Positions 1 to 59,105 of a DNA stretch of 59,105 nt are shown here, piece by piece. The notes beneath the pieces were generated by a model. It ran no database searches. It was not told the origin of the DNA and saw nothing but the letters and a program-made list of their open reading frames with translations. Both the position numbers and the translations under genes were made by a program. This stretch comes from Bacteroidaceae bacterium (GTDB taxonomy: Bacteria > Bacteroidota > Bacteroidia > Bacteroidales > Bacteroidaceae): contig JAGCPB010000058.1 in NCBI GenBank assembly GCA_017642425.1, forward strand, positions 1-59,105. The letters run 5' to 3'. Every line of letters starts with the position of its first letter. Position 1 is the first letter of the stretch.

Positions 1-25
1 ACGATTTAAAGATTACCTTTGCCAT
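1..25 (-). CDS. 5' end of a leftward gene cut by the window edge
   Basis: An ATG on the minus strand at 25-23 opens a frame (M-A-K-V-I-F-K-S) that leaves the window. It sits about 30 bases downstream of a good minus-strand promoter at 62-95, which is the main reason to believe it. Eight codons are too few to name the product. Confidence 0.4.
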
Positions 26-61
26 AGTTTTGATGCTTTTGATGCTTTGAGTGTGGTAGCA

Positions 62-92
62 CAAAGATAATGAAAAATATCAAAACTACAAT
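62..92 (-). promoter_or_regulatory. Bacteroidetes-type promoter for the leftward gene at the window start
   Basis: On the minus strand TATCTTTG (69-62) matches the TAnnTTTG -7 element, and ATTG about 19 bases upstream stands in for the -33 TTTG. Transcription would begin near 57 and read out of the window. Confidence 0.5.
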
Positions 93-126
93 GGCTATTC
101 CTTTGATATTCAAAAGAATAGCCATT
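90..126. repeat. Perfect 11-bp inverted repeat (hairpin)
   Basis: Arms 90-100 and 116-126 are perfectly complementary around a 15-base loop, and T-rich sequence follows on the plus strand. It lies between the aminotransferase terminator and the leftward promoter. It may be a second terminator or a barrier against read-through; the role is not certain. Confidence 0.5.
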
Positions 127-174
127 ATTTTTTATATTCAGGCCACAAAACTAAGATTTCTTTGGTCAAAAAAA

Positions 175-203
175 AGAGGATGACTACTTTTTAGTCACCC
201 TCT
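175..203 (-). terminator. Bidirectional-looking intrinsic terminator after the aminotransferase
   Basis: Arms 175-186 and 192-203 form a 12-bp stem with one G-T type mismatch, flanked by A-rich sequence on the left and T-rich sequence on the right. It begins 23 bases past the stop codon of the leftward aminotransferase gene. Confidence 0.75.
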
Positions 204-225
204 TTTATTTTGATTACCTGTATTG

Positions 226-1416
226 TCATTTCAGGTTTCCCAATGCCTCCTTTACGCGACGGAAGGCCTCAATGATTTTCTCCTCACTGGTGGCGTAACT
301 GAAACGAATACATTCAGGCGAGCCGAAAGCGGTACCGCCAACGGTAGCCACATGGCCCACTTCTAGCAGATACATGGCCAGATCCTCGGCACTGTTTATA
401 ACCTTGTCGCCATAGCGCTTGCTAAAGTATGAGTCACACTTGGGGAACAGGTAGAAAGCACCCTGGGGGTTGTTGACCTCAAATCCCGGGACATCTTTGG
501 CCAATGATACAATAAGGTCACGACGTTTCTGGAACACCTTACGCATCTTCTCCACGTCATCCTGGGGGCCGTCAAAAGCAACCTGGGCAGCCTTCTGTGC
601 AACTGAGCAGGTGCCGCTCGTATACTGGCCCTGAAGCTTGTTACATGCCTTAACCAACCATTCGGGACCGGCCATGAAGCCGATACGCCAACCTGTCATT
701 GCATATGCCTTGGATACACCGTTTATTACCGCAATACGGTCCTTGTCAACAAACTGAGCCAGACTGTTGTGACCGCCTATAAAATTGATATGCTCATAAA
801 TCTCATCGGATACAATGAATACATCGGGGTACTTGTTGAGAACCTTGGCGATTGACTCAAGCTCCTGTCTGGTATATACTGAACCTGTGGGGTTTGAAGG
901 TGAGCAGATCATTATAGCCTTGGTCTTGGGGGTGATGGCAGCCTCAACCTGAGCAGCTGTAACCTTGAAATCCTGGTCAATGCCGGCCTTGATGACAACG
1001 GGAACACCGCCTGCCAGCTTTACCATTTCAGGATAGCTCACCCAGCAGGGTGATGGCAGGAGTACCTCATCACCCGGGTTGATGATGGCCATGATGACAT
1101 TGCAGAGTGACTGCTTTGCTCCGGTTGATACTAGAATCTCTGTGGGAGCATACTCAAGATTGTTCTCGCGTTTGAGTTTGTCACTGCAAGCCTTACGCAG
1201 CCACATGTAACCCGGAACGGGAGAATACTTGGAGTAGTTCTGCTCCACAGCCTCAACAGCAGCCTTCTTTACATAATCAGGCGTGTTGAAATCGGGCTCG
1301 CCCACACTCATGTTGACCACATCGACACCCTGTGCCGAAAGTTCATTGCTCTTTTGCAGCATTGCAAAAGTTGCCGATGCTGCAAGTCTGTTGACTCGAT
1401 CTGAAATTTGTGCCAT
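226..1416 (-). CDS. Pyridoxal-phosphate aminotransferase, aspartate aminotransferase type
   Basis: This 396-residue protein is a fold-type I aminotransferase of class I. The PLP-binding lysine is K236 in the SKAYAMTGWRIGF motif. N175 (SNPTG) and D204/Y207 (SDEIYEH) contact the cofactor, and R371 near the end (IRFSYA) is the usual alpha-carboxylate anchor. Aspartate is the most likely amino donor, but related enzymes act on other amino acids, so specificity is inferred from family resemblance. The start ATG overlaps the stop of the upstream permease gene (TAATG), so the two are translated from one mRNA. A strong terminator follows the stop. Confidence 0.9.
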   Translation of the reverse strand: MAQISDRVNRLAASATFAMLQKSNELSAQGVDVVNMSVGEPDFNTPDYVKKAAVEAVEQNYSKYSPVPGYMWLRKACSDKLKRENNLEYAPTEILVSTGAKQSLCNVIMAIINPGDEVLLPSPCWVSYPEMVKLAGGVPVVIKAGIDQDFKVTAAQVEAAITPKTKAIMICSPSNPTGSVYTRQELESIAKVLNKYPDVFIVSDEIYEHINFIGGHNSLAQFVDKDRIAVINGVSKAYAMTGWRIGFMAGPEWLVKACNKLQGQYTSGTCSVAQKAAQVAFDGPQDDVEKMRKVFQKRRDLIVSLAKDVPGFEVNNPQGAFYLFPKCDSYFSKRYGDKVINSAEDLAMYLLEVGHVATVGGTAFGSPECIRFSYATSEEKIIEAFRRVKEALGNLK

Positions 1417-3305
1417 TATTCAGTTTGTTTATTGTTGTTTACATATTCAATAAGTTTCCCGGCCACCTGCGAAGTCTTAAGCATCTGGCGCTTAAGCTTA
1501 CGGGTAAACAACCAGGCTCTAAGTTCAAAAAGCAAGCCTATGGGGAAAACTATTCCCACAAGCCTGTCCGCCCATGCACGTGCAAAAGGAGGCTGTACGC
1601 CATGTATCTGAAGCAGAGGGAATCCGTTAAGCATATCCAGTTCTATGCGGTCACGACTGTTACCCAACTCCGTTACAAGATCCTCAAGTTCAACATTCAG
1701 TTCCGTCAGTTCATCTGAGTCAACACTGCCAAAAAACAGCCTGCGGTAATCGGGTAAAGAGTTTAGCAATGTAGACTGTTCCAGACGTTCGCTGCGGCTC
1801 CTGATATTCTCAAGGGCATTAAGACACTTTTCCCTGTCAGGATCATCTATTACCACATCCTTGCGTACTATATGTCGATTTACCTTGGTTCCGAACCAGT
1901 ATCTGAAGAACTCGGTTATGACATCAAACTGGAACAAAGTGGAATCACCGTTTGCCTTAACCGTAAAGAAGACGCTCAAAGGAGTGAGCACCATAACGCT
2001 GAACCAACACCCCACAATACTCCATTCGCCTTCACGGAACATCTTTTCGCCCGATACGGACGTTATATAGAACAATATGAAAGTGAACACCGAGATAATA
2101 ACCGGAACACCCAGGCCTCCCTTTCTTATGATTGCACCCAGCGGAGCACCTATAAAGAAGAATATAAGTATGGATAATGAGTTGGTAATCTTTTTCATCC
2201 ACTCAATCCAATGCCTGCGTATGGCCTTGTCGGTATAGAACATGTTAGAGCTCTTGATGGCCAGGTCACTTGCCTGAGTCTGTATCTTGGAGCGCATGGC
2301 GTTTTTAATGTCAACCTGTCTGTTGCGGCTGGAAACCGCATAGACACTGTCGGCGCTTATTATCCTGGATTTGAGGTTCTCGTATGCCACCGAATCAGAA
2401 TGCTGCATCCTGTATGTTGACAGGGCGGTCACCCTGAACTCACTCATGTTGCCACGGCCCACACTGTCCTGGTTGCCGGACAAAGAGTCTATGGTATGCT
2501 TGATTTCATTCATGTTCTTGCTCATAGCCTGAGAGCTGACAAGCCCTTCGGGCGCCTGTTTCATATCGGAGTTGAACTCAAGCAGGATATGTTTCTCACG
2601 GAATCCCTCACGACGGTAAGGCTTGCCCTGGCTTTCCATATCCTTCTCCTGGCTGAACTGTTCACCGCTGAATAGGTGCAGATAGAGATGCTGCTTATCG
2701 GCCGTAGTCTCCATGAAAGCGGAATCCGATACAATCACGCTAAGATTCTCATAACCGTCACGATGGTCATAGATGGTGACATCATAGAGCATGCCGGTAT
2801 CAAAATCCTTGTGTTTGACGTACATGTTGAAACCGTTGATCTGGCTGTAGAACACCCCTTCAGGTATTTCAAGTTCAGGGTTCTTTTCATTGATGGAATA
2901 GATCAACGCGTACAGGTTCTTGGCTGCATGCGGGACTGTCACGTTCTGGAAATAGAATGACACTCCCGCCAGCATCATGGAAAACACCATTACCGGGCGC
3001 ATAATCCTTAGAAGCGGTATCCCGGCTGTTTTCATGGCAAGCAGTTCCAGACGCTCACCAAAGTTTCCGAAAGTGATAAGCGATGCCATAAGGACTGCCA
3101 AAGGCAGCGCCTGAGGCACCAGTGTCAGTGCGAATTCCCAGAAAAACCGGGCAAGAAAGGCAAAATCAAGACCCTTGCCCACAATGTCTTCGGCATAACG
3201 CCAAAGCACATTCATAAGGAGTACGAAAAGACAGATGGCAAACGCCGCCACAAACAGCAGCAGAAAGCTTCTCAGAACAAAAATATCAAGTCTTTTCGGC
3301 CTCAT
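1416..3305 (-). CDS. LptF/LptG-family (YjgP/YjgQ) lipopolysaccharide export permease
   Basis: The 629-residue protein has three predicted membrane helices near the N-terminus (about 13-33, 58-82, 103-122), a long periplasmic stretch, three more helices around 375-450, and an extra C-terminal extension of about 170 residues with a hydrophobic segment near 590. This is the layout of LptF/LptG permeases, which with LptB extract lipopolysaccharide from the inner membrane and pass it to the periplasmic bridge. Bacteroidetes members are longer than the roughly 360-residue E. coli proteins, as here. Whether it plays the F or the G role cannot be told from sequence. It shares a 1-base overlap with the downstream aminotransferase gene. 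Confidence 0.85.
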   Translation of the reverse strand: MRPKRLDIFVLRSFLLLFVAAFAICLFVLLMNVLWRYAEDIVGKGLDFAFLARFFWEFALTLVPQALPLAVLMASLITFGNFGERLELLAMKTAGIPLLRIMRPVMVFSMMLAGVSFYFQNVTVPHAAKNLYALIYSINEKNPELEIPEGVFYSQINGFNMYVKHKDFDTGMLYDVTIYDHRDGYENLSVIVSDSAFMETTADKQHLYLHLFSGEQFSQEKDMESQGKPYRREGFREKHILLEFNSDMKQAPEGLVSSQAMSKNMNEIKHTIDSLSGNQDSVGRGNMSEFRVTALSTYRMQHSDSVAYENLKSRIISADSVYAVSSRNRQVDIKNAMRSKIQTQASDLAIKSSNMFYTDKAIRRHWIEWMKKITNSLSILIFFFIGAPLGAIIRKGGLGVPVIISVFTFILFYITSVSGEKMFREGEWSIVGCWFSVMVLTPLSVFFTVKANGDSTLFQFDVITEFFRYWFGTKVNRHIVRKDVVIDDPDREKCLNALENIRSRSERLEQSTLLNSLPDYRRLFFGSVDSDELTELNVELEDLVTELGNSRDRIELDMLNGFPLLQIHGVQPPFARAWADRLVGIVFPIGLLFELRAWLFTRKLKRQMLKTSQVAGKLIEYVNNNKQTE

Positions 3306-3330
3306 TCAGGATGCAGATTTTTCCAAACTG

Positions 3331-3362
3331 CGAAGGTACTACAATCAGGAAAAACCTGCAAT
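3331..3362 (-). promoter_or_regulatory. Promoter of the LptF/G-aminotransferase unit
   Basis: On the minus strand TACCTTCG (3338-3331) is a one-base variant of TAnnTTTG, with ATTG 20 bases upstream (3362-3359). It lies about 25 bases ahead of the permease start. The same TTCG variant recurs before tsaB and ddh in this window. Confidence 0.5.
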
Positions 3363-3415
3363 TATAAAGATAGGTATTTGATACTGATTAAGAATTATTG
3401 TCTATACAGGGATAA

Positions 3416-3817
3416 TCACAGACCGCAGCGGCGCAATGCATCCATGGATGTATCCCAGAGACTGCGGACATCATCCTCATCATCAGAATCAGCAAAATCA
3501 GTTATTTCAAGGGTATAGTTCAACGTAAGGTCATTCTTAAGGATACGCATCTCAAAATAGGTGCCGGGAGCCTCATCAAGCCAGTGAAAACGCACGTAAG
3601 TATTCTGGCGGCAATTAATAAGTTCGGCTTCACGGGATTCATGTTTGCCCCAGACGAAACTGAAATTCCTTCCATCGGCACGAACATCATCGGCAAACCA
3701 TGAAGTAAGCCCCGGAGCGGTAGCTATCGCATCCCAAATCATAGGTACTGACTGCGAACTCAACACGTATTCCAAAACTACCTTAGTCTTATTAGGTATA
3801 TTCTTCTCTGTAGCCAT
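3416..3817 (-). CDS. START-like (SRPBCC fold) small protein
   Basis: A 133-residue soluble protein resembling the START-like/AHSA1-type proteins found throughout Bacteroidales. Recognisable parts are the W-D-A-I start of the fold, the G-L-T-S-W-F loop around residues 36-41, alternating beta strands in the middle and the long C-terminal helix (S-L-W-D-T-S-M-D-A-L). Proteins of this fold bind hydrophobic ligands in a cavity; the ligand here is unknown. It is a single gene: 110 bases separate it from the permease gene downstream, and the tRNA lies upstream on the other strand. An acidic run (DSDDEDD) lies near residue 112. Confidence 0.75.
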   Translation of the reverse strand: MATEKNIPNKTKVVLEYVLSSQSVPMIWDAIATAPGLTSWFADDVRADGRNFSFVWGKHESREAELINCRQNTYVRFHWLDEAPGTYFEMRILKNDLTLNYTLEITDFADSDDEDDVRSLWDTSMDALRRCGL

Positions 3818-3951
3818 AACAAATCTGTCTTAAGGCGAAGCAAGTATCTCATGTCCGCTCCGCGCAGGTTCTATATGCAAAGAAATATTAAAATCGTTTA
3901 ATTTCCAAAAGAATATACAACATTTTTACAACAAAAATAAGATGCACAAAA

Positions 3952-3983
3952 GTTGCAGATATAAAAAAACGGCATTACCTTTG
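3952..3983 (+). promoter_or_regulatory. Promoter of tRNA-Met
   Basis: TACCTTTG at 3976-3983 is a perfect TAnnTTTG element and GTTG at 3952-3955 lies 20 bases upstream. The tRNA begins 19 bases after the -7 element. Confidence 0.75.
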
Positions 3984-4001
3984 CACCCGCTTAAGAGCGA
4001 T

Positions 4002-4075
4002 GGCGGGATAGCTCAGCTGGTTAGAGCGCATGATTCATAATCATGAGGTCCCCGGTTCAATCCCGGGTCCCGCTA
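4002..4075 (+). tRNA. tRNA-Met (CAT anticodon)
   Basis: The sequence folds as a full cloverleaf. The acceptor stem is 4002-4008 with 4068-4074 (first pair G-T), T8-A9 follow in the right place, the anticodon loop TTCATAA carries CAT, and the T arm is CCCGG/CCGGG with TTCAATC. The anticodon stem lacks the three G-C pairs of initiator tRNA, so it reads as the elongator; a lysidine-modified isoleucine tRNA with the same encoded anticodon cannot be fully excluded. CCA is not encoded (ACA follows the acceptor stem). An inverted copy of its 3' part follows at once. Confidence 0.93.
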
Positions 4076-4134
4076 CAAGTAAAGGAGGTCGATTGGCCTC
4101 CTTTACTTGTAGCGGGACCCGGGTTGAACCGGGG
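4049..4134. repeat. Long inverted repeat copying the 3' part of tRNA-Met
   Basis: The left arm (about 4049-4090) contains the T arm and 3' acceptor strand of the tRNA plus 15 bases after it. The right arm (about 4095-4134) is its reverse complement over about 40 bases with one mismatch and one single-base gap, around a 4-base loop. The inner 15 bases could act as a hairpin terminator, although no T-run follows. The outer part is a second, inverted copy of tRNA sequence. Confidence 0.85.
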
Positions 4135-4187
4135 CCGGAAATACCTTCTTTTATTATTATTTAAGGTGAGGGTTACGGGAAAAAGTG

Positions 4188-4195
4188 TAATTTTG
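4188..4195 (+). promoter_or_regulatory. -7 element for pta-ackA
   Basis: TAATTTTG matches TAnnTTTG, 43 bases ahead of the pta start. No good -33 TTTG is visible, only T-rich sequence near 4158-4163. Confidence 0.5.
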
Positions 4196-4238
4196 CGATG
4201 CTTTTGCTAAGTGGAGATTACAATTCAAAGATACAGAT

Positions 4239-5252
4239 ATGGAATTAATGGAGCAGATTATTGCGCGGGCTAAGGATAACAGGCAGCGCATTGTGTTGCC
4301 CGAGGGTACCGAGGAACGTACTCTTAAGGCAGCTGACAGGGTATTGGCCGACGGAGTGGCAGACCTTATAATAATAGGCAATAAGGCCGAGATTGAGGAA
4401 CTTGCCGCACAGTGGGGACTCAACAACATCTCAAAGGCCACGATCATTGACCCGGAGAACAACCCCAAGAAGGACTACTACGCAAACCTGCTGTTTGAAC
4501 TGCGCAAGAACAAGGGCATGACGATAGAGGAGGCACAGAAAAAGGTACTTGACCCGCTTTATCTGGGATGTCTCATCATCAAGAACGGCGATGCAGACGG
4601 CCAGCTGGCCGGCGCCCGCAACACCACAGGCAACGTGCTCCGTCCCGCACTCCAGATAATCAAGACAGCCCCCGGCATATCGGTTGTATCGGGCGCGTTC
4701 ATCATGATTACCCAGACCCCGCAGTACGGCGAGAACGGCATCATGGTATTTGCCGACTGCGCAGTAACTCCCGTTCCGGATGCAGACCAGCTGGCTCAGA
4801 TAGCAGTGGCATCGGCCGGCACCGCCACCGCTGTAGCAGGATTTGCCGAGCCAAGAGTTGCCATGCTGAGTTTCTCAACCAAGGGTTCAGCCAAGCATGA
4901 GGTTGTGGACAAGGTGACAACCGCACTCCAGAAAGCAAAGGAACTTGCTCCGGATCTGAAGATTGACGGTGAACTCCAGGCCGATGCCGCCATAGTTCCG
5001 TCAGTTGGCGCAAGCAAGGCACCCGGTTCTGAGATTGCAGGTAAAGCCAACGTTCTGGTATTCCCCAACCTGGAGGTGGGCAACATCGCCTACAAACTGG
5101 TTCAGCGCATAGGCAATGCCCAGGCCATAGGCCCCATCCTTCAGGGTATTGCACGCCCCGTGAACGACCTGTCACGCGGATGCTCGGTAGATGATGTTTA
5201 CAAAATGATAGCTGTCACCTCAAATCAGGCGATGGCAGCAAAAAAAGCATAA
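4239..5252 (+). CDS. pta: Phosphate acetyltransferase
   Basis: Converts acetyl-CoA and phosphate to acetyl phosphate, the first step of the acetate-forming pathway that yields ATP in fermentation. The 337 residues correspond to the catalytic PTA_PTB domain alone, without the N-terminal DRTGG/P-loop extension of the 714-residue E. coli enzyme; this short form is usual in Bacteroidetes. Visible features are the N-terminal R-I-V-L-P-E-G-T-E motif, the G-A-R-N-T-T-G-N-V-L-R-P stretch near residue 124 and the A-R-P-V-N-D-L-S-R-G-C motif near the end. ackA follows after 6 bases, so the two genes form an operon. Confidence 0.95.
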   Translation: MELMEQIIARAKDNRQRIVLPEGTEERTLKAADRVLADGVADLIIIGNKAEIEELAAQWGLNNISKATIIDPENNPKKDYYANLLFELRKNKGMTIEEAQKKVLDPLYLGCLIIKNGDADGQLAGARNTTGNVLRPALQIIKTAPGISVVSGAFIMITQTPQYGENGIMVFADCAVTPVPDADQLAQIAVASAGTATAVAGFAEPRVAMLSFSTKGSAKHEVVDKVTTALQKAKELAPDLKIDGELQADAAIVPSVGASKAPGSEIAGKANVLVFPNLEVGNIAYKLVQRIGNAQAIGPILQGIARPVNDLSRGCSVDDVYKMIAVTSNQAMAAKKA

Positions 5253-5258
5253 CACAAG

Positions 5259-6458
5259 ATGAAGATTCTGGTATTGAACTGCGGCAGCTCGTCAATCAAG
5301 TACAAGCTGTTTGACATGGACAGCAATGATGTGATTGCACAGGGTGGAATAGAGAAGATCGGTATGGCCGGCTCTTTCCTTAAACTGACCGACAAGGACG
5401 GCAACAAGGTTGTTATTGAGAAGGAAATCCCCGAGCATACAGTAGGCGTAAAGTTCATATTTGAGCAGCTCACCGGCAGCCAATACGGCGTAATCAAGTC
5501 CCTCAAGGAGATTGACGCCGTGGGCCACCGCATGGTGCACGGAGGCGAGAAGTTCAACAAGAGCGTGATACTTACTCCCGATGTATTGGAGGCGTTCGCC
5601 GCCTGCAATGACCTGGCCCCTCTGCACAACCCCGCCAACCTTAAGGGTGTGAACGCAGTAAGCGAACTGCTGCCCGGCGTTCCTCAGGTAGGTGTGTTTG
5701 ATACAGCTTTCCACCAGACAATGCCGGACTACGCTTATCTGTACGCTATACCCTACGAGCTTTATCAGAAGTACGGAGTTCGCCGTTACGGATTCCACGG
5801 AACATCACACCGCTTTGTATCGGGCGAGATTTTCAAGTATCTGAACATTCCTGTAGAGGGCTCAAAGATTATAACCTGCCACATTGGCAACGGTGGTTCC
5901 ATAACCGCAGTCAAGGACGGCAAAAGCGTAGATACGACAATGGGACTCACCCCGCTTGAGGGCATCATGATGGGTACCCGCAGCGGTGACATTGACGCAG
6001 GTGCCGTTACATTCCTTATGGAGAAGGAGCATCTGGACAGCACAGGCATGTCAAACCTTCTGAACAAGAAATCAGGTCTGCTTGGCATTTCGGGCGCATC
6101 GAGCGATATGCGTGAGGTTACCGCATCAATGGAGGCCGGCAACGAGCGCGCTGCCCTGGCCAAGAAGATGTACGCCTACCGCATCAAGAAATATATAGGC
6201 GCATTCGCCGCAGCAATGGGCGGAGTGGATGTGGTAATCTTTACCGGCGGCGTAGGCGAGAACCGTCATGAGGTACGTGAAGCAGTTTGCGAGAACATGG
6301 AGTTCCTGGGCATCAAGCTTGACAAGGAGCAGAACGCCAAGGTCATGTTCGGCAAGGACGGCATTATCAGCACTCCCGATTCAAAAGTGAAAGTGGTGGT
6401 ACTGCCTACCGATGAGGAGCTTATGATAGCGCAAGACACGATGGGACTTGTCAAATAA
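5259..6458 (+). CDS. ackA: Acetate kinase
   Basis: Transfers phosphate from acetyl phosphate to ADP, giving acetate and ATP. The 399-residue protein is full length for the family. The N-terminal phosphate-binding motif L-N-C-G-S-S-S-I-K is intact, followed by GHRMVHGGE, FDTAFHQTMP, YGFHGTSHR, the adenosine-binding H-I-G-N-G-G-S and the C-terminal F-T-G-G-V-G-E-N. It lies 6 bases behind pta and ends in a strong terminator shared with the converging lpxH gene. Confidence 0.97.
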   Translation: MKILVLNCGSSSIKYKLFDMDSNDVIAQGGIEKIGMAGSFLKLTDKDGNKVVIEKEIPEHTVGVKFIFEQLTGSQYGVIKSLKEIDAVGHRMVHGGEKFNKSVILTPDVLEAFAACNDLAPLHNPANLKGVNAVSELLPGVPQVGVFDTAFHQTMPDYAYLYAIPYELYQKYGVRRYGFHGTSHRFVSGEIFKYLNIPVEGSKIITCHIGNGGSITAVKDGKSVDTTMGLTPLEGIMMGTRSGDIDAGAVTFLMEKEHLDSTGMSNLLNKKSGLLGISGASSDMREVTASMEAGNERAALAKKMYAYRIKKYIGAFAAAMGGVDVVIFTGGVGENRHEVREAVCENMEFLGIKLDKEQNAKVMFGKDGIISTPDSKVKVVVLPTDEELMIAQDTMGLVK

Positions 6459-6486
6459 AAAAAGCTGCCTGCGGGCAGCTTTTTTT
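6457..6486. terminator. Bidirectional terminator between ackA and lpxH
   Basis: A perfect 10-bp stem (6460-6469 with 6474-6483) around the loop TGCG is flanked by A-runs on the left and T-runs on the right, so it can stop transcription from both sides. It overlaps the lpxH stop codon. Confidence 0.9.
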
Positions 6487-7249
6487 ATGGTTTGGAATCA
6501 CCTTCCAGGTAGTTGTGCATAGTGAGAGTTTTGCCGTCATACACAGCGAATGTGTATTGGCTTATCCAATCACCTATGATCAGCAGGCGGCATGAGTGAG
6601 TCAGCATCAGGTCAAGTTCAATATGGCGGTGTCCGAATATGAAATAGTTTATGTCCGGATGAGTCTTGAGATACTCTTTTGCATATATGACCTGAAACTC
6701 ATTATCCTCGCCCTTATATTTGTCACCTCCGTTCAGACGATGGTCCTGCATGCTCTTTCTGGCCCACGACAGGCCCATACACATGCTCCAGCGCGTGGGG
6801 AGGAGCGAATACAGGAACTGGCAGACCTTATTATGGAAAACACCGCGCAGGAACCTGAACATACGGCTTGGATCACCCAACCCGTCACCGTGAGCAAGGA
6901 AGAACTCCTTACCCATAATCTCCACGGTAAGAGGCTCCTTATGCAGTATGACACCGCATTCGCGCTCCAGATAGCCGAACATCCAGATATCGTGATTGCC
7001 TATAAAATAGTGTACCTCAACTCCACGGTCTGTCAGCTCTGACAACTTGCCCAGAAAACGGGTATAACCTTTGGGGACAACATATTTGTATTCATACCAG
7101 AAGTCAAACATGTCACCCAGCATATAGATGGCCTGTGCCTTGTCCTTGATGTCATCAAGAAAACGCACCAGGCGGCGTTCCTGCATACGGCGGTGGTCAA
7201 TGGCCCACGACCCCAGGTGCGCATCAGAGATGAAATATACACTTTTCAT
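6485..7249 (-). CDS. lpxH: UDP-2,3-diacylglucosamine diphosphatase (LpxH-type)
   Basis: A 254-residue calcineurin-like phosphoesterase that would release lipid X in lipid A synthesis. All metal-site motifs are present in order: SDAHLG (8-13), GDMFDFW (45-51), GNHD (84-87), AHGDG (about 119) and GHRH (near 205). The FDFW part and overall length fit LpxH rather than other phosphoesterases. It is the last gene of the leftward efp-radC-DUF59-lpxH run, 11 bases behind the DUF59 gene. Confidence 0.88.
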   Translation of the reverse strand: MKSVYFISDAHLGSWAIDHRRMQERRLVRFLDDIKDKAQAIYMLGDMFDFWYEYKYVVPKGYTRFLGKLSELTDRGVEVHYFIGNHDIWMFGYLERECGVILHKEPLTVEIMGKEFFLAHGDGLGDPSRMFRFLRGVFHNKVCQFLYSLLPTRWSMCMGLSWARKSMQDHRLNGGDKYKGEDNEFQVIYAKEYLKTHPDINYFIFGHRHIELDLMLTHSCRLLIIGDWISQYTFAVYDGKTLTMHNYLEGDSKP

Positions 7250-7260
7250 ATCGCGGTGAA

Positions 7261-7575
7261 TTATATTAGTCCCAGTTCAAGCTTGGCCTCCTCACTCATC
7301 ATATCCTTGTTCCACTCAGGCTCAAAGACAAGATTTACGGTGGCGGATTTGACACATTCCAGAGCCTCTACCCTAAGGCGGACATCCTCAACAATGAAAT
7401 CCGCCAGAGAGCAGCCGGGAGCGGTCAGTGTCATGTCAATGACTACGTTGGCATCATCATCCACATCCACCTTATATATAAGGCCAAGGTTGTAGATATC
7501 AACAGGTATCTCAGGATCATAAACCGTCTTGAGCACCTCAACCACTTTCTCCTCTATATCAAACTTCTCACTCAT
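7261..7575 (-). CDS. MIP18/DUF59-family iron-sulfur cluster assembly factor
   Basis: A 104-residue protein with the DUF59 core: YDPEIPVDIYNLGLIYKV near residue 20 and the family's T-x-P-G-C loop, here T-A-P-G-C-S with its conserved cysteine. Members such as SufT and the MIP18 proteins help insert or mature iron-sulfur clusters. No suf genes are nearby, so the client proteins are unknown. It sits between radC (6 bases) and lpxH (11 bases). Confidence 0.82.
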   Translation of the reverse strand: MSEKFDIEEKVVEVLKTVYDPEIPVDIYNLGLIYKVDVDDDANVVIDMTLTAPGCSLADFIVEDVRLRVEALECVKSATVNLVFEPEWNKDMMSEEAKLELGLI

Positions 7576-7581
7576 ACCTAC

Positions 7582-8277
7582 TCATATCCTACCATGGTCG
7601 GCGTAACTGTAATACCCGCTGTCAGTGAATATCACATGGTCCAGCAAAGATATGTCCATCGTGTAGCACGCCTGCCTTACTGCAGTTGTAAGCCCGTCAT
7701 CCTGACGGCTGGGAATAAGATTACCCGACGGATGGTTGTGACACATGGCAATCGCGGTAGCCCTGTGCACAATAGCCTCACGTACTATCAGACGTACATC
7801 GACCGATGCACTGGTCATCCCTCCCTGACTTACCAGCATACTGTCTATCACTCTACTGGCCTGATTGAGCATCAGCACATGGCACTCCTCAACCTGCTTG
7901 TCGGCCATAACGGGATAGAACCAGTCATAGATGTCACGTGACGTCTTAATTACCGGCCTGCGCACAGGTTCCTCCTCCTTGCGGCGCCTGCCCAGTTCAC
8001 ACGCGGCCAGGATAGTTATTGCCTTGGCCTCGCCTATTCCCTTAAAAGAGCATAGCTCCCCGACGCTAAGTTTTCCAAGTTCGGAAAGACTGTTGCGGCA
8101 GGAAGCCATCACCTTCTGTGTCAAAGCCACCACCGAATCCTCAGTGTTTCCAGTGTGTATCAGAATCGCCAATAACTCAGCGTTTGTAAGCGCGCCTGCG
8201 CCTTTTTGCTTCATCTTTTCACGGGGGCGATCCTCTTTGGCCCACTGCTTAAGATTCAGCTTGTCTGGCTTATCCAT
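7582..8277 (-). CDS. radC: RadC-family JAB-domain protein
   Basis: A 231-residue UPF0758 protein. The N-terminal helix-hairpin-helix part includes FKGIGEAKA (about 75-83). The C-terminal JAB/MPN domain carries the metal motif CHNHPSGNLIPSRQDD. The historical link with DNA repair is weak and the true function is unknown; the domain resembles metal-dependent deubiquitinase-like hydrolases. The gene sits just behind efp in the same operon. Confidence 0.88.
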   Translation of the reverse strand: MDKPDKLNLKQWAKEDRPREKMKQKGAGALTNAELLAILIHTGNTEDSVVALTQKVMASCRNSLSELGKLSVGELCSFKGIGEAKAITILAACELGRRRKEEEPVRRPVIKTSRDIYDWFYPVMADKQVEECHVLMLNQASRVIDSMLVSQGGMTSASVDVRLIVREAIVHRATAIAMCHNHPSGNLIPSRQDDGLTTAVRQACYTMDISLLDHVIFTDSGYYSYADHGRI

Positions 8278-8284
8278 TCATCTG

Positions 8285-8851
8285 CTATGCCTTTACGCGG
8301 CCCTGGTATGACCCGTCGCGGGTATCGACCTCAATAAGCTCACCTTCATTGATGAACAGAGGTACGCGAACCTCGCAGCCGGTCTCAACCTTGGCGGGCT
8401 TGGTGGCATTGGTAGCCGTATCGCCCTTAAGGCCGGGTTCTGTATAAACAACTTTCAGTACAACCTTTACAGGCAGGTCTGCAAACAGTATCTCACCTGT
8501 GTTGGCATTGGTGACAACATCCACAACCTCACCCTCCTTGAGGTAATCAACACCGTTGATGAGGTCCTTGATGATAGTAACCTGCTCAAAATCCTCCTGG
8601 TTCATGAAAATGTAACCCATCTCGTCCTGGTACAGGTACTGGTACGGACGACGCTCCACACGGACATCCTCCAGTTTGAAACCGATCTGGAATGTGCGCT
8701 CCAATACGCGGCCGTTTACCACGTTCTTAAGCTTGGTACGTACAAACGTATTGCCCTTACCGGGTTTTACATGCAGGAAATCAATGCAGAAATAGAGCTG
8801 GCCCTCCAGATTGATGCAGGTGCCGATCTTGATGTCTTGACAAAGAATCAT
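8285..8851 (-). CDS. efp: Elongation factor P
   Basis: The 188-residue factor relieves ribosome stalling at polyproline stretches. The three-domain layout is recognisable: the N-terminal KOW-like domain with the modification loop V-K-P-G-K-G-N (K32 at the tip), then two OB-fold domains ending in [11 protein letters not shown]. The lysine at the tip means the EarP arginine-rhamnosylation route does not apply. No modification enzyme is encoded nearby. It is the first gene of the leftward operon. Confidence 0.96.
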
Positions 8852-8894
8852 AAAAAAACAGTTCTATTTATTAGTAAATCATTCTATTGTTCTG

Positions 8895-8925
8895 CAAAAG
8901 TAGTGTAATGAGGCAAACAGACAAA
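8895..8925 (-). promoter_or_regulatory. Promoter of the efp operon
   Basis: On the minus strand TACTTTTG (8902-8895) and TTTG (8925-8922) are separated by 19 bases, an almost ideal Bacteroidetes promoter about 45 bases ahead of efp. It is divergent from the rpmH promoter. Confidence 0.82.
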
Positions 8926-8950
8926 ACTTTAGACAAAAAAAGAGATGCAA

Positions 8951-8982
8951 TTTGCATATTAAGAAAAAAGAGAGTACCTTTG
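8951..8982 (+). promoter_or_regulatory. Promoter of rpmH
   Basis: TTTG at 8951-8954 and TACCTTTG at 8975-8982 are separated by 20 bases. Transcription would start near 8988, about 40 bases before the rpmH ATG. Confidence 0.85.
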
Positions 8983-9029
8983 CCCTCCGATTCCCGGAAC
9001 AGGACAGAAAACAATAAAAATACATAACG

Positions 9030-9191
9030 ATGAAAAGAACATTTCAGCCTTCCAACAGGAAGAGAAAGAACAAGCACGGTTTCCGTGAGAGAATGGCCAC
9101 AGCAAATGGCCGCAGGGTACTTGCTTCACGCAGAGCCAAGGGCCGCAAGAAACTGACAGTATCTGACGAGTACTGCGGAAACAAGAAGTAA
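9030..9191 (+). CDS. rpmH: 50S ribosomal protein L34
   Basis: A 53-residue, strongly basic protein beginning [18 protein letters not shown] and containing the family signature [12 protein letters not shown]-x-R-R-A-K-G-R. It is easy to miss because of its length. It stands alone between its own promoter and terminator, not beside dnaA or rnpA as in many bacteria. Confidence 0.97.
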
Positions 9192-9217
9192 TACTTTATA
9201 TAATATAAGGTATAGGT

Positions 9218-9245
9218 AAAGGCCGGACATCAGAATCCGGCCTTT
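9218..9245 (+). terminator. Terminator after rpmH
   Basis: A perfect 10-bp stem AAAGGCCGGA/TCCGGCCTTT around an 8-base loop, 26 bases after the rpmH stop. Confidence 0.88.
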
Positions 9246-9336
9246 ACTGTATCCTGTAGGTTGAGTATAACACCGCTATAAATCACAACCAGAATCATGG
9301 AATGATACTTTTATTTGCATTTTTTCAGCAAAAAAT

Positions 9337-9367
9337 GATTAACATATTAGCATTTTGTGTAATTTTG
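9337..9367 (+). promoter_or_regulatory. Promoter of the SusC/SusD locus
   Basis: TAATTTTG at 9360-9367 matches the -7 element; the -33 position (GATT, 9337-9340) is weak, as expected where an activator is needed. An 8-bp inverted repeat (CATTTTTT/AAAAAATG, about 9319-9338) lies immediately upstream and could be a regulator site. The predicted leader is about 110 bases. Confidence 0.5.
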
Positions 9368-9414
9368 CTCCATTAAAGAGGAAAATTGTAATAAATATGC
9401 AAAAAAAATAAGCG

Positions 9415-9435
9415 CAAAGCCATCCCAAGGCTTTG
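9415..9435 (+). promoter_or_regulatory. Hairpin in the susC leader
   Basis: CAAAGCC and GGCTTTG form a 7-bp stem with a 7-base loop about 47 bases before the ATG. It has no T-run, so it is not a plain terminator; it may affect translation or RNA stability. Confidence 0.4.
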
Positions 9436-9481
9436 ACTGTATGATGCATTGAAAACTATTGTCAAACTAAATAATTTGTCT

Positions 9482-12400
9482 ATGAGAAAAATTCTCTTAA
9501 TGATGACTGCTGTTCTGTGCGCAGGGCTTGCTTATGCCCAGGACATTACTGTCGCAGGTACCGTTACCGATGCTGAGAACGGTGAACCTATGCCGCAAGT
9601 TGCAGTTGCTGTTCTGGGTACTGCAAACGGTACCACAACAAACGATGACGGTTATTACAGCATCAGGGTAGCAAGTGATGCTGAGCTTTCATTCTCATTC
9701 ATGGGATATGAGACCTCTACAGTACCCGTCAACGGTCAGAGAACAATCAACATTTCCTTGGAACCCGAGTCCAAGATGGTGGATGAAATCGTGGTACAGG
9801 CTTACGGTACCACTACCCGCGCCCAGTTTGTGGGTTCATCATCCGCAGTAACAGGTGACAAGATCGTTGCCAAGTCCGTATCAAATGTCACAAACGCACT
9901 TGCCGGTGTAACATCGGGTCTGCAGGTTGTGAACGGCAGTGGTCAGCCCGGTACCGGCGCTACCCTCCGTATCCGTGGTGTGGGATCCATCAACGGTGGT
10001 ACCACTCCTCTTTACATTATTGACGGAACTCCCGCAGAGTCAGGAACCATCAACCTGCTCAACTCACATGACATTGAGTCCATGACAGTGCTCAAGGATG
10101 CTGCTGCAACAGCCATCTACGGTGCCCGTGGCGCTAACGGTGTCATCATGATCACAACCAAGAGCGGAACAAAGTCAAACAAAGGCGTTATCAACTTTGA
10201 GGCCAAATACGGTCGTTCATCAAGAGGTGTGCCAAACTATGATGTAATGACAGACCCCAAGATGTATTATGAGACAGCTTATCAGGCTCTTTACAATTCA
10301 CAGATTTTTGCCGGCCAGTCTTCGGCTGCCGCATATGCATACGCAGACGCCCAGCTGTTCACCCAGTCAGGTGTAGGCTATCAGGTTTACACTGTACCTG
10401 AAGGTGAGTTGTTCATAGGCCGTAACTTCAAGATGAACCCCCACGCAACAGAGGGTTACAGTGACGGCAAATATTTCTACAAGGCCGACAACTGGGAGAA
10501 AGAGACTCTCAAGAGCGACAACATGCGTAAGGAGTACAACCTCTCCATGAGCGGTGGTGATGACAAGGTACAGTACTTTATCTCAGGCGGTTATCTGGAT
10601 GATCCCGGTATCATCAACGGTTCAGGATTTGAGCGTTTCACTCTCCGTTCCAAGGTTGATGCCCAAGTCAAGAAATGGCTTAAGGCCGGTGTTTCAGTAG
10701 GTTATTCAAACGCAAACTACCAGAATCCGGGATATCAGACAAACTGGGGTTCAACAGGCAACGTATTCTATACCGCCAACATGATGGCTCCTGTCTATCC
10801 CTTCTATGTACGTGAAGCCGACGGTTCAATCAAGATAGATGAACACGGATACAAGGTTTATGATACCGGTACAGCAACCTCTTCCGTACGTCCGGGTTCA
10901 GCACCCAGAGGCAACCAGTCAATCAACCTTCTGATTGACAGCAATAACAGCTACAGGGATGACATCAATGCAAACGCATACCTGACTTTCAATCCTTTCC
11001 GTGGCTTCTATTTCACAGCCCGCATAGCTCCCGAGGTATACAACAGCCGTTCAGATGCTTTGAGCAACCCGTTCTACGGCAGCGTTACCACACAGGGTGC
11101 CGTATCAATAAGTCATGAGAGATTCATTGCTGTCAACCAGCAGTACCTGGCCAACTACAAGCTCAACATCAATGAGGACAACAAGCTGGAACTCCTGGCC
11201 GGATTTGAGTCATATTCACTTAAGGATCAGGAACTGGAGGGTAGCAATGACCACCTGTTCAGCCCGTATATAAGTGAGCTTAACAACGCTTACGGTACTC
11301 AGCCTACCAGCAACAATCTGGGTTCAAACACAGACTCCTATGCTACAGAAGGTTTCATGGGCAGAGTACAGTATGACCTGTTCAACCGTTACTTCCTCAA
11401 TGCCACAGTACGTCACGAGGCATCTTCAAGATTCTCTCCCGACAAGCGTTGGGGTACATTCGGCAGCGTAGGTGCAGCCTGGATGCTTACTGAGGAGGAG
11501 TTCCTTAAAGGTCTGGATTTCATCAATGACCTTAAACTCAAGGCCAGCTACGGAACACAGGGTAATGACCAGATCGGTACCTATTACGCTTACATGGACC
11601 GTTACAGCATCACCTATAACAGCGAGACCGGTGAATATTCAAAGACTCTGGCATCAAAGGGTAATCCTGACCTGACATGGGAGGCCCAGAAGCTGTTCAA
11701 CGTAGGTCTGGAGTTCACACTGTTCAAGAACAAGCTGGACGGTAGCATTGAGTTCTTTAACCGTACCAACTCTGACATGCTGTTCAACGTACCTATGCCT
11801 CCTTCGGCAGGTTACTCATCACAGCGCCAGAACGTAGGTTCGGTTGCCAACCGCGGTTTTGAGGTTGAACTGGGTTACAACATCATCAATAACAAGAACG
11901 TAAAGTGGGATGTAAGCGCCAATATCACCCATATCAAGAGTGAGATTCTTGAACTGCCTGATTACACTGATGCAACAGGCGGCATAAAGAGTTCTTCATA
12001 TATACTCAAGGAGGGCGGTTCACTGAACCAGGCCTATATGGTAAAGTGGGCAGGTGTTGATCCTGAGACAGGTAAGGGTCTCTACTATGTTGATCCCGAC
12101 AACGGAGACTACTCAACAACCGATGACTACACTGCAGCAGCACAGGCTGACCTGGGTGACGTAAGTGTAAAGTACTACGGTGGTTTCAGCACCACAGTCG
12201 AGGCCTACGGATTTGACTTTACAGCACAGTTCTCATATCAGTTAGGCGGTAAGTCATACGACGGCGGTTATGAGGAGCTGATGCATGCCGGTAAGCAGAT
12301 GGGTCGTAACTGGCATAAGGATATCCTGAATGCATGGACTCCCGAGAACAGGAACACAGACGTTCCCAGACTCTGCTCCACCGATGACTTTGACCAGGAT

Positions 12401-12679
12401 GTCAACGACCGTTGGCTTGTAAGTTCAAACTACCTGAGCTTGAACAACATCACTCTTGGTTATACACTTCCTGTCAAACTGACCCGCAAGGCTCAGATAA
12501 GCAAGGCAAGGGTTTATGTTTCGGGTGACAACCTGGCTCTTCTCACTGCCAGAAAGGGATTTGATCCCCGTCAGTCACAGAATGCAACCGGTACAGGTCT
12601 GGCTATCTCAACCACATCAGGTAACTATGTTTACAGCCAGCTGAAGGTTGTGTCTGCCGGTCTGTCATTAACATTCTAA
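9482..12679 (+). CDS. SusC-family TonB-dependent outer-membrane transporter
   Basis: The protein, about 1,065 residues, imports oligosaccharides or other ligands through the outer membrane with SusD as its lid. A signal peptide (MRKILLMMTAVLCAGLAYAQ) is followed by a carboxypeptidase-D-like regulatory domain (about 22-100), the plug with LRIRGVGSINGGTTPLYIIDG, and a 22-strand barrel ending in L-S-L-T-F. I chose the ATG at 9482: the frame can be extended to a TTG at 9449, but that adds a tail in front of a typical signal peptide. susD follows 22 bases later. The substrate cannot be read from sequence and no glycosidase is linked. Confidence 0.95.
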   Translation: MRKILLMMTAVLCAGLAYAQDITVAGTVTDAENGEPMPQVAVAVLGTANGTTTNDDGYYSIRVASDAELSFSFMGYETSTVPVNGQRTINISLEPESKMVDEIVVQAYGTTTRAQFVGSSSAVTGDKIVAKSVSNVTNALAGVTSGLQVVNGSGQPGTGATLRIRGVGSINGGTTPLYIIDGTPAESGTINLLNSHDIESMTVLKDAAATAIYGARGANGVIMITTKSGTKSNKGVINFEAKYGRSSRGVPNYDVMTDPKMYYETAYQALYNSQIFAGQSSAAAYAYADAQLFTQSGVGYQVYTVPEGELFIGRNFKMNPHATEGYSDGKYFYKADNWEKETLKSDNMRKEYNLSMSGGDDKVQYFISGGYLDDPGIINGSGFERFTLRSKVDAQVKKWLKAGVSVGYSNANYQNPGYQTNWGSTGNVFYTANMMAPVYPFYVREADGSIKIDEHGYKVYDTGTATSSVRPGSAPRGNQSINLLIDSNNSYRDDINANAYLTFNPFRGFYFTARIAPEVYNSRSDALSNPFYGSVTTQGAVSISHERFIAVNQQYLANYKLNINEDNKLELLAGFESYSLKDQELEGSNDHLFSPYISELNNAYGTQPTSNNLGSNTDSYATEGFMGRVQYDLFNRYFLNATVRHEASSRFSPDKRWGTFGSVGAAWMLTEEEFLKGLDFINDLKLKASYGTQGNDQIGTYYAYMDRYSITYNSETGEYSKTLASKGNPDLTWEAQKLFNVGLEFTLFKNKLDGSIEFFNRTNSDMLFNVPMPPSAGYSSQRQNVGSVANRGFEVELGYNIINNKNVKWDVSANITHIKSEILELPDYTDATGGIKSSSYILKEGGSLNQAYMVKWAGVDPETGKGLYYVDPDNGDYSTTDDYTAAAQADLGDVSVKYYGGFSTTVEAYGFDFTAQFSYQLGGKSYDGGYEELMHAGKQMGRNWHKDILNAWTPENRNTDVPRLCSTDDFDQDVNDRWLVSSNYLSLNNITLGYTLPVKLTRKAQISKARVYVSGDNLALLTARKGFDPRQSQNATGTGLAISTTSGNYVYSQLKVVSAGLSLTF

Positions 12680-12701
12680 CAACTTTTAAAATACTGACAA
12701 T

Positions 12702-14360
12702 ATGAAAATCAAGAATATAATCGTTTTAGGTGCGCTTACAGCGTTTCTGTTCTCCGGTTGCCAGGACCTGGACCTTCATTACCAGGGCGGCACTCTTGAT
12801 GAGGAACAGGTGACAGCAGCCGTTGAAGCAATCCCCGACAGGGTGAATTCTTCAATATCAGGTATGTATGCAGTTCTTAAACAACCTGATGGCTTTTTCG
12901 GTTCAGGCCGTGCTGATGACTTTGGTTATCCTGCCGTATCTATGGGTCAGGATCTCAACTCCGGCGATATGGTTAATATCGTTTCAGGTTATGACTGGTT
13001 CTCTGTAGCTCTTGAGTGGTCAGACCGTAACCCCAGATATGCTAATCCCCAGCTCAGACTTGGTCTGTTCTATAGGGTAATCTACGCAGCCAATGATGCA
13101 TTGAGCGCAATTCCCGAGGGTGAGATACAGAATGCAGAACTTAGGGCCAAGAGAGGTCAGGCCAGAGCCGTCCGCGCATGGGCTTACCTTTCACTTGCTC
13201 CCTACTTCCAGTTCAAGTATGTTGGCAATGAGGACAAACCTTGTGTTCCTATCGTTACCGGCGCTGCCGGTGAGGACACCCGTAACAATCCCCGTGCTTC
13301 TGTAAAGGCCGTTTATGAACTGATCATGAACGATATCAACGGTGCCATCGAGGATCTTGAAGGATACACCAGAGACAACAAGGGTGTCATTGACCGCAAC
13401 GTGGCCTTTGGTATCCGTGCCCGCGTTAACCTGAACATGGAACAGTGGGCCGATGCCGCTGCCGATGCTGACAGTGCAATGGTTGGATATGAGCCCTATA
13501 CTATGACTGAGATCCAGACCGGAACTCCCGGTTTCTACAATGCATCAGACCACAACTGGATATGGGCTCTTCTGTTGCCGCAGGAGCTGATTGGTGATGA
13601 CCTTGCCAGCTGGCCTTCACAGTTGGGATCATTCTCAGGTAGTGCCTATGTTCCTTATGCAGGTATATATCGTAGCATTAACAAGATTCTTTATGACCTT
13701 ATCCCCACTACAGACGTACGTAAGGGATGGTGGTTGGATGAGAACCTCAGTTCTCCTTATCTGGAGGGACTTACATGGTATGATGATGCAAAAAAGATCA
13801 CCTATACAGGTCAGGAAATCCCCGCTGCAGAAATTGCAGATGTAAAACAGCCTTTCAACGCATACACCAATGTCAAATTCGGACAGCGTGCCGGAGTTGG
13901 ATCTGCCTATAATGACGGTGACTGGTGCATGATGAGAGCTGAGGAGATGATTTTCATCAAGGCTGAAGGACTTGCCAAGTCAGGTAAGCTGGCTGAAGCA
14001 AAGACCGTTCTTGAAAACTTTGTCAAGACAAACCGCGACCCGAGTTACACCTGCACCGCCTCTGACACAGAAAGCTTTACAAATGCTGTTTGGCTGCAGC
14101 GCAGAATAGAGCTTTGGGGTGAAGGTTTTGCCATGTTTGATGTCATGAGACTTGGCAAGAACGTAGTAAGAGTAGTAAAAGGCAAAGAGACAAACTATCC
14201 CGAAGATTATCAGTTCAACATTGCAGCTGATGACCCCTGGATGCTTCTGCGCTTTGTCCAGAGAGAGACCACCAATAACGCCGGTCTGGTTAACAATGAA
14301 GGCGGCGAGGAACCCAAGCAGGGCAACGGAGCTGACTTAAGAGATGGTGTAACCGATTAA
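12702..14360 (+). CDS. SusD-family surface lipoprotein
   Basis: A 552-residue lipoprotein (lipobox LFSGC, Cys at residue 20) that caps the SusC channel and binds ligand at the cell surface. SusD hallmarks are the internal TPR-like region with the RGQARAVRAWAYLSLAPYFQ helix and the C-terminal R-R-I-E-L-W-G-E-G-x-x-x-x-D-x-x-R motif. It lies between susC and a third lipoprotein gene with short gaps, so the three form one unit. Confidence 0.94.
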   Translation: MKIKNIIVLGALTAFLFSGCQDLDLHYQGGTLDEEQVTAAVEAIPDRVNSSISGMYAVLKQPDGFFGSGRADDFGYPAVSMGQDLNSGDMVNIVSGYDWFSVALEWSDRNPRYANPQLRLGLFYRVIYAANDALSAIPEGEIQNAELRAKRGQARAVRAWAYLSLAPYFQFKYVGNEDKPCVPIVTGAAGEDTRNNPRASVKAVYELIMNDINGAIEDLEGYTRDNKGVIDRNVAFGIRARVNLNMEQWADAAADADSAMVGYEPYTMTEIQTGTPGFYNASDHNWIWALLLPQELIGDDLASWPSQLGSFSGSAYVPYAGIYRSINKILYDLIPTTDVRKGWWLDENLSSPYLEGLTWYDDAKKITYTGQEIPAAEIADVKQPFNAYTNVKFGQRAGVGSAYNDGDWCMMRAEEMIFIKAEGLAKSGKLAEAKTVLENFVKTNRDPSYTCTASDTESFTNAVWLQRRIELWGEGFAMFDVMRLGKNVVRVVKGKETNYPEDYQFNIAADDPWMLLRFVQRETTNNAGLVNNEGGEEPKQGNGADLRDGVTD

Positions 14361-14373
14361 TTAGAGAATAGTT

Positions 14374-15243
14374 ATGAAAAAGATATTTAAATTTTCAGTT
14401 CTGCCTATTTTGGCATTAGCCGTAGTAGCTTGCGGTGACGACGAGATTAAGCGTTCTGAATCCCCTGCATTCAATGAAGATGCAGATCAGGTCTTCTTCT
14501 ATGCAGAGAACCCCTCAACTGTAGAACTTTTGCCTTCAGACTCTGTGTTTGAGCTATATGTAGGTAGAGAGGTACATGCTTATGCAAATGATGTCAAACT
14601 GAAGATTGTGGACAACACAGGTGCATTCTCAATCCCGTCATCTGTATCATTTGCTGCAGGTGATTCAATTGACACAATCCAGGTTTGGGTTGATACCAAG
14701 AAACTTGAATTCTTTAAAGAATACAGAATTGAGGTTAGTATTGCTGACAGCAAGTCTGTAAATCCTTATGTTGCAGCCGAAGAAGGAGTTTTAAGCTGGG
14801 CCATAAACGTAATCGTATCTGACTTCAAGAAGTTTGACGATGTAATGGTAACATCAGGCTGGTATGAGGAGTCTTGGGAAGATGAAATCCTTTATTCCGA
14901 GATTCTGGATCAGTTCAAGTATGTCTTTGAACCCGGATGTGCAATTACATTCTCAGTTGACACAGTAGGCAATATTACCTTCATTGCACCAAAAACCAAT
15001 TATGGTTACCCGTTTGATATAGCAGCGGATTATTATGGTTATGTAGTGTCACTGTATTTCCTCCCCAGCAGCAGTGGCTACGATCCTAAGACCAAGACCA
15101 TTAATCTTTTTGCTTATATTTATGGATTGGATGGTGAACCTTGGAATTATGAAAATGCCTATGAGTCATTTGAGCTCCTGGGTGACGGTATTCCATGGGT
15201 AAAGGCGGAAGAGGAAGAAGAGGAATCCGGTGGAGAAGAATAA
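14374..15243 (+). CDS. Lipoprotein of the SusC/SusD locus, possible surface ligand-binding protein
   Basis: A 289-residue lipoprotein (VVACGDDE, Cys at 20), 13 bases behind susD. Residues 30-150 look like a beta-sandwich (FFYAENPSTVEL, S-V-S-F-A-A-G-D-S-I-D-T-I-Q-V-W-V), comparable to Calx-beta or Ig-like domains. The rest is beta-rich and aromatic, and the C-terminus ends in an acidic tail (EEEEEESGGEE). Third-position lipoproteins in Sus-like loci often bind the ligand at the surface; that role is inferred from position. I do not recognise a specific family. Confidence 0.7.
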   Translation: MKKIFKFSVLPILALAVVACGDDEIKRSESPAFNEDADQVFFYAENPSTVELLPSDSVFELYVGREVHAYANDVKLKIVDNTGAFSIPSSVSFAAGDSIDTIQVWVDTKKLEFFKEYRIEVSIADSKSVNPYVAAEEGVLSWAINVIVSDFKKFDDVMVTSGWYEESWEDEILYSEILDQFKYVFEPGCAITFSVDTVGNITFIAPKTNYGYPFDIAADYYGYVVSLYFLPSSSGYDPKTKTINLFAYIYGLDGEPWNYENAYESFELLGDGIPWVKAEEEEEESGGEE

Positions 15244-15279
15244 CAACTCCGCATGGGTCTTCTGATCCGAATAACTGAT

Positions 15280-15312
15280 AGAAAGTGCCTGGCTCGATGC
15301 CCGGCACTTTCT
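15280..15312 (+). terminator. Terminator after the SusC/SusD locus
   Basis: AGAAAGTGCC and GGCACTTTCT form a 10-bp stem around a loop that can pair further (TGG/CCC region), followed by TGTTT. It begins 37 bases behind the lipoprotein stop. Confidence 0.75.
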
Positions 15313-15380
15313 GTTTGAAGATAGGCGGCGCATGGGGAGAAAAAATAAACAAGTTTCTTTTTTCTTCTCACGGCTTGCAG

Positions 15381-15388
15381 TATCTTTG
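15381..15388 (+). promoter_or_regulatory. -7 element for the PASTA-rluD-ddl operon
   Basis: TATCTTTG matches TAnnTTTG, 25 bases ahead of the ATG; the -33 region is only T-rich. Confidence 0.6.
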
Positions 15389-15413
15389 AATTCCAAATAA
15401 GGTATTATAAGAA

Positions 15414-16028
15414 ATGAGTAAGGGCAATAATAAGAAAAAGAAACATTCTTTAGGCTGGATACTGCTCAACCTGCTTATAATGGCGGTGTTGGTTGTAGCC
15501 CTGATATTCTTTACATTCCGATGGATGCAGTCTTATACCCGCCATGGACAGTATATTGCCGTACCTGATGTGGCTGGCATGTATGAGGAGGAGGCCGGAC
15601 AGGCACTTGCCGCCGCGGGGCTCAGATATGAGGTGCTGGACTATAAATATGACAAGACGGTAGTTGAGGGCGGAGTAATAGAGCAGAATCCCAAAGCGGG
15701 AGCATACGTAAAAGAGGAACGCAAGGTTTATCTTACGCTTAACTCCGGAAAAGAGCCCACCAGAGCCGTACCCGATGTGGCCGACAACAGTTCATTACGT
15801 GCCGCGGAGTCACAGTTGCGGGCGGCAGGTTTCAAGTTGGGCAAGACAGAATATGTGGATGGTGACCAGGACTGGGTATATGAAATAAGGTATCAGGGCA
15901 AGGAGATTAAGGCCGGAACAGAGATACCTGAAGGTTCAACCCTTACCATCGTAGCCGGAAACGGAAATCCGGTTGAAGTAATTGAGGAGGTGGATTCTAC
16001 CACTATCATAGACTCCGACTTTTTTTGA
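15414..16028 (+). CDS. Membrane-anchored PASTA-domain protein
   Basis: A 204-residue protein with a short basic cytoplasmic tail (KGNNKKKKH), one membrane helix (about 14-37) and two extracytoplasmic PASTA domains (about 47-113 and 117-182; V-P-D-V motifs, N-P-K-A-G, E-I-P-E-G-S). PASTA domains bind peptidoglycan or muropeptides; there is no kinase or penicillin-binding domain here. The pairing with rluD and ddl is seen in many Bacteroidetes, and the link to ddl fits a cell-wall role. rluD follows after 15 bases. Confidence 0.87.
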   Translation: MSKGNNKKKKHSLGWILLNLLIMAVLVVALIFFTFRWMQSYTRHGQYIAVPDVAGMYEEEAGQALAAAGLRYEVLDYKYDKTVVEGGVIEQNPKAGAYVKEERKVYLTLNSGKEPTRAVPDVADNSSLRAAESQLRAAGFKLGKTEYVDGDQDWVYEIRYQGKEIKAGTEIPEGSTLTIVAGNGNPVEVIEEVDSTTIIDSDFF

Positions 16029-16043
16029 TGACGGATTCCAAGC

Positions 16044-17114
16044 ATGGTTGAACTGGACGACGAGATTGAGGAGTCACTTGATGACCTGGAACCCACCCCG
16101 GACACAGCGGAACTCTTTGAGCATTTCCGCGTAGTAGCCGACAAGGGCCAGAGCCTGCTCCGCGTAGACAAGTTCCTGTTTGACCATCTGGAGCACTCTT
16201 CACGCAACCGCATACAGAAGGCTGCCGATGCCGGAATGGTGATGGCAAACGGCCGTCCCGTTAAGAGCAACTATAAAGTAAAGCCGCTGGACGTGATTAC
16301 GGTCATGATGGACCGCCCGCGTTACAGCAGTGACATAGAGCCCGAGGATATTCCTCTGGATATTGTATATGAGGATGACTGCCTAATGGTAGTGAACAAG
16401 CCCGCGGGTCTGGTGGTACACCCCGGATGCGGAAACTTTCACGGCACACTGGTAAACGCCGTAGCCTGGCATCTTAGGGATAATCCGGACTATGACCCAA
16501 ACAGCCCTCAGGTAGGATTGGTGCACCGCATAGACAAAGATACAAGCGGTCTGCTTGTAGTGGCCAAGACCCCCGATGCCAAGACCAGTCTGGGCAAACA
16601 GTTCTTTGACAAGACCACAAAACGCGCCTATCAGGCGTTGGTATGGGGAGTTCCCGATCCGGCAGAGGGCACAGTTGAGAGCCAGATAACCCGCAATCCC
16701 AAGGACCGTCTGCAGATGGCTGTCTCATTTGACCCTGAAGTAGGCAAGCACGCGGTTACGCACTACACGGTACTGGAGAGGTTCGGATACACATCGCTTG
16801 TGGAGTGCCGTCTGGAGACAGGGCGCACACACCAGATAAGAGTACACATGAAACATATAGGGCACCCTCTGTTCAGCGATGAACGCTACGGAGGTGACCA
16901 GATACTGAAAGGTACAACCTATAGCCGTTACCGCCAGTTCGTGCAGAACTGCTTTGAGGTATGTCCACGCCAGGCGTTGCACGCCAAGACACTGGGTTTT
17001 GTACACCCCGCCACAGGACAGGAGATGTTTTTCAACTCTGAACTGCCGCACGATATGCAGACCCTGATTGAGCGTTGGCGCGATTATGTCAGTTCAAGGG
17101 ACTTTGAGAAATAG
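16044..17114 (+). CDS. rluD: RluD-type 23S rRNA pseudouridine synthase
   Basis: A 356-residue RluA-family enzyme that isomerises uridines in rRNA. An S4 RNA-binding domain occupies about 37-90 (LLRVDKFLFDHL), and the catalytic domain follows with HRIDKDTSG, where D164 is the catalytic aspartate. The motif G-R-T-H-Q-I-R-V-H-M near residue 270 is also typical. The first 35 residues are acidic and extend beyond the E. coli start. Choice of RluD over RluA/RluC rests on the S4 domain and overall layout. Confidence 0.88.
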   Translation: MVELDDEIEESLDDLEPTPDTAELFEHFRVVADKGQSLLRVDKFLFDHLEHSSRNRIQKAADAGMVMANGRPVKSNYKVKPLDVITVMMDRPRYSSDIEPEDIPLDIVYEDDCLMVVNKPAGLVVHPGCGNFHGTLVNAVAWHLRDNPDYDPNSPQVGLVHRIDKDTSGLLVVAKTPDAKTSLGKQFFDKTTKRAYQALVWGVPDPAEGTVESQITRNPKDRLQMAVSFDPEVGKHAVTHYTVLERFGYTSLVECRLETGRTHQIRVHMKHIGHPLFSDERYGGDQILKGTTYSRYRQFVQNCFEVCPRQALHAKTLGFVHPATGQEMFFNSELPHDMQTLIERWRDYVSSRDFEK

Positions 17115-17131
17115 ACAAACATTGATATAGA

Positions 17132-18106
17132 ATGAAACGAATTATTGCAATAGTTGCAGGAGGTGACTCAAGTGAGAATCCGGTATCGCTCCGTAGTGCA
17201 GCGACCATACTTGAGTATATGGACAAGGACAGGTACGAACCCTACATACTGGAAGTTGAGGGCAAGAACTGGCAGGTTCATGTAAAGGAGGGTGTCACCG
17301 CTCCCGTTGACAGGAACGACTTCAGTTTCACATACAACGGCTGCAAAACCATATTTGACTACGCTTACATAATAATCCACGGAACCCCCGGTGAAAACGG
17401 CGTTTTTGAGGGTTATCTGCGACTGATGCGCATACCTTTCTCCACATGCGATGTTCTGCCGTCGGCCCTTACTTTCAACAAGTTCGTGCTCAACAAGACC
17501 ATGAAGAGCTGCAAGGTCAACGTAGCCAATTCAAGGCGGCTGCGCAAGGGAGACCCTGTGGATCCTGATAAGATTATACGCAAGGTTGGACTGCCCTGCT
17601 TCATAAAGCCTACTGACGGCGGTTCCAGCTTTGGCACCACCAAGGTAAAGACCCGTGAGCAGATAATCCCGGCAGTTGAAGAGGCGTTCAAGGAGAACAA
17701 TGAGATTATGATAGAGTCTTTCATGCAAGGCATTGAGGTTACCAACGGATACTATAAGACAAAGAAGCGTGAGGTCCGACTGCCGGTGACCGAGGTGGTA
17801 CCCAAGACTGATTTCTTTGACTATGATGCCAAGTACAACGGTAAGGTTGAGGAGATAACCCCCGCCCGTATTCCCGATGAACTGCGCGACCGCATACAGG
17901 ACCTTACTGCCAGGATATATGACCTCATAGGATGTCACGGAATAATCCGCAACGACTATATCATAACTGACGGTGACAAGATTAACCTGCTTGAGGTAAA
18001 CACCACCCCGGGCATGACCGCAACCAGTTTCATACCGCAGCAGATAAGGGCTGCCGGCATGAACCTGACGGATGTACTCACTGAGATAATTGAAGACAGT
18101 TTCTGA
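17132..18106 (+). CDS. ddl: D-alanine--D-alanine ligase
   Basis: An ATP-grasp ligase of 324 residues that makes the D-Ala-D-Ala dipeptide for peptidoglycan. The N-terminus has the family G-G-D-S-S-E motif, H-G-T-P-G-E-N-G lies near 84, the lysine-rich ATP-binding region is K-P-T-D-G-G-S-S-F-G, and the C-terminal metal site is L-L-E-V-N-T-T-P-G-M. It lies 17 bases after rluD and 5 bases before the acyltransferase gene. Confidence 0.95.
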   Translation: MKRIIAIVAGGDSSENPVSLRSAATILEYMDKDRYEPYILEVEGKNWQVHVKEGVTAPVDRNDFSFTYNGCKTIFDYAYIIIHGTPGENGVFEGYLRLMRIPFSTCDVLPSALTFNKFVLNKTMKSCKVNVANSRRLRKGDPVDPDKIIRKVGLPCFIKPTDGGSSFGTTKVKTREQIIPAVEEAFKENNEIMIESFMQGIEVTNGYYKTKKREVRLPVTEVVPKTDFFDYDAKYNGKVEEITPARIPDELRDRIQDLTARIYDLIGCHGIIRNDYIITDGDKINLLEVNTTPGMTATSFIPQQIRAAGMNLTDVLTEIIEDSF

Positions 18107-18111
18107 TAGCA

Positions 18112-19275
18112 ATGGAGATTCCTGCCGAATTTGAAAAAATGCGGTCCCTTGAGGACAATGAGGTACGCGGTGCCGTGCTGACGCTTCTGGATGACCCCGC
18201 CTTCAGAAAGGTAGTCAAGGGTATTGTAAAAGGAGTGCCTATATGGGTGCACAAGCTCTACACCAAGCGTTTCAAGACGGTCAACAGTTTCCAGTTGGGA
18301 ATGATCTGTCCGTTCCTTGTAAGGATACTCAAGAATGCCACTACAGGCCTTACTAAGGATTTCTCGGCACTCCCACAGGAACGACAGGATTTCATATTCC
18401 TGTCCAATCACCGTGACATTGTACTGGATTCGGCATTTCTGGATTACATACTGCTTTTATCAGGCAAGAAATCAGTTGAGATAGGTATAGGCAATAACCT
18501 GCTCATACACCCGTGGATTGAGACTCTGGTGCGACTTAACCGCAGTTTCATAGTGAACCGCTCCGCTACCGCCGCCGAGTTGCTGGAATCATCCAGACAG
18601 CTTTCACGGTACATCAGGTTCGTAATAGAGGAGAAAGAGTCTCCCGTTTGGCTTGCCCAGCGCGAGGGCCGTGCCAAGGACTCCGATGACCGCACACAGA
18701 AAAGCGTGCTCAAGATGCTGGCCATGTCCGGACCCGATGACATGACACTCTCAGAGCGCCTGCAGTCACTGCATATCTGCCCGCTTACCATAAGTTACGA
18801 GTATGACCCGTGCGACTGGCTCAAGGCTGCCGAATTCCAGCTTAAACGTGACAATCCTGACTACGTAAAGAGCGAGCAGGCTGACCTGGACAATATGAAA
18901 ACCGGCATATTCGGACTGAAGGGACATATACACTATCAGGTATCCGCACCTATAGATTCCGAGATTGCAGCCCTTGACAGTTCAGTGCCGCGTAACCAGT
19001 TCCTGGACCAGGTGGCACACATCATTGACATGCATATTTTCAAGGGTTACCGCATTTATCCCTGCAACCGGATTGCGCTGGATATGCTGCACGGTGACAA
19101 CACACAGGAGAGTTACTACACTCCGGCAGAAAAAGAGGCTTTCCAAACCTATCTTGAAGGACAGCTGGCTAAAATAGATATTCCCAATCCTGATTGGGAT
19201 TTCCTTAAGGAACGCATACTCACCATGTATGCAAACCCGCTTATTAACCACCTTAACGCTACAAACCAAAAATGA
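18112..19275 (+). CDS. Glycerophosphate acyltransferase-family protein (PlsB/PlsC-like)
   Basis: A 387-residue protein with an acyltransferase domain. Motif I appears as SNHRDIVLDS near residue 102, motif II-like sequence as FIVNRS and motif III as REGRAKDS near 180. In classical PlsC/PlsB enzymes motif I reads HX4D; here five residues separate H and D, or the functional Asp is the one directly after HR. It probably acylates a glycerophospholipid or related lipid, but the acceptor is not identified. It lies in the ddl operon and its stop overlaps the start of the next gene (ATGA). Confidence 0.75.
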   Translation: MEIPAEFEKMRSLEDNEVRGAVLTLLDDPAFRKVVKGIVKGVPIWVHKLYTKRFKTVNSFQLGMICPFLVRILKNATTGLTKDFSALPQERQDFIFLSNHRDIVLDSAFLDYILLLSGKKSVEIGIGNNLLIHPWIETLVRLNRSFIVNRSATAAELLESSRQLSRYIRFVIEEKESPVWLAQREGRAKDSDDRTQKSVLKMLAMSGPDDMTLSERLQSLHICPLTISYEYDPCDWLKAAEFQLKRDNPDYVKSEQADLDNMKTGIFGLKGHIHYQVSAPIDSEIAALDSSVPRNQFLDQVAHIIDMHIFKGYRIYPCNRIALDMLHGDNTQESYYTPAEKEAFQTYLEGQLAKIDIPNPDWDFLKERILTMYANPLINHLNATNQK

Positions 19276-19898
19276 GAAGAACAGGTATCGTATTGGTGCT
19301 GGCTTGTACAATAGCATTGCTTGCAGCCTGTAAAGATGACAGAGAGGAGATAGAAACCATGTTCAGCGGGTTCATGACCGGACAGACCAATGCCCAGGGA
19401 TACTTATCAGTACTGAAAGATGACTTTGGCAAACTATATACGGTTAACGGTAAATCTGACAAACTGAGGCCGGACACCATTTACAGGCTGGTTGCATCAA
19501 TAACTCTCGATGAGGATAATAAGGCCAGTGTCATACAAGCTGTGCCCACCATTTCATACATCGCGCCCCCTGATTCCATAATCCCTGACTCAATGCGTGT
19601 AAAGGACCCCATCATGATAGAGAGCATCTACATAGGAGGCGGCTACATGAACGTCAGTATAGGCATAAAAGTAAAGAAAGAGAACACACAGCACTCTCTG
19701 TTCTATACCTGCCTGGACAACACAGACAAGCTTAAGTTCACCTTCTACCACAACGCGTACGGTGACGGAGATGTCTATACCAAGCACGCATACGTGTCAA
19801 TTCCGCTTTACGGGTATGGGCTGGCCAAGAATGACACAGTCTTCCTGAGCTGCAAAGGCTATCAGGAAGACTATGACTATAAACTGATTTACAAGTAA
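19272..19898 (+). CDS. NigD-like lipoprotein
   Basis: A 208-residue lipoprotein (LLAACKDD, Cys at 19). The L-Y-T-V-N-G stretch, the T-I-Y-R-L-V-A-S-I strand and a second beta-rich domain match NigD-like proteins of Bacteroidetes. They have an N-terminal OB fold and a C-terminal beta-sandwich and no proven activity. The name comes from a bacteriocin gene cluster, but most members, like this one, are not next to bacteriocins. It overlaps the acyltransferase gene by 4 bases and ends 7 bases from the converging argF' gene. Confidence 0.75.
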   Translation: MRRTGIVLVLACTIALLAACKDDREEIETMFSGFMTGQTNAQGYLSVLKDDFGKLYTVNGKSDKLRPDTIYRLVASITLDEDNKASVIQAVPTISYIAPPDSIIPDSMRVKDPIMIESIYIGGGYMNVSIGIKVKKENTQHSLFYTCLDNTDKLKFTFYHNAYGDGDVYTKHAYVSIPLYGYGLAKNDTVFLSCKGYQEDYDYKLIYK

Positions 19899-19905
19899 CC
19901 GGGAG

Positions 19906-20865
19906 TTACCTGTCCAATCCTTCAAGTATTTTCTTAAGAACCACCGTGGCCGATATCTCACGGTTGGCAGCCTCAGGGATAACCAATGAGCGCGGGCCCT
20001 CAATCACGTCATCGGTAACAATCATGTTTCGGCGCACAGGCAGACAGTGCATAAAGAATGCATTGTCTGTAACGGCCATCTGACGGTCACTGATGGTCCA
20101 GTTGCGGTCCTTGCTCAGAACCTCTCCGTAGTGCTCGGGACTGGCGCAGGACCAGTTCTTTCCGTATATGAAGTGTGCGCCCTCAAAGGCTTTCATCTGG
20201 TCATACTCTATAGTAGCACCCGCGGTAAACTTGGGATCAAGTTCATAACCGTGGGGATGGGTAATTACAACCTCATAACCTGCAGCCACCATCCACTGAG
20301 CGAATGAGTTTGGCACGGCCTGCGGCAGGGCCTTGGGGTGCGGAGCCCAACTCATGACAACCTTGGGACGCTCCACGGTCTTGTGCTCCTCGATCGTAAT
20401 CCAATCGGCAAAACTCTGGAGAGGATGCCCTGTTGCAGCCTCCATCGAGAATACGGGACGACCAGAGTACTGTATAAACTGGTTGAGTATCTTTTCCTGA
20501 TAGTCATCCTCACGGCTCTCAAAACGGGCAAACGAACGGACACCAATGACATCACAGTAGCAACCCATTACCGGAATTGCCTCAAGCAGATGCTCAGACT
20601 TGTCACCGTCCATGATCACGCCACGCTCTGTCTCAAGTTTCCATGCGCCCTGGTTTACATCCAGCACTATCACGTTCATTCCTAGGTTCAGACCGGCTTT
20701 CTGAGTACTGAGACGGGTTCTGAGGCTGGAATTGAAGAACACCATTAGCAGGGTTTTGTTACGGCCCAGCTCCACATATTTATAACGGTCTCTCTTTATC
20801 TCAAGGGCCTCCTGCAATGCCTGATGCAGATCACCCAGATCAAATACGCTTGTAAAATGTCTCAT
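19906..20865 (-). CDS. argF': N-acyl-L-ornithine carbamoyltransferase (probably N-succinylornithine type)
   Basis: A 319-residue transcarbamylase closely resembling the Bacteroides fragilis enzyme. It transfers a carbamoyl group to N-succinylornithine in an arginine pathway with acylated intermediates. The carbamoyl-phosphate motif is N-S-S-L-R-T-R (45-51, in place of the common S-T-R-T-R) and the C-terminal motif is F-M-H-C-L-P-V-R-R. Residue 90, in the loop D-G-D-K-S-E-H, is Ser. In the B. fragilis succinyl enzyme, as I recall it, this is Pro90, and the acetyl-specific Xanthomonas enzyme has Glu there. Ser fits the succinyl side but differs from the reference. It is the last gene of the proline operon. 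Confidence 0.88.
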   Translation of the reverse strand: MRHFTSVFDLGDLHQALQEALEIKRDRYKYVELGRNKTLLMVFFNSSLRTRLSTQKAGLNLGMNVIVLDVNQGAWKLETERGVIMDGDKSEHLLEAIPVMGCYCDVIGVRSFARFESREDDYQEKILNQFIQYSGRPVFSMEAATGHPLQSFADWITIEEHKTVERPKVVMSWAPHPKALPQAVPNSFAQWMVAAGYEVVITHPHGYELDPKFTAGATIEYDQMKAFEGAHFIYGKNWSCASPEHYGEVLSKDRNWTISDRQMAVTDNAFFMHCLPVRRNMIVTDDVIEGPRSLVIPEAANREISATVVLKKILEGLDR

Positions 20866-20877
20866 ATCGTAAAAGGT

Positions 20878-22122
20878 TTATTGTCTTGTCTGGCCATCAC
20901 CGTTTATCAGCCACTTGTATGTTGTCATCTCCTCAAGAGCCATAGGACCACGGGCGTGCATCTTCTGTGTGCTGATGCCTATCTCCGCTCCCAGCCCGAA
21001 CTGTGCACCGTCAGTGAAAGCTGTTGATACGTTTACATAGACGCAGGCCGCATCTGTGTACTGCTGGAACAGACGGCCGTGCTCAGCGTTCTCCGTAACT
21101 ATACACTCGCTGTGATGTGATGTATAACGGCGAATATGCATAAGGGCATCATCAAAAGAATCCACTGTCTTTATTGACATGCGGTATGCCAGGAATTCCT
21201 TACCGAAACTATCATCTGTGGCATGTTCAAGCAACTCTGCGGGGTAACGGCCTTCAAGTGCGGCGTATGCTCTGTCATCGGCCTCTATCACCACGTTCTT
21301 TGCGTCCATGCGGATGCAGAGTTCCGGCAGGTCACCCAGGCGGTCCTTATGTATTACAAGTGAGTCAAGAGCGTTGCATACGCTCACGCGGCGGGTCTTG
21401 GAGTTGAACACTATATCGGCACCTTTCTTAAGGTCACCCTCTTTGTCAAAATAGGTATGGCATACTCCTGCTCCGGTCTCAATGCAGGGAACCTGAGCCT
21501 GCTCACGGACCGACTTGATAAGACGTGCACTGCCACGTGGTATAAGCAGGTCCACCAGGCCCACAGCTTTCATAAGTTCTGTGGCTGCCTCATGTCCGGC
21601 AGGAAGCAGTTCCACCACATGGGGGTCTATACCCTTCTCTAAAAGCACATTGTGTATCAGCTCCACAATGGCACAGTTGGAATCATAAGCATCACTGCCG
21701 CCTTTGAGCGCGCAGGCATTGCGTGACTTGAAACAGAGTGAGAAAACGTCAAAACTCACATTGGGGCGTGCCTCATAGATTACACCTATCACACCGAACG
21801 GCACACGTACACGTGTCAGTTTCATGCCATTGGGACGAACACGCTCATCAATTGTCTTGCCTACAGGATTCTGTAGTTCCGCCACATGGCGCATATCGGA
21901 TGCAATGCCCTTAAGACGCTCTTCCGTAAGCATCAGGCGGTCATAGACAGGGTTGGACGGGTCCATACGGGACAGGTCACGGGCATTGGCCTCAAGCAGA
22001 CCGGCGGTGTTGCTCTCAATGGCATCAGCCAGTGTAAGCAACACATCATTTATCTTTTCCTCCTCCAGCATAGGAAGGGAGTACGATGCATTCTTAAGTT
22101 GTTCTAAGGTATTCTCTATCAT
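20878..22122 (-). CDS. proA: Glutamate-5-semialdehyde dehydrogenase (gamma-glutamyl phosphate reductase)
   Basis: The 414-residue enzyme reduces gamma-glutamyl phosphate with NADPH in proline synthesis. The catalytic cysteine lies in S-V-C-N-A-L-D-S-L (C-N-A-L motif near 250), and [13 protein letters not shown] is the typical N-terminal cofactor region. C-terminal [16 protein letters not shown] is also a family signature. It starts 3 bases behind the proB stop. Confidence 0.95.
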
Positions 22123-22125
22123 GGT

Positions 22126-22905
22126 TTATTTGTTTGATGCATGGAAACGGGTGCATCGGGCCTTTTCAGGATCAGTCAGGACATCAATGAGCACATCCTG
22201 ACGCCGGCCGTTTGCTATGCGGACCTCAATGCCGTCGGCAGCCACACTTAGAGCGGTCTTCATCTTGGTCATCATGCCACCACGTCCGTATTTGGATTTT
22301 GTGCCGCTTATGCAACCGGTGTAGTCATCATCAGGATAAACGTCATGAATCAGTTCAGAGCCGGGTTCATCGGGGTTACCTGTAAACACACCGTCCACAT
22401 TACTAAGTATGACAAGTATCTCCGCCTTCATCATGCGTGCCACAAGACCTGACAGTTCATCATTATCAGTGAACATAAGTTCCTGCACAGATACGGTGTC
22501 ATTCTCATTGATGACCGGAACCACGCCGTTGTCAAGCATAGCGGTCATACAACGCATCTGGTTGGCATGGAGAGTCTCATTGGTGAAATTCTCCCTTGTG
22601 GTAAGTATCTGGCCTACGGTAATTCCGTACTCCTGGAAAAGGTCATAATAGTGCTCAATAAGCTTGGCCTGGCCCACGGCGGCAAACAGCTGGCGGCCGG
22701 TTACACTCTCATCCTTGAGGTTGGGCAGAGCTCCCCTGCCCGATGCCACGGCACCCGATGAAATGAGCAGTACTTCCATACCTCTGTGGCGCAATTCTGC
22801 AATCTGGTCAACCAGTGCCGCCATGCGCGATATGTCCAGACGGCCGTCGGGACGTGTGAGCACATTGCTGCCTACCTTGACAGCTATACGTTTGGGCTGA
22901 TTCAT
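22126..22905 (-). CDS. proB: Glutamate 5-kinase, short form without PUA domain
   Basis: Phosphorylates glutamate in the first step of proline synthesis. The 259 residues cover the amino acid kinase domain: K-V-G-S-N-V-L-T at the start, I-S-S-G-A-V-A-S-G-R at 49-58, E-N-D-T-V-S near 153 and the G-R-G-G-M-M-T-K-M motif. The PUA domain that ends many G5K proteins (E. coli, 367 residues) is absent, and the stop is directly followed by proA, so this is a natural short form and not a frameshift. Its start overlaps the DUF2007 stop by 4 bases. Confidence 0.92.
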   Translation of the reverse strand: MNQPKRIAVKVGSNVLTRPDGRLDISRMAALVDQIAELRHRGMEVLLISSGAVASGRGALPNLKDESVTGRQLFAAVGQAKLIEHYYDLFQEYGITVGQILTTRENFTNETLHANQMRCMTAMLDNGVVPVINENDTVSVQELMFTDNDELSGLVARMMKAEILVILSNVDGVFTGNPDEPGSELIHDVYPDDDYTGCISGTKSKYGRGGMMTKMKTALSVAADGIEVRIANGRRQDVLIDVLTDPEKARCTRFHASNK

Positions 22906-23120
22906 TGTTCCTGTAAGAGTTGTTCGGCACGGTCCTTATCCTGCGGATTTACAAGAACACCATAAGAACCGGCCATTGCAGTGTATGTTGAAAAAATGGC
23001 ACTCATAGTATTGTTCATCACCATAGCGGGTATGCCATCTGATTCCAAACGGGCACGTACCACCTCGGCTTCAAAAGCCTGACCTTTGAAAACGCATACC
23101 AAATCCTGTTTTTCATTCAT
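22902..23120 (-). CDS. DUF2007-family small protein
   Basis: A 72-residue cytoplasmic protein with the DUF2007 pattern: V-C-V-F-K-G-Q-A-F-E-A-E-V-V-R-A-R-L-E-S-D-G-I, then a flexible middle and V-L-V-N-P-Q-D-K-D-R-A-E-Q-L-L. The fold is ACT/GlnB-like and the role is unknown. The frame is open to 23192, but the minus-strand promoter at 23151-23158 lies inside that extension, so the MNEKQ start at 23120 is right. It is the first gene of the proline operon. Confidence 0.8.
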   Translation of the reverse strand: MNEKQDLVCVFKGQAFEAEVVRARLESDGIPAMVMNNTMSAIFSTYTAMAGSYGVLVNPQDKDRAEQLLQEQ

Positions 23121-23150
23121 GACTAAGAGTGTTTTACTATTGCGAATGGG

Positions 23151-23158
23151 CAAAGTTA
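23151..23158 (-). promoter_or_regulatory. -7 element for the DUF2007-proB-proA-argF' operon
   Basis: TAACTTTG on the minus strand matches TAnnTTTG and predicts a leader of about 25 bases before the start at 23120. No clear -33 element is seen. Confidence 0.65.
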
Positions 23159-23170
23159 GCAATTTTTCAA

Positions 23171-23178
23171 TACCTTTA
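23171..23178 (+). promoter_or_regulatory. -7 element directly before the first MORN gene
   Basis: TACCTTTA differs by one base from TAnnTTTG and ends 7 bases before the ATG at 23186, predicting a leader of 0-3 bases. It is back to back with the leftward promoter at 23151-23158. Confidence 0.45.
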
Positions 23179-23185
23179 CGCCGAT

Positions 23186-24325
23186 ATGACACTCAAACGC
23201 GCAGTTATACTCTCAATATTGTCCGTAAGCGCCATTGCATCACACGCTTCAGCAATAGACGACACCATTGCCGCTACTGATACCATATGGTTCGATGACG
23301 GCGGCTGGTACGCAGGCGGGATTGCCGATTCCATGTTCAACGGATACGGCAAGATGGTCTATGCAGACAGCACCGTTTATGAAGGTGAATGGAAAGACGG
23401 CCTGTGGGATGGCAAGGGGAATTTATACTTCCCCGACGGTGACTCCTACAGCGGAGAGTTCAAGGAGCATGAATTCAGCGGATACGGCACATACCTTTAT
23501 GCTGACGGAGCCCATTATGAGGGTTACTGGGAACTGGGCATGTTCAACGGCTCCGGCACCATGACATATAACGACGGCAGCATCTATGCCGGAGAATGGA
23601 GAGATGACATGAAAAACGGCATCGGGGTATACTATGAGTCGCAGACAGGTGCGCTGTTTAAAGGAGATTTCAGCAACGATTTATTCATAGGGTCTTTTGA
23701 TGACAGGGACAGCTATTATGCCGGGCAGGATGAAATGCCCAACCCCTACTACCCATCCAGACCTTCCAGAAGCCGCCCTGACTCCTGCTGGCACTGGAAA
23801 GGCGATACATACATTTATGTGACATACGGGACCGGACAGATTTTATCGCTGCATGCTGATTTCTACACCTCCAAACGTTTCTTTGCAGGTTTCTCTCTAG
23901 GTTTCAACACTGTAACCCAGGGAATAGGTAAGGAATCAGTGACATATGACGATGATACCGGCGACAAGATAACCCTGGTAGGATGGGACCGTTATATGGA
24001 CGAGGTAATGACCGAGAACACCTACACCATGTTCAAGCTGGATGTCCAGGGAGGAGTAAGCTGGGGATGGTTTACACTGGGTTCAGCCATAGGGCTGGGA
24101 CTAAAGAATACAGTACGCAACTGCCGCAGCCTACCCCAAAACGATAGCTATTTTGAATCAGGCACCCTCTATTACCGCAACAAGATAACGGGTGTCAAGT
24201 TTACCTACAACGTATTTACGGACATCATCGTGAACCGTTCCATTCCCTATTTCAACTCACTGTCACTGCGCACCGGATACGGCAATACTGAAGGCATCTA
24301 CATAGGTGTAGGTATCAGTTTCTGA
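23186..24325 (+). CDS. Exported MORN-repeat protein with beta-barrel-like C-terminal half
   Basis: A 379-residue protein with a signal peptide (about 1-23, ending ASHASA), five or so MORN repeats at 41-170 (pattern Y-x-G-E-W-x-x-G-x-x-x-G-x-G) and a C-terminal half of alternating, aromatic-rich strands ending in I-Y-I-G-V-G-I-S-F. The terminal Phe and alternating pattern look like an outer-membrane barrel signal. The frame is open to a GTG at 23129, but the signal peptide and promoter position favour 23186. A paralogue follows at 24363. MORN repeats often bind lipid or build scaffolds; the role here is unknown. Confidence 0.75.
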   Translation: MTLKRAVILSILSVSAIASHASAIDDTIAATDTIWFDDGGWYAGGIADSMFNGYGKMVYADSTVYEGEWKDGLWDGKGNLYFPDGDSYSGEFKEHEFSGYGTYLYADGAHYEGYWELGMFNGSGTMTYNDGSIYAGEWRDDMKNGIGVYYESQTGALFKGDFSNDLFIGSFDDRDSYYAGQDEMPNPYYPSRPSRSRPDSCWHWKGDTYIYVTYGTGQILSLHADFYTSKRFFAGFSLGFNTVTQGIGKESVTYDDDTGDKITLVGWDRYMDEVMTENTYTMFKLDVQGGVSWGWFTLGSAIGLGLKNTVRNCRSLPQNDSYFESGTLYYRNKITGVKFTYNVFTDIIVNRSIPYFNSLSLRTGYGNTEGIYIGVGISF

Positions 24326-24357
24326 TTTGGATTTTTATCCATAATACACTATTTTTG
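24326..24357 (+). promoter_or_regulatory. Promoter predicting a leaderless mRNA for the second MORN gene
   Basis: TTTG at 24326-24329 and TATTTTTG at 24350-24357 are 20 bases apart, a near-ideal promoter. The -7 element ends only 5 bases before the ATG at 24363, so transcription should start at or next to the start codon. The -33 box begins immediately after the upstream gene's stop codon (TGA, 24323-24325). Confidence 0.75.
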
Positions 24358-24362
24358 CCTTA

Positions 24363-25445
24363 ATGAGATACAGCATTGTCATAATAATCATGTTCCTGAT
24401 ACCGGTATGCCGGGCTCATGCCGCCCATATCGGGAATGACAGCATCCCTGTAGATACCGTACTGCTGGATGACGGATCGTTATATATGGGACAGATCCGT
24501 GACTCGCTGTTCAACGGTCAAGGCACCTGCATCTATCCTGACGGTACCGTATATGACGGAGAGTGGAAAGATGGACTGTGGGACGGTAACGGCACACTTG
24601 TCTATCCCGACGGAGACATATACAAGGGTGCATTCCATGAACACCGTAAAGAGGGATTGGGGACATATATCTACAGCAGCGGGGCAAGATATGACGGAGA
24701 GTGGAAAGATGACCGTTTCAACGGTAAAGGCAAACTGCTGTATGAGGACGGAGGATTATATGACGGCAGTTGGAAGGATGAGATGAAACACGGATACGGA
24801 AAACTCATAACATCTGCCGGAAGGACCATCACTGGATATTTCTATAATGACGAGTATCTGGGTATGCCGTATGATACAACCATTGACCGCGACAGTACGC
24901 TTACCGATGAACTCAAGGAGTGGGGGTTCGAGAGCGAACCGGATTCCCTGCCGGCAGACCTTTCAGTCGGCCTTTCAATATCCATGAAAAAGATTGCAGC
25001 TCTATCCTTGTGGTTTGAATTATCGGAGCATTTCTTTTTGGGCTTTTCGGCCGGATTGAATATAGATCCGCCCACCCATGGAAAATACGGGGGTATGTAT
25101 TGGAACGATATCGCCCATGACGTCCATATGGAGGGAGAATACGTTTCTACCATATTAACGATTGAATCGGGTACAAAATGGAAAGAGTTGACATTAGGAG
25201 CAGGAATAGGCATAGGATTCAACAAGTCATATCAGAACTGCAGAGCCAACGATCCCACGATAAATTATGGTTCGACCATAAAGTACGAAGATTCATACTA
25301 CACTGATATTGCAACAGGCGGAGTATTTGTGTACCGGGTATACGCAAGGCGTTCCATATATATAAAAAACCAACCCAAGGTATTGTCTTACCTCGGGTAC
25401 GGTAATATAGAAGGACTGATTCTGGGGTTCGGTCTGCTCTTTTGA
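24363..25445 (+). CDS. Exported MORN-repeat protein with beta-barrel-like C-terminal half (paralogue)
   Basis: A 360-residue paralogue of the preceding gene. A signal peptide (about 1-20) is followed by MORN repeats at about 38-165 (Y-D-G-E-W-K-D-G-L-W-D-G-N-G, Y-D-G-E-W-K-D-D-R-F-N-G-K-G). The C-terminal half (about 195-360) carries matching landmarks with the first copy: the F-F-L-G-F-S-A-G-L-N strand, a Y-Q-N-C-R segment and a final G-L-I-L-G-F-G-L-L-F. The two arose by tandem duplication and then diverged. It has its own promoter and ends 5 bases from the converging ddh gene. Confidence 0.75.
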   Translation: MRYSIVIIIMFLIPVCRAHAAHIGNDSIPVDTVLLDDGSLYMGQIRDSLFNGQGTCIYPDGTVYDGEWKDGLWDGNGTLVYPDGDIYKGAFHEHRKEGLGTYIYSSGARYDGEWKDDRFNGKGKLLYEDGGLYDGSWKDEMKHGYGKLITSAGRTITGYFYNDEYLGMPYDTTIDRDSTLTDELKEWGFESEPDSLPADLSVGLSISMKKIAALSLWFELSEHFFLGFSAGLNIDPPTHGKYGGMYWNDIAHDVHMEGEYVSTILTIESGTKWKELTLGAGIGIGFNKSYQNCRANDPTINYGSTIKYEDSYYTDIATGGVFVYRVYARRSIYIKNQPKVLSYLGYGNIEGLILGFGLLF

Positions 25446-25450
25446 GCCAA

Positions 25451-26350
25451 TCAGACAAGGTGTCTTACCAGATCCTCTCTGTCTCCATACAGATAATCTA
25501 TGACCGGAATCTCAATCATAGTGTAGCAACCAGGCTTCTGGAGCATTGAGGCACGTGCCGCACATACCAGAATCTGACCGGTAAGAGCCGGATTGTTTAT
25601 CTTCATGTCAAATTCAAAGAGCTGGTTCTGAGTCTTGCCCGATACGCCCTTGCGCGTAAGGTTAACTCCGTGTCCCATATCCTTGAGGGCATCCACGCTC
25701 TCCACCTGCATCACATGGGTCTCATCATTTACAAAGTAAGGATCAGTCTTGATTGCAGCGGCCACATCCTCAAAGCGGTAACCGTCAAGAATCTCAACAT
25801 ATACCATACGGCGGTGAATGCCTGTGCCTACCGGAATGGTCATGGAAAGAGCGGCCTTGACACCGGGAACAGCCTTGACTGCGACAGAGTGTCCCATAGA
25901 CATTCCGGGACCGAAATTGGTATAGCTTACGCCCTTGGGAGCCATAGCCTGCATCAGTGCACGAACAATAGAATCTGTCCCCGGATCCCATCCTGCAGAT
26001 ATGATGGCAACCTTTCCTGACTCCTGAGCAATCTGCATAAGACGCTTGCGGGTCTCCGGTATGAGGGTATGTATATCAAAACTGTCAACCGTATTTATGC
26101 CCAACGGCAAGATATCCCTGGCATACTCCTCTGTCTTGCGTGAAGGCACGCACAGGATAGCCACATCGGGCTTGGGCAATTCTGTAATTTTTCTTACAAT
26201 ATTATAACCCTGCAACTCCTTGGGGCAGTCTGCGTCACCATTACGGCGTACTATTCCGGCCACCTCAAAATCAGGGGCTGTCTCAAGTGCCTCAAGTACA
26301 TACTTGCCAATGTTTCCATAGCCTACAATAGCTGCTTTTATCTTTTCCAT
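25451..26350 (-). CDS. ddh: meso-Diaminopimelate D-dehydrogenase
   Basis: The 299-residue enzyme makes meso-diaminopimelate from tetrahydrodipicolinate in one step, serving lysine and peptidoglycan synthesis. A Rossmann motif G-Y-G-N-I-G-K-Y lies at 10-17, S-F-D-I-H near 90 and the substrate region S-A-G-W-D-P-G-T-D-S near 118 is the best marker of the family. The C-terminal N-P-A-L-T-G-Q-I-L-V-C-A-A-R-A motif is also present. A weak promoter (TAACTTCG, minus strand, near 26380-26387) precedes it. Confidence 0.92.
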   Translation of the reverse strand: MEKIKAAIVGYGNIGKYVLEALETAPDFEVAGIVRRNGDADCPKELQGYNIVRKITELPKPDVAILCVPSRKTEEYARDILPLGINTVDSFDIHTLIPETRKRLMQIAQESGKVAIISAGWDPGTDSIVRALMQAMAPKGVSYTNFGPGMSMGHSVAVKAVPGVKAALSMTIPVGTGIHRRMVYVEILDGYRFEDVAAAIKTDPYFVNDETHVMQVESVDALKDMGHGVNLTRKGVSGKTQNQLFEFDMKINNPALTGQILVCAARASMLQKPGCYTMIEIPVIDYLYGDREDLVRHLV

Positions 26351-26400
26351 AGCTCAATGTTGTTTGGTTTTCAGGCTGCGAAGTTATGAAAAAAGGGCTT

Positions 26401-26445
26401 TATATATATGCGCACGCGCAATAATAACGCATGTGTTACGTTATT
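26401..26445. repeat. Alternating purine-pyrimidine tract beside a small dyad between ddh and ruvA
   Basis: Bases 26401-26420 alternate pyrimidine and purine without a break (TA steps, then GC/CA steps), a tract prone to Z-DNA. Immediately after it AATAACG (26423-26429) and CGTTATT (26439-26445) form a 7-bp inverted repeat followed by a T-run. Both lie in the divergent gap between ddh and ruvA. Confidence 0.6.
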
Positions 26446-26480
26446 TTTTAGCATATACACATAACTAAAGCATATTAGTC

Positions 26481-27077
26481 ATGATTGAATTCATCCAGGG
26501 AAAGATAGAGGAGCTAACTCCCACACAGGCTGTCCTGCTTACACAGGGGGGCGTAGCTTATGACCTGAACATTTCTGTTTACACATATTCTGCCGTACAA
26601 GGCAAGGAAGAGACCCGTCTCTATGTCTATGAAGCCATACGTGAGGATGCCTACATCCTGTACGGATTCAGCGGGAAACAGGAACGTGAACTGTTCCTCA
26701 TGCTTATCTCTGTTCCCGGCATAGGCGGTGCATCGGCCAGGATGATACTGTCATCATTCTCACCGTCAGAACTGACAGGTATTATAAGTTCCGGCAATGA
26801 CGCCCTGCTTAAGAAAGTCAAGGGCATAGGTGCCAAGACCGCCCAGCGCATAATTGTAGACCTGCATGACAAGATTGCCAAGACCCAATCAGATGATATG
26901 CCGCTGGAGCTCCAGACAGGCATTCAGACCGGGCAGGTGGCAACCGAGGCCGTAACCGCCATGGTGACATTAGGATTCCCGCAGGCCGCATCGCAGAAAG
27001 TGGTACAGGCCATACTCAAGGAGCATGACGACCTGACAGTGGAGGCTGTAATACGTGAAGCATTGAAACGCATCTGA
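26481..27077 (+). CDS. ruvA: Holliday junction branch migration protein RuvA
   Basis: The 198-residue DNA-binding subunit of the RuvAB machine. The N-terminal OB domain (1-63) is followed by two helix-hairpin-helix motifs ([10 protein letters not shown] near 77 and V-K-G-I-G-A-K-T-A near 113) and the RuvB-contacting domain III (about 150-198, [11 protein letters not shown]). ruvB is not adjacent. sprA starts 22 bases downstream; the ruvA-sprA pairing is common in T9SS-bearing Bacteroidetes. Confidence 0.95.
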
Positions 27078-27099
27078 GCAATACGCTCCATTAAACCGG

Positions 27100-30000
27100 A
27101 TGACAAAGGGAAGATATCTTGCCGCAGCATTGCTGCTCATAGGCTCCTGCTTAAGCGGGAGCCTGAGCTGCCTTTATGCGCAAGGCACCCAAAGAACGCT
27201 TCCCTACCCCGAGAACATAACCCGGGAGATTACATACGATGAGGATGACGATACCTACAGCGTAGGATACAAGCTGGGTGACTACTATCTTGAGGTGCCT
27301 GATGTCATGACCCCCGATGAGTACAACCGCATGCTCATGCACCAATCCATGCAGTCTTTTTACAGAGAGAAGTACGCACAGGAGGTTCAGGAGCAGGGCG
27401 ATAACCGGTTTGACTTTACCAACATGAAGTTTGACCTGGGCCCCGCCGAGAAGATATTCGGTCCGGGCGGAGTGCAGGTAAGGACAAGCGGTTCGGCCGC
27501 AATCAAGTTCGGTTACAACCGTAACAAGGTGGATAATCCGTCGCTGTCCGTACAGAACCGCACTACCGGAGGATTTGATTTTGACGAGCAGATAAACCTG
27601 AACATCAACGCCAAGGTGGGTGACAAGATCAACATGAACCTGAACTACAATACTGAGGCCACGTTTGACATTGACGCCAAGATGATAAAGCTCCGCTATG
27701 AAGGTAAGGAGGATGAGATAATCCGCCTGCTTGAGGCCGGTAACATAAGTTTCCCCACCAACTCGTCACTTATCCAGGGAGCCACGTCACTGTTCGGTAT
27801 AAGGACAGACCTTCAGTTCGGCAAGCTCAAACTGCAGATGGTACTGTCACAGAAGGAGTCTTCATCATCATCGGTAAACTCGCAGGGAGGACAGCAGATA
27901 ACGGATTTTGAGATTGACGCCAGCAGCTATGATGAGAACCGTCACTTCTTCCTGGCACATTTTTTCCGTGACAGCTATGATGACAACATGGCCATGCTGC
28001 CCAGCATAGTGTCAGGGGTTCAGATAACCCGCATTGAGGTATGGGTTACCAACAAACGCAGCAACTATGACAACCCCCGCAATATCATAGCATTCACTGA
28101 CCTGGGTGAGACCGGACACATAAGCAATGACACTTGGAACGTACTGGCAGGTCCCGTCCCGTCAAACGGAGCCAATGACCTGTACAATCGCATAACCACA
28201 GATTATCCGGATGCACGTGACATAGAGCAGGTAGCCACCACCCTGGGAGCATTCCTGGATGGCAGCACTGATTATGAGAAGATATCCAACGCCCGAAAGC
28301 TGGGTACATCGGACTATACACTGAACAGCGAACTGGGTTACATATCACTCAAGAACGCCCTGTCATCGGACGAGGTTCTGGCCGTGGCGTTTGAATACAC
28401 CTACGGAGGCCAGAGCTATCAGGTGGGTGAGTTTTCATCGGACAAGACCGATGCCGGCCAGGCACTATTTGTCAAGCTGCTTAAATCAAACTCAAACTCT
28501 CCGGGAAGCGGCACATGGGACCTGATGATGAAGAACATCTATTCCATCACTCAAGGCAACATACAGAACGCCCAGTTCAAGTTGGGCATCTACTATGACA
28601 GCGACAGTACAGGCAGCCGGCTTACCTATTTACCTGAGGCAGGCCTCAAGGGCACGCCCCTGCTAAGGATGCTCAATCTGGACCGTCTGGACGACAAGAA
28701 CAACCCCCACCCCAACGGCAAATTTGACTTTATTGACAGATATACGGTACAGGCATCATCGGGAAGGATCATATTCCCGGTAGTGGAACCTTTCGGAAGC
28801 CATCTGCGCAAGATGATCGGTGATGACGCCATTGCAGACAAGTATGTATTCCAGGAACTGTATGACTCCACTAAGGTGGTGGCCAAACGCATAGCTGACA
28901 AGGACAAGTTCATGCTTATGGGACAGTATTCAGGTTCCGGGAGCAACGTGATACAACTGGGCTCATACAACATACCCCGCGGATCCGTTATTGTAACCGC
29001 AGGAGGATCCACCCTGGTGGAGAACAGTGACTATACCGTTGATTACAGCATGGGAACCGTCACAATAATAAACCAGAGCATAATTGATGCAGGAACCAAC
29101 GTAAGCGTACAGCTGGAGAGCAACACCGAGTACAGCATGCAGCGCAAGACCATGGCGGGAGTTAACTGGATGTATGACCTGAACCCCAATCTGCAGCTGG
29201 GCGGTACTTTCATGCACCTGAACGAGAAACCGCTTACCAGCAAGGTGACCATGGGTGACGAACCACTGGTAAACACCATGTACGGACTCAATATAAACTG
29301 GAAACGTGAAAGCCAGGCTCTGACCAACATCATTGACAAGATTCCCTTTGTGACCGCCACCAAGCCGTCAAGCATCAACTTCAAGGCCGAGATGGCCGCC
29401 CTGCAGTCATCGGTATCTGACAAGGTTCAGGGACAGGCATCATACATAGATGACTTTGAGGCGGCAGAGAGCGGCATAAGCATATCCCAGCCCTCAGCCT
29501 GGACACTGTCGGCAGTACCCAAGGGTATGAAGGGCTACGGCAAATCCGGACAGGTAGAGTCCGGTTACAACCGCGCCCTGCTTAACTGGTTCTACATAGA
29601 CCCGCTGTTTACACGCAGGAACTCACCGCTTACACCATCTCATATAAAGACGGATTTGGACCAACTCTCAAACCACTATGTACGTGAGGTATATGAGCGT
29701 GAGTTATATCCCAACAAGGAGTCCACATCAAGCGAGTCATCCACCCTACAGGTGCTTAACCTGGCCTATTATCCGCGTGAGCGCGGCCCGTACAACCTGA
29801 ACCCTGACCTGGATGCCGACGGACACCTGGGCAATCCGCAGGATAACTGGGGTGGTATAATGCGCCGTCTTACCACCACAGACTTTGAGGCTGCCAACAT
29901 AGAGTACATAGAGTTCTGGATGCTTGACCCGTTCATATACAACCCCACTGCCGCTGGCGGTGACCTGTACCTGAACCTGGGTGAGGTATCAGAGGATGTG

Positions 30001-33000
30001 CTTCTGGACGGCAAGAAGTTCTTTGAGAACGGATTGCCCGTAAATGGTGATTCGGCCAAATGGACAGAGACCGTATGGGGTAAGGTACCCACGGCAAAGA
30101 GCTTGGTATATGCATTTGACAATACTGCAGCCGACAGCCGTGACCGTCAGGATGTAGGTCTGAACGGACTTACTACAGAAGAGGAACGCACCTGGCCTGC
30201 ATACGCAAACTATCTGAATGAGATACGCGGTAAGGTCAAACCTGAAGTGTTCCAGTCTTTCTATGACGATCCCGCCGCCGACACCTACCACTACTACCGC
30301 GGTTCTGACTATGATGATGCACGCATGTCAGTGCTGGACCGTTACCGCAAGTACAACGGCACTGAGGGCAACTCGCCCAACTCTGCAGAGAGCGGCAGCC
30401 GCTATGACCAGTCGGCCCGCACAACCCCTGATGTAGAGGACGCCAACGGTGACTACACCATGGATGAGTATGAGAAATTCTTCCAGTACCGCGTCTCACT
30501 GCGTCCCGCCGATCTGGAAATAGGCCGTAACTACATATCCGATAAGCGTGAGGTCAAAGTCAAGCTGCGTAACGGCAACACCGAGACCGTGAACTGGTAC
30601 TGTTTCCGCATTCCTATCAATGAATATGAGAAGGTTGAGGGCGGAATCCGTGATTTCAGTTCCATACGGTTCATGCGCATGTACCTGACCGGATTCAGTG
30701 ATGAAGTTCATGTACGATTCGGCTCTCTGGAACTCATGACCAGCCAGTGGCGCAACTACGAGCAGCCCATATTCAGCGTCACCAACCGCACGCCCACCAT
30801 ATCTGGCAAGTTCTCGGCCACATCGGTCAACATAGAGGAGAACGGTGACCGTTTACCGGTAAACTATGTGGTTCCGCCCGGCGTGACACGTATACTGGAC
30901 CCCAACCAGGTACAGCTGGTTCAGGACAACGAGCAGGCTATGAGCCTCAAGGTTACGGGTTTGGGAGCAGGCGAGGCACGCGGTATATACAAGAAGAGCT
31001 CACTTGACCTACGCAAGTACAAGCGTATCCAGATGTTCACCCATGCCGAGGCCGTGGTGCCCGATGACGGAACGCTCAGGGACGGTGACATCTCCGTGTT
31101 CATACGCCTGGGCTCTGACTATTCGGGCAACTACTATGAGTATGAGATTCCGCTTGACCTGACACCTGCCGGACACTACAGCGGTTCCAATGATAATGAC
31201 CGGCGTATGGTATGGCCTGAGCGTAACATGCTTGACATAGACTTTGACGTGCTCACACAGGTCAAGAACAACCGCAACGTACAGAAGAACCTGGGCGCCA
31301 TAAGCGCATCATCGGTATACAGTGAGTATGACCCGGCCAATCCCGAGAACCGCATAAGCGTAGTGGGCAACCCGTCAATAGGAAACGTGCGCGCCATAAT
31401 GATTGGTATACGCAACAACTCCATGAGTGCCAAGAACGCCGAGGTCTGGGTGAATGAGTTGCGTCTGGTAGGTTATGAGAGCAAGGGAGGAATGGCAGCA
31501 CACAGCACACTGGGACTGAGGCTGTCAGACCTGGCATCGGTAGACCTGTCGGGACAGATGAGCACTGCCGGTTATGGTGGACTGGAACAGAGCATCAAGG
31601 ACCGCAAGACCGATGACTATTACAAATACTCCGTCACTACAAGCACCAATGTGGGACGCTTCCTGCCCGAGAAATCACAGATATCGGTCCCGGTCTACTA
31701 CTCATATACCAAAGAGAAGACATCGCCCAAATACAGCCCGTATGACACTGACCTTATCCTTGATGACGTGATAGAATCATACCCGCAGGGACACATGCGT
31801 GACTCAATACAGAGCATTACTCAGGATATCAAGGAGAGTCACAATTTCAGCATATCAAACGCCAAGGTGAACATAAGCAGCGATACGCCCATGCCATATG
31901 ACCCGTCCAACTTCTCGTTCAGTTACTCTGAGAGCGTGTCAGACAGGAGCAACAGCACCATTGATTATGAGCATGACCAGAACTGGAAGGCATCGGTAGA
32001 CTACAGCTACTCACCGGGAACCAAAGGATGGGCCCCGTTCTCAGAGATAGGCTATGACGCAAAATGGTTCAGCATAGTAAAGGAGACCCGAATCAGTTTC
32101 CTGCCCCAGAACTTTGCCTTCAACACCGGACTGCAACGCAGCTACCATGAACTGCAGGAACGTGATCTGGAGGGGACAGAAGGCATTCCGGTCATCTTCT
32201 CGCAGCAGTTCTACTGGAACAGGGACCTTACCGTAAGATGGGATCCCCTGCAACTGCTCAAACTGTCGTTAAGCGCCAGGACAAGGGCTGAGATTGAGGA
32301 GCCGTACACCGTGGTCAACAAGGACCTCTACCCTGACCAGTACCAGCTTTGGAAAGACTCAGTCAAGATGAGCCTCATGAACATGGGACGTCCGCTTGAC
32401 TACAGCCAGTCTTTCAATGCCTCATACTCCATTCCGTTCAACAAGATCCCGGTTACAGACTGGATAACCGCCGATGCCGGATTCAACTCCAGCTACTCAT
32501 GGAACAGGGGTACCACATATGCCAACGGAGCCTCTTACGGAAACATCATTTCCAACAGACGCTCCATATCACTCAACGGGCGGTTCAACCTGCTCAACAT
32601 GTACAACAAGGTTAATTACCTGCATTTGCTCAACAATAGATACAGCTCCACCGGAAAGTCATCAAGCACCTACTCCACCAACCGCAACAAGAGATTCCAG
32701 CAGGAAGTCACTCTCCTGCCCGGCAAGCGCAACGTCATTGTACATGAGCTGGGCACATTGACCCCCAAGATGACCGCCACCACCAAGGACGGCAAGACAG
32801 TAAAGCTCAGATACCGCAAGTTGAGTGCTGACAGCATATCAATAAAGGTAAAGGACACCCTTGACCTGGCCATAAGAATCATACAGGATCCCGATATGCC
32901 TGTACGCAAGAACAAGTTCAATCTGCGTGAAGGTATGGATGTAGGACTGCGTATGCTAATGATGGTACGCAATCTCTCAGTGTCATATCGCAATGACTAT

Positions 33001-34338
33001 TCCATGTCACTGCCCGGATTCATGCCGGCATCCAAGATGCTGGGTCAGAACAACTCATCCGGAATCATGGCTCCCGGACTGGACTTTGCGTTAGGCCTTA
33101 CCGGCGATGACTATCTCTACAAGGCCATTGACAACGGCTGGCTTCTGAGCGGTGACAGCATTGCCCACACAGCCGCATCCACCACCACAGAGGACTTACA
33201 GGTCAAGATGACCCTTGAACCGTTTAGCGACATCAAGATAGATGCCAATGCCAGCTGGAACAAAGGCGGCTCAAACCGCATCCAATACATGTACGCCGGT
33301 ATGCCGAGCACACGTGGAGGCAGTTTCAACATGACGGTAATCACCATAGGCAGCGCATTTGAGAGACACTCATCAGACAACAACTACCGTTCACGCAGTT
33401 TTGACCGTTTCATATCCAGCCTGCCCACGTTCCGTGACCGCATTGAGGCCCAGTATGAAGGCGCCCGCTACCCGCAAGGCTCATCTCTGGCCGGACAGCC
33501 GTATAACAGCGCCAACGGCGGAGTTGACATGTATTCATCGGATGTGCTCATACCTGCATTCCTGGCCACCTATACCGGCCGTGACGCCCGCAAAGCTACG
33601 CTTGACCTGTTCCCGGGCATGCTAAGCATCCTGCCAAACTGGTCATTCACATACAGCGGTCTTAGCAAGCTGCCGTTCTTTAAGAAATACTTTAAGAGCT
33701 TTAATCTGACACATGCCTACAAGAGTGTCTATGCTGTGGGCAGCTTCAACACTTTCAACAGCTACATGGAGTACATGAACGGACGCGGATTCATTGAGGA
33801 CGTTACCAGCGGCAACCCCATACCCAGCACCATGTTCAACATAAGCTCGGTATCCATAAACGAATCATTCGCTCCGCTGTGCGGAGTCAACATGACTTTC
33901 CTGAATGACATATCGGCCCGTCTGGAGTTCCGCAAGACCCGTGTGCTCACCCTGAGCACCACAGCAGTTCAGGTAGTTGAGACCACGTCCGATGACATCA
34001 CAGCCGGAGCCAGCTACAAGATAAATGCCGTAAAACTGTTTGGAGCCAAGCCCGGCACCGGACGCAACAGCGTGAGCAATGACCTGAACCTGAGCGCTGA
34101 CTTCTCGCTGCGCAACCAGAACGCCCTGTGCCGCAACCTGCGTGAGGAGACCACCCAGGCCACCAGCGGCAACCGCGCCGTCAAGCTCTCGTTCAGCGCC
34201 GACTACACCTACAGCCGCATGCTCACCCTGAACTTCTACTACGATTTCCAGAGCAATTTCCCGCTGGTATCCACATCATCCTACCCCACCAGCACTCATG
34301 ATGCAGGCATGACGCTCAAGTTCACCTTGACAAGGTAA
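27100..34338 (+). CDS. sprA: T9SS outer-membrane translocon protein SprA
   Basis: The 2,412-residue protein is of the size of SprA (Sov in Porphyromonas), the giant barrel that is the outer-membrane pore of the type IX secretion system. A signal peptide ends near residue 28 (SCLYAQG). Family landmarks include the early F-D-L-G-P-A-E-K-I-F-G-P-G-G-V region (about 112), long beta-rich stretches with repeated aromatic residues, the W-E-like internal soluble regions and a C-terminus of barrel strands ending T-L-K-F-T-L-T-R. Its presence implies a working T9SS elsewhere in the genome; no other translocon gene is in the window. The last 17 bases overlap the end of the converging gene at 34322. Confidence 0.95.
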   Translation: MTKGRYLAAALLLIGSCLSGSLSCLYAQGTQRTLPYPENITREITYDEDDDTYSVGYKLGDYYLEVPDVMTPDEYNRMLMHQSMQSFYREKYAQEVQEQGDNRFDFTNMKFDLGPAEKIFGPGGVQVRTSGSAAIKFGYNRNKVDNPSLSVQNRTTGGFDFDEQINLNINAKVGDKINMNLNYNTEATFDIDAKMIKLRYEGKEDEIIRLLEAGNISFPTNSSLIQGATSLFGIRTDLQFGKLKLQMVLSQKESSSSSVNSQGGQQITDFEIDASSYDENRHFFLAHFFRDSYDDNMAMLPSIVSGVQITRIEVWVTNKRSNYDNPRNIIAFTDLGETGHISNDTWNVLAGPVPSNGANDLYNRITTDYPDARDIEQVATTLGAFLDGSTDYEKISNARKLGTSDYTLNSELGYISLKNALSSDEVLAVAFEYTYGGQSYQVGEFSSDKTDAGQALFVKLLKSNSNSPGSGTWDLMMKNIYSITQGNIQNAQFKLGIYYDSDSTGSRLTYLPEAGLKGTPLLRMLNLDRLDDKNNPHPNGKFDFIDRYTVQASSGRIIFPVVEPFGSHLRKMIGDDAIADKYVFQELYDSTKVVAKRIADKDKFMLMGQYSGSGSNVIQLGSYNIPRGSVIVTAGGSTLVENSDYTVDYSMGTVTIINQSIIDAGTNVSVQLESNTEYSMQRKTMAGVNWMYDLNPNLQLGGTFMHLNEKPLTSKVTMGDEPLVNTMYGLNINWKRESQALTNIIDKIPFVTATKPSSINFKAEMAALQSSVSDKVQGQASYIDDFEAAESGISISQPSAWTLSAVPKGMKGYGKSGQVESGYNRALLNWFYIDPLFTRRNSPLTPSHIKTDLDQLSNHYVREVYERELYPNKESTSSESSTLQVLNLAYYPRERGPYNLNPDLDADGHLGNPQDNWGGIMRRLTTTDFEAANIEYIEFWMLDPFIYNPTAAGGDLYLNLGEVSEDVLLDGKKFFENGLPVNGDSAKWTETVWGKVPTAKSLVYAFDNTAADSRDRQDVGLNGLTTEEERTWPAYANYLNEIRGKVKPEVFQSFYDDPAADTYHYYRGSDYDDARMSVLDRYRKYNGTEGNSPNSAESGSRYDQSARTTPDVEDANGDYTMDEYEKFFQYRVSLRPADLEIGRNYISDKREVKVKLRNGNTETVNWYCFRIPINEYEKVEGGIRDFSSIRFMRMYLTGFSDEVHVRFGSLELMTSQWRNYEQPIFSVTNRTPTISGKFSATSVNIEENGDRLPVNYVVPPGVTRILDPNQVQLVQDNEQAMSLKVTGLGAGEARGIYKKSSLDLRKYKRIQMFTHAEAVVPDDGTLRDGDISVFIRLGSDYSGNYYEYEIPLDLTPAGHYSGSNDNDRRMVWPERNMLDIDFDVLTQVKNNRNVQKNLGAISASSVYSEYDPANPENRISVVGNPSIGNVRAIMIGIRNNSMSAKNAEVWVNELRLVGYESKGGMAAHSTLGLRLSDLASVDLSGQMSTAGYGGLEQSIKDRKTDDYYKYSVTTSTNVGRFLPEKSQISVPVYYSYTKEKTSPKYSPYDTDLILDDVIESYPQGHMRDSIQSITQDIKESHNFSISNAKVNISSDTPMPYDPSNFSFSYSESVSDRSNSTIDYEHDQNWKASVDYSYSPGTKGWAPFSEIGYDAKWFSIVKETRISFLPQNFAFNTGLQRSYHELQERDLEGTEGIPVIFSQQFYWNRDLTVRWDPLQLLKLSLSARTRAEIEEPYTVVNKDLYPDQYQLWKDSVKMSLMNMGRPLDYSQSFNASYSIPFNKIPVTDWITADAGFNSSYSWNRGTTYANGASYGNIISNRRSISLNGRFNLLNMYNKVNYLHLLNNRYSSTGKSSSTYSTNRNKRFQQEVTLLPGKRNVIVHELGTLTPKMTATTKDGKTVKLRYRKLSADSISIKVKDTLDLAIRIIQDPDMPVRKNKFNLREGMDVGLRMLMMVRNLSVSYRNDYSMSLPGFMPASKMLGQNNSSGIMAPGLDFALGLTGDDYLYKAIDNGWLLSGDSIAHTAASTTTEDLQVKMTLEPFSDIKIDANASWNKGGSNRIQYMYAGMPSTRGGSFNMTVITIGSAFERHSSDNNYRSRSFDRFISSLPTFRDRIEAQYEGARYPQGSSLAGQPYNSANGGVDMYSSDVLIPAFLATYTGRDARKATLDLFPGMLSILPNWSFTYSGLSKLPFFKKYFKSFNLTHAYKSVYAVGSFNTFNSYMEYMNGRGFIEDVTSGNPIPSTMFNISSVSINESFAPLCGVNMTFLNDISARLEFRKTRVLTLSTTAVQVVETTSDDITAGASYKINAVKLFGAKPGTGRNSVSNDLNLSADFSLRNQNALCRNLREETTQATSGNRAVKLSFSADYTYSRMLTLNFYYDFQSNFPLVSTSSYPTSTHDAGMTLKFTLTR

Positions 34339-35239
34339 ACAGTTTCTTTTCTGTGCGGATAGTTCCATCTGTGTAACGGGTTACCACTATGGTCAGACCG
34401 GAAGGCGTATCCATACGGCGGCCTAGCAGGTCATAGTAGCTTTCACTTACTATATTGACGGTTTCTTTAATCTCGGGCCTCTTGATGCCAGTGGTTATTT
34501 TTTCCGGAAGTTCCAACCGATAGACTGCATTGTAAGTTTGGGAATAGACATATAACGAGCCTCTGTATTCAGCTATCCCGCTACAATTTAAGACAGGAAC
34601 AATTGCCTGATTCTTATCTCCTCCAACTTCATTTATATAAGTCAGCAAACCATTGCCATCATTCATAAGTGACAGGATATATACTTCTCCATTGCAACAG
34701 CAGAAACCGGAATACTTTAAATAACCGGGATTACGAAAGCTCAATATGAATTTATTATTCAGGATATTCTGAACAAAATACCCAACTGTTCTATAGGAAG
34801 GATCATAATGAAATACATAGATTCCGGAAGAGGAGGATGAAATAGCTAATGGAGTCTCTATAAGATCTGACGGAACATCTAAATGAGCTATTGTATCGTC
34901 AATTGTGGCATTGACAACGTCCGCAGGAACTGTATTGGTAATATATATTGTATCACCATTATAGACAGTAAATAGTGAATATGAAGGAGCATCTGTAATA
35001 TCAATGACGTTTCCATAAATATCAGTCCTTATAAGTTTTTCATTAGAGTCCATTTTTGAATGGAAACAAAACACAGCATTGCCATCTGCTGCTCCTAAAA
35101 TATCAATGTACATGCCGCTCAAACCTCCTGTTCCAATAGTGTCAGGCTCAAACACCTTTACGGCATTCAATGTATCTTGGGCATGGGTATAAAGGATTCC
35201 CCATGTTACTGCGACAAACAGTGTGAATATCTTTTTCAT
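34322..35239 (-). CDS. Exported protein of unknown N-terminal family with T9SS-like sorting tail
   Basis: A 305-residue protein with signal peptide (1-20, YTHAQ). The N-terminal 240 residues are paralogous to the N-terminus of the protein at 44327: shared landmarks are K-V-F near the start, M-Y-I-D, the V-x-N-G-D-T-I/L strand, S-S-S-G-I-Y/F-V-F, a cysteine pair (C-C) and G-I-A-E with L-Y-V/I-Y-S. I infer a propeller-like fold from the repeated strands. The C-terminal 40 residues (Y-Y-D-L-L-G-R-R, D-G-T-I-R-T-E-K-K-L) look like a T9SS type A tail. It is the last gene of a leftward operon driven from the array at 37106-37140. Confidence 0.65.
   Translation of the reverse strand: MKKIFTLFVAVTWGILYTHAQDTLNAVKVFEPDTIGTGGLSGMYIDILGAADGNAVFCFHSKMDSNEKLIRTDIYGNVIDITDAPSYSLFTVYNGDTIYITNTVPADVVNATIDDTIAHLDVPSDLIETPLAISSSSSGIYVFHYDPSYRTVGYFVQNILNNKFILSFRNPGYLKYSGFCCCNGEVYILSLMNDGNGLLTYINEVGGDKNQAIVPVLNCSGIAEYRGSLYVYSQTYNAVYRLELPEKITTGIKRPEIKETVNIVSESYYDLLGRRMDTPSGLTIVVTRYTDGTIRTEKKLFTLSR
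34340..34438 (-). repeat. Sorting-tail cassette, copy 1 (inverted relative to 46337-46435)
   Basis: This stretch, read on the minus strand, matches 46337-46435 on the plus strand with about 9 differences in 98 bases. The rest of the two genes is far more diverged, so the tails alone have stayed alike. Confidence 0.85.
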
Positions 35240-35260
35240 AAGCCTAACAATTTTGAAAAC

Positions 35261-35644
35261 TCATTCTACCAAAAGTGTAGATCCAATCTCCACCTTGAAC
35301 TCGTCGTTAAAGATAGTATTATTTTGATGATTGATAATTACATCCGTATTGTTTTTTATTGTAGCATTGTGAACATCAACAAAATCTTTTGTATAAGTTG
35401 AATCATTTACTATATCACCTTCCAGAAAGATTGTCCTTCCTACATTGTTGTTTGGAATGATATGTAATGATGGGTCGCCAAATAAAATCCAGGAATTAAA
35501 TGTTTCCTGTGCATACTGAGATGATGCTCCAGACAAGTAATAATCCATCATATCACACGATGAACTATAGCATAGCATACCTATTGTTAAATAGTCTTCA
35601 TTTATTAGTTGCTCATTAAAACTCATCTGTGCATACAATGGCTC
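35261..35644 (-). pseudogene. 3' remnant of a gingipain-like (C25) peptidase gene
   Basis: The frame encodes the end of a C25 cysteine peptidase: E-P-L-Y-A-Q-M-S-F-N-E, then Y-Y-L-S-G-A-S-S-Q-Y and E-T-F-N-S-W-I-L-F-G-D-P-S-L-H, which parallels the D-T-W-T-V-F-G-D-P-S-L end of the gingipain catalytic domain. A C-terminal beta domain follows (N-A-T-I-K-N-N-T, F-K-V-E-I-G-S-T-L-L-V-E). The catalytic His/Cys part is missing altogether and the preceding sequence belongs to a different gene in another frame. The remnant has no own start. It is embedded in a leftward operon, so it may still be transcribed. Confidence 0.7.
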
Positions 35645-36069
35645 GTGCCACCTTTGCAAAAGTGAATATCCATAGTGGAATTTCCAGCCACTGCATAGAT
35701 GCCATATGAACGACCATTGCTGCATTCTGTAAGTGAGTTTTTGTAAACATGAGTATAAAAGCCATATGCCTTCTTTGAATCATTTAACCCATTTCTGACA
35801 CTACTTCGGATGCCCATATTATAATCACCAGATGCCCCTTGCGTTTCTAATTTTGTCAATCTCATGCCGGCATTCTGACTCTCATCATCTGATAATATAT
35901 ACGTAGTTATCTCAGAGTCTCCCGGACTATTAACCGTAAAATTGCTGACAATAGTTGATACATCATCGTACTTGACACCGACATTACCATTGCTTTCAAC
36001 CAGCAACTGGCAAAATGCAGGGTTTGAGATCAATAAACTAGTCAGACAAATAACAATAAGCCTTTTCAT
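35623..36069 (-). pseudogene. 5' remnant of an S74/tail-fibre-type exported protein gene
   Basis: The frame starts with a signal peptide (MKRLIVICLTSLLISNPAFC) and L-L-V-E-S-N-G-N-V-G-V, the usual opening of Bacteroidetes tail-fibre/S74 proteins. It continues to S-Y-G-I-Y-A-V-A-G, which parallels N-Y-G-V-Y-S-V-A-G in the intact protein at 37159-38460. After that the reading passes into C25 peptidase sequence in the wrong frame and stops after 148 residues. The S74 domain and sorting tail are gone. A short secreted product could still be made. Confidence 0.65.
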
Positions 36070-36097
36070 AAATGCAATATTTTAGAGTTGTGTTGAA

Positions 36098-37006
36098 TTA
36101 AAAACTATAGTATTTCTTTCCGTTGCGAATGTAAATACCATTGGCGGGTGGTGAATTCAGTTTATGGCCTTTCAGGTCATAGATGCGGTCATCATATTTG
36201 ATAAGGAAGATGCTCTCTGTATTGGTGGTACTTCCTGCCGATGAGCCCCTGGCAAGGGCGTATCTCATAAACTTTGATTGTGACTCTACTGTCTGGACCT
36301 TGTTGTTGAGATAGATGCTGTACTCCTGTGCATTACAGTTCTCAATTTCAAGTTTGAAGGGCTGGGGATAGAACATCATGGTGGAGTCCTCATAGTTTAT
36401 CTCAAACCACATTAACAAGCACTGGTCTGTAACTATATAGTTGAGATAATTGGGCTGGGCTCCGCTACCGTAGAATGCCCCCTGGGCGGTGAACTTGCCA
36501 TCATCAGTTAGGGTAAACCGGACATCGGTCCATTCAATCTCATTGGTTGGGTTGAGTTGTTTGCGGTCCTTACGGATGCTGCCTTCATCAATAACTGTTA
36601 CATTACAATACTTCATTGAGGAGCCGCCAATGGTTTCAACCCCTACAACATCGTTTCCGCTTCTCAAGGCTGTTACCATTCCGTTTTCATCAATTATTGT
36701 AACTGGGTTATTGGCGAGTCCCCATGATTCAAACCAATTTACTTTGGCATCATTGGGTGTAACGTGCAGTTGGCGGCTTTCGCCAATCTTTAGGATAATA
36801 TTCTGTTCAACCAGTTTGAATTCACCAGCCACCTGTGCGGTATCAGTCTGGTCATCACCATAGTTATAATCCGGATCTTGGGGATTGATGTCCGGAACCA
36901 CCTGCGTGGTGTCACTTACCACCTGTGTGGTGTCTGCAGGTTCAGTTCCATAGGCGGTAAGGCCCATAGTAGCAAGCATTAACGTTAGTGTGGCAAACTT
37001 TTTCAT
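36098..37006 (-). CDS. Exported Big2-type Ig-like protein with short C-terminal sorting-like tail
   Basis: A 302-residue protein with signal peptide (1-20), a low-complexity linker with tandem D-T-T-Q-V-V repeats, and a Big2-like domain at about 66-145 (I-I-L-K-I-G-E-S-R-Q-L, I-D-E-N-G-M-V-T-A-L-R-S-G). A beta-rich middle follows, and the end I-Y-D-L-K-G-H-K-L...G-I-Y-I-R-N-G-K-K is the compact C-terminal motif seen on many Prevotella-like exported proteins. It is the first gene behind promoter and array A. The function is unknown; Big2 domains usually serve adhesion or spacing at the surface. Confidence 0.7.
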   Translation of the reverse strand: MKKFATLTLMLATMGLTAYGTEPADTTQVVSDTTQVVPDINPQDPDYNYGDDQTDTAQVAGEFKLVEQNIILKIGESRQLHVTPNDAKVNWFESWGLANNPVTIIDENGMVTALRSGNDVVGVETIGGSSMKYCNVTVIDEGSIRKDRKQLNPTNEIEWTDVRFTLTDDGKFTAQGAFYGSGAQPNYLNYIVTDQCLLMWFEINYEDSTMMFYPQPFKLEIENCNAQEYSIYLNNKVQTVESQSKFMRYALARGSSAGSTTNTESIFLIKYDDRIYDLKGHKLNSPPANGIYIRNGKKYYSF

Positions 37007-37070
37007 AATCCTGTTCGTTTTTAGTTAGCAACCAGTTCATGACCATTAAACAAATGGCCAAATCCGGAGG

Positions 37071-37105
37071 CAAATATAAACAGCATTAATAATCGTGGGC
37101 AAAAA
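37071..37105 (-). promoter_or_regulatory. Promoter of the 37006-34322 operon
   Basis: On the minus strand TATATTTG (37078-37071) is a perfect -7 element and TTTG about 21 bases upstream (near 37100-37103) is the -33 element. The leader is about 60 bases. Array A abuts the -33 element. Confidence 0.75.
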
Positions 37106-37140
37106 AATGTCGTGACAATTGTGGGACATTTTAGGGACGG
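37106..37140 (-). promoter_or_regulatory. Array A: three 11-bp direct repeats (GTCMC type)
   Basis: On the minus strand GTCCC, GTCCC and GTCAC begin at 37138, 37127 and 37116, exactly 11 bases apart, separated by A/T-rich linkers. The last unit begins 38 bases before the first T of the -7 element. The layout matches arrays B and C. Confidence 0.8.
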
Positions 37141-37158
37141 ATCTTTCACAATGCCATC

Positions 37159-38460
37159 TTATTCCTTTATACGAATCATCCGTTTTGTATCCACAAGCAC
37201 TCCGTCAGTGACCAGAGAATACATGTAGATACCGGGTTCAAGTCCATTGCCATCTACCGGAATTCTGACATCCCCTCTATCCGATATGGTCCGGCATTGG
37301 ATCTGACGTCCATTGTAGTCGTATATGCAGAATAAGGCATCATTGACATTTTGCGGTATGAAACATCTGACAACACATCTTTCACTGAAAGGATTGGGTT
37401 CGTTCTGATATAGTTCAGTTGTCTGGTATGGAGAGCGGCCAGCAATCTTTGTGGTTGATTTCAATGCCTCCAGTTCGGAATAGGCCTTGTCTAATTCTGT
37501 CTTGAGTTCCTGAATGGAGCGTATCAGCAGCGGTATCATCTCAACATAGTTGACAGAAAGGTATCCATCCTGGTTCTCCGATACCAGGTTGGGATATATT
37601 TCCTTGATTTCCTGTCCCGACAGTCCGAAATGCTCTTTCTCAAGAATGCCGGAATCATCATTGTAGTATCCTAAAGGTGTTGAATCCTCTGCACTATTCA
37701 CGTCAAACTGCTTCAGACTGTATCTGAAGACGTTCACTTGCATAAGATTATCCAAACTTCCGCTCTCAAGCTGTGCCATATCATGGTTAAGTCTGGAATC
37801 TGCCAATGTGTTGTATGCCGATGCATAAATTGCATCAGTTGTTTTAATGTCACCATGGAAAAGACCTGCATATCGGCCACTTGTATTGAATCCTTCATCA
37901 TAACTTGATGAACCGTATATTCCGGTTCCACCGTTCGGTCCGGAAAGAACTCCGCTCACACCAAAATTTAAGCCTGGGCTTGCATAACCTGCAACAGAAT
38001 ATACTCCATAATTACGTTCGCTGTCGGGATTGTCAACGATTGCTGACAGATATTTCTGGACAGACTGTCTTGGGGTTGACGGTATGTACTCAAAATAGCC
38101 TACCCACCAGGTTCCGTAAGCATTTATGGAAAGATTGTATGGTTTATAATATGAAAGAGACGATATACAAACGGTAACGCCGGTAGTTTCAATTTTGCAA
38201 TTCTCGCTTATAACCACCAAATCAGTAGAATCACTGGTAATGATTACACTTGTTGCTGTTTTGGCCGGAAACTGTATATACAAGGTATCCTCCTCAAAAT
38301 AAGCTAATGGAGAGTGTGAACTTGTCCTTTCGCCAACCCTTGCACTCCCGTTGCCATTGGTTCCCGTCGGGACACTCTTAACCAACGGGATATATACTTT
38401 TGCACTCATGGCTGTGACCATGAAAAACGCTATGGACAAAAACAATGCTCTCTTGCTCAT
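37159..38460 (-). CDS. Exported DUF3244-like / S74 chaperone-domain / T9SS type A tail protein
   Basis: A 433-residue protein in four parts: signal peptide (1-20), a DUF3244-like beta domain (about 50-125), a tail-fibre-like stretch followed by an S74 endosialidase-chaperone domain (about 215-320, H-F-G-L-S-G-Q-E-I-K-E-I-Y-P-N-L-V), a coiled coil (about 308-336) and a T9SS type A sorting domain (350-433, N-E-P-N-P-F-S, Y-D-Y-N-G-R-Q, L-E-P-G-I-Y-M-Y). The S-D-x-R-x-K motif that holds the self-cleaving Ser and Lys in phage proteins reads A220-D-S-R-L-N225, so self-cleavage should be lost. It is co-transcribed behind the TPR regulator (18-base gap). Confidence 0.82.
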   Translation of the reverse strand: MSKRALFLSIAFFMVTAMSAKVYIPLVKSVPTGTNGNGSARVGERTSSHSPLAYFEEDTLYIQFPAKTATSVIITSDSTDLVVISENCKIETTGVTVCISSLSYYKPYNLSINAYGTWWVGYFEYIPSTPRQSVQKYLSAIVDNPDSERNYGVYSVAGYASPGLNFGVSGVLSGPNGGTGIYGSSSYDEGFNTSGRYAGLFHGDIKTTDAIYASAYNTLADSRLNHDMAQLESGSLDNLMQVNVFRYSLKQFDVNSAEDSTPLGYYNDDSGILEKEHFGLSGQEIKEIYPNLVSENQDGYLSVNYVEMIPLLIRSIQELKTELDKAYSELEALKSTTKIAGRSPYQTTELYQNEPNPFSERCVVRCFIPQNVNDALFCIYDYNGRQIQCRTISDRGDVRIPVDGNGLEPGIYMYSLVTDGVLVDTKRMIRIKE

Positions 38461-38478
38461 ATTGCTGACTATAAACAG

Positions 38479-40089
38479 TTACTTGGATATAAATAATTCA
38501 ATAAAGTCCTTTCCGGATTTTTCAATAAGACGCAATTTGCGTTTGCGGACACCACTCTCAGACAGATTTATAAATGCGGATATGAACCTGTTGTTGAAGT
38601 TCAGGCTTGACAGTATGCAAATCACTATGTCCTCACGCACCAGATTCTCAATCTCTATGTTCATGTCCAGAATGGTGTCTATGAATGATTCCGATATCTG
38701 GTTGATTATAGCGGTGCGTTCATCGGCAGAGAATGAAAGGTCATTGTTCAATAGCTTTGATGAGAGGCAGGAGTGGGCATCGGTATTGCGGAATAACTCC
38801 TTGCATACCTCCAGTTTCTCCTTGTACATCTTAAGGATAGACTCTCTTGAAAGGTTTCTGTCATTGAACGGGGCGTCTAGCATGTGGGCTTTCATAATCT
38901 CTATGCTGTTACTGCGGGCCTGGTCACGCTGGCGTATCTGCATGCGGGCTATACGGTTGCTGCGGTTTGAGAGATAGAGCAGATAAACCATAATGAGGAT
39001 TGCCAGAAGCGAGGTGTTGATTATGATAAGTCTTCTGTTTCTGTATCGTGTCTCGCTGTCTTTCAACATTATTACATGATTGCGTATCACATCCTCTATG
39101 GCAATGTCCTTGCGCATATCATATATAGAGTCAATAAGCTGGTCATGCAGCTGCATGTATCCAAGGGCATCATCCGGATAGCCTTTCATTACGGAGAGTA
39201 CCGCCAGTTTGCCGCTGTTGTCACATACGGTGTAGAGTTCTTCCGGGCATTCCATGGATTTTCCGTAATAGAGATAAGCCGAATCAAACTGCTCTGAATC
39301 AAAGAATATGTCGGCCTTTACGCTATAGCCGATTCCAATCTCCGACGGGTCCTTTAGTTCATAGAGATACCTTTCTATGTAGTACATGGCTTTTGAATAG
39401 TCCTTGTAGCCATGAAGATATATCTTTGCCAGGTTCATGTAACACTGGCGGCTACGCAGGCTTGAAGCATGAGGATCTTTGAGCAACACGTTAAATAGTG
39501 AATCTGCAACCGGATAGTCTGCCTGGTAAAGTGCGTTCAGAGATATGAGATACCTGGCGTTTGATGTAAGAACATTATCGTGAAGCCGCAGGGAGTTCTT
39601 AAGGCAAGCGTTAAGGTTACTTAGAGACAGGTCAAACATCATCTGGTTAAGGTAATGCTGTCCCAGGTTCTGCTCTGTTAGAGCATAGTATCTTACCAAT
39701 GTGTCGGGAAACAGATCCTTAGCCTTTATGTAGGCGCTTACTGCCGAATGGTCATTACCCATATCTGTATATACACAGCCAAGTGAGTACCAGGCCATTG
39801 CCGCATGATAGTCTTTCTTTCCGGCACCGTAATAGGCTGTAGCGGTAAGTATAAGGCTGTCATCCTGAGCTGTTACATAATTCTTGAAATCTGCCTGTGT
39901 CTTAAGAATTGCGTAATATGCCCTGTCTCGCATATTGTCCGGTAAACTGATTGTGGCAAGCATGGAATCGGCAGCTGCCGCATCAGTTTCAAGCAGTTGC
40001 TCCACATACTGTAAATCACGGTATGTGCCCTTATCCCGGCAGGATACGGCAAGCACAAAAATAAGCAGTATCCAAGAAACTTTTCTCAT
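38479..40089 (-). CDS. TPR / transmembrane / HTH regulator
   Basis: A 536-residue protein with N-terminal signal or lipobox (VLAVSC, Cys 17), TPR-like helical pairs over about 25-340, one membrane helix (353-373) and a cytoplasmic C-terminal part whose last 45 residues (V-R-E-D-I-V-I-C-I-L-S-S-L-N-F ... S-E-S-G-V-R-K-R-K-L-R-L-I-E-K-S) look like a LuxR-type helix-turn-helix. The frame is open to 40185, but a promoter at 40117-40124 lies inside it, so I use the MRKVSW start at 40089. Such membrane proteins are typical Bacteroidetes regulators. Its own promoter carries array B and it heads the unit with the S74 protein. Confidence 0.75.
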   Translation of the reverse strand: MRKVSWILLIFVLAVSCRDKGTYRDLQYVEQLLETDAAAADSMLATISLPDNMRDRAYYAILKTQADFKNYVTAQDDSLILTATAYYGAGKKDYHAAMAWYSLGCVYTDMGNDHSAVSAYIKAKDLFPDTLVRYYALTEQNLGQHYLNQMMFDLSLSNLNACLKNSLRLHDNVLTSNARYLISLNALYQADYPVADSLFNVLLKDPHASSLRSRQCYMNLAKIYLHGYKDYSKAMYYIERYLYELKDPSEIGIGYSVKADIFFDSEQFDSAYLYYGKSMECPEELYTVCDNSGKLAVLSVMKGYPDDALGYMQLHDQLIDSIYDMRKDIAIEDVIRNHVIMLKDSETRYRNRRLIIINTSLLAILIMVYLLYLSNRSNRIARMQIRQRDQARSNSIEIMKAHMLDAPFNDRNLSRESILKMYKEKLEVCKELFRNTDAHSCLSSKLLNNDLSFSADERTAIINQISESFIDTILDMNIEIENLVREDIVICILSSLNFNNRFISAFINLSESGVRKRKLRLIEKSGKDFIELFISK

Positions 40090-40116
40090 AAATCTGTATG
40101 GCCAGTTTTTATACAT

Positions 40117-40124
40117 CAAATATA
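40117..40124 (-). promoter_or_regulatory. -7 element for the TPR regulator-S74 unit
   Basis: TATATTTG on the minus strand matches TAnnTTTG; the leader would be about 23 bases. The -33 region is only T-rich, which fits dependence on the adjoining array. Confidence 0.65.
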
Positions 40125-40150
40125 GAAAAGGCTTTTGCGTATTTGGAAAA

Positions 40151-40185
40151 AGCGAGAGGACAATAATGGGACAAAAACGGGACAA
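40151..40185 (-). promoter_or_regulatory. Array B: three 11-bp direct repeats (GTCCC type)
   Basis: On the minus strand GTCCC, GTCCC and GTCCT begin at 40183, 40172 and 40161, exactly 11 bases apart, each preceded by TT and followed by T/A-rich linkers. The last unit begins 37 bases before the -7 element, as in array A. Confidence 0.8.
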
Positions 40186-40224
40186 ATCTTTCCCGCAAAA
40201 GCCAACTTATTGTCAATAAGATTT

Positions 40225-42543
40225 TTATAGATTGCCGTAGGCGGGATAGGTGCAGTCATTGGTCAGGGTGAACTGAGCCTGACAGCGTATTTCTTGTGCC
40301 GATGCGGCAAAGTCTGCCTTGTAGTCACCATGCAGTGTCTGCCAGTTTGCTGAGGCCGGGTTGAAACCTGCCAGGTCATATTCTGACAGTTTGAATTCCA
40401 GTGTCTGGCTCTGACCAGGCTCAAGTAGGGCGGTCTTTCCGTATGCCTTTAGTTCCTTGACCAGTTGGGTGAATCCGCCATATGGAGCCTCAATATAAAT
40501 CTGTACAGCTTCCTTTCCTGCCACAGAGCCGGTATTGGTAACTTTAACAGAGAGGTTAACCACTCCGTCCACAACCTTGGCCTGGGGCTCACTGTATGAG
40601 AATGTGGTGTAGCTAAGTCCGAATCCGAACGGATATGACACCTGTTCAGGATGGCGGTCATAATAGCGGTAACCTATATCCACACGTTCATTATACTCAG
40701 TGAAATCATAGTTGGCCACGGGGGTTGCATCAGGGTTGCCACGGTTTGCGCGTGCCTGGGCCTGGAGCTCACGTGCGTTTACAGGATAGTTTGCGGTTGA
40801 CGGCATATCCATATAGTCAACAACATATGTGTCAACAAGTTTGCCCGATGGATTTACCGCCCCCTTAAGCACATCGGTTACGGCATAACCTGCCTCTTGA
40901 CCGGGCAGTCCTGCCAGCAGAATGGCATCGGGCCGTGACTTCCAGCTGGCGGTCTCTATGGGCGCGCCTATGTTAAGTATCACAACCACCTTCTTGTTTT
41001 TGGAGTGGAATGCATCACATACATCCTTTATCAGTCCTTGCTCGATATCAGTAAGCAGGTAGTCACCTTCATATCCGCGGTCAGCAGATTCACCGCAACT
41101 GCGGCCTATGGTTATTATGGCTATGTCACTTTGAATGGCATCGGCCCGGTACTGGAAAGGTTGACGCACAAGTGACTGCGGTATTACATGGTTGGTCAGA
41201 TTAGTGCGCATAAAGTCATTTGCACTGACCCGCCTGTTGTTCTCCTCAACATATTTGCTGTAGGCCGATGATACAGAAGGCTCCAGTCTGTAACCGGCAG
41301 CTTTGAGACCTTGGTCCAAACCTACGGCATGCTTGTAATTCACGCTACCGCTTCCTGTGCCCACAACGTACATGTCATATGAGCTGACTCCGTACAAGGC
41401 TATTATTTTGCAGTTTTTGCTTAATGGCAAAGCTCCGTTATTCTTAAGCAGCACCATACCTTCTGTGGCGCTGGAGCGTGACACCTGTGCATGAGCCGCC
41501 AGATCCGGATCATTCTGGAATTCATAGCCCTGCATCTTGGGCGAGCGCTCTACAAAGGCAAGAATCTTTTCAACATTGCGGTCTACTGTTTTTTCATCAA
41601 GCGTACCGTTCCGTACGGCATCTATGATAGCCTTAATCTGGTTGGCACTGCCGGGCATGAGCAGGTCATTGCCGGCCTTTACGGTAGCTACGGCATCACG
41701 TCCGCCGCCCCAGTCAGTCATTACCACACCTTCAAATCCCCATTCCTTACGCAGAATACTGTCAATCAGGGTGGCGTTCTCTGGAGCGTATGTGCCGTTC
41801 ACCTTATTATATGATGTCATGACGGCCCAGGGTTGTGATTCACGGACGGCAATCTCAAAACCTTTCAGGTAGAGTTCACGTGCTGTCTGCTGGTCCACCC
41901 GAACATCATTGGCCATACGGTTTGTCTCCTGATTGTTCAGGGCATAATGCTTTATTGTGGCACCCACTCCGTTTGACTGCACTCCACGTACCATTGCGGC
42001 TGCTGTCTTACCCGATATGACAGGGTCTTCTGAATAGTACTCGAATGAGCGTCCCAGCAAGGGATTACGGTGCAGGTTAAGCGCAGGAGCAAGCAGACAG
42101 TCTGCTCCATAACGTTTTACCTCATCACCTATGGCTGCACCTACCTCCTCAACAAGCTGCTGGTTCCAGCTCTGGGCAAGTATTGTGGCTACAGGGAATG
42201 ATGTACAGTAATAGGTCTTTTCATCACCCTGTCTGGTAGGGTTTATTCTCAATCCGCCGGGGCCGTCGGGCAGCATCACAGATGGAATGCCCAGACGCGG
42301 TATGGGATAGGTCTGTCCGGCGCATCCGGGAATAAGGTTTTTGGTGTCCTTAATCTCCCGGGCAATGTCATCACCGTTCCAGGCAGCCACACCCACAAGC
42401 AGGTTTACTTTCTCCTCAAGGGTCATGGCATCTACCACTTTCCTGACAGGAGATTTGCCAAACTCAACCGTGCGGTTGCATGAAAGCAACATAATAACCG
42501 GCAGTATAAGGCATACAGCCGGGACAAACGCTCTCTTTATCAT
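40225..42543 (-). CDS. Glycoside hydrolase family 3 beta-glycosidase, lipoprotein
   Basis: A 772-residue GH3 enzyme with a lipobox (LLSCN, Cys 22). The N-terminal barrel contains K-H-Y-A-L-N-N-Q-E and the nucleophile region G-V-V-M-T-D-W-G-G with D277. The alpha/beta sandwich follows, and the C-terminal Fn3-like domain (V-S-V-K-V-T-N-T-G, about 675-760) completes the usual three-domain form. Beta-glucosidase or beta-xylosidase activity is likely; the sugar cannot be fixed. It sits 14 bases behind cca and shares its transcript, with no SusC/SusD genes beside it. Confidence 0.92.
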   Translation of the reverse strand: MIKRAFVPAVCLILPVIMLLSCNRTVEFGKSPVRKVVDAMTLEEKVNLLVGVAAWNGDDIAREIKDTKNLIPGCAGQTYPIPRLGIPSVMLPDGPGGLRINPTRQGDEKTYYCTSFPVATILAQSWNQQLVEEVGAAIGDEVKRYGADCLLAPALNLHRNPLLGRSFEYYSEDPVISGKTAAAMVRGVQSNGVGATIKHYALNNQETNRMANDVRVDQQTARELYLKGFEIAVRESQPWAVMTSYNKVNGTYAPENATLIDSILRKEWGFEGVVMTDWGGGRDAVATVKAGNDLLMPGSANQIKAIIDAVRNGTLDEKTVDRNVEKILAFVERSPKMQGYEFQNDPDLAAHAQVSRSSATEGMVLLKNNGALPLSKNCKIIALYGVSSYDMYVVGTGSGSVNYKHAVGLDQGLKAAGYRLEPSVSSAYSKYVEENNRRVSANDFMRTNLTNHVIPQSLVRQPFQYRADAIQSDIAIITIGRSCGESADRGYEGDYLLTDIEQGLIKDVCDAFHSKNKKVVVILNIGAPIETASWKSRPDAILLAGLPGQEAGYAVTDVLKGAVNPSGKLVDTYVVDYMDMPSTANYPVNARELQAQARANRGNPDATPVANYDFTEYNERVDIGYRYYDRHPEQVSYPFGFGLSYTTFSYSEPQAKVVDGVVNLSVKVTNTGSVAGKEAVQIYIEAPYGGFTQLVKELKAYGKTALLEPGQSQTLEFKLSEYDLAGFNPASANWQTLHGDYKADFAASAQEIRCQAQFTLTNDCTYPAYGNL

Positions 42544-42557
42544 ATTAAGGTCTGTAT

Positions 42558-44000
42558 TTAAGGTTCTTGTCGTACAGGTTCAAGGCCACGCTTGTGCGCC
42601 TCATTTAGCAGGAAGGCGTATGCGGCGTCATGCTCATTGGGGATAACCCCGTCCAGTATTGCATCCTTTATGGCTGCCTTAAGTTCACCCACAATAGCGG
42701 TAGGCTCCAGCCCGAACACGCGCATTATCTCCACACCATCTACAGGCGGCTGGAAATTGCGTATGCGGTCACGCTCCTCAAGATCCACCATCTTGCGGCG
42801 CACCAGCTTGAAGTTCTCCAGATGGCGATGTTTTTTCTGCTCGTTCTTGGATGTGATATCGGCCTCACACAGGGTCATCAGGTCATCTATGTCATCACCG
42901 GCATCAAACAGCAGTCGGCGCACTGCGGAATCTGTAACCTCATCATCTACAATTGCTATGGGGCGCATGTGCAGTTCAACCATCTTCTGCACATATTTCA
43001 TCTTCTCATTCTTGGGCAGTTTCATGCGCTCAAAGATGGCGGGAATCATCTTCATGCCCACATAGTTGTGGTTATAGAATGTCCAGCCGTGAGCGGGCTC
43101 CCATTTCTTTGTTCGTGGCTTGCCTATGTCATGCAGCAAGGCGGCCCAGCGCAGCCACAGGTCATTGCTGTTACGGGCCACGTTATCCAGTACCTCAAGC
43201 GTATGCAGGAACACGTCCTTATGACCGCGTCCGTTCACGGTCTCTACGCCTTGCAGTGCAGCCAGTTCCGGGAATATCAGTTCCAGCAGGCCGCAACGGT
43301 CCAGGTCTATGAATCCCTTGGACGGTATGGGAGCAAGAATAATCTTGTTGAGTTCCTCTGCTATGCGTTCCTTTGATATTATACCTATACGTTCGCGGTT
43401 TTTCTCAAGAGATGCAAAGGTCTCATCATCAATATAGAAGTTGAGCTGCGTGGCAAACCTTATGCATCGCATCATACGCAGCGGATCATCACTGAATGTA
43501 ATATCGGGATCAAGCGGAGTACGTATTATACGGTCCTGCAGGTCATCAATGCCTCCAAACGGATCAACAAGTTCACCGAACCGGTTCCCGTTAAGGCAGA
43601 TAGCCATTGCGTTTATGGTAAAGTCGCGGCGGTTCTGGTCATCCTCAAGTGTGCCGTCCTCAACAATGGGATTGCGTGACTCACGGTGGTAAGACTCCTT
43701 GCGGGCACCTACAAACTCAACCTCCAGGTCACCCTTCTTGACCTGAGCGGTACCAAAGTTCTTGAACAGGCTCACATGTGCACCGCGGCCCAATGCCTTG
43801 CCGTAAGCCTTAGCCATCTCCAGTCCGCTGCCCACTACGACTACATCAATATCCTTGCTGGGACGCTCCAGGAAAAGGTCGCGCACATATCCGCCTACCA
43901 CATAACACTCCAATCCCAGACTGTCGGCAGTCTGTGACAGCAGCCTGAACTCCTTGCGGTCAAGCAGCCGGGCCAGTTCCTCGTCACTGTATAACTTCAT
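42558..44000 (-). CDS. cca: CCA tRNA nucleotidyltransferase with HD domain
   Basis: Adds or repairs the CCA end of tRNAs, needed here because the encoded tRNA-Met lacks CCA. The 480-residue protein has the nucleotidyltransferase head (V-V-G-G-Y-V-R-D-L-F near 36, metal motif D-I-D-V near 53, R-R-D-F-T-I-N-A-M near 128) and an HD phosphohydrolase-type domain (L-L-H-D-I-G-K-P). The frame also has an ATG at 44009, but this lies in the promoter's -7 element (44007-44014), so the start at 44000 is used; that leaves almost no leader. Confidence 0.93.
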   Translation of the reverse strand: MKLYSDEELARLLDRKEFRLLSQTADSLGLECYVVGGYVRDLFLERPSKDIDVVVVGSGLEMAKAYGKALGRGAHVSLFKNFGTAQVKKGDLEVEFVGARKESYHRESRNPIVEDGTLEDDQNRRDFTINAMAICLNGNRFGELVDPFGGIDDLQDRIIRTPLDPDITFSDDPLRMMRCIRFATQLNFYIDDETFASLEKNRERIGIISKERIAEELNKIILAPIPSKGFIDLDRCGLLELIFPELAALQGVETVNGRGHKDVFLHTLEVLDNVARNSNDLWLRWAALLHDIGKPRTKKWEPAHGWTFYNHNYVGMKMIPAIFERMKLPKNEKMKYVQKMVELHMRPIAIVDDEVTDSAVRRLLFDAGDDIDDLMTLCEADITSKNEQKKHRHLENFKLVRRKMVDLEERDRIRNFQPPVDGVEIMRVFGLEPTAIVGELKAAIKDAILDGVIPNEHDAAYAFLLNEAHKRGLEPVRQEP

Positions 44001-44006
44001 ATGATG

Positions 44007-44014
44007 CAAAGATA
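44007..44014 (-). promoter_or_regulatory. -7 element for cca-GH3, nearly leaderless
   Basis: TATCTTTG on the minus strand ends 6 bases before the ATG at 44000, predicting a start of transcription at or within about two bases of the start codon. The -33 region is T-rich only. Confidence 0.6.
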
Positions 44015-44102
44015 GTGCAAGCCGAGAGGAGAAAAAAGGAGTTTACTCATTTTTTATCCCGAGGCGCAGCCTATCTTCAGACGTAGTTAAAAGATAGTGC
44101 AA
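44008..44102. repeat. Direct repeat of 13 bp spanning the cca promoter
   Basis: AAAGATAGTGCAA occurs at 44008-44020 and again at 44090-44102. The first copy contains the -7 element of cca; the second gives TATCTTTT on the minus strand, a weaker -7 element. The 44001-44326 gap has no gene: it holds this repeat, array C and the promoter of the gene at 44327. Confidence 0.6.
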
Positions 44103-44172
44103 ACATTTCAATTATGCCATTGACTATTATAATAACCACCCAATTGTGTCACAAAACACACATAGGAAAAGT

Positions 44173-44207
44173 TTGTCCCGAAATTGTCACATAATTGTCC
44201 CACAAAA
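44173..44207 (+). promoter_or_regulatory. Array C: three 11-bp direct repeats (TTGTCMC type)
   Basis: GTCCC, GTCAC and GTCCC begin at 44175, 44186 and 44197, exactly 11 bases apart, as TTGTCCC-GAAA-TTGTCAC-ATAA-TTGTCCC. The 7+4 base layout is that of a PhoB-type box with three units. The last unit begins 49 bases before the proposed -7 element, about one helical turn further than in arrays A and B. Confidence 0.8.
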
Positions 44208-44245
44208 AGTTATACATTATTTGTTGTCAATAATCAACTAAATAC

Positions 44246-44253
44246 TATCTTTA
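44246..44253 (+). promoter_or_regulatory. Proposed -7 element for the gene at 44327
   Basis: TATCTTTA is one base from TAnnTTTG and predicts a leader of about 70 bases. A second candidate, CACTTTTG at 44285-44292, is also one mismatch away. Confidence 0.4.
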
Positions 44254-44326
44254 TCGGCCAGTATTAAAGTGGGGATTGAATTTACACTTTTGGTTGAGTA
44301 AGTTTATCTTTTAAAATGTAAGGCTT

Positions 44327-46444
44327 ATGAAACAAATTCTATTGACTCTGAAAGTTGCAATGACCACAGCATTGCTTGCATTGCCCTTGTCGGCAATTGG
44401 AAACACCGTTAAGGTTTTTGATATAAATATAGAGAATGTATATAATATGTACATTGATGCATCTGCTTCTATCAATGGCGAATTGACATTCTGTTTCCAG
44501 ACATCAGATAAACTAATCAAGACAAATCTGCAAGGAGAAGTTATTGAACAAACAAACAACCCATACCGCTATTTTACGGTTCTTAATGGGGATACGCTTA
44601 TACTGAAAGGTCATGCGGTCATAGACATAAACGGTGACACCATTGTTGACTATTATGGCATAAGGGGTTCATATCAGTTCATTGCAGCATCTTCATCGGG
44701 CATATTTGTTTTTCAGAATGTGAACGTGAATGGAGCAACCAGTTCTGTCCAGAATTTTTTGAGTCGTAATAGTGTTTTTGTTGCCTCTAATCTAAAGGGA
44801 TTATGCTGCAGTGGAAGTGTAGTATATGGTATTCAGCCGCAATCTGTGGAAACATACCCAAGTTTGTTGACTTGGAGGAATGCAGATGATTTGAACTCCA
44901 GTTGTTATCAGAAGCCTCTTCAAATAAAAGACCCAAGGGGAATAGCTGAATCTGGAAACTATCTTTATATTTATTCCAATGCAGACAAAGCTCTGTATAA
45001 GATGGAAGCACCTTTACCACAGCAACAGACAGTTACTGAGAATAGTACCGATTCTCTTAAGATTGGTACGGATACCATATATTACTATGAGCCTAACGGT
45101 AACTTCTCAAATCTTATAGGTGCCGGAATATCACCGGATAACATTGATACAGTTGTCCTTTACTCATTGACTACAGATTTATATATACAAAAGACTGATG
45201 ACGCCAGTAAAAGGGACATAGAAACGCTTGTGAAACAATATTTGCCCGATGCCCGCTTTAAATGGGATTCCGGACAATATGACTATCGTTGCTCTGTAAC
45301 CACAAACAGTCTGGGACTGGATGAGGCAGTCAAGGCTCTGCTTTCCGATGATGCGATTGTGAGCGTAAGCAAAAGATATATCAGAAAAGACGTGAAAGAC
45401 CTTATAGACCTGTATCCGTTTGCAGATGAGGTTAAAGTATCTACATTCTCGGACCAACTACAGGTTATCTATCTTGATGAAAGTACATGGGACGAAGCAA
45501 ACAATCTTATTGAATCTATGGGGCTGAGTTTTGTGTTTGTTGACGATAGCCGCACAGATGTTTACAAAAGCGCAATGCTGAAAGCTCCAAAATCAATGAA
45601 TGTAGTATCTGCTGCCAACCAGTTATATGAATCCGGTTATTTCCTTTGTGCAAGACCAACTGCATTGCACGGAACAAAGAAATATCAGGTTCAAACTATA
45701 GACCACTCCGGCATACCATTCTATTATGGTGAGCAAGACGGGTCTAAGCAATATCTGTATATGGCTCCCGGCAGATTTGCCGTAAGAAAAAGCAGTGGAA
45801 CAGATAGAGCACAAATGGCATCCATTATAAAATCATTTTGTGGAAACTATAGCCGCATAACATGGCTGGACGAGGATTACTGCATGGTCTATACTTATCC
45901 CGATGTGGCAGAGACAGCAATGGAGGCTTTGAAAACGCTTGATAATGTAAAATGGGTAAGCAAACAGTATCTGGATAATATGTTTTATGTCCATTGCCTT
46001 AAGTATGCTGAAAAAATGACATACTGGGGTCTGGATGGAAGGTTGACACTAGTTTTCAAGGACAATGTTACCGATGCAGTCAGGAACAGAATCATTAATG
46101 AAAACAATCTGAGTCTGGTTTCTACTAAGACCGAAAATGATATTGTCAAGTTGGTATATGAACTGCCCAAGACAAAAGATGTTGTATCTGTATGTAACAG
46201 CATATATGAGACTGGCTATGTGAAGTATGCTGTGCCTAATATAATCAAGGAGAGAGAAGCTGGATTGCATTATGGAGGGTCTACTGATACAAGAGTCAGG
46301 GACATTAATCCTGGCGTCAATACAATAAGCATACAATACTATGACCTGCTTGGCCGCCGTCTGGAAACTCCTTCCGGTCTGACCATAGTAGTAACCCGTT
46401 ACAAAGACGGAACCATCCGCACAGAAAAGAAGCTCTTAAGATAA
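44327..46444 (+). CDS. Exported protein with two subtilase-prodomain-like units, no protease, and a T9SS-like tail
   Basis: A 705-residue protein with signal peptide (1-25). Residues 27-232 are paralogous to the protein at 34322-35239. Two units follow (about 249-445 and 464-640), each opening with an I-Y-Y-Y or F-Y-Y-G motif and closing with N-Q-L-Y-E-S-G-Y or N-S-I-Y-E-T-G-Y plus A-x-P. This is the pattern of the N-terminal prodomain of Bacteroidetes S8 subtilases (N-L-F-Y-E-T-G-L-F...A-E-P). No D-H-S catalytic domain exists; the protein passes straight to a sorting tail (660-705, Y-Y-D-L-L-G-R-R). Prodomains of this kind chaperone and inhibit proteases, so an inhibitor role is possible. 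Confidence 0.7.
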   Translation: MKQILLTLKVAMTTALLALPLSAIGNTVKVFDINIENVYNMYIDASASINGELTFCFQTSDKLIKTNLQGEVIEQTNNPYRYFTVLNGDTLILKGHAVIDINGDTIVDYYGIRGSYQFIAASSSGIFVFQNVNVNGATSSVQNFLSRNSVFVASNLKGLCCSGSVVYGIQPQSVETYPSLLTWRNADDLNSSCYQKPLQIKDPRGIAESGNYLYIYSNADKALYKMEAPLPQQQTVTENSTDSLKIGTDTIYYYEPNGNFSNLIGAGISPDNIDTVVLYSLTTDLYIQKTDDASKRDIETLVKQYLPDARFKWDSGQYDYRCSVTTNSLGLDEAVKALLSDDAIVSVSKRYIRKDVKDLIDLYPFADEVKVSTFSDQLQVIYLDESTWDEANNLIESMGLSFVFVDDSRTDVYKSAMLKAPKSMNVVSAANQLYESGYFLCARPTALHGTKKYQVQTIDHSGIPFYYGEQDGSKQYLYMAPGRFAVRKSSGTDRAQMASIIKSFCGNYSRITWLDEDYCMVYTYPDVAETAMEALKTLDNVKWVSKQYLDNMFYVHCLKYAEKMTYWGLDGRLTLVFKDNVTDAVRNRIINENNLSLVSTKTENDIVKLVYELPKTKDVVSVCNSIYETGYVKYAVPNIIKEREAGLHYGGSTDTRVRDINPGVNTISIQYYDLLGRRLETPSGLTIVVTRYKDGTIRTEKKLLR
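46337..46435 (+). repeat. Sorting-tail cassette, copy 2
   Basis: About 91 percent identical to the reverse complement of 34340-34438. The two copies lie 12 kb apart in inverted orientation. Confidence 0.85.
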
Positions 46445-46471
46445 AATGGTCACTCTTGCAGAAAAAACAAG

Positions 46472-46479
46472 TACTTTTG
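46472..46479 (+). promoter_or_regulatory. -7 element for the lipoprotein at 46501
   Basis: TACTTTTG matches TAnnTTTG and predicts a leader of about 17 bases before the ATG at 46501. It lies inside an apparent upstream extension of the frame, which decides the start. Confidence 0.6.
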
Positions 46480-46500
46480 CATCGGCAAAAAACAATTGAG

Positions 46501-47370
46501 ATGAAAAAAGTACTTGTATTCCTGACAATAGGCGTATTCATTATCTCTTGTGGAGAAAATATTGAGCAGAAAGCCGGACACCATCTGGACAACGCCAAGG
46601 AGGCGTTCAGCATAGGCAACTACAATGTGGCCAAGCAGGAGATTGACAGCATAAGGATACTCTACCCCAAGGCTTTTGAGACACGCAGGCAGGGCATAAA
46701 ACTGATGCAGTTGATTGAGGAGGCTGAGCAGTTACGCATAATTGAATATGAGGACAGCATGATAGCCGGAGCCCAGGCTGCCTTTGACAAGATCAAGGCG
46801 GATTATGCGTTTGAGAAAGACGAGCGTTATCAGGATGTAGGTCTCTACACCATAAAGAGCCAGGCGCCGCAACGCAATACTGACCGCACCTACATACGTG
46901 CACAGGTGGATGAACTGGGGCGAATGACTCTGGTTTCCAGCTACCGCGGCAGCTCTTACATACACCATGACTGGCTCAAGCTGAGCGTGGGTGAATTTTA
47001 TGTGGATACCCCGGAATCAAAAGACCGTCATGAGTTCACTGACCTGGGAATCTGTTATGAACGGCTCAGTTTCATCAATGGCAATGACGGCGGAGCGGCA
47101 GCATTTATAAGTGCAAACAAGGATGCTGACATTACCTACACTCTTTACCGCAAGACCGGTCCTGAAAGCAGCCGTGCGGTATATAAGAATCTTAAGATGA
47201 CCAAGGATGACCGCTACGCCATAGCCCAGCTCTACGACCTGTCACAGGTGTTGCTGTCACTGAACGAGCACAAAAGCCTGCGTGACGAGGCTGACCGTCA
47301 CCTAAAGTTCATACGTTCCAAAATGAAAGAGGAGGTTTCAGCTGAAGAGGCAGTTCAGGAAGATAAGTGA
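46501..47370 (+). CDS. Lipoprotein of unknown function with helical N-terminal part
   Basis: A 289-residue lipoprotein (VFIISCGENI, Cys 18). Residues 25-110 are helical and TPR-like (H-H-L-D-N-A-K-E-A-F-S-I-G-N-Y-N-V-A-K-Q-E-I), followed by a beta-rich domain with Q-V-D-E-L-G-R-M-T-L-V-S-S-Y-R-G. The C-terminus is charged and helical. I recognise it as a conserved hypothetical of Bacteroidales but know no function. The frame extends upstream to 46456 without a promoter, so the MKKVLVF start is used. Its last 33 bases overlap the end of the converging transporter gene. Confidence 0.7.
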   Translation: MKKVLVFLTIGVFIISCGENIEQKAGHHLDNAKEAFSIGNYNVAKQEIDSIRILYPKAFETRRQGIKLMQLIEEAEQLRIIEYEDSMIAGAQAAFDKIKADYAFEKDERYQDVGLYTIKSQAPQRNTDRTYIRAQVDELGRMTLVSSYRGSSYIHHDWLKLSVGEFYVDTPESKDRHEFTDLGICYERLSFINGNDGGAAAFISANKDADITYTLYRKTGPESSRAVYKNLKMTKDDRYAIAQLYDLSQVLLSLNEHKSLRDEADRHLKFIRSKMKEEVSAEEAVQEDK

Positions 47371-48702
47371 TATTCCGACCGGAGCAACCAGCTTGACCAG
47401 ATAGTAGATGGTAAGCGCAAGCCAGCGCGGTATCCTTACTTTACCGCCGTTGGTCAGTTCATCCAGATAGTTGGCACGCTTTAGCCTCCATCCGGCAAAG
47501 ACCGCAAGCAGCATACCGCCAACCGGAAGCATTATGTTGGAGGTTATGTAGTCAAAGAAATCAAACACGCTCAAACTGAACAGCTTGAAATCAGAAAGTG
47601 GACCGAATGAGAGCGAGCAGAACACTCCCACCACACCGCAAACAGCAAAGCAAAGAAGCACAGCCTTCTTGCGGGAACGGTGCATCTCCTCTATTATGAA
47701 CGCCACCACCACTTCCATAAGTGATATGGCCGATGTTACGGCAGCCAGCAACAATGCCAGGAAAAACAATATGGCTGCCGCACTGCCCAGAGGCATCTGA
47801 CTGAACACGCCCGGCAGAGTGATGAATACCAAACCGGGACCGGCGCTGACATCGGGTTCTAAGCCATTCATATAGGCTATTGCGTAAACTGCAGGTATGA
47901 TGGCAAGTCCGGCTATGATGGCAAACAACGTATCAAAGAATGATATCCAGGCTGATGATGCCAGGATATTCTCCTCCTTCTTTACATATGATGCATACGT
48001 CAGAATGCAACCGCATCCTATGCTGAGCGAGAAGAAGGCCTGTCCCATAGCCGACACAACCGTACCTGCCGTAACCTTGCTGAAATCAGGTACGAACATA
48101 TACTTGACGCCCTCCATAGCACCCGGAAGGGTGAGCGAACGTATAACCACCATCACTATGATTACAAACAGCATGGTTATCATGACCTTTGACATACGCT
48201 CAATACCTTTGCGTACCCCAAAGACTATTATGGCTCCTGTCAGACCCAGGAATATGAGAGTATAGAGCAGAGGTTTCCATGGGTTGCTTATGAATGTCCC
48301 GAAACTGAGTGCATAATCACCCTGTGAATCAGAGAAAGCCAGGATGCATGAATCGGCCAGATACTTGACTGACCAGCCTCCCACAACGCAGTAGAATGAC
48401 AATATGCAGGCCGATGCCAGCACCGCCAGGAATCCTATCCAACGCCATTTTGAGCCGGGCGCAAGGCGGTCAAAACTACTGAACGGATTGGAACCGCCGC
48501 GCCTTCCTATAAGATATTCCGAAACCATTACCGGCAGGCAGAGTACCACCAGCATGATTATGTAGATGAGTATGAATGCAGCCCCGCCGTTCTTGCCCAT
48601 CATATATGGGAAACGCCATATGTTTCCCAGGCCGATTGCCGATCCAGCCATTGCCAGTAGCATACCTGTGCGGCTGCCGAATGTCTCGCGGGGCTTATTC
48701 AT
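47338..48702 (-). CDS. Neurotransmitter:sodium symporter (NSS/SNF) family transporter
   Basis: A 454-residue membrane protein with 11 or so predicted helices. The first helix carries the sodium and substrate site (G-S-A-I-G-L-G-N-I-W-R-F-P-Y), characteristic of LeuT-fold NSS transporters that import amino acids with sodium. The substrate is not known. It is the last gene of the leftward tsaB-to-transporter operon, one base behind rseP. Confidence 0.92.
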   Translation of the reverse strand: MNKPRETFGSRTGMLLAMAGSAIGLGNIWRFPYMMGKNGGAAFILIYIIMLVVLCLPVMVSEYLIGRRGGSNPFSSFDRLAPGSKWRWIGFLAVLASACILSFYCVVGGWSVKYLADSCILAFSDSQGDYALSFGTFISNPWKPLLYTLIFLGLTGAIIVFGVRKGIERMSKVMITMLFVIIVMVVIRSLTLPGAMEGVKYMFVPDFSKVTAGTVVSAMGQAFFSLSIGCGCILTYASYVKKEENILASSAWISFFDTLFAIIAGLAIIPAVYAIAYMNGLEPDVSAGPGLVFITLPGVFSQMPLGSAAAILFFLALLLAAVTSAISLMEVVVAFIIEEMHRSRKKAVLLCFAVCGVVGVFCSLSFGPLSDFKLFSLSVFDFFDYITSNIMLPVGGMLLAVFAGWRLKRANYLDELTNGGKVRIPRWLALTIYYLVKLVAPVGISLIFLNCLFS

Positions 48703-48703
48703 A

Positions 48704-50188
48704 TCAGAACAGTCTTATTATGTCGTTAAGGTTGGCAAAGATAAGCAAGCCGAACAGGATTATCATACCAATGGTGTTGGCCACCTCAAGGAACTTGTCA
48801 CCCGGTTTCTTACCTGTGATTACCTCTACCAGCAGGAACAGCACATAACCGCCGTCAAGGGCAGGAATGGGCAGTATGTTCATGAAAGCCAGTATGATTG
48901 ACAGGAACGCCGTCATAAGCCAGAAGGCATGCCAGTTCCACTTCTCAGGGAATATACTGCCTATGGTTCCGAATCCGCCCAGGCTCTTGGCACCCTCTTT
49001 GGTGAACACGTAGCGGAAATCGCCCACATATCCCTTCAAGGTATTCCAACCATACTTGATGCCAGCCGGAATCGAACTGAAGAACCCGTATTCCAGTATG
49101 ACCGGTTCATACTCATCAGTGAAATGTACAATTCCTATACGGAAATTGTCATCGGCCGTTACGGAAAGAGTGTCACGGCCGGTTCCCGGACGGCCTATAA
49201 CAATACTCAGGTTGCGGTCCACATAACTCTCTTCTGCACGGCTGCGCATATCGGACAGGATGGTCTGGAACTGTGTCCATGTGGAGGAGTTCTGACCATT
49301 CACCGTAAGTATGGTATCGCCCACCATGAGACCGGCCTTATATGCGCCGGCACCGGTCAGGATACTGTCAACCGTCATGGGGCTGAGTATGGAAACAAAC
49401 GGAACGGTGCGGGTAAAGTCAAACAGGGACAGCTCATCGGGCATATCAAGCGTGACCTGCTTACCATCACGTTTTACAGTAACCTGCTTGGCCTTGGCTA
49501 TGGCACGGTACAGATCACCGTCAAAAGCTACAGTAGGCTTGCCATCGGTGGCAACAATAACATCACCGTCACGGAAACCGAGCGACTCTGCATGTTCATT
49601 GAATTCCATTCCGTATTTTAGTCCCTGTGCAGGAGTGTAGCTGTCGCCCCACTTGCAGAGAACCATTGAATAGACAAAAAATGCAAGTATAAGGTTGAAC
49701 AGCACGCCGCCCACCATGATAAGCAGACGCTGCCAGGAGGGTTTGGTGCGGAACTCCCATGGCATGGGTTCCTGTTTCATGGCCGCAATGTCCATGGACT
49801 CGTCAATCATTCCGGCAATCTTGCAGTAACCGCCAAAAGGCACCCAGCCCACTCCGAACTCCGTATTCTCAGGTGAACGGCGCCAGTCATCCTCGGGAAG
49901 AGACTCAAGGTCTATGGGTTTGTATGTGACTTCCTCCTTACCTTCAAAATTAAAGTGCTTCTGCTCTTCATAGCTTTCAGGAACATTGGGGCTGAAGAAC
50001 TTTACCCTTAGTTTTCCGTTCACCCTCTTGATGCGGAACAGCGAGAACCGTGGGTTAAAGAATGCATAGAACTTCTCCACCCTCACCCCGAACAGGCGCG
50101 AGAACAGGAAATGACCGAATTCATGGAATACTACAAGAATGGTAAGCGAAAGGACAAGTTGGATGGTTTTGATCCAGAATGTTGACAT
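48704..50188 (-). CDS. rseP: RIP metalloprotease RseP (site-2 protease)
   Basis: A 494-residue inner-membrane zinc protease that cleaves anti-sigma factors or signal peptides within the membrane. The zinc motif H22-E-F-G-H26 lies in the first helix, a PDZ region occupies roughly 200-330 and the second site motif P-I-P-A-L-D-G-G-Y lies near the end, between the last helices. A Bacteroidetes-type insert follows the first helix (about 40-120). The client anti-sigma factors are not in the window. It lies in the usual neighbourhood behind dxr. Confidence 0.93.
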   Translation of the reverse strand: MSTFWIKTIQLVLSLTILVVFHEFGHFLFSRLFGVRVEKFYAFFNPRFSLFRIKRVNGKLRVKFFSPNVPESYEEQKHFNFEGKEEVTYKPIDLESLPEDDWRRSPENTEFGVGWVPFGGYCKIAGMIDESMDIAAMKQEPMPWEFRTKPSWQRLLIMVGGVLFNLILAFFVYSMVLCKWGDSYTPAQGLKYGMEFNEHAESLGFRDGDVIVATDGKPTVAFDGDLYRAIAKAKQVTVKRDGKQVTLDMPDELSLFDFTRTVPFVSILSPMTVDSILTGAGAYKAGLMVGDTILTVNGQNSSTWTQFQTILSDMRSRAEESYVDRNLSIVIGRPGTGRDTLSVTADDNFRIGIVHFTDEYEPVILEYGFFSSIPAGIKYGWNTLKGYVGDFRYVFTKEGAKSLGGFGTIGSIFPEKWNWHAFWLMTAFLSIILAFMNILPIPALDGGYVLFLLVEVITGKKPGDKFLEVANTIGMIILFGLLIFANLNDIIRLF

Positions 50189-50206
50189 ATCTAAATGGTG
50201 TTTTAA

Positions 50207-51355
50207 TCAGTTTATCAGTGAAGATGCCACCCTGCGGGCCTCGGCATCAGTTTCTATATACTCATCAAGTGTAGATTTACTGCGGAACTGCACACGCTCC
50301 ATAGTCTCTGCAATCACGTCACTCATCTCAAGGAATCCTATACGGTCATGCAGGAACGCAGCCACACAGACCTCATTGGCGGCATTCAGTATGCAGGGCA
50401 TATTGCCGCCGCGCTCAATGGCCCGATAAGCCAGAGCCAGGTTGCGGAAACGGTCTGTATCAGGCTCCTCAAACGTGAGTGTACCTAACTTTGTAAAATC
50501 CACTCTGGGGAAATCGGCATTAAGACGGCGCGGATAAGAGAATGCGTACTGTATGGGCAGGCGCATATCGGGTGCTCCAAGCTGTGCCTTTACCGCACCG
50601 TCAGCAAACTGCACCATTGAGTGTATGACAGACTGCGGATGTACCACCACCTGTATCTTGCTGTACGGTACCCCAAAAAGCCACTTGGCCTCTATAACCT
50701 CAAATCCCTTGTTCATCATGGATGCGGAGTCTATGGTTATCTTGGCACCCATATCCCAGTTGGGATGTTTAAGGGCCTGTGCCTTGGTTACGGTCTTGAG
50801 CTGATCTTTACCCAATATGCGGAACGGGCCTCCGCTTGCGGTAAGAAGTATCTTCTCAACCGGATTCATGGTCTCACCACTCAGGCACTGGAATATGGCC
50901 GAGTGTTCCGAATCCACCGGCAGAATGGGCGTTTTGTACTCAAGCGCAAGTGATGTGATAAGCTCACCGGCCACCACCATAGTCTCCTTGTTGGCCAAGG
51001 CTATCATCTTGCCTGCCTTGATAGCCTCAATAGTGGGGCAAAGCCCGGCAAAGCCAACCATTGATGCCAATACTATGTCAATGGGATCGGCAGTGACTAT
51101 CTGGTTGATTGCATCAGCTCCGGCATATACTTTGACGGGCTGGCCGGCCAACGCCTCCTTAAGTTTGGCATAATGCTGCTCATTGGCTATGACCACCGCC
51201 TCGGGCTTGAACTTGAGCGCCTGCTCTATAAGCAGGTCCACGCTGTTGTTGGCAGTAAGCGCATAGACCTCATATTCATCGGGATGGGATGCAATTACGT
51301 CAAGCGCCTGCCTCCCTATTGAGCCTGTTGAACCTAATATCGCTATCTGTTTCAC
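50207..51355 (-). CDS. dxr: 1-Deoxy-D-xylulose-5-phosphate reductoisomerase
   Basis: The 382-residue enzyme makes methylerythritol phosphate in the non-mevalonate isoprenoid pathway. The NADPH-binding motif G-S-T-G-S-I-G-R is at 8-15, A-N-K-E-T near 123, the metal and substrate region L-P-V-D-S-E-H-S-A near 144 and the S-A-S-G-G-type motif appears as T-A-S-G-G-P-F-R. H-P-N-W-x-M-G-x-K-I-T-I-D-S-A is intact. It overlaps the M23 peptidase gene by 4 bases. Confidence 0.96.
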   Translation of the reverse strand: MKQIAILGSTGSIGRQALDVIASHPDEYEVYALTANNSVDLLIEQALKFKPEAVVIANEQHYAKLKEALAGQPVKVYAGADAINQIVTADPIDIVLASMVGFAGLCPTIEAIKAGKMIALANKETMVVAGELITSLALEYKTPILPVDSEHSAIFQCLSGETMNPVEKILLTASGGPFRILGKDQLKTVTKAQALKHPNWDMGAKITIDSASMMNKGFEVIEAKWLFGVPYSKIQVVVHPQSVIHSMVQFADGAVKAQLGAPDMRLPIQYAFSYPRRLNADFPRVDFTKLGTLTFEEPDTDRFRNLALAYRAIERGGNMPCILNAANEVCVAAFLHDRIGFLEMSDVIAETMERVQFRSKSTLDEYIETDAEARRVASSLIN

Positions 51356-52236
51356 TGGAAAAGTATATATTTTTCTGGATCAAGGGGCTGGCCCTGATAC
51401 CACAGTTCAAAATGAAGATGCGATCCCTGAAGCGCACGGTCCGTGCCACGGCCCACAAGCGCCACCACATCACCCTGCTTAACGCGGTCACCTGTTTTCT
51501 TAAGCAGTGACTCGCAATGCTTATAGACCGAAATCAGTTCACCCGGATGCACTATGCAGATGGTGTAACCCATATCCGATGTGTATGTAGCCATAAGCAC
51601 CGTTCCGTCCAGGACAGACACCACGCTCTGGTTCGGGCTGGCTGCTATATCCACGCCAAGATGCTGTTCAAGCGCATCATAACTCTGCGATACCAGACCG
51701 GCTGTAGGGCGGAATATGCTGATGCTGCGCACATCATTCACAGGCTGTGACAGCGATGTGATATTGTAACGCTCGGCCTCCTCATACTGCCGCATGAATG
51801 TCTCCTCGCGCTCGGTACGTTCCATAAGCAGTTCACTGCGCACTCGTGCCAGTGAATCAACAGAATAGACGGTGTCTATCTTGACCGTGCCTGCAATTAT
51901 ATCCTGCAGGTTAGTGATGTACTTGTTCTGCAGTTCAAACACCTGCTCCAGGGAGTCTATGCGCAGGGCCTCGTTCACAATAGCCTGGCGTATGCGGTAA
52001 TCCTCTATGGTAAGGGCTTTCTGTTTTGGAAGACGGCGGAAAACCTCTATACCTCCCCAAGCGCCAAGTCCAGCCACAACGATTAAAAAAAGCATCAGGA
52101 TAAAATGTGAAATCTTCATCCTGAAAACGCGGCGCTGCTCGTCCTCATTGACCACGGTCAAGCGGTACAGATAGACGAACCTGCGGAACAGGCTCTTACG
52201 GCCCACTGCCTTGCGTTTCTGTCGGATGCTCTTCAT
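51352..52236 (-). CDS. Membrane-anchored M23-family metallopeptidase
   Basis: A 294-residue protein with a cytoplasmic basic N-terminus, one membrane helix (about 44-64), a coiled-coil region and a LytM/M23 domain. Zinc ligands are visible in H-L-G-V-D and in H-L-H-F-E-L-W. It probably cuts peptidoglycan cross-bridges or activates other hydrolases in the periplasm. The frame is open to 52311, but that would run into the rimM coding end; the MKSIRQ start at 52236 leaves a 2-base gap to rimM and is preferred. Confidence 0.88.
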   Translation of the reverse strand: MKSIRQKRKAVGRKSLFRRFVYLYRLTVVNEDEQRRVFRMKISHFILMLFLIVVAGLGAWGGIEVFRRLPKQKALTIEDYRIRQAIVNEALRIDSLEQVFELQNKYITNLQDIIAGTVKIDTVYSVDSLARVRSELLMERTEREETFMRQYEEAERYNITSLSQPVNDVRSISIFRPTAGLVSQSYDALEQHLGVDIAASPNQSVVSVLDGTVLMATYTSDMGYTICIVHPGELISVYKHCESLLKKTGDRVKQGDVVALVGRGTDRALQGSHLHFELWYQGQPLDPEKYILFQ

Positions 52237-52238
52237 AA

Positions 52239-52757
52239 CTACAGTTCGGCTAACCCTTCCGGGAGTTTGTACTTGAGGGTGCGGTTCTTTCGGTCCACAC
52301 CGGTAATCCATTCCCCATTGGCCGGTATGATACGCTCGCGCTCACCGTCCTTGACCAGGAACAGTATGTTTGGCGTACTGTCATCAACGGCATGTATGGT
52401 GCCAAGCGGTCCGGCTGCGGCATCCACCACTTTCCAGTCCAGGAAACAGCCCCACTCCAACTCATCATCGGCGCTTTCCGCAACAAACCTTAGCGGCATA
52501 TACACTGTAACCCCCATAAAACGGCCGGTGGATTCTACCGTATCATAACCTTCAAACTTGACAAGTATGGTGGTATTGCTCTTTTCCCTTATGGATTCAA
52601 CAAAGAACGGTACCAGAATGCCGTCCATGGAGCAGACCAGGCAATCCAGGTCATCGGTCCAATTGAGTGAAGCGGGCACAGTGACAGCCATCTCGCCGCC
52701 CACTCCGTGCGGTTTGACTATGGTGCCTATCCTCTGTACTTCACTCTCCTGTATCAT
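52239..52757 (-). CDS. rimM: 16S rRNA maturation protein RimM
   Basis: A 172-residue ribosome assembly factor acting on the 30S head with protein S19. The N-terminal domain begins R-I-G-T-I-V-K-P-H-G-V-G-G-E, a close match to the family, and the C-terminal PRC-barrel contains the P-N-I-L-F-L-V and I-P-A-N-G-E-W-I segments. It lies in the operon between murA and the M23 gene. Confidence 0.94.
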   Translation of the reverse strand: MIQESEVQRIGTIVKPHGVGGEMAVTVPASLNWTDDLDCLVCSMDGILVPFFVESIREKSNTTILVKFEGYDTVESTGRFMGVTVYMPLRFVAESADDELEWGCFLDWKVVDAAAGPLGTIHAVDDSTPNILFLVKDGERERIIPANGEWITGVDRKNRTLKYKLPEGLAEL

Positions 52758-52761
52758 ATTC

Positions 52762-54069
52762 TTATTCCTCTCTGGTTATCCTTGCGCCAAGCGCGTTAAG
52801 ACGACCGTCAATATTCTGATATCCACGGTCTATCTGACCTATGTTGTCTATGCGGCTTGTGCCTTTTGCAGACATGGCAGCAATAAGCAAAGCTATACCG
52901 GCACGTATATCGGGCGATGACATACGGCGTGCCACCAGCGGGAACTGGCGGTCATGGCCTATAACCACCACACGGTGCGGGTCGCACAGTATCACCTGAG
53001 CACCCATATCTATCAGCTTGTCCACAAAGAACAGGCGGCTCTCAAACATTTTCTGATGTATGAGCACGCTGCCTTTTGCCTGGGTTGCCGTTACAAGCAA
53101 TACACTCAAAAGGTCTGGCGTAAGTCCCGGCCAGGGAGCGTCGGCCAGCGTCATTATGGAGCCGTCTATGAAAGAATCTATCTGGTAATGTTCCTGGGCG
53201 GGAACATATATGTCATCTCCGCGCTGCTCCATCTGTATGCCCAGACGGGCAAAGCTCTCCGGGATTATACCCAGGTTCTGATATGAGACATCCTTGATGG
53301 TTATCTCACTCTGCGTCATGGCGGCCATACCTATGAAACTGCCCACCTCAATCATATCGGGCAATACCTTATGAGAGGTCCCGTGAAGTTCCTTGACTCC
53401 GGTTATGATGAGCAGGTTACTGCCTATACCGTCTATCCTTGCACCCATGCGCACCAGCATACGGCAAAGCTGCTGTACGTAAGGTTCACAGGCTGCATTG
53501 TAAATTGTAGTCACGCCATCGGCCAGAACAGCAGCCATAATGATATTGGCTGTACCGGTTACCGATGCCTCATCCAGAAGCATGTAAGTGCCTTTAAGGC
53601 GGTCTGCCTTAAGCTCATAATAGCCACGCTCCTCATTCAGCACGAATGTGGCGCCAAGCGCCTGGAATCCCTTGATATGGGTATCAACGCGGCGGCGGCC
53701 TATCTTGTCACCACCCGGTTTGCTCACCGTGGCGTGCCCCAGACGGGCCAGCAGCGGACCAAGCAACATAACAGAACCGCGGAGTCCCGCACTGCGCTTT
53801 ACAAAGTCCATACTCCCGGCATAGCCGCGGTCTATGGCATCGGCCTTGAATGACCAGCATCCGGGAGCGGTGTTGTTGACTTTCACCCCCAGATTGGCCA
53901 TCATGTCAATCAGGTTCCTTACATCCAGGATATCGGGAACGTTCTGCACCGTCACCTCATCCTGAGTAAGCAGTACTGCACAAAGTATCTGCAGGACCTC
54001 ATTCTTGGCGCCCTGCGGACAGATGGTCCCGTTGAGTCTGTGACCTCCCTCTACAAGAAATGACGGCAT
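52762..54069 (-). CDS. murA: UDP-N-acetylglucosamine 1-carboxyvinyltransferase, Asp-loop form
   Basis: The 435-residue enzyme starts peptidoglycan synthesis by adding enolpyruvate to UDP-GlcNAc. K22-N23 of the N-terminal G-A-K-N-E-V motif is conserved. The active-site loop reads S-K-P-G-G-D121-K-I-G-R-R-R-V-D, where E. coli has P-G-G-C115. The Asp in this place is known from naturally fosfomycin-resistant MurA enzymes. It lies 4 bases ahead of rimM and 6 bases behind the DUF4290 gene. Confidence 0.95.
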   Translation of the reverse strand: MPSFLVEGGHRLNGTICPQGAKNEVLQILCAVLLTQDEVTVQNVPDILDVRNLIDMMANLGVKVNNTAPGCWSFKADAIDRGYAGSMDFVKRSAGLRGSVMLLGPLLARLGHATVSKPGGDKIGRRRVDTHIKGFQALGATFVLNEERGYYELKADRLKGTYMLLDEASVTGTANIIMAAVLADGVTTIYNAACEPYVQQLCRMLVRMGARIDGIGSNLLIITGVKELHGTSHKVLPDMIEVGSFIGMAAMTQSEITIKDVSYQNLGIIPESFARLGIQMEQRGDDIYVPAQEHYQIDSFIDGSIMTLADAPWPGLTPDLLSVLLVTATQAKGSVLIHQKMFESRLFFVDKLIDMGAQVILCDPHRVVVIGHDRQFPLVARRMSSPDIRAGIALLIAAMSAKGTSRIDNIGQIDRGYQNIDGRLNALGARITREE

Positions 54070-54075
54070 AATCTA

Positions 54076-54681
54076 TCAATATCTGCGTTTGTTCTTTTTC
54101 TTTCCGTGTTGCTGCTGGCGCTGCTGGGGCGGAGCCTGAGCGAACTGCACGTTCAGATCACCCTCCTGCAGGCTGAGACGGCCATTAGAGAAGTATGCCA
54201 GGTCATCGGCTATGCGCTCGTCGCTTACCATCTCCTTGTTCCAGGTCATAAGGTCCTTTTTCATCTGCACGGCAAGCAGGCGTACCAGTTGGCTGCGCTC
54301 CGGACCCTCGGGCATGGAGACCGCAACCTTTACCAGTGACGGCAGTATGTGGCCGTAATGGCGGTAACGGATATCACCTGCCGGATAGTCAATATGGTCA
54401 GGTTTCTGCTGAGTCTTTTCCAGGCGGGTTATCTCAAACGGATAGTCTATATCAAGTTTGTAATCCGACATGAATGCCAGATGATCCCACAGCTTGCCCT
54501 GGAAATCAGGGACATCGCGCAGTGTGGGGAACATGCTCCCCATAATGTTGATGATGGTATTGGCGCAACGCTGACGCTCCGCACGATCCGGAATCGTGAC
54601 GGCATACTCCACCATCTCCTGTACGGCGCGTCCGTACTCGGGCATCGGCATTTTCTCTCGTTGTGTATTGTAGTTCATCAA
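54076..54681 (-). CDS. DUF4290 protein
   Basis: A 201-residue soluble protein matching the DUF4290 family of Bacteroidetes: M-N-Y-N-T-Q-R near the start, P-E-Y-G-R-x-V-Q, R-x-x-x-A-x-x-I-I-N-I-M-G and W-D-H-L-A-F-M-S-D-Y. The C-terminus is Gln/Lys-rich (Q-Q-R-Q-Q-Q-H-G-K-K-K-N-K-R-R-Y), suggesting contact with nucleic acid. Function unknown. It overlaps tsaB by 4 bases and precedes murA, a conserved order that hints at a core role. Confidence 0.8.
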   Translation of the reverse strand: MMNYNTQREKMPMPEYGRAVQEMVEYAVTIPDRAERQRCANTIINIMGSMFPTLRDVPDFQGKLWDHLAFMSDYKLDIDYPFEITRLEKTQQKPDHIDYPAGDIRYRHYGHILPSLVKVAVSMPEGPERSQLVRLLAVQMKKDLMTWNKEMVSDERIADDLAYFSNGRLSLQEGDLNVQFAQAPPQQRQQQHGKKKNKRRY

Positions 54682-55367
54682 ACCAGTTTTTTAGGTTTAA
54701 CAGCTATGAAATCTTTCAGATAATAGGGCTCAAAATAGGCCACGTCACGGAATTCCGCATGGTTAAATGACTGCTCGGCAAGCGGGAACATCCAACGGGC
54801 CTCCGGATTCACGTCATCCAGGAAATGGGCGTTAGGGTGATTGATTGTCTCGCGGCACTTGGCGGAACCGTTACCCATGAACCATACAGGATGCCTGTCA
54901 AGATACTCTTTGTAAGTGTCGCCGTCAACAATGTCTGCCCGTATCTCACGGACCTCATTGAGGGCGCGGTCATATACTGCGCTATAGACCTCCATACGGC
55001 GGGCATCAATCATAGGACACAGTAAAGCGTCATCGGGCAGTTCCAAGCTTAAGAGCGGCTGCACGCATAGGAGCTTGAGGGTTGATACCGATATCAGCTT
55101 GAGCCCACGGCCGTAACAAACGCCCTTGGCCATTGACACGCCTATGCGCAGGCCTGTATATGAACCCGGTCCCTCACTCACGGCAACGGCATCAAGTTTG
55201 AGCCCACGGCTGTCTATAAGCGCCAGCGCCTCATCAACCAGAACACCCAATGACACGGCATTGTTGTGGCCCTCGCGGTCAGCCTTGTCAAACACCAGCT
55301 GCCCCTCATCACTCACCGCCACCGAACAGCCTTCGGTAGCTGACTCTATATGCAGAATTACACTCAT
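54678..55367 (-). CDS. tsaB: tRNA threonylcarbamoyladenosine biosynthesis protein TsaB
   Basis: A 229-residue ASKHA-fold protein, the partner of TsaD in making the t6A modification of tRNA. The N-terminal I-L-H-I-E-S-A-T-E-G-C-S-V-A and the G-P-G-S-Y-T-G-L-R-I-G motif (near 68) are diagnostic. It heads the leftward operon that reaches the NSS transporter at 47338. A promoter variant (TATCTTCG, minus strand, 55390-55383) precedes it by about 15 bases. Confidence 0.94.
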   Translation of the reverse strand: MSVILHIESATEGCSVAVSDEGQLVFDKADREGHNNAVSLGVLVDEALALIDSRGLKLDAVAVSEGPGSYTGLRIGVSMAKGVCYGRGLKLISVSTLKLLCVQPLLSLELPDDALLCPMIDARRMEVYSAVYDRALNEVREIRADIVDGDTYKEYLDRHPVWFMGNGSAKCRETINHPNAHFLDDVNPEARWMFPLAEQSFNHAEFRDVAYFEPYYLKDFIAVKPKKLV

Positions 55368-55409
55368 ATCCCTATTAACTTGCGAAGATAAGGATATTTT
55401 TCCAAAGGA

Positions 55410-55452
55410 AAAGGCCGTATCGGGACCTAATTGATGCCCCGATACGGCCTTT
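55410..55452 (-). terminator. Terminator behind rubrerythrin
   Basis: A perfect 15-bp stem (55410-55424 with 55438-55452) around a 13-base loop, T-rich on both flanks when read on either strand. It separates the rubrerythrin gene from the tsaB promoter. Confidence 0.88.
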
Positions 55453-55479
55453 AAACCGTTTTAACGTAATATTACGTGA

Positions 55480-56034
55480 TTATTTACCGAAATAACGTTT
55501 GTAAAGAGCTTCGAATCCCTTTCCGTGACGGGCCTCATCCTTGGCCATCTCATGAACTGTATCATGTATGGCATCCCAGTTCTGGGCCTTGGCGGTCTTG
55601 GCTATTGCCAGCTTGCCCTCGCATGCTCCGTGCTCGGCTTTCATACGTTTCTCAAGATTGGTCTTGGTGTCCCATACAACCTCACCCAGAAGCTCGGCAA
55701 ACTTGGCGGCATGCTCGGCCTCCTCAAAAGCGTAACGCTTGAATGCCTCGGCCACCTCGGGGTATCCCTCGCGGTCGGCCTGGCGGCTCATCGCAAGATA
55801 CATTCCCACCTCACTGCATTCGCCGTTAAACTGCATACGCAGGTCATTCACCATCTCGGCCGATCCAACCTGACCGTCGCCAAGAATATGCTCGCAGGCG
55901 AACTGCAATGATTCACCGTTCTCAATCACCTCCTTGAATTTCTCTCTGGGGGCTTTACACTGTGGGCAGCGCTCGGGTGCCTCGTCTCCTTCATGTACGT
56001 ATCCGCATACGGTGCAGATGAATTTCTTTTTCAT
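55480..56034 (-). CDS. Rubrerythrin with N-terminal rubredoxin domain (reverse type)
   Basis: A 184-residue non-heme iron protein that reduces hydrogen peroxide or oxygen in anaerobes. The rubredoxin FeS4 site lies at the N-terminus (C8-T-V-C11 and C23-P-Q-C26), ahead of the diiron four-helix domain with its E-x-x-H motifs (E-E-A-E-H-A near 118 and D-E-A-R-H near 170). Classical rubrerythrin has the order reversed. It is a single gene with its own promoter and terminator. Confidence 0.92.
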
Positions 56035-56073
56035 AATCCTTCTTTATTAATTGGTTTGTTAATTGTCTGTCTG

Positions 56074-56081
56074 CAAATATA
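56074..56081 (-). promoter_or_regulatory. -7 element of the rubrerythrin gene
   Basis: TATATTTG on the minus strand is a perfect TAnnTTTG, with a leader of about 35 bases. It lies 2 bases from the diverging YicC promoter. Confidence 0.65.
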
Positions 56082-56083
56082 AC

Positions 56084-56091
56084 TATTTTTG
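56084..56091 (+). promoter_or_regulatory. -7 element of the yicC-gmk-nadD operon
   Basis: TATTTTTG matches TAnnTTTG and ends 21 bases before the ATG at 56113. It rules out the longer frame beginning at a TTG inside it (56089). Confidence 0.65.
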
Positions 56092-56112
56092 CAGAACAAA
56101 AGATATTTAGGC

Positions 56113-56988
56113 ATGATTCAGTCAATGACAGGATACGGCAAGGCTACGGCCGAGACCGCAAACCGCAAAGTGATAGTTGAGATCAAGTCCCTGAACAGCA
56201 AGGCTATGGATATTTCCACCAAGATTATCCCCGCTTACCGCGACAAGGAGCTTGACATTCGTTCACGCATCACGACCGCTTTGGAGCGCGGCAAGGTGGA
56301 TTTCACGATTTATGTAGACCAAAGCGCCACGCAGGGAGCACAGTCCATAAACGTTCCGGTGTTCAAGAATTACCTTAAGCAGATTGAATCCCTATCCGAT
56401 GAGACCGGACAGGACATACCCGATGACATATTCTCAGTGATACTGCGTATGCCCGAGGTACTTAGTTCCACACAGATGGAAGAAATTACTGATGAGGAGT
56501 GGCAGAGCGTATCGGCAGCCGTTGACACCGCGATATCAGCGCTTGTGGAGTACCGCAAGGCCGAGGGAGTGGCACTTGAAAAGAAGTTCCGTGAGAAAAT
56601 ATCCAACATTTCAGCCCTGCTTGCATCGGTAGAGCCGTATGAGCAGGAGCGTGTGGCCAAGATAAAGGAGCGCATCCGCACAGCAATGCAGAACACTGTA
56701 GGTAGCGACTATGATGAGAACCGCTTTGAGCAGGAGATGATATTCTACATTGAAAAGCTGGACATAAGTGAGGAGAAACAGCGTCTTACCAACCATCTGG
56801 ACTACTTCATCAAGACTCTTGAGGAGGGTCACGGCCAGGGCAAGAAGCTGGGATTCATAGCCCAGGAGATGGGACGTGAGATCAACACTCTTGGCAGCAA
56901 GAGCAACCAAGCCGAGATGCAGAACATTGTGGTCCGCATGAAAGACGAACTGGAGCAGATAAAGGAACAGGTTCTCAACGTGATGTGA
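56113..56988 (+). CDS. yicC: YicC-family endoribonuclease
   Basis: A 291-residue protein with the YicC_N opening M-I-Q-S-M-T-G-Y-G-K-A and the C-terminal DUF1732 motif (G-x-K-L-G-F-I-A-Q-E-M-G-R-E-I-N-T-L-G-S-K). YicC proteins have recently been linked to RNA cleavage in several bacteria. It overlaps no gene but its stop lies two bases before the gmk ATG, the common yicC-gmk arrangement. Confidence 0.93.
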   Translation: MIQSMTGYGKATAETANRKVIVEIKSLNSKAMDISTKIIPAYRDKELDIRSRITTALERGKVDFTIYVDQSATQGAQSINVPVFKNYLKQIESLSDETGQDIPDDIFSVILRMPEVLSSTQMEEITDEEWQSVSAAVDTAISALVEYRKAEGVALEKKFREKISNISALLASVEPYEQERVAKIKERIRTAMQNTVGSDYDENRFEQEMIFYIEKLDISEEKQRLTNHLDYFIKTLEEGHGQGKKLGFIAQEMGREINTLGSKSNQAEMQNIVVRMKDELEQIKEQVLNVM

Positions 56989-56990
56989 TT

Positions 56991-57560
56991 ATGCGCGGAA
57001 AATGTCTTATATTCTCTGCTCCTTCAGGCTCCGGCAAGTCAACCATCGTTCAGTGGCTCCTTACCCATCCGGAACTCAAGATGGTATTCTCCATATCTGC
57101 CACCAGCCGTGCCCCGCGCGGTACAGAGCAGAACGGCGTTGAGTATTTTTTCCTTACAGCCGATGAGTTCCGCGCCCGTATTGCAAAGGGTGATTTCCTG
57201 GAGTATGAGGAGGTCTATGCAGGTTGCTTTTACGGCACTCTAAAGGAGCAGGTTGAGAAACGTCTTGATGAGGGCATGAACGTGGTGTTTGACGTGGATG
57301 TGGCCGGCGGCTGCAACATCAAGGAGTACTATGGTGACCAGGCCCTGTCCATATTTATCCAGCCGCCTTCAATTGAGGAACTGGAGCGCCGCCTGATAAA
57401 CCGCGGCACTGACAGTGCGGAGATGATTGCTAAGCGTGTGGCCAAGGCCGGTTACGAACTTACCTTTGCCCCTAAATTTGACGTGGTTATTGTAAATGAT
57501 ATCCTGGAGGAGGCACAGCAGAAGGCTCTCTCCACAATCAAGTCTTTCCTTAATGTCTGA
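56991..57560 (+). CDS. gmk: Guanylate kinase
   Basis: The 189-residue kinase converts GMP to GDP. The P-loop is A-P-S-G-S-G-K-S-T (10-18), followed by S-A-T-S-R-A-P-R-G-T-E and the GMP-binding Y-G-T-L near 80, with V-V-F-D-V-D-V-A-G near 97. A GTG two codons upstream overlaps the yicC stop and I prefer the ATG at 56991. The end overlaps nadD by 8 bases. Confidence 0.95.
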   Translation: MRGKCLIFSAPSGSGKSTIVQWLLTHPELKMVFSISATSRAPRGTEQNGVEYFFLTADEFRARIAKGDFLEYEEVYAGCFYGTLKEQVEKRLDEGMNVVFDVDVAGGCNIKEYYGDQALSIFIQPPSIEELERRLINRGTDSAEMIAKRVAKAGYELTFAPKFDVVIVNDILEEAQQKALSTIKSFLNV

Positions 57561-58134
57561 CCCCATCAGAACCGCCCTTTTTGGAGGCACATTCAATCCG
57601 CTTCACAATGGTCATATAGCCATTGCAGAAAGTGTGCTTGAACAGGGCCTTGCCGATGAGGTATGGATGCTCATAACCCCCTGCAACCCATGGAAAGCAG
57701 ACCAGACACTTATGAATGACCGACTGAGATATGATATGGTGGCAGAGGCGGTCAAGGACATTAGCGGTGTGACTGCATCGGACTATGAGTTCCGCCTACC
57801 CAAACCTTCATTTACGGCCAACACGTTACGCCATATCAGCACAGATTACCCCGACCGCGAGTTCATACTCACCATCGGGGCCGACAACTGGGTCAAATTT
57901 CATGACTGGAGGGAGTCTGATTTTATTATGGACAACTACCGCATAATCATATACCCACGCCAAGGCTATCCTATAACAGATGTTCCTGAAAACGCAACAC
58001 TGCTTGACTGCCCGCTGATGGATATATCATCCACTCAGATACGCCGGATGGTAAAAAAAGGAGAACCCATAGATAAACTGGTTCCCCCTTCTGTCGCCCG
58101 GTTTATCGGGTCTGGGAATAGCCCAGAGAGATGA
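57553..58134 (+). CDS. nadD: Nicotinate-nucleotide adenylyltransferase
   Basis: A 193-residue NAD-synthesis enzyme. The nucleotidyltransferase motif is G-G-T-F-N-P-L-H-N-G-H (10-20) and the C-terminal I-S-S-T-Q-I-R signature is present. The start at 57553 overlaps the gmk stop; the frame continues upstream inside gmk but without a family match. The last 32 bases overlap the end of the converging SUI1 gene. Confidence 0.94.
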   Translation: MSDPIRTALFGGTFNPLHNGHIAIAESVLEQGLADEVWMLITPCNPWKADQTLMNDRLRYDMVAEAVKDISGVTASDYEFRLPKPSFTANTLRHISTDYPDREFILTIGADNWVKFHDWRESDFIMDNYRIIIYPRQGYPITDVPENATLLDCPLMDISSTQIRRMVKKGEPIDKLVPPSVARFIGSGNSPER

Positions 58135-58447
58135 GTTTAGCCTTAAGCTTTTCGCGGAAATCACCCTGTATTATAATCTCACCGTCCTTGGCCGAGCCTC
58201 CGCAGCCGCAGAACGTCTTAAGTGTACGGGCAAGTGATTCCATATCGGACTGGGGACCCTGGAATCCGCTTATCACTGTTACTGTTTTGCCTCCCCGTCC
58301 GTTCTTTTCAATCCGCAGGCGCAATTTCTGCTGCTGTGGCGGCAGAAGCTCCTGTTCCGGTTCCTCATCAGTCTGGTAGTTGAAGTCAGGGTTGGTGGAG
58401 TACATCACTCCCAGCCTGTCTTTCCAATCATTCGTATTCTTTCCCAT
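58103..58447 (-). CDS. SUI1/YciH-family translation factor
   Basis: A 114-residue protein with the SUI1 core (G-K-T-V-T-V-I-S-G-F-Q-G, then L-K-x-F-C-G-C-G-G-S-A-K-D-G-E-I-I-I-Q-G-D), related to eukaryotic eIF1. Bacterial members can influence start-site choice. The frame is open to 58519, but the promoter at 58465-58472 lies in it; the MGKNTNDW start at 58447 leaves a 12-base leader. Confidence 0.9.
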   Translation of the reverse strand: MGKNTNDWKDRLGVMYSTNPDFNYQTDEEPEQELLPPQQQKLRLRIEKNGRGGKTVTVISGFQGPQSDMESLARTLKTFCGCGGSAKDGEIIIQGDFREKLKAKLISLGYSQTR

Positions 58448-58464
58448 TTTGTGCGGTTTTACAG

Positions 58465-58495
58465 CAAATTTACTACTTTTGTTTGTAATATCAAC
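58465..58495 (-). promoter_or_regulatory. Promoter of the SUI1 gene
   Basis: TAAATTTG (58472-58465, minus strand) matches the -7 element, with GTTG about 19 bases upstream. It overlaps the opposite promoter at 58474-58481. Confidence 0.7.
58474..58481 (+). promoter_or_regulatory. -7 element of the fumarylacetoacetate hydrolase family gene
   Basis: TACTTTTG matches TAnnTTTG, about 46 bases before the ATG. The two -7 elements on opposite strands are one base apart, so polymerase can probably occupy only one at a time. Confidence 0.6.
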
Positions 58496-58527
58496 CAAGG
58501 CCGGGAAGACCAAAGCCAAAGTAATAA

Positions 58528-59105
58528 ATGAAAATCATCTGCGTGGGAATGAACTACTCCAGGCACAATAAAGAACTGGGGGAAACGTTATTAAAACCGG
58601 AGAGTCCGGTTATCTTCATGAAGCCGGATTCATCTATCCTGAGGAACCGCCGTCCCTTTTTCCTACCCTCCCATCTGGGCCGGGTGGACTACGAGACGGA
58701 GCTTGTGGTGAGGATAAACCGTCTGGGCAAGAGCATCAGTGCACGGTTTGCAGACCGGTACTGGGATGCAGTGACACTGGGCATAGACTTCACGGCGCGC
58801 GATATGCAGAACCAGTTCCGCAGTAAAGGTTTGCCGTGGGAGTTATGCAAAGGGTTTGACCAGTCGGCCGTGATAGGTGACTGGATTCCAAAGGATGATA
58901 TAGGAGACCTGCAGGACCTGCATTTCAGTCTTGACATAGACGGAAAGACCGTTCAACAAGGGCATACCGCCGATATGATTTTTACGGTAGCGCAGATAAT
59001 TGAGTACGTAAGCGGTTTCTGCACCCTTAAGACAGGTGACCTGATTTTTACCGGAACTCCGGTGGGAGTGGGTCCTGTAAGCATCGGCCAGCATCTGCAG
59101 GGTTT
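58528..59105 (+). CDS. Fumarylacetoacetate hydrolase-family protein, cut by the window end
   Basis: The first 192 residues are visible (MKIICVGMNYSRHNKEL...). The family landmarks are V-G-M-N-Y-x-x-H, P-V-I-F-M-K-P near 30, the metal-binding Y-E-T-E-L region (D-Y-E-T-E-L-V-V) near 55, G-x-D-F-T-A-R-D near 90 and D-L-I-F-T-G-T-P-V-G-V-G near the cut. Bacterial members include acylpyruvate hydrolases and oxaloacetate decarboxylases; which applies is not clear. The 3' end is missing. Confidence 0.9.
   Translation, partial: MKIICVGMNYSRHNKELGETLLKPESPVIFMKPDSSILRNRRPFFLPSHLGRVDYETELVVRINRLGKSISARFADRYWDAVTLGIDFTARDMQNQFRSKGLPWELCKGFDQSAVIGDWIPKDDIGDLQDLHFSLDIDGKTVQQGHTADMIFTVAQIIEYVSGFCTLKTGDLIFTGTPVGVGPVSIGQHLQG

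Follow-up and report, generated by a model that had tools for sequence, protein, structure and literature searches.

In a gut Bacteroidaceae genome, three repeat sites appear to be the landing pads of a membrane-anchored switch whose gene lies beside them. In other genomes, some switches related to it appear to have their own, different, matching repeats before secreted-protein genes. The sites, arrays A, B and C, lie in a 59,105-nucleotide stretch of contig JAGCPB010000058.1 (the window). The reading favoured here, with a probability of roughly 0.8, is that they are operators of a one-component regulator, a 536-aa TPR protein that would belong to a Bacteroidaceae family of such proteins. The arrays, their geometry, their co-occurrence with one HTH class, the co-variation of unit and HTH, and the architecture of the protein are all read from the DNA. 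A literature search found no published description.

Each array consists of three 7-base units at a pitch of exactly 11 bp, as the first-pass annotation had reported and as direct reading bears out (Table 1). Its statement that the window has no other such array also holds: triples at 0, 1, 2 and 3 mismatches number 1, 1, 0 and 1, against means of 0, 0, 0 and 0.0067 in 300 simulated first-order Markov windows, and periods of 7–10 and 12–24 yield zero triples with ≤3 mismatches. In the whole assembly (2.62 Mb, 114 contigs, 87% complete), a scan at ≤2 mismatches to the TGTCMC cores returns exactly arrays A, B and C, and the reversed-pattern control returns 0. The distances from the last unit to the -7 element, given earlier as 38, 37 and 49 bp, are corrected to 40, 39 and 51 bp (start of last unit to TA); the extra helical turn noted in C stands. 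Array B is the putative operator of the TPR regulator gene and array A a putative second operator, before the next operon; the target of array C is putatively the 705-aa protein gene. Upstream of array B is a degraded inverted half-unit, the intact form of which, the perfect palindrome GGGACAAATTTGTCCC, is present in G007 and G026. Full or degraded, it is found at 5/6 orthologue loci, the exception being where the arrays of L193 were read. The listed paralogue arrays show no sign of it, and it was rejected as a general feature, being confined to the orthologue group among the loci listed.

Table 1. Arrays, promoter elements and genes of the cluster (window coordinates).
Feature	Position	Strand	Description
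Array A	37112–37140	-	CCGTCCC-N4-ATGTCCC-N4-TTGTCAC; 3 mismatches to (TTGTCMC)x3
Array B	40157–40185	-	TTGTCCC-gttt-TTGTCCC-atta-TTGTCCT; 1 mismatch to (TTGTCMC)x3
Array C	44173–44201	+	TTGTCCC/TTGTCAC/TTGTCCC; 0 mismatches to (TTGTCMC)x3
-7 element, promoter A	37071–37078	-	TATATTTG; TA 40 bp past last-unit start
-7 element, promoter B	40117–40124	-	TATATTTG; TA 39 bp past last-unit start
-7 element, promoter C	44246–44253	+	Imperfect, TATCTTTA; 51 bp past last-unit start, one turn further
Degraded inverted half-unit	40186–40196	-	GCGGGAAAGAT; upstream of array B
Candidate regulator, 536 aa	38479–40089	-	Lipobox-type signal (AVSC), TPR repeats, hydrophobic segment, cytosolic linker, C-terminal HTH (SESGVRKRKLRL)
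C-terminal HTH of regulator	38482–38700	-	Recognition-helix candidate VRKRKLR (putative helix assignment)
433-aa secreted-type protein	37159–38460	-	Peptidase_S74 chaperone domain, with DUF3244 and T9SS-tail matches both sub-threshold; follows the regulator gene closely
302-aa protein	36098–37006	-	Signal-like N-terminus, '...YDLKGHKLNSPPANGIYIRNGKKYYSF' tail; first gene after array A
148-, 154- and 305-aa genes	34322–36069	-	Downstream of 302-aa gene; first two overlap
705-aa protein	44327–46444	+	Signal-like N-terminus, '...YYDLLGRRLETPSGLTIVVTRYKDGTIRTEKKLLR' tail; after array C

What protein would read these repeats? The best candidate appears to be the TPR-transmembrane-HTH protein, which has array B in its own promoter. 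On the G036 orthologue, which is 98% identical to it, a single strongly hydrophobic segment lies near residue 354, and such a segment is at the expected place in 78/78 and 40/40 proteins of ≥440 aa. Signal and hydrophobic segment together suggest a topology with a periplasmic sensor and a C-terminal cytosolic HTH; the putative cytosolic domain corresponds to window positions 38482–38991. Pfam matches at E≤1 on the regulator are TPR and Sel1-type repeats only, with no match to PF00486, and in profile comparison its HTH did not match the OmpR winged helix. Profile matches of the HTH are weak (EvgA, E=0.007; DesR, E=0.038). Among 39 family members at E≤1, Sigma70_r4_2 is matched in five (best 2.4e-7) and GerE in two, neither of them in the window protein; the HTH weakly resembles the NarL/LuxR type or sigma-4.

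In the PhoB box, 7+4-bp units stand in tandem directly before the core promoter, and the arrays share this layout: 7-bp units, 4-bp linkers and a promoter close by. Could an OmpR/PhoB-type response regulator encoded elsewhere bind them as tandem dimers, the TPR protein being merely a target? The first-pass annotation had proposed one such regulator. The TTGTCAC-like unit itself resembles the PhoB box, the genome has two PF00486 matches, and the stretches examined around two promoter-placed triples of G015 (TAnnTTTG at 39 bp) contain no TPR gene. PF00486, however, is found in 37/37 genus genomes, with or without arrays, against 15/37 for the TTGTCCC-N4-TTGTCCC pair; an OmpR-type domain is in 0 of the 30 window ORFs searched; and arrays and unit sequence track the class of HTH in the TPR protein next to them. 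One conserved regulator would also leave unexplained the TTGGACA, TTGGGAC, TTGTGAC and TTGTGAG units beside other TPR proteins. A response regulator as the binder now seems quite improbable, and that claim is not supported. Unlike PhoB and OmpR, the TPR regulator is without a receiver or an OmpR winged helix (Pfam); it has TPR repeats and a membrane segment, and its HTH shows a weak likeness to the NarL and sigma-4 types.

The arrays are conserved with the TPR protein. A true orthologue (scoring >1000 bits, against 423 for the next-best match) is present in 7/37 genus genomes, all seven with a triple of ≤1 core mismatch upstream of the TPR gene, and five of them (G000, G007, G026, G029 and G033) with at least one further cluster triple. 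Conservation at orthologous promoters, a check proposed with the annotation, is seen in six relatives (G007, G026, G029, G033, G034 and G036), where an array is kept before the regulator gene; in G029 a 105-aa gene sits between the two. A gene related to the array-A target is preceded by an array in G026, G029 and G007, and in G033 an array identical to C precedes the orthologous 706-aa gene. The TTGTCCC pair occurs in 14/14 genomes whose best HTH match reads [IV][RH]KRK vs 1/23 others, seven of the HTHs read being not C-terminal. Among 52 protein-found loci, promoter-placed TTGTCMC pairs are at 6/6 orthologues and 4/4 LRKRK members, a TTGGCCC/TTGTCCC pair is at 3/4 VRKKRHR members, and neither is at any of the other 38; these sets overlap, the six orthologue loci being contigs of the genus co-occurrence count and L232 the same contig as L243. 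Another genus (g30) has TTGTCAC arrays beside regulators reading IRKRKERI (L240–L242, L254) or LRKRKSRI (L243).

Genus loci also bear on the refuting condition set with the annotation, namely arrays at chance frequency or hits with no link to secreted-protein genes. A strict or relaxed -7 box lies at 39–41 bp in 24 of 32 distinct genus pair rows (50–52 bp was accepted for the first pair of a triple, and an unrelated repeat, L039, accounts for two of the 24). Promoter-placed genus pairs precede TPR genes or, judged by eye, mostly secreted-looking genes, and 20/23 first genes downstream of arrays look secreted (L217 and L321 are the same locus, one gene counted twice).

The link has exceptions. 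Among 18 non-redundant RKRK loci, three (L193, L093 and L094) are without an array within the search windows; that of L193 lies beyond a small gene, and G003 and G014 have a promoter-placed pair 5–6 kb upstream. L091, an RKRK locus, has a TTTTCCG pair in place of TTGTCMC. Triples with ≤1 core mismatch are found in six genus genomes without an orthologue (G003, G008, G015, G017, G018 and G035), and promoter geometry is absent at most of the clean triples in these genomes. The sole HTH read in G015 is IRQRKSR; G016 has one pair, without promoter and without matching HTH. Several candidates were dropped: the TGTCCCTATTGGGTCAC-like triples of G003, G004, G006 and G027, with no TAnnTTTG in the 75 bp past the last unit; those of G028, seen at gene ends only; and TTGTCAC pairs G007:C87, G008:C103 and G029:C20, with no strict -7 box or with other gene kinds beside them.

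In a scan of 399 family genomes, at least 92 have a TTGTCMC pair. Sixteen regions were read, plus short loci; of the 16, five have an [IL]RKRK regulator, two another TPR-HTH gene, and in nine none was seen. G051 has 55 dispersed pairs, and some family pairs adjoin integrase-like genes or lie in dispersed repeats. Are the repeats then incidental simple repeats or recombination sites, and not operators? Pairs in such settings are what suggests it; the near-fixed TAnnTTTG distance, the conservation at orthologues, the tendency of arrays and HTH to occur together and the counts in the 300 simulated windows all point the other way, and make this origin hardly credible.

A search that assumed no unit sequence took 7-mer pairs at 11-bp pitch ~40 bp before TAnnTTTG, and covered the DNA downstream of the TPR gene as well. 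Removal of redundancy left 81 of 116 loci (L142 was dropped, as it is not a TPR protein) and 37 of 40 held-out loci (L320, L321 and L324 repeat discovery loci L215, L217 and L229). Over all classes 26/81 loci have an array, vs a control mean of 1.04 (maximum 4). Dropping units within one mismatch of the eight TTGTCMC registers leaves shifted registers, so the RKRK loci were removed altogether; 11/63 then remain, vs a control mean of 0.83 (maximum 3), with a peak cell of nine at pitch 11 and distance 40 (mean cell 0.43). The held-out loci give 6/37 (control mean 0.69, maximum 4), and there a 21-bp pitch (five loci, 38–40 bp) is as frequent as the 11-bp pitch (five at 39 bp). Outside the RKRK classes, 52/63 discovery and 31/37 held-out loci have no array by the search rule. 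It was from these -7-anchored pairs, with the downstream region included, that the other units emerged, at the corresponding place beside their TPR proteins; a scan before TPR genes for 11-bp triples, whatever their sequence, gave little beyond the TTGTCCC type. In genus scans the promoter-placed TTGGACA (2) and TTGGGAC (2) are only the four source pairs, each directly after its regulator; total sites against reversed-pattern controls are 4 vs 3 for TTGGACA and 11 vs 7 for TTGGGAC, and thus only placement is informative.

Does the unit follow the HTH or the sensor? Partial Mantel coefficients for unit distance are 0.53 vs HTH given sensor and -0.18 vs sensor given HTH (n=31, unit registers set by eye, weak loci L331 and L333 left out). 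The co-variation is partly shared descent. It could also come from linkage, if another class-specific DNA-binding protein bound the units and the TPR protein were its membrane partner or anti-factor; the sigma-70 region 4 likeness in 5/39 HTHs suggests, too, that this domain might contact the core promoter or polymerase instead. Against such a partner, the cluster ORFs with recognised matches (GH3, poly(A) polymerase, an SNF-type transporter, an M50 peptidase and SprA) include no further conserved regulator, and the differences between classes lie within the HTH itself. A separate binding protein is unlikely, and the TPR protein remains the preferred binder.

The first-pass annotation had the three promoters driving the TPR regulator and all T9SS-tail proteins. 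Array B is indeed at the regulator, but 'all' was too strong: of seven cluster proteins compared with NCBIfam or Pfam, only the 433-aa protein shows a tail, at 19.0 bits (below the NCBIfam cut-off of 23), and none was shown in the other six. The tails of the 302-, 305- and 705-aa proteins were recognised by eye alone. The notion of a regulon of secreted surface proteins is nevertheless supported; the regulator and neighbouring secreted-type genes have these promoter elements of near-fixed geometry in common. The 148-, 154- and 305-aa genes are probably in the operon of the 302-aa gene, and the overlapping 148- and 154-aa genes are perhaps remnants. Small secreted proteins of unknown function adjoin TPR-HTH genes in many Bacteroidaceae genomes.

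How might the switch work? The TPR domain would be on the periplasmic side, joined by a single inner-membrane crossing to the small HTH in the cytoplasm. This HTH would bind the TTGTCMC units, which are phased so that each helical turn presents one, immediately before the core promoter. Through array B the regulator would control its own gene, and through arrays A and C two neighbouring operons of secreted-type proteins. The last unit, ~50 bp ahead of the start site, does not reach into the -7/-33 region, a position that suits an activator contacting RNA polymerase; activation rather than repression would be expected. As a guess, the TPR domain may sense whether its own targets are being secreted, or the partners of those targets. 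In some regulators of the family the HTH would set a unit of their own, placed before a neighbouring operon of secreted proteins.

A broader reading, with odds slightly better than even, is that Bacteroidales have a family of one-component activators, membrane TPR proteins whose DNA code can be read; the C-terminal recognition helix would set the last four bases of TTGnnnn: RKRK+L/Y for TTGTCCC, RKRK+S/E for TTGTCAC, SRKFKAR for TTGGACA, SRNLK/VRTLK for TTGGGAC and IRTLKYR for TTGTGAC. Two to three units would lie on one helix face, ~40 bp before the -7 box, and several switches per genome would act in parallel, every one of them matched to a separate secreted DUF3244/S74/tail-protein module. 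The genome of the window has two such putative switches with TTGTCCC units and one with TTGGGAC. The odds were lowered because repeated held-out loci were removed and the 21-bp pitch is as frequent there.

Known Bacteroidetes systems offer parallels. SusR-like regulators, as described in excerpts of PMC3878776, are Bacteroidetes-specific membrane proteins with a periplasmic sensor, a C-terminal cytosolic HTH and a direct-repeat motif, which activate neighbouring surface-system genes; their targets are glycan systems and their predicted sites are 67 or 77 bp apart. The TPR regulator would share this architecture, its periplasmic sensor being putative; it differs from that description in its secreted-type targets and, within the shorter distances scanned, in its 11-bp pitch in 2–3 units. 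The HTCS of the same excerpts (PMC3878776) are membrane-spanning one-protein AraC-like regulators with kinase parts, and their direct-repeat sites lie on one helix face at a mean 21-bp pitch. The TPR regulator is likewise one membrane-spanning protein with direct repeats on one helix face; the arrays differ in their 11-bp pitch, yet a 21-bp pitch is found beside some TPR relatives. The histidine kinase, receiver and AraC HTH of HTCS were not found in it (Pfam, E≤1). As with PorXY-SigP of Porphyromonas, as far as partial accounts of that system go, control would be linked to type IX secretion; unlike that two-component system and ECF sigma, which act on machinery genes, the arrays precede putative secreted proteins.

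The design, phased repeat operators beside TPR-HTH regulators, seems general, and TPR membrane proteins with this HTH are found in 46/71 family genomes at E≤1e-6. If the rule from HTH to phased operator is true, regulators could be assigned to their targets from sequence alone. It would name a signalling family alongside the SusR, HTCS and ECF systems, and would give those who work with gut commensals a set of promoter-regulator pairs to use in parallel.

Direct reading and repeat scoring bear out the three arrays of TTGTCMC units (M = A or C) at 11-bp pitch that the first-pass annotation placed before promoters of the surface-protein cluster. Against (TTGTCMC)x3, mismatches number 3 in array A, 1 in B and 0 in C, and the last unit starts 40, 39 and 51 bp, respectively, from the TA of TAnnTTTG, given as the Bacteroides -7 element in PMC7366714; the box of array C has one mismatch. 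The uniqueness claimed for these arrays in the window also holds: with all periods from 7 to 24 scanned, there is no other triple of three or fewer mismatches. First-order Markov windows (300) yield a mean of 0.0067 triples at 3 mismatches and none below. At <=2 core mismatches, A, B and C are also the only triples in the organism's own assembly (2.62 Mb, 114 contigs, 87% complete).

Arrays and neighbouring genes of the window
Feature	Position (strand)	Remarks
MORN-repeat proteins	23129-25445 (+)	two side by side; signal-like N-termini
SprA type IX secretion gene	27100-34338	near cluster; no array
Two short overlapping ORFs	35261-36069 (-)	first resembles start of a 411-aa S74-type protein (locus L034)
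Array A	37112-37140 (-)	302-aa secreted-type protein, then small genes, downstream
TPR protein, 536 aa	38479-40089 (-)	array B upstream
433-aa protein	directly after TPR protein	Peptidase_S74 domain; DUF3244 and T9SS-tail matches sub-threshold
Array B	40157-40185 (-)
Array C	44173-44201 (+)	705-aa secreted-type protein downstream

The TPR protein consists of a lipobox-type signal, TPR repeats and a C-terminal helix-turn-helix (HTH) with SESGVRKRKLRL; a single strong hydrophobic segment lies near residue 354, as measured in a 98% identical orthologue (G036). The two short ORFs are possibly remnants of longer secreted-protein genes.

Are the arrays maintained in relatives? Relatives that carry a name are assemblies of uncultured Bacteroidaceae/Bacteroidales, several of them derived from herbivore gut samples, including rumen. 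Of 37 genus genomes, 7 have a true orthologue of the TPR gene, scoring >1000 bits against 423 for the next best, and the conservation expected of the array is seen upstream of it in all seven (a triple with <=1 core mismatch), with a 105-aa gene separating the two in G029. Arrays also precede the 302-like gene in G026, G029 and G007, and a 706-aa orthologue in G033. Away from the cluster, G007 carries an array with 2 core mismatches (contig C47, 7711-7739, locus L052); its TAnnTTTG lies at 39 bp, and the genes that follow encode a tailed 146-aa protein and a 2192-aa protein, so the regulon may extend outside the cluster. Triples are not exclusive to orthologue-bearing genomes: 29 of 37 carry a total of 65 at <=2 core mismatches (reversed-pattern control, 12), and at <=1 they occur also in G003, G008, G015, G017, G018 and G035. 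Among the triples of those six, only two, both of G015, are followed by TAnnTTTG at 39 bp. These (L040, contig C54; L051, contig C35) are of TGTCAC type, and no TPR gene lies near them in the stretches examined. By eye, the L040 triple has an NfeD/flotillin-like operon on one side and a Crp/Fnr-like gene on the other; the HTH read in G015 is IRQRKSR.

What reads the units? The first-pass annotation proposed one response regulator of OmpR/PhoB type. OmpR-type winged-helix domains are present in 37/37 genus genomes, so their presence does not account for the array distribution. The units do co-occur with a class of HTH. In 60 regions around further TPR matches, TTGTCMC pairs (<=1 mismatch) lie upstream in six, all with HTH GNVT..AIRKRKYRF, and upstream of no other class; one AIRKRKYRF locus (L103) has no pair. 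Exact TTGTCMC-N4-TTGTCMC occurs at 37 sites in 16/37 genomes (reversed-pattern control, 3), often on both flanks of the regulator gene, one site before the regulator and one before the next gene. TTGTCCC-N4-TTGTCCC is present in 15 genomes, i.e. all 14 whose best HTH match is [IV][RH]KRK, and G016 (Fisher p = 2.5e-9, descent ignored); the best match was read in each of the 27 genomes that have one (10 have none), lower-ranked matches only in part.

The window's genome has a second TTGTCCC system (G000:C42:20322 and 22008; L110, L146, L162), with two-unit arrays preceding both an IRKRKYRF regulator and the secreted-type gene that follows; it could therefore cross-talk with the system of the window. 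A third regulator there has TTGGGAC units (G000:C53:149314; L120, L365).

In g30, a different genus within the family, TPR regulators ending in IRKRKERI (L240, L241, L242, L254) or LRKRKSRI (L243) have TTGTCAC arrays beside them. Arrays preceding the regulator stand 39-40 bp from the -7 box; the array following it in L240-L242 is longer and does not keep this spacing, a relaxed box lying 34 bp away. Sixteen family regions outside the genus show an IRKRKERI/LRKRKSRI regulator in five, another TPR-HTH gene in two and none recognised in nine. Among 52 loci found by protein, promoter-placed TTGTCMC pairs occur at 6/6 orthologues and 4/4 LRKRK members, and a TTGGCCC/TTGTCCC pair at 3/4 VRKKRHR members, the remaining loci having no such pair; seven of the array-marked loci are contigs already described. 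By eye, TTGTCMC pairs also lie upstream of integrase-like genes in three short loci of other genera (L173, L178, L187), where no TPR gene was recognised. One genome of genus g16 (G051) has 55 dispersed sites of TTGTCACACCGTTGTCAC-like pairs.

Geometry can be examined with no unit assumed, by taking any 7-mer pair (<=1 mismatch) near TAnnTTTG up- or downstream of a TPR gene. When 81 non-redundant loci are mapped by pitch and distance, the maximum falls at pitch 11 and 38-41 bp, with 17-22 loci per cell versus a mean of 0.59. Removal of the 18 RKRK loci leaves the peak unmoved (9, 8, 8 and 7 loci at 40, 39, 38 and 41 bp versus a mean of 0.43). Under a distance rule of 37-42 bp, 26/81 loci have an array (72 control cells at other pitches: mean 1.04, maximum 4), or 11/63 without RKRK loci (mean 0.83, maximum 3). 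The held-out set comprises 40 loci of other genera, three of which repeat discovery loci; six of the 37 counted have an 11-bp array (control mean 0.69, maximum 4), and 21-bp pitch is equally frequent, with 5 loci in each cell from 38 to 40 bp. Held-out support for a general design is real but modest. In L084, L088, L327, L330, L331 and L333, direct repeats have a pitch of 21 bp, not 11 bp, and lie some 40 bp upstream of the -7 box; several of them are TTGTCACG-like.

Units beside non-RKRK HTHs include TTGGACA (SRKFKAR), TTGGGAC (SRNLK, VRTLK), TTGTGAC (IRTLKYR), TTGTAAC (RTLKYRL) and TTGTGAG (ESRKSR). They sit in the promoter downstream of the regulator gene, several arrays skipping one turn. 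Unit distance correlates more with HTH distance (0.57; partial 0.53) than with sensor distance (0.30; partial -0.18) in the 31 loci whose units were called; registers were set by eye, the set includes six orthologues, and descent is uncorrected. In genus scans, TTGGACA pairs number 4 in 2/37 genomes, against 3 in the reversed control, and TTGGGAC pairs 11 in 5/37, against 7. Because the promoter-placed ones are only the four source cases, each directly after its own regulator, these scans show no stray promoter, yet no new case. TTGGGAC units also run at multiples of 11 bp in G018:C1:5690-5751 (L366, L370, L373), without a TAnnTTTG where one would be expected. Three TPR regulators (L086, G013:C25; L087, G004:C72; L090, G013:C50) have near-alike N-termini and differing C-terminal HTHs, a mismatch that suggests domain swapping.

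SusR-like regulators likewise combine a membrane sensor with a C-terminal HTH, but their site spacing differs: PMC3878776 gives 67 or 77 bp between predicted sites, and an average spacing of 21 bp for HTCS sites. PorXY-SigP controls type IX secretion in a different way. Accessible portions of PMC10316084 and PMC10434189 mention SusR and DUF3244 genes with no regulator of TPR-HTH type, and we recognised no published TPR-HTH family or operators in the accessible literature, mostly titles and with few subscription journals. The HTH comes closest, though weakly, to the NarL/LuxR proteins EvgA (E = 0.007) and DesR (E = 0.038), or to sigma region 4, which 5 of 39 members match at E <= 1.

What would such a regulator control? 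Where a gene follows a downstream array, the first one encodes a hydrophobic N-terminus in 20 of 23 cases, which include one locus twice. Several of these first genes encode proteins of about 120 aa; of four tested against the DUF3244 cut-off, two are clear, one just passes and one is weak. The most likely reading of these sequence patterns is a membrane TPR-HTH one-component switch with phased operators, its binding, activation and signal being putative. A single membrane helix would connect a periplasmic TPR sensor with a cytosolic HTH, which would occupy the phased units upstream of the promoter and recruit polymerase, and thereby may switch on its own gene and the adjacent secreted-protein operon.
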